This document shows, in pieces, positions 1 through 27,301 of a stretch of DNA of 27,301 nucleotides (its first letter is position 1; each line of letters starts with the position of its first letter). The stretch covers positions 1 through 27,301 of IMG/VR virus record IMGVR_UViG_3300046804_002892; one strand, given 5' to 3'. Made by a program: the position numbers and the translations under genes. Under the pieces are notes generated by a model. That model worked only from the letters and a program-made list of their open reading frames with translations. It did no database searches and was not told the DNA's origin. This DNA comes from a virus.

Positions 1-1
1 A

Positions 2-427
2 GACAAGAACAAATGGAGCATTGATTTAGGCAGAGGTTATACCAATGTTAATACTGCCAGCAATTCTTTGATCAAGAGCATTGATACTCTACAATCACAG
101 AGTTTAAAAATTGGTTTTGAACAATCCATAACTGACAACAGCAATTGGGGTGTAACAGCAGGATTACCTAACTATATTACAAAAGGTTCTGCCACAGTAT
201 CTGTACCAACTGCTACTTCAGCGGATGGTGATGTTCTATACAGTGATGTTCGAGCAAATTTAAAAACTAGAACTCCTGAGAAGAACCTAGGATTGTACTA
301 TACTGAAAAAGGTGAATCTGATATGGAGTGGGGTATGAGATACAACGTGGAATATCGAAAAGATGTGGCTGGAGAAACGGGTAAAAATAACCTAGGCTTT
401 GGTATTCAAGTAGAAAGAAAGTTCTAA
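2..427 (+). CDS. Partial CDS: autotransporter-like beta-barrel C-terminal domain (5' end outside window)
   Basis: The reading frame is open from base 2, so the start lies upstream of the window and only the last 141 residues are seen. The visible part alternates short polar/hydrophobic strands and carries a segment like the late barrel strands of marine S8-peptidase or autotransporter proteins (GVTAGLPNYITKGSATV, SADGDVLYSDV, then LGFGIQVERKF). It ends in Phe after alternating hydrophobics, as outer-membrane barrel proteins do for BamA recognition. I recall similar tails on SAR11 subtilisin-like autotransporters, but no protease residues are within view. It could instead be a phage tail or adhesion protein with a repeated beta structure. 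It is followed 1 nt later by the next gene. Confidence 0.55.
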   Translation, partial: DKNKWSIDLGRGYTNVNTASNSLIKSIDTLQSQSLKIGFEQSITDNSNWGVTAGLPNYITKGSATVSVPTATSADGDVLYSDVRANLKTRTPEKNLGLYYTEKGESDMEWGMRYNVEYRKDVAGETGKNNLGFGIQVERKF

Positions 428-428
428 T

Positions 429-617
429 ATGGAACAAATAGAAATTGTTTGTATAGATAATGGTAAAACCAAACGTGCCGATGTATTAAGTCGCACAGAT
501 CGGTATATGAAAGTGGCTGTGGAAGGAACCACAATGACCATAGAGTTACATCGTACAGATTTAAATAAACCATACGTAGGAACCAAAGCAGGATTAGAAT
601 TTAAATATGTCGACTGA
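429..617 (+). CDS. Small hypothetical phage protein, 62 aa
   Basis: Not recognised. The ATG lies one base after the stop of the upstream gene and the last 11 bases overlap the next gene, as expected of a real gene in a compact phage operon. The protein is short, beta-rich and mildly charged (IEIVCIDNGKTKRADVL, then MKVAVEGTTMTIEL), suggesting a small SH3-like or OB-like barrel. It has no signal peptide, membrane segment or catalytic motif. No Shine-Dalgarno is visible, so translation is probably coupled to the upstream gene. Confidence 0.6.
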   Translation: MEQIEIVCIDNGKTKRADVLSRTDRYMKVAVEGTTMTIELHRTDLNKPYVGTKAGLEFKYVD

Positions 618-1086
618 AAAATTAAAATTTCGATTAGAATTATGGGCAACCTATTGGGATCGAGCTCCTCGAGCAAAGATATTAATTAACGATCATAATC
701 ATTACAATAAAGAAATTAAAGGTACAGAAAAAGAACCCACTGTTATAGAATTTGAGCAAGAGTTAAAAGAAGGTGAAAATTACTCTTTAATTATAAATCG
801 ATCAGGTAAAGATATTCGACAAACTGTGATTGAAAATGGACAGATTGTTAAAGATCAATTATTACATATTAAATCTATAGAAATAGATGAAATAGATATT
901 GGTGCTCTAGTTTATAATGGTCTTTATACTCCAAAATATCCAGAACCATGGGCATCAGAACAAGCGGCAGCAGGCAATAAATTGCCAGAATCATTTAAAA
1001 ATGTTACAGCTATAGGGCATAACGGACGTTGGGAATTGGGTTTTACATCACCCTTTTACATGTGGCTTTTAGAGAACCTGTATTAG
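607..1086 (+). CDS. Hypothetical beta-sandwich-like protein, 159 aa
   Basis: Not assigned to a family. The first 110 residues look like a beta sandwich: APRAKILINDHNHYNKEI, a stretch of hydrophobic/charged strands, then GENYSLIINRSGKD. The C-terminal half has aromatic and proline-rich patches (LYTPKYPEPWA, WELGFTSPFYMWLLENLY). The N-terminal pattern A-P-x-A-K/R-I-x-I/V-x-D recurs in the AT-rich gene at 5004, so the two may share a carbohydrate-binding-module-like fold; this is inference from a short stretch. The start overlaps the upstream gene by 11 nt. A late-promoter element lies directly after the stop. Confidence 0.6.
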   Translation: MSTEKLKFRLELWATYWDRAPRAKILINDHNHYNKEIKGTEKEPTVIEFEQELKEGENYSLIINRSGKDIRQTVIENGQIVKDQLLHIKSIEIDEIDIGALVYNGLYTPKYPEPWASEQAAAGNKLPESFKNVTAIGHNGRWELGFTSPFYMWLLENLY

Positions 1087-1093
1087 CTAAATA
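1086..1093 (+). promoter_or_regulatory. Candidate T4-type late promoter (GCTAAATA) before the gene at 1100
   Basis: GCTAAATA matches six of eight bases of the T4 late consensus TATAAATA and is followed by C, as in TATAAATAC. In T4 the octamer spans about -13 to -6, which puts +1 at about 1099, one base before the ATG at 1100. No Shine-Dalgarno is available between +1 and ATG. Weakest of the set because the first two bases differ. Confidence 0.45.
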
Positions 1094-1099
1094 CAGGGC

Positions 1100-1507
1100 A
1101 TGAGCAACTATCAAGATATCAAAGTATTGCTTACTAGATTAGACAGCATAGCAGCCGAGCCTGCTTATGAGCCACTACCAGAAGCAGACGAAATTACAGT
1201 GGAAGATAATCAAGATTTCCACGAAATGTTTGGGTATTTGGGATTTCCAGAGAATGAATTATGGGAAGCAGAATATAGAGGTAGAAAAGTAGCATTAGGC
1301 AAACCAATGAAAGGTGATGTTAAAAAATTTAAAGTTTATGTAAAAGATCCCAAAACTGGCAATGTAAAAAAAGTTAATTTTGGTGATCCTAACATGAGAA
1401 TTAAAAAATACATTCCAGCTAGACGCAGAAGTTTTAGAGCAAGACACAACTGTGCTAATCCAGGCCCAAGAACCAAAGCAAGATATTGGAGTTGCAGAAA
1501 ATGGTAA
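1100..1507 (+). CDS. Conserved marine-myovirus hypothetical with basic Cys/Trp C-terminus, 135 aa
   Basis: The N-terminal half is acidic; the C-terminal half is strongly basic. After VNFGDPNMRIKK comes a dense module of about 28 residues containing SFRARHNC, PGPRTKARY and WSCRKW. I recall this module from conserved unknowns of T4-like marine phages, often near structural genes, but I know of no proven function. The two Cys with His and many Arg/Lys could bind metal or packaged DNA (inference). It is preceded by a candidate late promoter 6 nt before the ATG, which argues for late expression. The last 7 bases overlap the next gene. Confidence 0.75.
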   Translation: MSNYQDIKVLLTRLDSIAAEPAYEPLPEADEITVEDNQDFHEMFGYLGFPENELWEAEYRGRKVALGKPMKGDVKKFKVYVKDPKTGNVKKVNFGDPNMRIKKYIPARRRSFRARHNCANPGPRTKARYWSCRKW

Positions 1508-1854
1508 GAGCTCATCAATTTATTTCAGAATCCAGTATTGACGCTGTGAATGAATTAGATCTTTATATTAATAACAATGAAGATTTATATAGAAAAAGAT
1601 TCATGCCATTGGTTCACAATTTAAAAACAGATGTAAATTCTAATAGATACAATCATGAGAATGCTACCAAACAATGGAATCTTTTAGTCAACGATGCTGC
1701 CCGAGAATATGTTAAAGAATTTGGCAAACCTCATGAAGATGTCAAAGACATGTTCCCTCAAGAAACTAGAGCTAAGGTAGCACAGGTACTTGCTGACAGA
1801 GAACTTGAAAATATAAAAAAAGGTGAGTACGATGTGGCTAAAGGAACTATTTGA
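1501..1854 (+). CDS. Hypothetical alpha-helical phage protein, 117 aa
   Basis: Not recognised. ATG at 1501 is chosen over an in-frame TTG at 1486 because it is the first ATG and overlaps the previous stop by only 7 nt. The protein is predicted all-helical: ESSIDAVNELDLYINNNEDLYRKRF, then NHENATKQWNLLVNDAAREYV in the middle and charged helices at the end. The central part resembles small conserved helical proteins of T4-like marine phages that I recall only as unknowns. No signal peptide or membrane segment. Its end overlaps the next gene by 23 nt. Confidence 0.65.
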   Translation: MVRAHQFISESSIDAVNELDLYINNNEDLYRKRFMPLVHNLKTDVNSNRYNHENATKQWNLLVNDAAREYVKEFGKPHEDVKDMFPQETRAKVAQVLADRELENIKKGEYDVAKGTI

Positions 1855-3004
1855 AGCTAAGAACGATTCTATCGTTTTTGCTTTTGGCAGATACAATCCT
1901 CCAACACTAGGACACGAAGCTGTATTTCAGACAGTGATCAATACTGCTAAGACGAAAGGTGCTGATCATACTATATTCATTAGCTCAACACAAAAACCCA
2001 AAACAGATCCTCTGTCATTCCAATACAAATTAGATTATCTTCAAAAGACTTATACAGGTGTAAATTTTAATGGAGATGATACTATAAAAACTATTGTGCA
2101 ATTATTACAAGAATTAATGAATCGTGGTTATAGAAATATTACCATGGTAGCAGGTTCAGATCGAGTGAATGAATTTCGAACATTTTTAAATCAATATAAT
2201 AAGAAACCTGATAAGAAAGGCAACATACCTTTTGAGTTTGACAGTATAGATGTTGTGAGTTCAGGTGAGAGGGATCCAGATCAGGAAGGTGTTAGTGGTA
2301 TCAGTGCCAGTGGTGCTCGAGCAGCCGCAGCAGCAGGAGATCAGAAAAGTTTTATGAGCATGGTAAATCCTAAATTTGGTGCTGAATTATATACAGAATT
2401 AAGAAAGTCTATGGGTGTCAAAGAGCAGGTTGCAACAAACACGGAAAAGTTGTATAATGAAGCAATGCCTGAACAAACAAATGGTAAACCTGTGGTTTAC
2501 CTAGATATGGACGGAGTGTTGGCTGACTTCTTTGGAGGGGTAGAAAAACTCTACGGAGTGAGTCATTGGAAACAGTTAGCATCTGATAAGACCAAAGATT
2601 TAAGACAAGATGTGATCGATAGAATCACAGGCACTAATTTTTTTGAAACACTACCTAAATTTCCCACAGCAGATCCATTAATTGGCATGATTAAAAAATT
2701 TACCGGTGAAAGATTTTCTATATTAACATCTCCTCTCAGAGGAGATCATGATAACTCTGCTAAATGGAAAAAGGTCTGGATCAATCAAAATATAGAGCAA
2801 CCAGATGAGACCATAGTGACGGGCAGAAAAGAAAAATATGCTACAACTAACGGTACATCTAATATATTAATTGATGATCGTCCTATCAACATACAGAAAT
2901 GGCAAGATAAGGGCGGATATGGAATTCTATATCAAGCCAACAAGGATTCACTAAGTAAGGTAGAACAGGGTCTAAAAAACTACGGAGAAAAAAATGGTAA
3001 TTGA
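1832..3004 (+). CDS. Bifunctional nucleotidyltransferase (HxGH-type) fused to HAD-family 5'-nucleotidase-like domain, 390 aa
   Basis: Residues about 13-195 are a cytidylyltransferase/NMN-adenylyltransferase-like domain: FAFGRYNPPTLGHEA carries the nucleotide-binding T/H-x-G-H loop (residues 25-28), MVAGSDRV follows, and GISASGAR stands where this superfamily has its ISxSxxR motif. Residues about 218-385 are a HAD domain of the deoxyribonucleotidase type: VYLDMDGVLADFF with D225 and D227, FSILTSP as motif II, and LIDDRPINI as the metal-binding motif. Substrate is not deducible; NAD or nucleotide metabolism is likely. ATG 1832 is preferred over GTG 1823 because AGGTGAG precedes it. The N-terminus MWLKELFEAKND has an L-x-E/A site like T4 prohead-protease targets, so the enzyme might be packaged. 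Confidence 0.8.
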   Translation: MWLKELFEAKNDSIVFAFGRYNPPTLGHEAVFQTVINTAKTKGADHTIFISSTQKPKTDPLSFQYKLDYLQKTYTGVNFNGDDTIKTIVQLLQELMNRGYRNITMVAGSDRVNEFRTFLNQYNKKPDKKGNIPFEFDSIDVVSSGERDPDQEGVSGISASGARAAAAAGDQKSFMSMVNPKFGAELYTELRKSMGVKEQVATNTEKLYNEAMPEQTNGKPVVYLDMDGVLADFFGGVEKLYGVSHWKQLASDKTKDLRQDVIDRITGTNFFETLPKFPTADPLIGMIKKFTGERFSILTSPLRGDHDNSAKWKKVWINQNIEQPDETIVTGRKEKYATTNGTSNILIDDRPINIQKWQDKGGYGILYQANKDSLSKVEQGLKNYGEKNGN

Positions 3005-3212
3005 TATTAGAAGAGATTACAGATCAGACAAAGAGATTAAAATGGCACAGGATGAAAAAGATCGTATGATGCAAGAATTCTTAGCCAAAGGTGGCAAAGT
3101 TGAAAAATTAAAACCAGGCATTGCTAAAGGAGCATCCAGTCTAAATTATGGTGGCAAGTTACAGTACACCGACGCAGAAATCAAAGCACAAGCAGAAGAA
3201 AACCGGGAATAA
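2994..3212 (+). CDS. Small conserved phage hypothetical, 72 aa
   Basis: Not assigned. ATG 2994 has a GGAGA element six bases upstream and overlaps the preceding gene by 11 nt. The middle holds a helix and the motif EFLAKGGKVEKLKPGIAKGA. I recall a F-L-x-K-G-G-K-V/I-x-K-x-x-P motif in many small cyanophage and other T4-like phage proteins of unknown role. The protein is charged and soluble. An alternative start at the internal Met (MAQDEKDR, residue 17) would give a 56-residue protein and cannot be excluded. Confidence 0.6.
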   Translation: MVIDIRRDYRSDKEIKMAQDEKDRMMQEFLAKGGKVEKLKPGIAKGASSLNYGGKLQYTDAEIKAQAEENRE

Positions 3213-3215
3213 TCT

Positions 3216-3836
3216 ATGTCATTCACTTTTACGAAAGAACAGTTGCAATCTATAATTGGTAATAATCCTAATCTAGATGGTTGGTATGAAGCACTATCAA
3301 ACGTACTACCTGAATATGAAATAAACACTCCTCAGAGAGTGGCTGCTTTTATAGCACAATGCACTCATGAGAGCGGCGGATTCAAGAGATTAAAAGAGAA
3401 TTTAAACTATAAATGGGAGAGTTTAAGAAAAGTATTCCCCAAATATTTCCCCACAGATGAGTTAGCACAAGAATATGCACACAAACAAGAGCAGATTGCT
3501 AACCGAGTTTACGGTGGAAGAATGGGCAATGGTGATGAGTCATCTGGAGATGGATTCCGATATTGTGGCAGAGGATTGATACAATTAACAGGCAAGAACA
3601 ATTACACAAAATTTGCTGAGAGCATTGGCATGGCAGTGGACGAAGTGCCTGCTCTACTAGAAACTTTTGAAGGTGCAGTAAAATCTGCCTGCTGGTTTTG
3701 GAAGACTAATAATTTAAATCAGTTCGCTGATTCTGGAGATATTCTAACCATGACCAAACGCATCAACGGTGGCACTATCGGTTTGGAAGATCGTATCAAA
3801 CATTATAATCACGCATTGGAAGTATTTTCCTCTTAA
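3216..3836 (+). CDS. GH19 chitinase-like endolysin, 206 aa
   Basis: Glycoside hydrolase family 19 fold, which phages use as an endolysin to cut peptidoglycan glycan strands at the end of infection. Catalytic Glu is E52 in the stretch QCTHESGGF; the substrate-cleft loop GDGFRYCGRGLIQLTGK (about residues 111-127) and NGGTIGLEDR near the C-terminus are characteristic. Length is normal for a single-domain GH19 lysin, with no cell-wall-binding domain. No signal peptide or signal-anchor is present, so a holin is expected; none is recognised nearby. It sits between small late-region genes, as expected for lysis. Confidence 0.9.
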   Translation: MSFTFTKEQLQSIIGNNPNLDGWYEALSNVLPEYEINTPQRVAAFIAQCTHESGGFKRLKENLNYKWESLRKVFPKYFPTDELAQEYAHKQEQIANRVYGGRMGNGDESSGDGFRYCGRGLIQLTGKNNYTKFAESIGMAVDEVPALLETFEGAVKSACWFWKTNNLNQFADSGDILTMTKRINGGTIGLEDRIKHYNHALEVFSS

Positions 3837-3841
3837 TACAC

Positions 3842-4057
3842 ATGGACCTGGAACATCTAAAAAGATTAGCAGGTATTAACAACACAGCAGAACACAATCC
3901 TAGTGTGGGAGAAAATGTTAGTTACTCTGCCACAGAAAAAGCTGAATACCAAAGAAAATACAATATACAACCAGGCACGCCAGAATGGTTTAAACTATGG
4001 TTCAGTCGACCGTATCTTACAGGAGAAAATCCTATGCCTCGTAAATCTAATAAATAG
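3842..4057 (+). CDS. Small conserved phage hypothetical, 71 aa
   Basis: Not assigned. The N-terminus MDLEHLKRLAGIN resembles the leader-like helix on several marine-phage small proteins. The C-terminal half has IQPGTPEWFKLWFSRPYL, which I recall from cyanophage unknowns with an almost identical P-G-T-x-E-W-F-x-L-W-F-S-R-P-x-L-T-G-E motif. No membrane segment or cofactor motif. It follows the endolysin by 5 nt. The same stretch holds an overlapping frame (3903-4088), which I treat as a shadow. Confidence 0.65.
   Translation: MDLEHLKRLAGINNTAEHNPSVGENVSYSATEKAEYQRKYNIQPGTPEWFKLWFSRPYLTGENPMPRKSNK
4049..4056 (+). promoter_or_regulatory. Candidate T4-type late promoter (AATAAATA) before the dps-like gene
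   Basis: AATAAATA matches seven of eight bases of TATAAATA. By T4 geometry +1 would be near 4062, leaving about 7 nt before the ATG at 4069 with no Shine-Dalgarno. It overlaps the stop codon of the upstream gene. Confidence 0.5.
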
Positions 4058-4068
4058 AAACATATTAT

Positions 4069-4509
4069 ATGACTCCAGAAATTGGTAAAATTGCAAAACA
4101 GGCTTTCGCAGATACTTTCCTATTCTATCTTCAAGCACACTATTATCATTGGAATGTGGAAGGTAGAAATTTCTCACAGGATCATGAGTTACTGGGCAAA
4201 ATATATGAAGAAGTATTTGGTTCTATTGATACATTTGCAGAAGAATTAAGATCCATGGGTACCTATGCTCCAGGAGTGTTTGATCGATTACGAGAATTAT
4301 CCACTATACAACAATCAGATGAAATACCTGCAGCTGAAAAAATGATTCAAAATTTAATAGACAGTAATGAAAAAGTATTAAAAAGTCTTGGCGCTGCTTT
4401 TGATGTTTTAGAAGCAAATCATCTACATGGATTTGGCAATTTTGTTGCTGAAAGAATTGACGCCCATAGCAAACATGCTTGGATGTTGAAAAGCACTCTT
4501 AAAAAATGA
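4069..4509 (+). CDS. Dps-like ferritin-family protein, 146 aa
   Basis: Four-helix-bundle Dps family, which assembles as a dodecamer, oxidises Fe(II) with peroxide and often coats DNA. Ferroxidase ligands are in the right register: H27 in HYYHWNVEG, H39 twelve residues later, D54 and E58 (D-x3-E in SIDTFAEEL). These match H31, H43, D58 and E62 of Listeria Dps; the D47 equivalent is Gly43. There is no lysine-rich N-terminal tail of the E. coli type. The length is usual for the family. It is preceded by a late-promoter-like element and overlaps the next, basic, gene by 4 nt (ATGA), so it is probably made late; packaging or protection of phage DNA is an inference. Confidence 0.85.
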   Translation: MTPEIGKIAKQAFADTFLFYLQAHYYHWNVEGRNFSQDHELLGKIYEEVFGSIDTFAEELRSMGTYAPGVFDRLRELSTIQQSDEIPAAEKMIQNLIDSNEKVLKSLGAAFDVLEANHLHGFGNFVAERIDAHSKHAWMLKSTLKK

Positions 4510-4970
4510 AGATACGTGAAATAATACACAGAGAAGATGCTGCTGGTGTAGGCATAATCACCAAACAAAATACCACAGCGGATGTTAAGCCTGGTGAGAC
4601 TGGTAGAAATTTAAAAAAATTACATTTAACGAATTCTGTTAACGAGGTTGCACCAACAGTGAATTATGGTATTGGAGCAAATCCAGGCAAGCTGGTACCT
4701 GTGGGTAAGGATGGTCGTGTTCCTCATGCTAAGTTGCATGTCAATGTTAATAAAAGTACAGCTAAAAAATTAGGTATCCCTCATGAAATGAAAGAAAACT
4801 TTGCTGACGGAAAAGGTCCAGGACGTCCAGGAGATTCCAAAAGAGCTGGTATACCCAAAGGTGCCACTATAGCACAATTAAAGAAAATACGTAGCAGCAA
4901 GACTGCTTCTCCACGCAAGAAACAGCTGGCACATTGGCAAATTAACATGCGCCAAGGCAAGAAAAAATAA
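4506..4970 (+). CDS. Basic protein with capsid-targeting-like N-terminus, 154 aa
   Basis: Not assigned to a named family. The N-terminus MKIREIIHREDA is one of several near-identical leaders in this window and ends in I-x-x-E, a pattern cut by the T4 prohead protease. The rest is Gly/Lys rich with a low-complexity middle and a very basic tail containing GATIAQLKKI and QLAHWQINMRQGKKK. I recall related basic aromatic tails on cyanophage unknowns. High basicity and lack of enzymatic motifs suggest an internal head protein that contacts DNA; this is inference. It overlaps the dps-like gene by 4 nt. Confidence 0.65.
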   Translation: MKIREIIHREDAAGVGIITKQNTTADVKPGETGRNLKKLHLTNSVNEVAPTVNYGIGANPGKLVPVGKDGRVPHAKLHVNVNKSTAKKLGIPHEMKENFADGKGPGRPGDSKRAGIPKGATIAQLKKIRSSKTASPRKKQLAHWQINMRQGKKK

Positions 4971-5003
4971 TTTCCTCAAATACAAAAACAAATAACTAAA
5001 GAT

Positions 5004-5873
5004 ATGAAGCAGGTCATATTACTAGGTTTCTATTGTCAAATTTATAAGAAAGCACCAATTGCTAGAATCTATGTAGGTGATATTATGATTGATGAAATTG
5101 AAATACCAGAATTTTATACAGAAAAACATTTTAAAAAAAATAAATTATGGGTTGAGACAGATAAAAAATTTAAAGAAAGAGGAATGACCGGTATTGGTTG
5201 GTTAGGTAATGAAATGGAATTACATCCTGCATCACATGAATATATACATAAATTAGATACATATTCGTGGTTAAAAGAATTAAATCCATCTATGTTTTCA
5301 TTCTATAATATTTGTTCAAAAGATATAAAAAATAATACTAAAAAAAATATTAAACATCCTAAAATATTTGTTTATGTAATTGATGATGAAATTTTAAAAA
5401 AATCAGAAGGAAAAATAACTATTAAAATTCAAAATTCAGATTCTAATTATGTTAATGGTTTTATAACAAAATCAACATTATTACATTTAAGTACTTTTTA
5501 TATCATTCCTTATACGTTATTCAAAAATCCTATCGAAACAACACAAAGATATTTAAATATATGGTCTAAAAAAGCAAATTCATATAGTTTAAAACAAATA
5601 ATAAATTCTTATAAAAATTTAAGATTACACTATCCTATTAATTTAAAAGATTCTTTTAATCTTATACAAAACAATGAAAAAAAGAATAATGATTGTGTTG
5701 TTGGAGGAGATTGTAATTACGAAATAGAATTAAAAAAAAAGTATAATATATGGTGGACAAAAAATATAAAAAATATTGGATTTTTTTGGATAAATTATAT
5801 TTTTATAAAAGATTTTATAGTGAATCTTTCTAATAAATACAAACAGAATGAGAATCAACGAAATACTGATTAA
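5004..5873 (+). CDS. Orphan AT-rich hypothetical protein, 289 aa
   Basis: Not recognised. Base composition is far more AT-rich than the neighbours: the 60 bases 5341-5400 contain 8 G or C. Asn, Lys and Ile dominate the protein accordingly. The first 25 residues (YKKAPIARIYVGDIMIDEIEI) resemble the opening of the gene at 607. The middle (ITIKIQNSDSNYVNGFITKSTLL) looks like a beta-sandwich binding domain, and the C-terminal 120 residues are helical and lysine-rich. The end overlaps the next gene by 26 nt. Likely a recently acquired accessory gene. No late-promoter match as good as those of its neighbours, though CTCAAATAC occurs at 4975-4983. Confidence 0.6.
   Translation: MKQVILLGFYCQIYKKAPIARIYVGDIMIDEIEIPEFYTEKHFKKNKLWVETDKKFKERGMTGIGWLGNEMELHPASHEYIHKLDTYSWLKELNPSMFSFYNICSKDIKNNTKKNIKHPKIFVYVIDDEILKKSEGKITIKIQNSDSNYVNGFITKSTLLHLSTFYIIPYTLFKNPIETTQRYLNIWSKKANSYSLKQIINSYKNLRLHYPINLKDSFNLIQNNEKKNNDCVVGGDCNYEIELKKKYNIWWTKNIKNIGFFWINYIFIKDFIVNLSNKYKQNENQRNTD
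5832..5839 (+). promoter_or_regulatory. Candidate T4-type late promoter (AATAAATA) before the gene at 5848
   Basis: TAATAAATAC at 5831-5840 matches the T4 late octamer at seven of eight positions plus the following C. It lies inside the 3' end of the AT-rich gene. Predicted +1 at about 5845 leaves three bases before the ATG at 5848. Confidence 0.6.
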
Positions 5874-6111
5874 GGAAACAGCATCAGCTGGAGCAACATC
5901 TTCGGGTAGTATTGCCAGTGTAGTGTCGCCACATATTGCTATAGGACTAGATAGATTTAAGAAGAGTTACACAGGTTCACCAGGACGCTCTGGCACACGA
6001 GCACCACGAGTGCCCACAGCATACACACCAAAAAATGCAGATGGCACAGCACGAGGCGCACACGAATTAACCGGCACCAGTCTATTTGGTGGACCATTAG
6101 TGAGAAGATAA
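5848..6111 (+). CDS. Small Gly/Ser/Pro-rich protein with capsid-targeting-like N-terminus, 87 aa
   Basis: Not assigned. The leader MRINEILIKETASAG ends in L-I-K-E before T, fitting a T4-type prohead-protease site after Glu10. What would remain is low-complexity and basic (SYTGSPGRSGTRAPRVP, LTGTSLFGGPLVRR), as for an unstructured internal head peptide. The start lies 8 nt after a strong late-promoter match and within the previous gene. The stop TAA shares its last base with the next ATG (TAATG), so the next gene is probably translated by coupling. Confidence 0.6.
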   Translation: MRINEILIKETASAGATSSGSIASVVSPHIAIGLDRFKKSYTGSPGRSGTRAPRVPTAYTPKNADGTARGAHELTGTSLFGGPLVRR

Positions 6112-6278
6112 TGACAGCAAAAGAAAAACCATACTGCGTTAATTGCGGAGGTTCTAGCCATTGTCGCAAAACTCTTCGAAGAAAAGAGAGTGAAACCATT
6201 AACAATAAAATAGTGCGTGAGTGGACTATAGAAGTGTGCCGTAATTGCCTGTGTGATCGATGTGAGAAGAAAAAATGA
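6111..6278 (+). CDS. Cys-rich zinc-ribbon-like small protein, 55 aa
   Basis: A short frame read directly: MTAKEKPYCVNCGG at the start, a third Cys at position 18, a basic middle, then VCRNCLCDRCEKKK at the end. C9-x2-C12 plus C43-x2-C46-x-C48-x2-C51 give two Cys knuckles, typical of a zinc ribbon or treble-clef finger that could bind DNA, RNA or another protein. It is coupled on both sides: TAATG with the upstream gene and ATGA with the downstream gene, which supports it as real despite its length. No closer homologue recognised. Confidence 0.65.
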   Translation: MTAKEKPYCVNCGGSSHCRKTLRRKESETINNKIVREWTIEVCRNCLCDRCEKKK

Positions 6279-6415
6279 AAATTAATGAAATTATAAGAAA
6301 AGTTGCAGGTGGATACAGATTATATTCGCACAAAGGCCGGAATTTAGGCACATATCCTACACGAGCAGGCGCTAAAAAAAGAGAACGTCAAGTACAGTAT
6401 TTTAAGCATAAATAA
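6275..6415 (+). CDS. Very small basic phage protein with shared leader, 46 aa
   Basis: Short frame read directly. The leader MKINEIIRKVAGG matches the shared M-K/R-I-x-E-I/L pattern. The body contains YRLYSHKGRNLGTYPTRAG and KKRERQVQYFKHK, a pattern (L-Y-S-x-K-G-x-x-L-G-T-x-x-T/S-x-x-A-x-K-R-E-R-Q-V-x-x-F-K) I recall as a common C-terminal mini-domain of T4-like marine-phage proteins. The ATG overlaps the upstream TGA. Its 3' end contains CATAAATA, the late-promoter candidate for the gene at 6420. Confidence 0.65.
   Translation: MKINEIIRKVAGGYRLYSHKGRNLGTYPTRAGAKKRERQVQYFKHK
6407..6414 (+). promoter_or_regulatory. Candidate T4-type late promoter (CATAAATA) before the gene at 6420
   Basis: CATAAATA matches seven of eight bases of TATAAATA. 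T4 geometry puts +1 at 6420, exactly the A of the ATG, which predicts a fully leaderless transcript. It overlaps the stop of the 46-aa gene. Confidence 0.55.
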
Positions 6416-6419
6416 TGGT

Positions 6420-8015
6420 ATGCGTATCAACGAATTAAACGTACCAGTACAACCAGACACATACGAAGCTAGTATGTTCCTTACACAGGCTATACGAGCA
6501 GGCAAATACGCAATAAAAATTCACAATTTATTGAGCAACGATCAAGAGATGGAATCTTGGGTGGCAAAAAAGATTGATCTAGCATCAGGTTATATCAATG
6601 GTGTAGCAGAATATCTTTCCACTGAAAAAGTTTACAAAGAAGATGCAGGTGAAGGACATATGGCTAAATCACAACTGTATTCTATCGCAAAATCAGCACT
6701 GGCAATCACTACAATGGTTCAACCAGGTGATGATATTGAAGGTTGGGTACAAACCAAAATGAATCGAGCAGTGGACATGCTAGATGCAGTGTATCACTAT
6801 GAAGATTATCAAAGATTAAATCCCTACAGAGAAGAGATAGGTGACCTACATCAGAAACATGCAGAAATAGTAAAAAAGAATATCGATGAGATTCTAGCCA
6901 CAGAAACACCAGTGGATGATATAGAGACCAAACCTGGCATGCTAAACATATTGAAGAAAAGAGTACATCAATTTGAAAAAGAGCGTGCCCAAGAGAATAG
7001 AAAGACCAATGAAGCAGGTTCTAGGCTGCCTTCCAGCATGGCCAAAACTAAAGCCAAATTGGATAGAATGACTCCAGATGAGATACGAGCATTCTTTAAG
7101 AACAGAGAAGATTTTGCCAAACAACATGCTGGTGGAGTTATTCGTCCAGGTTTTTCAGCTAAAGAATTAGCACAGAGTCAAGAATTTAGATATGGCAGAG
7201 AGTTTGCTAAAAGAAATCCTTATTCTCGACATTTTGAAAGCACACAAAAGCCTTACGTGAGCCAAGCTGTGGACGGCAAATGGAATGTGCTGGACAAAAA
7301 TGGAAAGACAGTGTTCTCATCTGGTGATTACCGTGTGGCACAAGATTACTTCAAAAAACATTATGATATGTTGAGAGAAACAGAATTAGACGAAGGTTTA
7401 AAAGATTGGTTACAAAGAGTTGCTGCTGCTGGCATTATCGTAGGCAGTGTGGCAGGTATTGGATCAATTAACAATGCCATGGATAACAGCGTTCCGGTGA
7501 TACAGGCCATGAACAAGGCTCTAGATGTTGCCAATCAAAAAGGTGATAAACAATTAGTTCAATCGATCAAACAGGATATTGAAACAGCAAAAATAAGTCT
7601 AGATTCAGGACAGAATTTAAACACAGTAAAAAATATGCAGGACAGATATGCTAAATTTATGCCAACAGAATACAAAAAAAATGAGAGTTTCAAAGACAGA
7701 ATCGTGAGCAAAATTGTAGCACCTATTAAAGATTATAATAAAAATAAAGAATCCATGCTGCCAAAGAGCGCATTTGCAGGCAGCGATAAACACAAGTTAG
7801 GACCAGCAGCACATTTAACCGGCAAAATGAAAAGACCAGCACGAGCAGGCGATTTAGTGGGTGAAGAAAAACAAAAAGGACTGGACGGCAAAGCATGCTG
7901 GAAAGGTTATAGACGCATGGGCACCAAGATGAAGGGTGGCAAAAGAGTAGATAACTGCGTTAAAGTCAATTACGAGTCTAAATTAGCTGAAAAACTTGCA
8001 AATAAGCTCAAATAA
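6420..8015 (+). CDS. Candidate internal virion protein, 531 aa
   Basis: No named family. The leader MRINELNVPVQP resembles the shared N-terminus. Residues about 20-200 are helical. A central segment (FAKQHAGGVIRPGFSAKELAQ, then YVSQAVDGKWNVLDKNGKTVF) is followed by a possible prohead-protease site, ELDE/GL. Next comes a hydrophobic stretch at about residues 334-352 (VAAAGIIVGSVAGIGSI) that could insert in a membrane. The C-terminus has a basic Cys/Trp module with KACWKGYRRMGTKMKGGK and DNCVKV, which I recall on many marine-phage proteins. Late promoter, size and processing-like sites suggest a packaged protein, perhaps ejected with DNA. The role is inference. Confidence 0.65.
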   Translation: MRINELNVPVQPDTYEASMFLTQAIRAGKYAIKIHNLLSNDQEMESWVAKKIDLASGYINGVAEYLSTEKVYKEDAGEGHMAKSQLYSIAKSALAITTMVQPGDDIEGWVQTKMNRAVDMLDAVYHYEDYQRLNPYREEIGDLHQKHAEIVKKNIDEILATETPVDDIETKPGMLNILKKRVHQFEKERAQENRKTNEAGSRLPSSMAKTKAKLDRMTPDEIRAFFKNREDFAKQHAGGVIRPGFSAKELAQSQEFRYGREFAKRNPYSRHFESTQKPYVSQAVDGKWNVLDKNGKTVFSSGDYRVAQDYFKKHYDMLRETELDEGLKDWLQRVAAAGIIVGSVAGIGSINNAMDNSVPVIQAMNKALDVANQKGDKQLVQSIKQDIETAKISLDSGQNLNTVKNMQDRYAKFMPTEYKKNESFKDRIVSKIVAPIKDYNKNKESMLPKSAFAGSDKHKLGPAAHLTGKMKRPARAGDLVGEEKQKGLDGKACWKGYRRMGTKMKGGKRVDNCVKVNYESKLAEKLANKLK

Positions 8016-8018
8016 TAA

Positions 8019-8035
8019 TATATTATTATAATATA
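8019..8035. repeat. AT-only inverted repeat, 8-bp arms around one base
   Basis: TATATTAT at 8019-8026 and its reverse complement ATAATATA at 8028-8035 flank a single T. It lies in the 40-nt gap between two genes and ends six bases before the late-promoter octamer. In AT-rich DNA such palindromes arise easily; an upstream regulatory site is only possible. There is no G-C stem or T-tract, so I do not call it a terminator. Confidence 0.3.
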
Positions 8036-8041
8036 ACATTT

Positions 8042-8049
8042 AATAAATA
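8042..8049 (+). promoter_or_regulatory. Candidate T4-type late promoter (AATAAATA) before the gene at 8056
   Basis: TAATAAATAC at 8041-8050 is identical to the element before the gene at 5848. Predicted +1 at about 8055, one base before the ATG. It sits in the only clear intergenic gap of this block. Confidence 0.65.
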
Positions 8050-8055
8050 CATCAT

Positions 8056-9069
8056 ATGGCACGCAAATTTAAAGACGATGATTTCGCAAATCTAATAAAA
8101 AGACTCAATGAATTGAGCAATCTTTCTCCAGAACAAGAGAGACAAGAATTATTAGAAGCAGCCAAAAAAGAACCAAGAGTGCTGGATGATAGACAGATAT
8201 CATTGGCTGATATTGCAAAACTAGCTGGTATTAAAGAATTCAAAGAACCTACAAAAATTTCGCCTAAAGCAGAAAAATTAATAGAATCAATCACTAGTGA
8301 GAAGAGCGATATCACAAAGGCCATAGAAGAATCAGACAAAAAAACAAATAAAACAGAAATTAAAGAAGCAAAGAAAAAAGAAAATAGATTAGAAAAAATT
8401 GCTGAATTAGAATCTAAGTTAGCAGAATTAAAAGCAGAACAAAAAGAAGAACAAACTTATGACGCAAAAACATTCAGAGAAGTGGTACAAAAAGACATTC
8501 AAGAATATATCCAATCATGCGATGAGTCAGCATTGGTTGAGTTATACAACAGCATCTCAGACAATGAAGCAATCTACAACGAAGAATCATCAAACATTCT
8601 TGTTAAAACTGAAGAAACTAAAGAAATTATCGCTGACGCAGAAAAATTAGAACAAGAAGTTATTGCAGAAAAAGAAAAAGCAACTAAAGAAAAAGAAGAA
8701 GTGGTTCAAGAGAAACAACCAGAAGCAGAAACAGTTGCTGAAGAACCCAAAGAAGAAACAGCGGAACCCAAAGAAGAGACCACAGATGAAGCAGCAGGAT
8801 TCCAAGGACAGACAGAAGCAAGACAATTTGATGTAAGACTAGCAGGAGATTTTGACAGAGATCGTCCAACATCAGATACAGAAGCTATGGCTGTTAAAAC
8901 TATTTTAAAAAATGCTGGAATACAAGCAGAAGTTCAACCTAGCGAAGCAAACTTTTCATCAGTTTCTATAAACACAATGTCTCCACCTGAAGCAGTTATG
9001 AGTGCTTTGGGAGATATGGTTGATGAAAACTTAGAATACAAAGACGAGCTTTCCGAAAATAAAAAATAA
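8056..9069 (+). CDS. Acidic coiled-coil protein, 337 aa
   Basis: Not assigned. The first 80 residues are helical with LSPEQERQELLEAAKKEPRV and the motif ISLADIAKLAGIKE. Residues about 85-135 and 190-255 are long Glu/Lys coiled coils, ending in a Glu-Pro-rich linker with repeats such as PKEETAEPKEETTDE. The last 80 residues look like a small alpha/beta domain (AMAVKTILKNAGIQAEVQP, SVSINTMSPPEAVMSALGDM). The composition recalls phage scaffolding or prohead-core proteins, but I see no specific homology. A strong late-promoter match 6 nt before the ATG indicates late expression. Confidence 0.65.
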   Translation: MARKFKDDDFANLIKRLNELSNLSPEQERQELLEAAKKEPRVLDDRQISLADIAKLAGIKEFKEPTKISPKAEKLIESITSEKSDITKAIEESDKKTNKTEIKEAKKKENRLEKIAELESKLAELKAEQKEEQTYDAKTFREVVQKDIQEYIQSCDESALVELYNSISDNEAIYNEESSNILVKTEETKEIIADAEKLEQEVIAEKEKATKEKEEVVQEKQPEAETVAEEPKEETAEPKEETTDEAAGFQGQTEARQFDVRLAGDFDRDRPTSDTEAMAVKTILKNAGIQAEVQPSEANFSSVSINTMSPPEAVMSALGDMVDENLEYKDELSENKK

Positions 9070-9083
9070 TATCGAGATAGGTG

Positions 9084-9722
9084 ATGAAGTTAAAACTCAC
9101 CCATAATCAATTTAATCCCAATTCATATTTCCATAATCCTATAGATCAAAATTTTGTCCCCACAATAGAACAAACAGAATTGTTTGATCAGAACGGTTAT
9201 GATCTTACACCATTAGAACGATTGTATGCAGAGGCTAATGGACAAGCGGGTCGCTGGCATCGTCCCAATCACTATGCTCTAAAATATGATTGGTTTGTGG
9301 ATGAGCAGAATTCAGTCTCTGGTGCACATATCAATCATGCTCTACTGTTCGAGAGGAAAGGATATGCTGGAATAGCTTTAACACAATTAGAAGGTTGGGC
9401 TCAGCACAATCATTTGATTTATAAAATAATAAAAATGCGTCCTAAATGGGGCATGGATATCAGTGTGGATTATGTGGACACCAATGGCAATGTGTTTGAA
9501 CTACTGCATTGGGAATATGACGGATTCGATTACCAAGAAATTGCTGATAAGAAAATGCATATTGAAAAATTTTTATTGTCTATAGATTGGGATCGTGCTG
9601 TTGTAGAGATGATTCGTAGGAAATCTGAGTGGCATCATCTAGGTTTTTTTGAACAGAGTGCTTGGAAAACTGAATTTTTTGGCATAGAACGAGAACGTTT
9701 TAAGATGGTGCTTTGGCAATAA
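9084..9722 (+). CDS. Hypothetical phage protein, 212 aa
   Basis: Not recognised. ATG 9084 is preferred over GTG 9081 because the purine stretch GATAGGTG lies just upstream. The sequence is rich in aromatic residues and His/Trp (GRWHRPNHYALKYDWF, GWAQHNHLIYKIIKMRPKWGMDISVDYVD, FELLHWEYDGFDY), which looks like a globular alpha/beta protein of unknown function. No signal peptide, membrane helix or nucleotide-binding loop. It lies in the late block, and its stop codon overlaps the late-promoter element of the next gene. Confidence 0.65.
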   Translation: MKLKLTHNQFNPNSYFHNPIDQNFVPTIEQTELFDQNGYDLTPLERLYAEANGQAGRWHRPNHYALKYDWFVDEQNSVSGAHINHALLFERKGYAGIALTQLEGWAQHNHLIYKIIKMRPKWGMDISVDYVDTNGNVFELLHWEYDGFDYQEIADKKMHIEKFLLSIDWDRAVVEMIRRKSEWHHLGFFEQSAWKTEFFGIERERFKMVLWQ

Positions 9723-9725
9723 ATA
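9718..9725 (+). promoter_or_regulatory. Candidate T4-type late promoter (AATAAATA) before the gene at 9733
   Basis: CAATAAATAC at 9717-9726 repeats the element found before the genes at 5848 and 8056. Predicted +1 about 9731, two bases before the ATG at 9733; no Shine-Dalgarno. Confidence 0.6.
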
Positions 9726-9732
9726 CAAGCAT

Positions 9733-10320
9733 ATGAGTCAGATACCTATTTTTTCATACAAACAATATTTAGACGATATGTTACGTCTCAAAGACCACGG
9801 TACCGTGGATGCTGATGCACAGGTAGAAAGACCAATCAGTGCAGGTTCTCGAGGATTAAAAAGAATTAAAGATTTTGTGAAAGATCCTGTACACATGATG
9901 GGAGAATCAGAGGATTCAAGGCCATCTCCAGCAAATCCTAATCCTAAAATAGAATCAAATCTATTAGATAAACCTACACCCACTATTCAAGATATTGCAA
10001 AAAAATTTAATAAATCTACAAAGTATATTTTAGATCAATTAAAGGCGGGCATAAGAGTAGAATCTGAGCATACCAATCAATTTGAAGTAGCTATGGAAAT
10101 TGCATTAGACCATCTAAATGAAAGACCAGACTACTATGAAGTGCTAAAGTCAGCAGAGAAGAAAAAAATTACCAAAAATGAAGTAATAAAGGCTGTTTTA
10201 GAAGGCGTCACTTATTCCAAAACATCAGGCGAGTTGATCTTACCAGAAGCAATTCAAGGTAATTTAAAAACTTGGTTTGAATCTCACTGGAATAATATTA
10301 CTAAATCTTCGAAAAAGTAA
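9733..10320 (+). CDS. DUF5661-like phage protein, 195 aa
   Basis: The central part, about residues 80-140, carries IQDIAKKFNKS, then LKAGIRVESEHTNQFEVAMEIALDHLNERPDYYEVL. The pattern G-I-x-V-E-x-E-H-T-x(4-6)-A-x-x-I-A-x-D-H-L-x-E-x-P-x-Y-Y is one I recall as a small conserved domain (DUF5661-like, name from memory) in phage and bacterial proteins of unknown role. The N-terminus MSQIPIFSYKQYLDDM could be another head-targeting leader. The C-terminus is basic. Expressed from a candidate late promoter. It ends just before the early promoter of dsbA, so it closes the late block. Confidence 0.7.
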   Translation: MSQIPIFSYKQYLDDMLRLKDHGTVDADAQVERPISAGSRGLKRIKDFVKDPVHMMGESEDSRPSPANPNPKIESNLLDKPTPTIQDIAKKFNKSTKYILDQLKAGIRVESEHTNQFEVAMEIALDHLNERPDYYEVLKSAEKKKITKNEVIKAVLEGVTYSKTSGELILPEAIQGNLKTWFESHWNNITKSSKK

Positions 10321-10349
10321 TTGATTTAATCGTCCTAGAGTTATATAAT
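10321..10349 (+). promoter_or_regulatory. Sigma70-like promoter upstream of dsbA
   Basis: TTGATT (10321-10326), 17-nt spacer, TATAAT (10344-10349). The -10 is perfect and the spacing ideal. It drives the dsbA - membrane protein - DNA polymerase run with a leader of about 20 nt that contains AAAGGAG 6 nt before the ATG at 10378. It marks the switch from late to early/middle genes. Confidence 0.8.
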
Positions 10350-10377
10350 ACATAACAACAATTACAAAGGAGAAAAA

Positions 10378-10635
10378 ATGTCAGGAAGAAATTTCAACGA
10401 AGCAGAAAAAACCAAACTAATACAACTGATCAAAGAAGGATCACAAGTGTTAGGAGAGATAGATGATCTTAAAGCTGGTCTCAAAGACACAGTAAAAGCA
10501 CTATCAGAAGAATTAGAACTTAAACCAGCATTGATTAACAAAGCTATTTCTATCGCTCACAAGGACAATTACAAAGCTGTGGCTGATGATATGGATATGT
10601 TAGACAGCATATTGACTGCAGCAGGCAAAATCTAG
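10378..10635 (+). CDS. dsbA: DsbA-like dsDNA-binding late-transcription regulator, 85 aa
   Basis: Resembles T4 DsbA (89 aa), a double-stranded DNA-binding protein that modulates late promoters; not the disulfide oxidoreductase of the same name. Visible pattern: NFNEAEKTKLIQLIKEGSQV, then EIDDLKAGLKDTVKAL, then ALINKAISIAHKDNY. The layout (short helix, a helix with D-L-K-x-G-L-x-D-T-V/I-K-x-L, then K-A-I-x-I-A-H-K) is what I recall in cyanophage DsbA annotations. It has the best ribosome-binding site in the window (AAAGGAG) and its own sigma70-like promoter. Its stop overlaps the next GTG by one base. Confidence 0.8.
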   Translation: MSGRNFNEAEKTKLIQLIKEGSQVLGEIDDLKAGLKDTVKALSEELELKPALINKAISIAHKDNYKAVADDMDMLDSILTAAGKI

Positions 10636-10916
10636 TGTATGGTATTATAAGACAATTTTGGGTCAATAGTTATCGAACAGATCGTGTAGCATTTTACTAT
10701 GAGCTGATCTCTTTGATATTCACTATATTTGGTTCTTTAGTGCTGACATTCACTAGTCCACACCCTCAAATGAATTTGGTGTTTCCTTTTTATCTATTAG
10801 GATCCTCTACCATGGCCTATTCTGCTTATCGTAGAAGAAACCTATGGATAACTATGTTGGCTAGTTGGTTTACAATAATGAATTGTATCGGAAATTATCT
10901 AGTATTTTTTAAATGA
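10635..10916 (+). CDS. Small membrane protein, 93 aa
   Basis: The frame starts with GTG at 10635, overlapping the dsbA stop (TAGTG), and ends overlapping the polymerase ATG (ATGA), so it is translationally coupled on both sides. Three hydrophobic segments are visible at roughly residues 24-42 (LISLIFTIFGSLVLTF), 47-63 (MNLVFPFYLLGSSTMAY) and 70-91 (LWITMLASWFTIMNCIGNYLVF). The N-terminus has FWVNSYRTDRVAFYYE, a motif I recall in a cyanophage membrane protein of unknown function. A role in attaching replication to the membrane is possible only by context. Confidence 0.7.
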   Translation: MYGIIRQFWVNSYRTDRVAFYYELISLIFTIFGSLVLTFTSPHPQMNLVFPFYLLGSSTMAYSAYRRRNLWITMLASWFTIMNCIGNYLVFFK

Positions 10917-13579
10917 GTTACATAGACGCTTATTATCGCAGAGATGACGACAAGGTGTTGGTAGTAGAACGTGATACCAACGGTCAAAGAAGATTTGTGG
11001 ATTATGATGCTCGATATGTATTCTATTATCCAGATCCTCGAGGCAAACATAGAAGCATACATGGAGAAACTCTACAGAAAGTTTCTTGTAGCACATTCAA
11101 AGAATTTATAAAAGAACAAAAAATTAGAAGCAATAAAAAATTGTTCGAACAAGATATTAATCCTGTGTTTCGTTGTCTTGAAGAAAATTATTTAGGTAAA
11201 GATGCTCCTAAACTTAATGTGGTGTTCTTTGATATTGAAGTGGACTTTGATCCACAACGTGGATATTCTACTACAGATGATCCATTTATGCCCATAACAG
11301 CAATCACTTGTTATCTTAACTGGACTGACCAGCTCGTAACTTTTGCTATACCTCCTAAAGGATTGAGTATGGCAGATGCCAAACTACAAGTGGAAAGATT
11401 CAGCAATGTGATGTTGTTTGAAAAAGAAAAAGACATGCTAGATGCTTTCTTAACACTAGTGGATGAAGGAGATGTTATCAGCGGTTGGAACTCGGAAGGA
11501 TATGATATACCCTATGTTGTGGGAAGAATACAGAAAGTATTGAGTTCAGATGATACTCGAAGATTATGTTTTTGGGGAGAAAAACCTAAAAAAAGAACAT
11601 TTGAGAAATATGGCAGAGAGCAAATTAGTTATGATTTAATTGGTCGAGTACATTTAGATTTATTAGAATTGTACAGGAAATATACCTACGAAGAACGTCA
11701 CAGTTATCGTTTAGATGCTATAGGAGAATGGGAATTGGATGAAAAGAAAACTGTGTATGAAGGATCACTGGATCAATTGTACAACAATGATTTTGGAATG
11801 TTTATAGAATACAACCGACAAGACTGTAATCTACTGGCAAAATTAGAAAAGAAATTAAAATTTATTGAACTAGCAAATGAGATTGCACATCAGAACACTG
11901 TGTTATTACAAACCACAATGGGAGCAGTGGCAGTGACAGAACAAGCTATTATCAATGAAGCACATCGTCGAGGCATGATAGTGCCGGGTCGAGCGAAAAG
12001 AGATGAATCAGCACCTGTGGAATCAGCAGCAGGAGCGTATGTGGCATATCCTAAAAAAGGCATACATGACTGGATAGGATCTGTAGACATAAACTCACTG
12101 TATCCATCTGTGATTCGAGCTCTAAACATGGGTCCAGAAACTATTGTAGGACAGATACGTCCAGTGATTACATCAGCAGAAATAAACAGAGCGAAACATC
12201 AAGGTAAATCATTTGCCACAGCATGGGAAGGACAGTTTGGTTGTTGGGAATATCAAGCAGTGATGAACAAGGACAAAGGCACAGAATTAATCATTGATTG
12301 GGAAGATGGTACCAGTGTGAGAATGAGTGCAGCACAACTGTATGATCTTGTGTTTGATGGTAACAGACAGTGGATGATCTCTGCCAATGGTACCATATTC
12401 ACATATGAATTTGAAGGTGTTATTCCAGGATTGTTAAAAAGATGGTATGCTGAAAGAAAAGACATGCAAAAAAGAATGAGTGAGTGTGGAGACAATGCTA
12501 TTGAAAGAGAGTTTTGGGATAAAAGACAATTGGTTAAAAAAATTAATCTAAACTCACTGTATGGTGCAATTCTAAATCCAGGTTGTCGTTTCTTTGACAT
12601 GCGTATAGGACAATCAGTAACACTAACAGGCAGATGTATCACACAACATATGGCTGCTAAGACCAATGAAATTATTGCAGGCAAATATGATCACGTGGGA
12701 GAGAGTGTAATATATGGTGATACAGACTCTGTGTATTTTTCTGCTTATACTACATTAAAAAAAGAAATAGACTCAAAACAAATCCCATGGGGCAAAGAAA
12801 ACATTATTGCTCTTTATGATAAAATTGCAGAAGAAGTAAATGAAACATTCTCAGCATTCATGACTCGAGCATTCCATTGTCCTAAAACTCGAGGTGATGT
12901 GATACGAGCAGGTCGAGAATTGGTAGCATCTAAAGGATTGTTTATAACTAAAAAAAGATATGCATTGTTATATTTTGACAAAGAAGGTGAGCGTGTGGAC
13001 ACAGCAGGCAAAGAAGGCAAAGTAAAAGCCATGGGATTGGATCTCAAACGCTCTGATACTCCGGTATTCGTGCAAGATTTTTTGAGTGATATTTTATACC
13101 TAGTATTAATAGGTAAAACAGAGGCAGAAGTGTTAGAAAAAATTAAACAATTCCGCGGAGAATTTAAATCTAGACCAGGTTGGGAAAAAGGTTCTCCCAA
13201 ACGTGCTAATAATATTACAGAATATCATGAAGAAGAAAAGAAAAAAGGCAAAACCAATATGCCAGGACATGTAAGAGCTAGTATCAATTGGAATAGATGC
13301 AGAGAGATGTATAGTGACAAGTACAGTATGCCTATATTAGATGGTGCTAAAGTAATTGTTTGTAAATTAAAGAATAATCCTCTAGGTTATACTTCTATAG
13401 CATATCCTGTAGATGAGCAGCGATTACCCGAATGGTTTAAAGAATTACCATTTGATTCTGATGGTATGGAAGAGAGTGTGCTAGATGGCAAGATTGAGAA
13501 CTTAATTGGTGTGTTAGAATGGGACGTAAGATCCACAGAAAGTTCTAATACGTTTAATAAACTATTTGAAATGGCTTAA
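10913..13579 (+). CDS. 43: Family B DNA polymerase, T4 gp43-like, 888 aa
   Basis: Replicative phage DNA polymerase with 3'-5' proofreading. Exo I FFDIEVDF (D107, E109), Exo II SGWNSEGYDIP (D198), Exo III YNRQDCNLL. Polymerase motif A DINSLYPS (D392), motif B around KKINLNSLYGAI, motif C IYGDTDSVYF (D603, D605). All catalytic residues are present and the length is close to T4 gp43 (898 aa), so it is intact with no intein. It probably works with the clamp encoded 0.9 kb downstream. Overlaps the membrane protein gene by 4 nt, so it shares the dsbA promoter. The C-terminal residues (TFNKLFEMA) could be the clamp-binding tail, as in T4. Confidence 0.97.
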   Translation: MSYIDAYYRRDDDKVLVVERDTNGQRRFVDYDARYVFYYPDPRGKHRSIHGETLQKVSCSTFKEFIKEQKIRSNKKLFEQDINPVFRCLEENYLGKDAPKLNVVFFDIEVDFDPQRGYSTTDDPFMPITAITCYLNWTDQLVTFAIPPKGLSMADAKLQVERFSNVMLFEKEKDMLDAFLTLVDEGDVISGWNSEGYDIPYVVGRIQKVLSSDDTRRLCFWGEKPKKRTFEKYGREQISYDLIGRVHLDLLELYRKYTYEERHSYRLDAIGEWELDEKKTVYEGSLDQLYNNDFGMFIEYNRQDCNLLAKLEKKLKFIELANEIAHQNTVLLQTTMGAVAVTEQAIINEAHRRGMIVPGRAKRDESAPVESAAGAYVAYPKKGIHDWIGSVDINSLYPSVIRALNMGPETIVGQIRPVITSAEINRAKHQGKSFATAWEGQFGCWEYQAVMNKDKGTELIIDWEDGTSVRMSAAQLYDLVFDGNRQWMISANGTIFTYEFEGVIPGLLKRWYAERKDMQKRMSECGDNAIEREFWDKRQLVKKINLNSLYGAILNPGCRFFDMRIGQSVTLTGRCITQHMAAKTNEIIAGKYDHVGESVIYGDTDSVYFSAYTTLKKEIDSKQIPWGKENIIALYDKIAEEVNETFSAFMTRAFHCPKTRGDVIRAGRELVASKGLFITKKRYALLYFDKEGERVDTAGKEGKVKAMGLDLKRSDTPVFVQDFLSDILYLVLIGKTEAEVLEKIKQFRGEFKSRPGWEKGSPKRANNITEYHEEEKKKGKTNMPGHVRASINWNRCREMYSDKYSMPILDGAKVIVCKLKNNPLGYTSIAYPVDEQRLPEWFKELPFDSDGMEESVLDGKIENLIGVLEWDVRSTESSNTFNKLFEMA

Positions 13580-13580
13580 T

Positions 13581-14399
13581 ATGTTAAGCATAGAAGAAAT
13601 TAAATTATTAATAGAAAAATTAGAGAAGATTAAAGGTCACGATTTTCAACAACTTATTGATGATAATTTAAAAATACTTAAAAATTTAGCAAACGTTGTA
13701 GATATTAATAATGAAGATCAAATAAATCGATTAGATAAAACTAAAGATTGGTATGCTGCTGATTTAGAATGGCGACATGCAAGACAAGAATTATTACATG
13801 ATCAATTATTATTTGATAGAATAGTAAGCAAGATAGGACATTTTGCTAAAACTGGTTCTTCTGCATCATTATATAATAGTTTAGAAATAGGTCCAGGATA
13901 TGGTAAATTTAGTAAATGTTTTCTAGCATGGAGATTAAATTATTTTGTTGATGTTGTGCCTCACTGTCAAACAAAAATAAAAAAATTGTTTAATCCTCCA
14001 CATCTACAATATTTAAAATTTCATCTAACTAATTGGACTTCTTGTCCAGATATTCCTGATAATGCTGTTAATTTTGTATTCAGTTGGGATACCTTTCCTT
14101 TCTTTACACAACAACACATAAAATTATATCTCAAAGACATATTTAGAGTTATATTACCAGGTGGTTATGTATTTCTACATTATGCCAACTGCGAATATGA
14201 TTATGATTTACACGAATCAAAACGTGGTTATTGGAACTACAACACTAAATCTGCTATGGCCAAACTGATCAAAGAATGTGGTTATACAGTGATAGAAATG
14301 GATCAGTTTAAACCTGGCGCTAATTATGCTATATTTCAGAAACCTGGTAAAGACAATCCTGTATTATATAAAGTCTTAGAAATTCCGGCAAAAAAATAA
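13581..14399 (+). CDS. Class I SAM-dependent methyltransferase, 272 aa
   Basis: Rossmann-like methyltransferase. Motif I is LEIGPGYGKF (residues 101-110), the acidic position after strand 2 is in YFVDVVP, and motif IV-like VNFVFSWDTFPFF and a post-strand region with ILPGGYVFLHYA follow. The first 90 residues are a helical cap rich in Leu/Lys. No DNA-methylase DPPY/NPPY signature is present, so the target could be a small molecule, protein, sugar or base. ATG 13581 follows the polymerase stop by one base; the frame also runs back into polymerase codons through a TTG at 13566, which I reject. The gene is more AT-rich than the polymerase and may have been acquired separately. Confidence 0.75.
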   Translation: MLSIEEIKLLIEKLEKIKGHDFQQLIDDNLKILKNLANVVDINNEDQINRLDKTKDWYAADLEWRHARQELLHDQLLFDRIVSKIGHFAKTGSSASLYNSLEIGPGYGKFSKCFLAWRLNYFVDVVPHCQTKIKKLFNPPHLQYLKFHLTNWTSCPDIPDNAVNFVFSWDTFPFFTQQHIKLYLKDIFRVILPGGYVFLHYANCEYDYDLHESKRGYWNYNTKSAMAKLIKECGYTVIEMDQFKPGANYAIFQKPGKDNPVLYKVLEIPAKK

Positions 14400-14407
14400 T
14401 TTAACAC

Positions 14408-14436
14408 TTGATTTCTATCTAAATATCTTATACAAT
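14408..14436 (+). promoter_or_regulatory. Sigma70-like promoter upstream of the sliding clamp gene
   Basis: TTGATT (14408-14413), 17-nt spacer, TACAAT (14431-14436), in the 68-nt gap before the clamp gene. It uses the same -35 and spacing as the dsbA promoter. The leader of about 24 nt has only a weak AATAGG element before the ATG at 14468. Confidence 0.7.
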
Positions 14437-14467
14437 TTAATTTTAAACTTTTAAGAATAGGCAAAAC

Positions 14468-15205
14468 ATGATAGACATATTAAGAGACATAGTTAAACAC
14501 ACATATGGTTTAGGCTTCCTAGATCTAGTTAAAATCACAGGCACTGCAGATGAAACTGCTATTGATTCTATGGCAGAAGATCGTTCAGTGATTCTACAAG
14601 GCACATTCAAACAACCACAAGCAGGATTAGTAGGCACATTTGGAATGCCACAATTGAACAAATTAGATATTCATTTAAAATGTCCAGAATACAAAGACAA
14701 AGCCAACATTACAGTTATCAAAGGCACAAGAAATGGTGCTGAAATTCCTGTAGGCATACACTTTGAGAATGAAAAAGGCGATTTCAAAAATGATTATCGT
14801 TTTATGAATGCTGAAATCATCAATGAGAAATTAAAAACAATTAAATTCAAAGGTGTTAAATGGGACGTAGAGATTGAGCCCACAGTGGCAGGCGTGCAGA
14901 GATTCAACTTCCAATCTGTAGCAAACACTGAACATAATACATTTGTTGTAAGAACCGACAACGGCAACCTAGTATTCACGTTTGGTGATCAAGCATCACA
15001 TGGTGGAGAATTTACTTTTGCCACAGGTGTTAAAAGCACTCTTAACAAAGGTTGGAGTTGGCCAGTAGCACAGGTTCTACAAATATTAAAATTGTCTGAT
15101 TCTGCCAAGGTTACTCTGCATTTCTCCAATGAAGGTGCAATGCAAGTCACAGTAGATTCAGGAGTGGGTGTATATCGTTATATCATACCAGCACAGGCAC
15201 AGTAA
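14468..15205 (+). CDS. 45: Sliding clamp, T4 gp45-like, 245 aa
   Basis: Resembles the phage PCNA-fold processivity clamp, a trimer that encircles DNA, tethers polymerase and in T4 also activates late promoters. Recognised from overall pattern: an N-terminal LRDIVKHTYGLGFLDLVKI helix/strand, VAGVQRFNFQSVANTEH, and the C-terminal PCNA-like ending with KVTLHFSNEGAMQVTVDSGVGVY followed by YRYIIPAQ. Length is near T4 gp45 (228 aa). Its own sigma70-like promoter lies upstream and its stop overlaps the dpdA start by one base (TAATG). The presence of clamp and TAAATA elements together fits T4-type late transcription. Confidence 0.85.
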   Translation: MIDILRDIVKHTYGLGFLDLVKITGTADETAIDSMAEDRSVILQGTFKQPQAGLVGTFGMPQLNKLDIHLKCPEYKDKANITVIKGTRNGAEIPVGIHFENEKGDFKNDYRFMNAEIINEKLKTIKFKGVKWDVEIEPTVAGVQRFNFQSVANTEHNTFVVRTDNGNLVFTFGDQASHGGEFTFATGVKSTLNKGWSWPVAQVLQILKLSDSAKVTLHFSNEGAMQVTVDSGVGVYRYIIPAQAQ

Positions 15206-16650
15206 TGTCAGATCATAGGCAAGAACATTTAGGACCTTTGAACAGGGACTTTGCTAAGTTCTTGCCAGCGATATCTAACTTCTATAACACTTTCGTTAGC
15301 AAACAGAGAGCGAAAGGTGATCACATACCTAAAGAAAGAATACCTGCAGGTTTTGAAAATGATGTAGAAGGATTAAACTTTCTTAATCCAGAGAAAGGTT
15401 ATTTTACCTATGATGTGGGTTTATATTCAGCAGGACATGCTTGCCTAGATGTAGAAAAAGCACCTGTAGCTGACAGTATGTGTGTACAAAGAGATAGAAA
15501 ATTTTCTACTATAGTGGGTGATTCAGGTGGATATCAAATAGGTCGAGGAGTTATTAATTTTGATTGGCAAGATTTTGAAGGTAACAAAGCCAACAAAGTT
15601 AGAAGTGATATATTAAATTGGTTAGAATTAACCGCTGACTGGTCTATGACATTGGACGTACCAACCTGGGCAGCAGATGAATTAAACTCTCCTAAAACAG
15701 GATTAAAGAGTTTTCAAGACACTCTAAATGGTACAATCTATAACAATAAATTCTTTCAAAAAAATAGATTAGGACAAACTAAATTTTTGAACGTATTACA
15801 AGGAGATGATTGGGAAACAGCACAAACATGGTATGATGCTATCAAAGATTTTGAGTTTGAAGGATGGGCAATGGGTGGTATTAACATGTGTGACATGGAA
15901 GTACTGTTAAAAAGATTAATCATAATGAGAGATGAAAAGAAATTAGACAAGAAAAACTGGATACACGTGTTGGGTACATCACAACTGGATTGGGCTTGTT
16001 TCTTAACACAGATACAGAGACAGTTAAGAAAACATGTAAATCCGGATGTCACAATCAGTTTTGATTCAGCATCAGCATTCTTAAGCACAGCTAATGGATT
16101 AGTTTATACACATAATCTATTCACTCCTAAGAGATGGAGTTATATCATGGAGAAAGCACCGGATGATAAGAGATTGAAAGGTAGCACTATACCATTCCCA
16201 TTCAAGAGCGCTATTGGTAATCGATTAAACATGGGAGATGTTTGTTGGTATGGTGAAGGTGACCTAAATAAAAACAATAAAGAAGGCAAAACTTCTTGGG
16301 ATAGTTTCAGTTATGTATTAATGATGGCCCACAATGTATACAATCATATCAGAGCAGTACAAATTGCCAATGATATAAATGATATCGAAATGATTAAACA
16401 TCAACCAGAAGTAAAACATTGGCGGAAGATTAAAGAATCAGATACAACAGATCAGATGAGTGATTTTGTTCCTCGTAATATTTTATATTTTAATACATTT
16501 GTTAAAGAAGTGTTCGAATCAGAAAAACCTATGGAATTAATTGAATCATCCACATCATTTTTAGCAGATACTAGAGGTACTAGATGGCAGAGAGCCACAG
16601 GTGGTGGAAAAGGCAAAAACAATTTTAGTTCTTTATTTGAAGGAGTATAA
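15205..16650 (+). CDS. dpdA: TGT/DpdA-like 7-deazaguanine DNA transglycosylase, 481 aa
   Basis: Belongs to the tRNA-guanine transglycosylase superfamily TIM barrel, more like phage DpdA, which swaps guanine in DNA for a 7-deazaguanine. Visible: GDSGGYQIGRG (D106, matching the TGT general acid/base in DSGGFQ), TLDVPTWA (D151), LNVLQGDD (like the TGT V-Q-G element), GWAMGGI (like G-x-A-I-G-G), LGTSQLDW, and ISFDSASAF whose D287 is in the position of the TGT nucleophile Asp. The bacterial TGT zinc motif C-x-C-x2-C is absent; only one Cys (in DVCWYG) follows D287. FolE and QueE in the same region support a base-modification role. A true tRNA enzyme is the alternative. Confidence 0.85.
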   Translation: MSDHRQEHLGPLNRDFAKFLPAISNFYNTFVSKQRAKGDHIPKERIPAGFENDVEGLNFLNPEKGYFTYDVGLYSAGHACLDVEKAPVADSMCVQRDRKFSTIVGDSGGYQIGRGVINFDWQDFEGNKANKVRSDILNWLELTADWSMTLDVPTWAADELNSPKTGLKSFQDTLNGTIYNNKFFQKNRLGQTKFLNVLQGDDWETAQTWYDAIKDFEFEGWAMGGINMCDMEVLLKRLIIMRDEKKLDKKNWIHVLGTSQLDWACFLTQIQRQLRKHVNPDVTISFDSASAFLSTANGLVYTHNLFTPKRWSYIMEKAPDDKRLKGSTIPFPFKSAIGNRLNMGDVCWYGEGDLNKNNKEGKTSWDSFSYVLMMAHNVYNHIRAVQIANDINDIEMIKHQPEVKHWRKIKESDTTDQMSDFVPRNILYFNTFVKEVFESEKPMELIESSTSFLADTRGTRWQRATGGGKGKNNFSSLFEGV

Positions 16651-16651
16651 T

Positions 16652-16846
16652 ATGTCTAATAAAAACAAACAATTAAAAAAATTACAACTACATCATGATT
16701 ATCTAAATAGAAAGGTAGCAGAAGTCACAGAACTTAGAAAACATGACCGAAGCATAGAAAGTAAAACTATATTAATGCGATTAAAAAAAGAAAAATTAGC
16801 TCTAAAAGATCAAATTGCTGAATTAGAAAAAAAACTTGCATTATGA
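16652..16846 (+). CDS. YdcH/DUF465-like small coiled-coil protein, 64 aa
   Basis: ATG 16652 has AGGAG 6 nt upstream and follows the dpdA stop by one base; the frame is open further upstream from a GTG at 16601, but that would overlap dpdA heavily. The protein is a helical hairpin: LKKLQLHHDYLNRKVAEV, then ILMRLKKEKLALKDQIAELEKKL. The L-K-K-E-K-L-x-L-K-D-x-I pattern is that of the small bacterial DUF465 (YdcH/SlyX-like) family, whose function is unknown. The end overlaps the next gene by 4 nt. Confidence 0.7.
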   Translation: MSNKNKQLKKLQLHHDYLNRKVAEVTELRKHDRSIESKTILMRLKKEKLALKDQIAELEKKLAL

Positions 16847-17400
16847 ATTATCGATATGTTGACTTGCCAAATATAGACAACATAGCGCAAGAAATATTAA
16901 AAAAATTACCCTTAGAACATCGAAAAAAGAATATGTTTAAAGGATATCCTACAGATTTTTTTGATATTAAACCGTTACGAGATGCTGTTGAAACAATAAC
17001 ACCATGGGATAATATTCATGATATAGCATTAGTTTCAACTAAACCTCATTCATTTTTACCCACACATATAGATTATCATGATCTTTTAAAAGAAACAATA
17101 TATGCTTTGAATATACCTATATATAATTGTGATAATACTCATGTGGTATTTTATCGTGTTACAAAAGAAAATATCTTAGCCAAACATAAAACTCAAGAGC
17201 ATGGTAATGCTGATGATTATTGTGAGTATGCTGAATCTGATGTGGAAGAGATAGAAAAATTTTATTTAAATACTGCAGCTCTTTTTAATACACAGGTACC
17301 TCATAAAGCAATTAATAATACCAACGAACCTAGAATAGTGCTTACTATAAGATTTAAATCAAAATTAGATATTAATAAAATACCAATATTAACACTTTGA
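16843..17400 (+). CDS. 2-oxoglutarate/Fe(II) dioxygenase-like cupin-fold protein, 185 aa
   Basis: Looks like a double-stranded beta-helix oxygenase of the aspartyl-hydroxylase or 2OG-Fe(II) type. Metal ligands would be H75-x-D77 in LPTHIDYHD and H154 in NTQVPHKAINNTNEPRIVL, with R164 or R170 as the 2-oxoglutarate-binding Arg. The spacing (about 77 residues) is normal for small family members. The substrate is unknown; phage relatives are often described only as 2OG oxygenases. The gene is AT-rich compared with dpdA. It overlaps the previous gene by 4 nt, so it belongs to the dpdA transcript. A hydroxylating role on the modified base is speculative. Confidence 0.65.
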   Translation: MNYRYVDLPNIDNIAQEILKKLPLEHRKKNMFKGYPTDFFDIKPLRDAVETITPWDNIHDIALVSTKPHSFLPTHIDYHDLLKETIYALNIPIYNCDNTHVVFYRVTKENILAKHKTQEHGNADDYCEYAESDVEEIEKFYLNTAALFNTQVPHKAINNTNEPRIVLTIRFKSKLDINKIPILTL

Positions 17401-17424
17401 CAGATTGAATTATTATGTTACAAT
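17397..17424 (+). promoter_or_regulatory. Sigma70-like promoter with predicted leaderless start at 17433
   Basis: TTGACA (17397-17402, consensus), 16-nt spacer, TACAAT (17419-17424). Predicted +1 near 17431-17432, next to the ATG at 17433. It overlaps the stop codon of the oxygenase-like gene. The ATG at 17415 would lie inside the promoter, which favours 17433 as the start. Confidence 0.65.
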
Positions 17425-17432
17425 TAAAAAAT

Positions 17433-17951
17433 ATGCACAGAGACTACAGTTCAGGACATTTTGGCAATGAAGATGTTAAAGCATTCATTGGATTAGAAAT
17501 TGAATATACTTTAGCATATGGCAAGAGAACTTTGTTTTTAGCTACAAATGAATTCAGCACAGATCAAGTATTAGAACTTGCTACATTGAATGGTTGTGAA
17601 GCAGTATATTATGGTGCTAATAGAACATTTCAATATAATATAGGCACACATGTTTTTCAAATGAAAAAATTATTAGACAATGGCTATTACGTCACAATTG
17701 ATTATCCCTATACAGATCATGAAGAAATTAAAAAAAGATTTGCATTGATATGGAATGAACCTAAATTTATACCATTCTGCTCAATTATATTTAAAGATAG
17801 CGACGATGACAAACAACTGCATTTTAAAATAGATGATGTTACTTTTCGACATAGCAATCCGGGTGTGTGGACTATGAGTATGGAAGAATTTAAAAGAAAA
17901 GCAGGATTCACAGATTGGGATCAATACAGCAAAGATGAGATTATAAAATGA
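17433..17951 (+). CDS. Conserved marine-phage hypothetical, 172 aa
   Basis: Starts MHRDYSSGHFGNEDVKAFIG if the ATG at 17433 is used. The in-frame ATG at 17415 would add six residues but lies within the -10 region of the promoter described here. I recall the opening M-H-R-D-Y-S-S-G-H-F-G-N from cyanophage proteins of unknown function, often near queuosine-type genes. The pattern is alpha/beta (TLFLATNEFSTDQVLELA, AVYYGANRTFQ, YYVTIDYPY, CSIIFKDSDDDKQLHFKIDD). No classic catalytic motif. The last 4 bases overlap the QueD-like gene, which suggests the two act together. Confidence 0.65.
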   Translation: MHRDYSSGHFGNEDVKAFIGLEIEYTLAYGKRTLFLATNEFSTDQVLELATLNGCEAVYYGANRTFQYNIGTHVFQMKKLLDNGYYVTIDYPYTDHEEIKKRFALIWNEPKFIPFCSIIFKDSDDDKQLHFKIDDVTFRHSNPGVWTMSMEEFKRKAGFTDWDQYSKDEIIK

Positions 17952-18370
17952 TTGAAGCACAAAGATCACAGGCATTAAAAGAAAAGTTAGGTCAAAGCTC
18001 AAAAATGATTTGGGTAACTTTTCGAAAAGAAGGTATACACAAATATCCTGCAGCACTAACAGATCCTAAATTAGCTACCGGAGATGAATATGATGTGAGT
18101 TTTTTAGGATATCCTCACAGACATATATTTCATTTTCGAGTAGCAATAGAAGTATTTCACGATGACAGAGATATTGAATTTATACAATTTAAAAGATGGT
18201 TAGAAAAGTTATATACAGAAAAAACACTAGCTTTGGATTATAAATCTTGTGAAATGATATCAGATGATTTATATCTTGCAATCATAGGACGTTATCCAGG
18301 CAGAAAAATAACAATAGAAGTATCAGAGGATGGAGAAAATGGCTCGCAAGCAGAATACCTTAGGGGTTAA
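17948..18370 (+). CDS. Candidate divergent QueD/PTPS-like protein (6-carboxytetrahydropterin synthase), 140 aa
   Basis: Not obvious at first sight, but its order of elements follows the T-fold QueD/6-pyruvoyltetrahydropterin synthase layout. H31 in GIHKYP stands where QueD has AAH; H57-x-H59 in GYPHRHIFHFRVAIEV stands where QueD has HGH followed by strand beta-2. HDDRDIEFIQFKRWLEKLY matches the Asp-Phe plus helix segment (DF-x-x-L-K). The last strand KITIEVSEDGENG has E124 in the place of the pterin-anchoring Glu. The QueD catalytic Cys before HGH is not visible. FolE and QueE in the same region make the assignment attractive. Known alternative: a conserved phage unknown with no enzyme activity. 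Confidence 0.45.
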   Translation: MIEAQRSQALKEKLGQSSKMIWVTFRKEGIHKYPAALTDPKLATGDEYDVSFLGYPHRHIFHFRVAIEVFHDDRDIEFIQFKRWLEKLYTEKTLALDYKSCEMISDDLYLAIIGRYPGRKITIEVSEDGENGSQAEYLRG

Positions 18371-18689
18371 TATAGAAGTCAACGTACCAGTTAAGACACT
18401 GACTCGAAGGAAAGGTTATCTTCCTATAGGTGGTGGTGCTCTTAATGCTGATTACACTTTTGTGGATGCTGTGGCCAATGTATGCACTATGATGGGCAGT
18501 GCTGGTTATACCTATGGTAAGGATTTTATTTGGGCATATCACGGCTACAACGATGACATGGAAGACACAGTGACTCTATATGTTCGAGATGAAAAAATTA
18601 GAACTTGGTTGCATCTCAAAGCCAAGTGTGATTATGATATCAAACATACCAGTGATGGTGGTGTTAAATTAACAAAGGTTGCTCGATGA
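18339..18689 (+). CDS. Hypothetical protein, 116 aa
   Basis: ATG 18339 is chosen over 18330 because GGAGAAA is immediately upstream; either way it overlaps the QueD-like gene by about 30-40 nt. The protein has an N-terminal strand (GVNIEVNVPVKTLTRRKGYL), then a Gly-rich turn (PIGGGALNADY), a helix (FVDAVANVCTMM) and a segment DDMEDTVTLYVRDEKIRTWL. Compact alpha/beta, no recognised family. It ends in an ATGA overlap with the glycosyltransferase gene, so it belongs to the same operon. Confidence 0.55.
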   Translation: MARKQNTLGVNIEVNVPVKTLTRRKGYLPIGGGALNADYTFVDAVANVCTMMGSAGYTYGKDFIWAYHGYNDDMEDTVTLYVRDEKIRTWLHLKAKCDYDIKHTSDGGVKLTKVAR

Positions 18690-19861
18690 AAATATTTTAC
18701 ATGGGATTAGAACCGTATGAAGGTCGTTATACTCTACAATTAACAGATTGGACAGAAAGAGTTTATAAAAGACGTGGTATAGATTATGTCATTGTACCAG
18801 GTACTACTATAGACAATTCCAAAGCAATAGTAACAGGACAGGTATTAGATGCTCATGGTAGAAGTTATTTTGGTATGAGCCAAATGATGAATCTAGTTCG
18901 AATGATGAAAGCAGGAGAAATCACATCCGATGACGTTATATTTTTTGAAGATATGTTTCAACCAGGCATTGAATCGTTGCCTTATATCATACAACAATCA
19001 CCAGAACAATATAGACCAAGAATTTATTTGAGATGTTTAGCACAAGCTATAGATCCAGATGATTTTGTACACGTTTGGGGAATGAGCAAATGGATGAGTT
19101 TATATGAACAGATGTGTAATGAGATACCTAATGTGCATATTCTTGCAACCAATGAAGAGATGGTAGCTCACATGAGAATAGCGAATTGGAAGGCTCCTAT
19201 CTATAACATATCTGGATTGAGTTATGGCAAAGCGGAAGTACTCGAAAGAGTTAAAAAAATTAAACCATTTGAACAGCGATCTCGAAGAGTTGGATTTGCT
19301 GCTCGATGGGATCAAGAGAAACAACCTGGATTCTTTATGGATTTAATAGAACACTGGCATGCAAACAAAACTTTGCCTCAGGTAGAATTTGCAATATTCT
19401 GTGGAGGTCCTCTAAGATCTAATAATCCTGTTTATGTAAATCGAGCAAAACTGATGGAAAAGGCAGGTGCATTAAAAATTTACGAAAATCTTAAAAAGAA
19501 TGATTACTACGAATTATTAAATGATACTCGAGTATTATTCAATTGTGCTTTACAAGATTGGGTGTCTAACACAGTGTCTGAAGCAGATACTTTAGGTTGT
19601 AATGTTCTATTCCCAGCATATCGATCATTTCCAGAAACTTTTGCCAATGACGAGACTAGAATGTATGTACCATGGAGCGGCAGAGATGCAATGGAAAAAT
19701 TAAAAACTCTATTATCTAAACCATCTCCTAACATAGGTCGTATATCAGATTGGACCGATGGCACTATCGATAGAATGATTGATATTATGACTGGCATAGG
19801 TGAGCAGTGGAGGAGAGATGGTAGACATTACAGAAATACAACATCCGAAAGCAAATATTAA
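18686..19861 (+). CDS. GT-B glycosyltransferase (GT4-like), 391 aa
   Basis: Two Rossmann-like halves. The C-terminal half starts with RRVGFAARWDQEKQPGFFMDL (about residues 200-220, the GT4 element equivalent to G-R-x-x-x-x-K). It then has VEFAIFCGG, a helix YYELLNDTRVLFNCA, and the donor-binding NTVSEADTLGCNVLFP (E299 and G304 in the E-x(4)-G position). The N-terminal half (MKIFYMGLEPYEGRY, DVIFFEDMFQPG) fits an acceptor-binding domain. Donor and acceptor are unknown. The next gene encodes GalE, so UDP-galactose or a related sugar is a plausible donor. Acceptors could be a virion protein, host surface or modified DNA. Starts in an ATGA overlap. Confidence 0.75.
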   Translation: MKIFYMGLEPYEGRYTLQLTDWTERVYKRRGIDYVIVPGTTIDNSKAIVTGQVLDAHGRSYFGMSQMMNLVRMMKAGEITSDDVIFFEDMFQPGIESLPYIIQQSPEQYRPRIYLRCLAQAIDPDDFVHVWGMSKWMSLYEQMCNEIPNVHILATNEEMVAHMRIANWKAPIYNISGLSYGKAEVLERVKKIKPFEQRSRRVGFAARWDQEKQPGFFMDLIEHWHANKTLPQVEFAIFCGGPLRSNNPVYVNRAKLMEKAGALKIYENLKKNDYYELLNDTRVLFNCALQDWVSNTVSEADTLGCNVLFPAYRSFPETFANDETRMYVPWSGRDAMEKLKTLLSKPSPNIGRISDWTDGTIDRMIDIMTGIGEQWRRDGRHYRNTTSESKY

Positions 19862-19865
19862 AGGT

Positions 19866-20858
19866 ATGAATAAGTCAGTACTGGTTGTGGGCGGAGCCGG
19901 TTATATAGGATCTCACACTGCTAAAGAGTTATTAAAAAATGGTTTTACACCTGTGGTAGTAGATAGAGATATTAAAACTAAACCATGGGCTACACAGTAT
20001 GGTCCAGCGTTTGAATGTAATCTACCTCGAGATATAGATTTTTTAAAAGAAATCATTCATAGATACAACATTGATTCTTGCATACATTTTGCCGCACATA
20101 CACAAGTAGGAGAATCTGTGCGAGATCCATCTAAATATTATAAGAACAATGTGATAATGACTCTGCAATTATTAGACAAATTGAGAGAAGCAGGTGTAAA
20201 CAAATTTGTATTCTCATCCAGTGCAGCCGTTTATGGTATTCCTGCTAATGGCATAGCAGAAGACGATGAAACTAATCTACAGCCAATCAATCCATATGGT
20301 AGAAGTAAATTGATTGTGGAAAATATTCTAAAAGATTATTATGTGGCCTATGGATTAAGCAGTGTAAGTCTAAGATATTTTAACGCTGCAGGTGCTGACG
20401 CTGACAGTGAAATAGGCGAATTAAGAGAAGATGAATCTCATATTATACCATTAGCTATAGAAGCAGCATATCAAAATCGAGAATTTAAGTTATTTGGCAC
20501 AGACTTTGATACACCAGATGGAACCTGTGTAAGAGATTATGTGCATGTAACTGACCTTGCCAATGCACATGTACTATCTCTACAACGAGCATCAGGTAAT
20601 GTGATCTGTGAAAGATATAATTTAGGTTCTGGTATTAGTACCAGCAATAGACAACTTTTAGAAACTATCAAAAAATATGTAGGTAATATAAAGATTGCAG
20701 AAATGGATCGCAGAGCAGGAGATCCTCCTGTATTAGTAGCCAATACCACACGTGCAAAAAGTGAATTAGGTTGGGAACCCAAACACAGCTCTATTGACAA
20801 CATAGTGCAGACTGCTGTAAAATGGTATAGTAAGATCAACAAAAAAGATTTAAATTAA
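19866..20858 (+). CDS. galE: UDP-glucose 4-epimerase, GalE-like, 330 aa
   Basis: Extended short-chain dehydrogenase that interconverts UDP-glucose and UDP-galactose with bound NAD. Rossmann GGAGYIG at residues 9-15, Ser119 in FSSSAAVYG, catalytic Tyr144-x3-Lys148 in NPYGRSK, and the C-terminal family marks SLRYFNAAGA and DGTCVRDYVHV. The length is close to E. coli GalE (338 aa). ATG 19866 gives the family N-terminus; the frame also has a start at 19818 with GGAGGAGAG just before it, which would add 16 residues overlapping the glycosyltransferase. The C-terminal stop overlaps the folE ATG (TAATG). Confidence 0.9.
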   Translation: MNKSVLVVGGAGYIGSHTAKELLKNGFTPVVVDRDIKTKPWATQYGPAFECNLPRDIDFLKEIIHRYNIDSCIHFAAHTQVGESVRDPSKYYKNNVIMTLQLLDKLREAGVNKFVFSSSAAVYGIPANGIAEDDETNLQPINPYGRSKLIVENILKDYYVAYGLSSVSLRYFNAAGADADSEIGELREDESHIIPLAIEAAYQNREFKLFGTDFDTPDGTCVRDYVHVTDLANAHVLSLQRASGNVICERYNLGSGISTSNRQLLETIKKYVGNIKIAEMDRRAGDPPVLVANTTRAKSELGWEPKHSSIDNIVQTAVKWYSKINKKDLN

Positions 20859-21610
20859 TGAGCGATATTAATAAAGATCCAGTAATAAAAGGTTTAATGG
20901 ACACTTGGACTGATAAAAATAAACCTGTAAGTGAACAGATAAAAGAAAGAATTACCAAAGTAGGAAAAAGATTTTTTGCTGCTGACAATATCAGTGATTT
21001 TATACAAGATGGAGAACGAGAAAAACTTATTGACGAATTAACTGTAAAATTCGAAGCAGTATTAGATAGTTTGGTTATTGATAGAACGAATGATCCCAAT
21101 AGTTCAGGCACAGGTAGAAGATTAGCCAAAATGTATATTAATGAAATAATGGGTGGAAGATATAATCCTGCACCAGACGTTACAACCTTTCCTAACGAAG
21201 ATGGTCGTTATGATCAATTAATTGTGATCAGATGTGATATCAAAAGTATGTGTTCACATCATCATCAACCAGTATCAGGAGTTTGTTATATTGGTTGTTT
21301 GCCGGGCAAAAGATTGATTGGATTGAGCAAATACACAAGAATAGCACAACATCAGGCAGCTCGAGGACATCTACAAGAAGAACTAACAGAGAAAATAGCA
21401 TATAAGATATCACAGCTTACAGAAAGTCCAGCAGTAGGAGTGTATATCAGAGCAAGACATGGTTGCTGTGAGAACAGAGGTATAAGAAGTGCTAACTCCA
21501 GCACACAAACCACAGTGTTGAAAGGTTTATTAAAAACAGATCCCGGATTAAAAAACGAGTTCATGCACAATATACAATTACAAGAAACACAGAGTGGTTC
21601 AAATGGCTAA
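20858..21610 (+). CDS. folE: GTP cyclohydrolase I, FolE, 250 aa
   Basis: Converts GTP to 7,8-dihydroneopterin triphosphate, the first step of folate and of 7-deazaguanine (preQ0) synthesis. Zinc and catalytic residues are intact: SMCSHHHQP (C132, H134, H135) and RHGCCENRG (H201, C203), equivalent to C110, H112, H113, H179 and C181 of E. coli FolE. GLSKYTRIAQHQAARGHLQEELT is the standard core helix. It is about 28 residues longer than E. coli FolE at the N-terminus. Overlaps galE by one base. With DpdA and QueE nearby, preQ0 supply is the likely role; folate synthesis is an alternative. Confidence 0.95.
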   Translation: MSDINKDPVIKGLMDTWTDKNKPVSEQIKERITKVGKRFFAADNISDFIQDGEREKLIDELTVKFEAVLDSLVIDRTNDPNSSGTGRRLAKMYINEIMGGRYNPAPDVTTFPNEDGRYDQLIVIRCDIKSMCSHHHQPVSGVCYIGCLPGKRLIGLSKYTRIAQHQAARGHLQEELTEKIAYKISQLTESPAVGVYIRARHGCCENRGIRSANSSTQTTVLKGLLKTDPGLKNEFMHNIQLQETQSGSNG

Positions 21611-21938
21611 TAGCACAACTGTCAGTACCTGTCCTCTATTTCCTGAATTAGAAAATAAAAAATCATATGGATCTTTAGATCCTAACACAGGTCAATTAAA
21701 TATTCCTGGTATTTTTTCTGTACCTTCTGGATCCGTATTGCCACAAGGAGTGGGCAGCGGCACCGCATCAACATCATACACTGTGTCTTATGATGGGTGG
21801 AATTCTACAGCTCTTAGAAATTATGAGTTTGAATTACATGAAAAATATCCTGCTCTACAACAAGCATGGGAACATTATCAAAATATTTTAAGAATGTGCA
21901 AAAGCAGAGAGGAGGAAACAGGTGAGGATAGATTATAA
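21603..21938 (+). CDS. Hypothetical phage protein, 111 aa
   Basis: Not recognised. ATG 21603 overlaps the folE stop by 8 nt; a GTG at 21594 would add three residues. The N-terminal two thirds are Ser/Thr/Gly/Pro-rich (YGSLDPNTGQLNIPG, LPQGVGSGTASTSYTVSYDG). The C-terminal helix YPALQQAWEHYQNILRMCKSREEE is the kind of P-x-L-x-x-A-W-x-x-Y-x-x-x-L-x-x-C tail I recall from marine-phage unknowns. Its last 17 bases overlap guaC and contain that gene's Shine-Dalgarno. Confidence 0.6.
   Translation: MANSTTVSTCPLFPELENKKSYGSLDPNTGQLNIPGIFSVPSGSVLPQGVGSGTASTSYTVSYDGWNSTALRNYEFELHEKYPALQQAWEHYQNILRMCKSREEETGEDRL
21910..21915 (+). promoter_or_regulatory. Strong Shine-Dalgarno (AGGAGG) for a GTG start
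   Basis: AGGAGG lies six bases before the GTG at 21922, inside the end of the preceding gene. Because the resulting N-terminus aligns with the E. coli GuaC N-terminus (MRI-x-x-x-L-x-L), it fixes a non-ATG start. Confidence 0.75.
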
Positions 21939-22965
21939 TCTACATCTTGACTATTCAGATGTGCTTCTAAAACCCAAAAGATCCACTCTAAATTCTCGCA
22001 GAGATGTTGAGATGACTCGAGATTTTACATTCCGAAATAGTAAGAAACAATTATCTTATACTCCAATAATAGCATCTAACATGGATGGTGTGGGTACATT
22101 CTCTATGGCAAGAGTATTACAAGATTATAAAATGCTCACAGTGATTCGCAAACATTACTCATTTGAAGATTGGAAAACCACAGCAGGATCAGGATTAAAA
22201 TTCAAATATGTTTCTGCTTGTGTGGGCACTGGTGCTATATGGGATGAATCAGCAGCAGATTATCAAACATTAAAACAAGTAATGTCGGCATTTCCAGACA
22301 TACCTGCCATCACAATAGATGTTGCCAATGCTTATCATGAACAATTTGTGGATTTTGTAAAAAGAATAAGATCAGAATATCCAGATAAAATTATTATAGC
22401 AGGCAATGTGGTATCACCAGAAATGACTGAAGAATTGATTATTAATGGAGCAGATGTTGTAAAAATAGGTATTGGTCCAGGTTCTGTTTGTACCACAAGA
22501 ACACAAACTGGAGTAGGAGTACCACAATTCTCTGCCATAGTAGAGTGTGCTGATGCTGCTAATGGAGTGGGTGGACACATCATTGCTGATGGTGGTTGTA
22601 CTCAATCAGGCGACATAGCCAAAGCATTAGGAGCAGGTGCTCATTTTGTTATGTTGGGTGGTATGTTGGCTGCTCACGATGAATCAGAATTAGAATTGCG
22701 AGATGGCAAAAGAGTATTCTACGGTATGAGTTCAGAATCAGCATTTCAACAACACGGTGCTCGTAAAGATGGTTACAGAGGCACCGAAGGTAAAACAGTG
22801 CTGTTAGATAATAGAGGACCAGTGAGAGACACTGTGGAACAGATATTGGGTGGTGTGCGAAGCACTTGTGTTTATATCGGTGCAAGAAGAATCAAAGACA
22901 TGCCTAAATGTGCTCACTTCGTAAGAGTTAATAACATACAGAATAGAGTGTTCGATGGAAAATAA
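21922..22965 (+). CDS. guaC: GMP reductase, GuaC, 347 aa
   Basis: NADPH-dependent deamination of GMP to IMP. The protein is 347 aa, the same length as E. coli GuaC as I recall it, and clearly GuaC rather than IMP dehydrogenase because it lacks CBS domains. Motifs: DVLLKPKRSTLNSR, NMDGVGTFSMA, IAGNVVSPEMTEELI, GIGPGSVCTTR with the catalytic Cys190, HIIADGGCTQSGDIAKALGAG, MLGGMLAAH and FYGMSSESA. Starts at GTG 21922 with an ideal AGGAGG. Followed by a phosphoribosyltransferase with an 11-nt overlap, so purine interconversion is the local theme. A guanine-lowering enzyme beside a GTP-consuming pathway is unexpected. Confidence 0.95.
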   Translation: MRIDYNLHLDYSDVLLKPKRSTLNSRRDVEMTRDFTFRNSKKQLSYTPIIASNMDGVGTFSMARVLQDYKMLTVIRKHYSFEDWKTTAGSGLKFKYVSACVGTGAIWDESAADYQTLKQVMSAFPDIPAITIDVANAYHEQFVDFVKRIRSEYPDKIIIAGNVVSPEMTEELIINGADVVKIGIGPGSVCTTRTQTGVGVPQFSAIVECADAANGVGGHIIADGGCTQSGDIAKALGAGAHFVMLGGMLAAHDESELELRDGKRVFYGMSSESAFQQHGARKDGYRGTEGKTVLLDNRGPVRDTVEQILGGVRSTCVYIGARRIKDMPKCAHFVRVNNIQNRVFDGK

Positions 22966-23422
22966 CACAACAGTAGAAAAATTATATTTTACTAACATAC
23001 AGATGCGTAATGCTCTGATACAGATTGAAGATAAACTGGTGCATGATATGTGGATGCCCAATATCATATTAGGTATTAATAGAGGTGGTTGTATTCCGGG
23101 TGTGTATCTGTCTCATAGATTAAAGAAAGAACATGCAGTGATAGATGTGAGATTGAGAGATCACTCTGCTAAACCTAATCTATCAGTATTAGAACGAGAG
23201 TTTGCTTTTCAAAAAAAGATATTGATTATCGATGATATCAATGATACTGGTGCTACTTTTCAATATATTACGGACAATTTTGGTCGACATGAACGAATAC
23301 GATACGCCGCAGTAATCAATAATAAACCATCTCCGGTAAAGATTGATTATTATGGTTATGAAATAGATAAGAATGAAAATCCTCAATGGGTGGTATTTCC
23401 ATGGGAAGAATGGCAGAAATAA
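22955..23422 (+). CDS. Gpt/HGPRT-like purine phosphoribosyltransferase, 155 aa
   Basis: Type I phosphoribosyltransferase that would make a purine nucleotide from base plus PRPP. The PRPP loop is ILIIDDINDTGATF (D93, D94 then T98-G99-A100-T101). The pyrophosphate loop is around ILGINRGGCIPG, and the C-terminal WVVFPWEEW matches the base-binding W-x-x-F-P-W-E of xanthine/guanine phosphoribosyltransferases. Substrate could be guanine, xanthine or hypoxanthine. It could recycle the free guanine that DpdA-type exchange releases from DNA (inference). Overlaps guaC by 11 nt. Ends 43 nt before the cupin gene. Confidence 0.8.
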   Translation: MENNTTVEKLYFTNIQMRNALIQIEDKLVHDMWMPNIILGINRGGCIPGVYLSHRLKKEHAVIDVRLRDHSAKPNLSVLEREFAFQKKILIIDDINDTGATFQYITDNFGRHERIRYAAVINNKPSPVKIDYYGYEIDKNENPQWVVFPWEEWQK

Positions 23423-23430
23423 CGGCCAGT

Positions 23431-23459
23431 TTGACTTCTAATCTAAATAACCGTATAAT
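23431..23459 (+). promoter_or_regulatory. Sigma70-like promoter with predicted leaderless start at 23466
   Basis: TTGACT (23431-23436), 17-nt spacer, TATAAT (23454-23459), then six bases to the ATG at 23466. A standard +1 falls on or next to the ATG. The 43-nt gap holds no Shine-Dalgarno. The promoter would serve the cupin - unknown - queE group. Confidence 0.75.
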
Positions 23460-23465
23460 ATACAT

Positions 23466-23858
23466 ATGAGCAATAAAGCAGGAAAAATTTGGGGACAAAC
23501 AGAGTTAATACACGCCAATGGTGTGTTAGAATTCCACAAGATAGATTTTAAAGCAGGCGGGGTGTGTTCCAAACACAAACACAATTTCAAATGGAATGGA
23601 TTTTATGTTGTAAGCGGCAAGATGAAAATCAAAGTTTGGCAAAAAGATCAACAAGATCTCATCGATGAAACAGTATTAGGACCAGGAGATTTTACTAAAG
23701 TTAAACCAGGATACTACCATTTGTTTGAAGGATTAGAAGATGGCGTGGCTTTTGAACTTTATTGGGCAGAATTTAACCACGATGACATACAGAGAGAAAA
23801 TGTGGGTCATTTTAAAAGCGGCAACGTGGTCCGATTAGATAAAAAAGATAAAAAATAA
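23466..23858 (+). CDS. Cupin-domain protein, 130 aa
   Basis: Single-domain cupin. Motif 1 is CSKHKHNFKWNGFYVVSGKMKI with H37 and H39 as metal ligands; the usual Glu position is occupied by Asn44. Motif 2 is LGPGDFTKVKPGYYHLFEG with H85. Small cupins bind metal and may be isomerases, oxygenases or sugar-binding proteins, and the substrate cannot be told. It opens the promoter unit that ends with queE and overlaps the next gene by one base (TAATG), so a role in the same pathway is possible. Confidence 0.75.
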   Translation: MSNKAGKIWGQTELIHANGVLEFHKIDFKAGGVCSKHKHNFKWNGFYVVSGKMKIKVWQKDQQDLIDETVLGPGDFTKVKPGYYHLFEGLEDGVAFELYWAEFNHDDIQRENVGHFKSGNVVRLDKKDKK

Positions 23859-24277
23859 TGGCTGATATCTATCACATATGGTGCAATCCTAAGGAAGGGG
23901 TTGATGCAAAAGATTTTGCTGATAAGATTCGCACGTTTCTTGGAGAGTTAGTAAAAGCAGGCAAATTGGAATCATTTCGAGTTATGAGAATGAAATTAGG
24001 ATTTAGATCCATGGATCTACCTGATTTTCACATAATGATGGAGACTCTTAATATGCAACAATTAGATGATGCCATGAGTATGGTTGGTCGTAGAACTGGC
24101 GAATTAGAAGGTCATCATGTGGCAATGAATACTCTTGTAGATATGGAAAGTATACAACATGCACTCTATAGAGATTTTCCTGATCCTTTTTTAGGACAAA
24201 CTGATGAAATAAAAAAAACTGATGAAAATGTAGAAGATATATTAAAGGCAGTAAAGGCATTACATGAGCAAAATTAA
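23858..24277 (+). CDS. Small alpha/beta (ferredoxin-like) protein, DUF6614-like, 139 aa
   Basis: I recall a family of about 110-140 residues in alphaproteobacteria (DUF6614, name from memory) with the same layout: IYHIWCNPKEGVDAKDFADKI at the start, then ESFRVMRMKLGFRSMDLPDFHIMMET, LDDAMSMVGRRTGELEGHHVAMN and a terminal ALYRDFPDP. The repeated beta-alpha-beta pattern suggests a dimeric ferredoxin-like fold as in ABM-type or REDY-type proteins. No function is known to me. It overlaps queE by 14 nt. Despite the neighbours it is not QueD: the H-x-H zinc site is lacking. Confidence 0.6.
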   Translation: MADIYHIWCNPKEGVDAKDFADKIRTFLGELVKAGKLESFRVMRMKLGFRSMDLPDFHIMMETLNMQQLDDAMSMVGRRTGELEGHHVAMNTLVDMESIQHALYRDFPDPFLGQTDEIKKTDENVEDILKAVKALHEQN

Positions 24278-25124
24278 AGTAGCAGAATTATTTTATAGCA
24301 TACAAGGTGAAGGCAGATATATGGGTGTGCCTTCTGTGTTCTTGAGAACATTTGGTTGCAACTTTACCTGTGCTGGGTTTGGTTTACCTCGAAGTATGCG
24401 TAGTGATGAGAATGACAAAGTATTCGAACAACACCAAAAATTTCCATTTAAAGATTACAAAGAATTGCCATTGGTGAGCACAGGTTGTGACAGTTATGCT
24501 AGTTGGGATCCACGATTCAAAGATCTATCTCCCATGCTGACATCAGATGCTATTGTGGAAAGAACCATGGAGATATTGCCCCATAAACGATGGGTGGATG
24601 AGCATTTTATATTCACAGGTGGAGAACCATTGTTGGGTTGGCAGAGATCATATCCAGATGTGTTGGAACATGCAAAGATGCAGACATTAAAAGAGATCAC
24701 TTTTGAAACCAATGGCACACAAAAATTACATAAAGATTTTAAAGATTATCTCACTCAATGGAGTGGCAAGAATGGCAGAACTAGAGAATCCATCACATTC
24801 TCTGTGAGTGCAAAATTAAGTGTAAGCGGAGAAAAACGTGAAGAAGCTATTGTGCCAGCAGTGGTAGCAGAATATCAAGATGTAGGGCATGTGTATTTAA
24901 AATTTGTGGTGGCCACTCCGGAAGATGCTGATGAAGCAATCGAAGCAGTGAAAGATTATAGAGCAGCAGGATTCACGGGATCGGTGTATCTAATGCCTGT
25001 GGGTGGAGTAGAAAGTGTTTACCATTTAAACAATAGAACAGTGGCAGAACTAGCCATGAAAATGGGCTATAGATACAGCGATAGATTACAGGTACCATTG
25101 TTTAAGAATGCTTGGGGAACATAG
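24264..25124 (+). CDS. queE: 7-carboxy-7-deazaguanine synthase QueE (radical SAM) with insertion in the cluster motif, 286 aa
   Basis: Radical SAM enzyme converting 6-carboxytetrahydropterin to 7-carboxy-7-deazaguanine. LFYSIQGEGRYMGVPSVFLR and FTGGEPLLGW are characteristic QueE motifs. The usual cluster motif C-x3-C-x2-C-D-x-x-Y is split: C32-x3-C36 is followed by an insert of about 36 residues and then C75 in GCDSYASWD, keeping the C-D-S/T-Y-A element. Total C-x3-C-x38-C. The length is 286 aa against about 220 for E. coli QueE, which the insertion and a C-terminal extension explain. Overlaps the upstream gene by 14 nt. Supplies the DpdA pathway together with folE. Confidence 0.88.
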   Translation: MSKIKVAELFYSIQGEGRYMGVPSVFLRTFGCNFTCAGFGLPRSMRSDENDKVFEQHQKFPFKDYKELPLVSTGCDSYASWDPRFKDLSPMLTSDAIVERTMEILPHKRWVDEHFIFTGGEPLLGWQRSYPDVLEHAKMQTLKEITFETNGTQKLHKDFKDYLTQWSGKNGRTRESITFSVSAKLSVSGEKREEAIVPAVVAEYQDVGHVYLKFVVATPEDADEAIEAVKDYRAAGFTGSVYLMPVGGVESVYHLNNRTVAELAMKMGYRYSDRLQVPLFKNAWGT

Positions 25125-25139
25125 TTTGGTAAAGTATGT

Positions 25140-25164
25140 TTGGAAAACAATTGATTTTTTCCAA
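25140..25164. repeat. 8-bp inverted repeat enclosing a -35 element (possible operator)
   Basis: TTGGAAAA (25140-25147) and TTTTCCAA (25157-25164) are perfect reverse complements separated by 9 nt. The TTGATT -35 of the next promoter lies across the loop and right arm. It could be a repressor operator or a weak hairpin; no T-tract follows, so it is a poor terminator. Confidence 0.5.
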
Positions 25165-25179
25165 GAAGTGTATTAAAAT
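25151..25179 (+). promoter_or_regulatory. Sigma70-like promoter upstream of the gene at 25186
   Basis: TTGATT (25151-25156), 17-nt spacer, TAAAAT (25174-25179), followed by AAGGAT and the ATG at 25186. A standard +1 falls at about 25186, so the transcript may be leaderless even though an AAGGA stretch is present in the DNA. Confidence 0.65.
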
Positions 25180-25185
25180 AAGGAT

Positions 25186-25497
25186 ATGAAAGTTAAAAAA
25201 ACAAAAAATACAAATGTTACAAAGGCTAAGAAGAGTGAAGAGCCTATGGTTAAGGTTTTACAAGTAAATGTAAATCCAGAAAACCCAAGAAATGGATTCT
25301 TTGAATTGGATTGGAATGACGAATTTGTTAATATGTTGAAACAGAATGGCTACACAGGAACATCAGAAGAAGAGATTGTGGATCGTTGGTTTCAAAGCCT
25401 ATGTAAAACTATCGGCAATGAGCAAGGTGTAGACATAACTGGTGCAGGTTATGTTCAAATCAATCGAAGAAACGACGGCAAGACAGAGGTATCTTAG
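25186..25497 (+). CDS. Conserved phage hypothetical, 103 aa
   Basis: N-terminal 20 residues are a lysine-rich tail (VKKTKNTNVTKAKKSEE). The remainder, VLQVNVNPENPRNGFFELDW, NDEFVNMLKQNGYTG and EEIVDRWFQSLCKTI, is a pattern I recall in cyanophage and other T4-like phage unknowns (N-P-x-N-P-R-N-G-x-F-E-L-D-W). No enzyme motif. An internal ATG (PMVKVLQV) could be the true start of the conserved core, but the promoter and AAGGA support 25186. Separated by only 3 nt from the FEN-type nuclease gene. Confidence 0.7.
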   Translation: MKVKKTKNTNVTKAKKSEEPMVKVLQVNVNPENPRNGFFELDWNDEFVNMLKQNGYTGTSEEEIVDRWFQSLCKTIGNEQGVDITGAGYVQINRRNDGKTEVS

Positions 25498-25500
25498 AGT

Positions 25501-26484
25501 ATGACCCATATATTGGTCGATACTGCTAATACTTTTTTTCGAGCAAGACATGTGATACGTGGCGATGCTTCAGAGAAGATCGGTATGGCTATACATATTA
25601 CTTTAAATTCTATCAAGAAAGCCTGGAATGATTTTGATGGTACTCATGTGGTATTCTGTCTAGAAGGTCGTAGTTGGAGAAAAGATCACTATGCTCCATA
25701 CAAAAGAAATCGAGCGGAAACTGTGCAGGCAATGACTGCTGCAGAACAGGAAGAAAACAAATTATTTTGGGAGTGCTATGATGATTTTGTGGATTTTATT
25801 CGTACAAAAACCAATGTCACAGTATTACAGAATGGCAGATGTGAAGCAGATGATCTCATAGCTCGTTGGATTGATCTACATCCTGATCAACAGCATGTGA
25901 TTATCAGCACAGACAAAGATTTAAATCAATTAATAGCACCCAATGTCCGACAATACAATGGTGTTACAGAAGAAACTATAACAGTGGATGGTTATTTTGA
26001 TAAGAAAGGCAATCCTGTGATAGATAACAAAACTAAAGAACACCGAAAAACTGAGAGTGCAGAATGGACCATATTTGAAAAAGCCATGAGAGGTGACCCA
26101 TCAGATAACATATTTTCAGCATATCCTGGTGTGCGTAAAAAAGGTACTAAAAACAAAGTGGGCTTGTTAGAAGCATTCGAAGATAGAACCAATAAAGGTT
26201 ATGCTTGGAATAATCTAATGTTAAGTAAATGGATGGATCCAGACGGTGTAGAACACAGAGTCATAGATGATTACGAGCGTAATAGATTGCTGGTTGATCT
26301 ACATGCACAACCAGAAGCTATTATACAAGAATTAGACCAAACCATTGCACAGGCCAAAGCAGAAAACAAACAGATATCACAAGTGGGCATAAGATTTATG
26401 AAATTTTGTGCCAAATATGACCTACAAAAGATCACAGAACAAGCACAATTATATGTAGAACCATTCAATGCGAGATTAGTATGA
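25501..26484 (+). CDS. rnh: FEN/T4 Rnh-like 5'-3' nuclease, 327 aa
   Basis: Structure-specific nuclease of the FEN/PIN superfamily like T4 RNase H (305 aa), which removes RNA primers and flaps from lagging-strand fragments. Acidic active-site residues are in place: D7 in ILVDTANTFF, E115-A-D117-D118 in CEADDLIARW, D138 and D140 in IISTDKDLNQL, and the GDPSDNIFSAYPGV element (D199, D202) opening the helix-3-turn-helix region that contacts DNA. The length fits a complete enzyme. It overlaps the next gene by 4 nt. Works with the polymerase and clamp encoded upstream. Confidence 0.88.
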   Translation: MTHILVDTANTFFRARHVIRGDASEKIGMAIHITLNSIKKAWNDFDGTHVVFCLEGRSWRKDHYAPYKRNRAETVQAMTAAEQEENKLFWECYDDFVDFIRTKTNVTVLQNGRCEADDLIARWIDLHPDQQHVIISTDKDLNQLIAPNVRQYNGVTEETITVDGYFDKKGNPVIDNKTKEHRKTESAEWTIFEKAMRGDPSDNIFSAYPGVRKKGTKNKVGLLEAFEDRTNKGYAWNNLMLSKWMDPDGVEHRVIDDYERNRLLVDLHAQPEAIIQELDQTIAQAKAENKQISQVGIRFMKFCAKYDLQKITEQAQLYVEPFNARLV

Positions 26485-26993
26485 CTATGCGAGCAAAAAT
26501 ATTAGTAAAAGATAAATTTTGGATTATTGAAGAGAATGGTCAAAAGTTAGGTACTTTACAGAAGAAAGATGACAACGGTTGGATATTTTTAGGTAAGAAA
26601 GATCAAAGACAAGAATATCCTACGCAAGAAAGTCTATATGCACGATTTGGATCAGGTATATTTGCATCAGATATCTCAGTGCCTGCAAATGAACCAAAAA
26701 ACGAAGAAAGCGAATGGCATGTGCATGGATATCCTTGCTCGCAACAGCCGTATAATGCCATGTTTGATGTACAAAAACAACTGCCCATTTATACCAAAAC
26801 ACCCAAAAGTCGCAGTCTATTCTGTGCAGGATATTATATTATAAACTTTCCTAAAGGATGGAGGAAAGCCTACTGTCCTAAGGTAATTACACTACAGCGA
26901 TACCCTTACAAAGGGCCTATCAAAACCAAAATAGAAATGCAACAGGTATTAAACAATGCAATCAAAGAACAAAATACAGACACAACCCATTGA
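26481..26993 (+). CDS. Conserved T4-like-phage hypothetical, 170 aa
   Basis: Not assigned to a function. The N-terminal half is a beta-rich domain (AKILVKDKFWIIEENGQKLG, GWIFLGKKDQRQEYP). The C-terminal half has WHVHGYPCSQQPYNAMFDVQ, LPIYTKTPKSRS, CAGYYIINFPKGWRK and YCPKVITLQRYPYKGPIKT. This order I recall from many T4-like and cyanophage proteins annotated only as conserved. The start ATG overlaps the nuclease stop (ATGA); a second ATG two codons later is possible. The last 38 bases overlap the next gene. Confidence 0.7.
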   Translation: MTMRAKILVKDKFWIIEENGQKLGTLQKKDDNGWIFLGKKDQRQEYPTQESLYARFGSGIFASDISVPANEPKNEESEWHVHGYPCSQQPYNAMFDVQKQLPIYTKTPKSRSLFCAGYYIINFPKGWRKAYCPKVITLQRYPYKGPIKTKIEMQQVLNNAIKEQNTDTTH

Positions 26994-27204
26994 AGATTTT
27001 ATAGCAAGAGTAAGAACTGCCAAAGCCAAGCAGGATAAAAATATTACTCTAACTATGCAAGATGCTGACCGTTTGGCGGCTAGTTTAAGCCAAACCATGA
27101 CTCGTTTGGTATCTGTGCAAGAAGAAATAATCGAGGCGCTAAAAACAGCACAACAGGCGCAAACGATCAACATTGAAATGGACGGCGGCAACTTTTCTAA
27201 ATAA
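26956..27204 (+). CDS. Small helical hypothetical, 82 aa
   Basis: Not recognised beyond a pattern seen in cyanophage unknowns: PIEDFIARVRTAKAKQDKNITL near the start followed by ADRLAASLSQTMTRLVSVQEEIIEAL, a long amphipathic helix likely to form a coiled coil, and a short C-terminal strand INIEMDGGNF. The ATG lies inside the upstream gene (38-nt overlap), a common arrangement here. No membrane or catalytic motif. Confidence 0.65.
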   Translation: MQSKNKIQTQPIEDFIARVRTAKAKQDKNITLTMQDADRLAASLSQTMTRLVSVQEEIIEALKTAQQAQTINIEMDGGNFSK

Positions 27205-27221
27205 TTTATCTGGTAAAAATT

Positions 27222-27229
27222 GGTAAATA
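27222..27229 (+). promoter_or_regulatory. Candidate T4-type late promoter (GGTAAATA) before the gene at 27242
   Basis: GGTAAATAC matches six of eight bases of the late octamer and is followed by C. Predicted +1 near 27235 leaves about seven bases before the ATG at 27242. An ATG at 27232 opens only a 17-codon frame. Confidence 0.4.
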
Positions 27230-27241
27230 CTATGATAGATT

Positions 27242-27301
27242 ATGTCAAGACCAAAGCCAACAGTGCTGTTAACAATCAGCAATAAAGAGACTTACAAGCA
27301 A
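27242..27301 (+). CDS. Partial CDS: start of a conserved phage hypothetical (3' end outside window)
   Basis: Twenty codons are visible before the window ends, beginning MSRPKPTVLLTISNK. I recall an M-A/S-R-P-K-P-T-V-L/I-L start on a conserved cyanophage protein of unknown function. The ATG follows a weak late-promoter-like element. The frame stays open to the last base. Confidence 0.5.
   Translation, partial: MSRPKPTVLLTISNKETYKQ

Follow-up and report, generated by a model that had tools for sequence, protein, structure and literature searches.

In a clade of uncultured T4-like phages, elements that would be T4-type late promoters of the gp55 class lie directly beside start codons, an arrangement which very probably gives rise to leaderless or near-leaderless late mRNAs. 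We propose that RNA polymerase would start either exactly at the A of the AUG or 1-3 nt ahead of it, and that ribosomes probably load on these late mRNAs at the 5'-terminal AUG, by 70S or IF2-assisted binding, and do not depend on a Shine-Dalgarno (SD) sequence. The octamer core and gp55 are kept as in T4, as would be the +1 position, with a different location of the ATG; many sigma70-like promoters of the clade are placed likewise, whereas SD leaders are retained by the genes for the major capsid, sheath and tube proteins.

The window (the whole stretch of DNA analysed, 27,301 nt) is a 27.3-kb viral contig of 35% G+C whose source phage is T4-like, and is probably a fragment of a longer phage genome. 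It carries genes for a gp43 DNA polymerase (10913-13579), adjoined by a probable gp45-type clamp (14468..15205, + strand; identified from this position and the annotation of the same-place Phosso gene), an endolysin (start 3216) and a GTP cyclohydrolase (start 20858). The nearest annotated gp43 relatives are found in the alphaproteobacterial jumbo phages Phosso (49.6% identity) and Atu_ph07 (45.5%), and IMG/VR holds many closer ones (79-99%). The window gp43 shares 94-95% amino-acid identity with four of them (L022, L029, L023 and L027) at a nucleotide identity of about 80%, and its GC3 is 0.26 against 0.56-0.63 in these four, amounting to a strong shift in synonymous G+C among closely related sequences. 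Gene starts were taken from our own simple caller, except in Pelagibacter phage HTVC008M, for which the deposited annotation was used; the clade contigs are fragments.

Putative late promoter octamers in the window

Read directly from the sequence, the six TAAATA elements listed in a preliminary description of the window are all present, all on the + strand, and none of the six sites has an SD. They conform to the T4-type octamer TATAAATA (8 bp, first base often A), with AATAAATA at four of the six sites and GCTAAATA and CATAAATA at the remaining two. Under T4 geometry, the leaders of the genes starting at 1100, 4069, 5848, 6420, 8056 and 9733 would be 1, 7, 3, 0, 1 and 2 nt long, as first proposed.

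The shortest predicted leader (0 nt) belongs to the gene at 6420..8015 (531 aa, function unknown, with a phrog_4359 match at the C-terminus). Its octamer (6407..6414) ends 5 nt before the ATG, the site reads CATAAATA-ATGGT-ATG and the predicted +1 is the A of the ATG; spacing is 5-6 nt in 6 of the 9 family members. The gene at 1100..1507 (135 aa, phrog_7595, function unknown) follows an octamer at 1086..1093 by 6 nt (GCTAAATA-CAGGGC-ATG), a spacing found in most orthologs, and its late promoter is predicted to be near-leaderless (0-1 nt). Three other sites, in which AATAAATA is followed by C, are identical over AATAAATAC, as had been noticed. The first (5832..5839) reads AATAAATA-CAAACAGA-ATG and stands 8 nt before a small phrog_17311 gene (5848..6111, 87 aa; ortholog spacings 5-11 nt, with a single one of 25), its C-A step placing the predicted +1 at 5845 (leader 3 nt). 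The second (8042..8049) reads AATAAATA-CATCAT-ATG and precedes by 6 nt (predicted leader 0-2 nt) a gene without PHROG or Pfam match (8056..9069, 337 aa), for whose protein the phages collection gave no relative. The third (9718..9725), which overlaps the stop of the preceding gene, reads AATAAATA-CAAGCAT-ATG and lies 7 nt upstream of a DUF5661 gene (PF18905; 9733..10320, 195 aa), the C-A step putting +1 at 9731 (predicted leader 2 nt). The DUF5661 protein also matches the N-terminal region of initiation factor IF2 (PF04760), but weakly and below threshold.

The weakest of the six sites is that of a ferritin/Dps-like gene (PF00210; 4069..4509, 146 aa), where the octamer (4049..4056) lies 12 nt upstream (AATAAATA-GAAACATATTAT-ATG; predicted leader 7 nt) and most orthologs have no element or have it elsewhere. 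A seventh octamer, GGTAAATA (27222..27229, + strand), was missed at first; its TAAATA (27224-27229) ends 12 nt before the ATG at 27242 of a gene running off the contig, for a predicted leader of 7 nt. This 12-nt spacing is kept in four relatives and is an exception to the 5-8 nt rule described below. As a contrast case, the DsbA-like gene (PF11126) at 10378..10635 (+ strand) has a leader and an SD (AAAGGAG).

Placement of TAAATA across the clade

We compared motif-to-start distances with shuffled sequence, as the preliminary description had suggested, for the window together with 16 related contigs and outgroups; the result was a sharp peak at 5-8 nt. In the window, TAAATA ends 5-8 nt upstream of 5 of the 37 called ATG starts, against 0.24 +/- 0.47 in 200 dinucleotide shuffles (largest shuffle count 3). 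Twelve related contigs contain 245 TAAATA, with 101 ORF-ATGs at 3-15 nt (0.41 per motif), against a mean of 0.10 per motif for anagrams; the counts at spacings 5, 6, 7 and 8 are 20, 31, 11 and 13. Similarly, four further contigs have 22, 18, 20 and 14 starts at 5-8 nt versus 1.7, 0.8, 1.3 and 0.3 when shuffled. The excess is far over shuffles in the window, G006, G009, G010, G013, G014, G015 and G018, and close placement affects 135 clade genes (47 of 325 families). Among all hexamers upstream of clade starts, TAAATA is the most strongly positioned, with SD hexamers just behind.

The placement is also conserved at individual genes. All 44 orthologs of the 8056 gene with a readable start have a spacing of 5-8 nt, and distant ones often carry the full TATAAATA / TATAAATAC. 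Across 27 distinct upstream sequences, ATAAATA is invariant, while the preceding nine bases are 37-78% conserved.

AT-rich DNA, in which stop codons are frequent near ATGs, might produce TAAATA at such positions by chance, as the window has 35% G+C and stop-start junctions are common. This explanation is extremely improbable: neither the anagram nor the dinucleotide-shuffle controls reproduce the peak, and they refute a reading by chance or composition. Moreover, the peak persists in G006 despite its 45% G+C (12 close starts vs 0.5 shuffled) and is absent from T4 and Atu_ph07, which are equally AT-rich. TAAATA is in fact under-represented in the window (26 vs 44.1 expected), which corrects the earlier remark that the motif is not rare, although the intragenic TAAATAC (17267) on which it was based is real. 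Thus, the close placement of TAAATA is not due to chance.

Shine-Dalgarno motifs and start codons

Room for an SD in the leader is a usual, although not defining, trait of T4-type late promoters, and it is lacking at spacings of 5-8 nt. T4 itself leaves this room, as the preliminary description pointed out, its elements sitting 18-36 nt upstream. In the clade, SD 4-mers precede 4% of the genes with an element 3-13 nt away, which is the level of shuffled sequence (5%); absence of an SD is, with an AUG start, a trait of leaderless mRNAs. Other clade genes have SD 4-mers in 32-41% of cases (vs 10-17% shuffled), indicating that SD-led initiation exists in the same genomes. ATG is the start codon of 135 of 136 genes in the close class and of 965 of 992 elsewhere, a weak difference in the expected direction. 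A pyrimidine stands before the ATG in 82% of the close class, compared with 41% of starts inside operons or standing free (p = 5e-11, an optimistic value because the sequences are related); a family-weighted count agrees at spacing 5 (24.2 of 25 families).

Could the close starts be mis-called, the true ones lying downstream, behind an SD inside the coding sequence? A minority of these genes (15/135) do have a downstream in-frame start with an SD, but this equals the rate of other genes (89/963, p = 0.53), and the deposited HTVC008M annotation has the same starts. Upstream starts are impossible too at spacing 6, since the TAA of TAAATA is then an in-frame stop. We therefore regard mis-called starts as very improbable.

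Position of the initiator

The T4 late octamer is numbered from -13 (its first base) to -6 in a review (PMC2988020). A pyrimidine-purine step at bases 5/6 after TAAATA is found in 50-60% of the late promoters of T4, Atu_ph07 and Syn9; it was not seen at these bases in Phosso late promoters (21%). In the clade, a pyrimidine directly precedes the ATG in 39 of 41 five-nt spacers, and the step occurs at bases 5/6 in 13 of 18 distinct seven-nt spacers (4.6 in shuffled spacers) and in all 14 distinct eight-nt spacers (3.8 in shuffled ones). In the last two classes the step is fixed relative to the promoter and not to the ATG, and hence most likely marks the transcription start. Judged by this step, +1 would fall on the sixth base after the octamer for spacers of 5, 7 and 8 nt, with predicted leaders of 0, 2 and 3 nt, respectively. 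At spacing 6, the commonest, the initiator is mixed and the predicted leader is 0-2 nt.

As the initiator stands at the fifth and sixth bases after TAAATA, we infer that clade late promoters have their +1 either at the AUG itself or 1-3 nt ahead of it. The preliminary description had inferred +1 from the octamer; the promoter-anchored dinucleotide now gives this position a second basis. Sequence evidence as a whole argues strongly for leaderless transcription.

Real promoters do not imply that leaderless ends matter much, if most protein were made from polycistronic read-through RNA, by translation coupled to the upstream gene. Clade genes are tightly packed, and the upstream stop lies within 20 nt or overlaps at 76 of 133 sites, so that coupled translation of read-through RNA could contribute. 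On the other hand, at 32 of the 133 sites the 50 nt upstream are free of same-strand genes, and four sites are directly behind strong intrinsic terminators (G013 56530 and 60575; G014 111534 and 129399); an enrichment of terminators ahead of leaderless promoters is suggestive but falls short of significance (p = 0.07). In addition, coupling would need no conserved register between +1 and ATG, and the register is conserved. Coupling is thus an unlikely main source of protein, and initiation at the 5'-terminal AUG remains our preferred reading.

Sigma70-like promoters

Close placement to the ATG extends beyond late promoters. In the clade, 57 sigma70-like promoters lie 5-8 nt before the ATG, 28 of these at a distance of 6 nt, and 67 others form a second hump at 19-34 nt. 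At 6 nt, a -10 hexamer at -12 to -7 would place +1 on the A of the ATG. Two examples are found on the + strand of the window: TTGACT-17-TATAAT (23427..23460) ends 6 nt before the ATG at 23466 of a cupin gene, for which +1 is expected on or beside the ATG, and the -10 element of TTGATT-17-TAAAAT (25151..25179) ends 6 nt before the ATG at 25186. Sigma70-like promoters at 5-8 nt number 0 in T4, 0 in Syn9, 1 in Atu_ph07 and 2 in Phosso.

A host habit as the cause of this placement is unsupported by a crude test, in which 400 kb of one Pelagibacteraceae (SAR11) single-cell genome yielded 4 sigma70-like promoters at 5-8 nt and 12 at 19-34 nt; SAR11 may not be the host of the clade.

Genes with and without predicted leaders

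In G013 and G014 the close-placed set includes the terminase large subunit, a head-tail adaptor, several structural proteins and a gp25-like wedge protein whose gene is preceded by an AGGA as well; SD leaders are kept there by the genes for major capsid, tail sheath and tail tube. In HTVC008M, the close-placed genes include those of the tail tube cap, baseplate wedges, tape measure, head closure, end protector, head-tail adaptor and tail completion proteins, and again the major head, sheath and tube genes keep their SDs. Leaderless translation of late genes, suggested at the outset to be widespread, would not extend to all of them, as the major capsid, sheath and tube genes are SD-led.

The SD-led virion proteins are the high-copy ones in T4. 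Leader class would then be tied to virion copy number, as far as a few genes can indicate. We tentatively suggest, as a possibility somewhat short of an even chance, a two-tier translation in which SD-led late mRNAs serve high-copy virion proteins and leaderless ones the low-copy terminase, neck and baseplate proteins, the promoter-ATG distance helping to set virion stoichiometry; this system would have at least two origins, one in the present clade and one in Pelagibacter phages.

gp55 and the evolution of placement

Use of gp55 and late timing would be expected for promoters of this type. G013 and G014 encode long-type gp55 homologs that share 41-44% identity with the Atu_ph07 and Phosso proteins; a search of the first 12, shorter clade contigs found none. 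On the gp55 tree, HTVC008M stands apart from G013/G014, and at least two changes are forced. The loci sister to G013/G014 have 19 leadered sites versus 1 leaderless, in counts that include near copies, with few sites per locus and long branches present. Among the relatives of HTVC008M, sites divide by placement class 6 against 14 in Mosig, which has the same host, and 2 against 21 in Melnitz (Methylophilales host). Together, the split on the tree and the Mosig and Melnitz counts indicate that placement changes while promoter type stays. A third lineage on the tree (L205-L224) mostly has one leaderless-spaced site per locus, which is too few to classify.

Phosso, Atu_ph07, HTVC008M, Mosig and Melnitz also encode the ribosomal protein bS21; a search of 12 clade contigs, all of them fragments, gave none. 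Whether initiation is SD-led or leaderless may depend in some way on this protein.

Comparison with known systems

As in T4 (gp55/gp33/gp45; PMC2988020), clade late promoters have a TAAATA core, need no -35 box and would have +1 at the sixth base after the octamer, and a gp55 homolog and a probable clamp are encoded in the clade. In T4, however, the element and the ATG are 18-36 nt apart and enclose an SD; the clade spacing is 5-8 nt, without SD. TAAATA lies 18-36 nt upstream of 16-56 genes each in T4, Syn9, Atu_ph07 and Phosso, mostly with an SD, and at 5-8 nt of none in T4, Syn9 and Phosso and of one in Atu_ph07 (3.6 expected). The contrast holds even for Atu_ph07 (Agrobacterium) and Phosso (Sinorhizobium), which share the hexamer and the long-type gp55 with the clade but have 56 and 38 genes at 18-36 nt and 1 and 0 at 5-8 nt. 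A parallel is found in HTVC008M, whose TAAATA stands exactly 5 nt before tail, neck and baseplate ATGs, without SD; it differs from the clade in that about half of its late sites are leadered and its sigma70-like promoters form no clear peak.

Cellular leaderless mRNAs, such as those of Sinorhizobium meliloti (171 transcription starts on the AUG; PMC3616915), and lambda cI resemble the clade mRNAs in their inferred +1 at the AUG, absence of SD and almost exclusive use of ATG, whereas the clade employs phage-type late and sigma70-like promoters for dozens of gene families. In jumbo phage phiKZ, too, late transcription starts at a short motif of fixed position, namely TATG with the G as start (cited in PMC5312081), but its polymerase is a phage multisubunit RNAP and its motif is different; its relative AR9 has long leaders (26-491 nt). 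Our search of the open-access literature turned up no account of leaderless late transcripts of the T4 type.

In pelagimyophages, searches for late promoters on the cyanophage model were unsuccessful (PMC7029224), which the ATG-adjoining placement may help to explain, and annotators gain a start-site rule from it. Both HTVC008M and its host being in culture, the placement is testable now. Textbook T4 late mRNAs carry SD leaders; this clade, if our reading is true, would represent a large leaderless gene set in one phage group, making testable both the competition of leaderless mRNAs during infection and the possibility that leader choice sets virion protein ratios.
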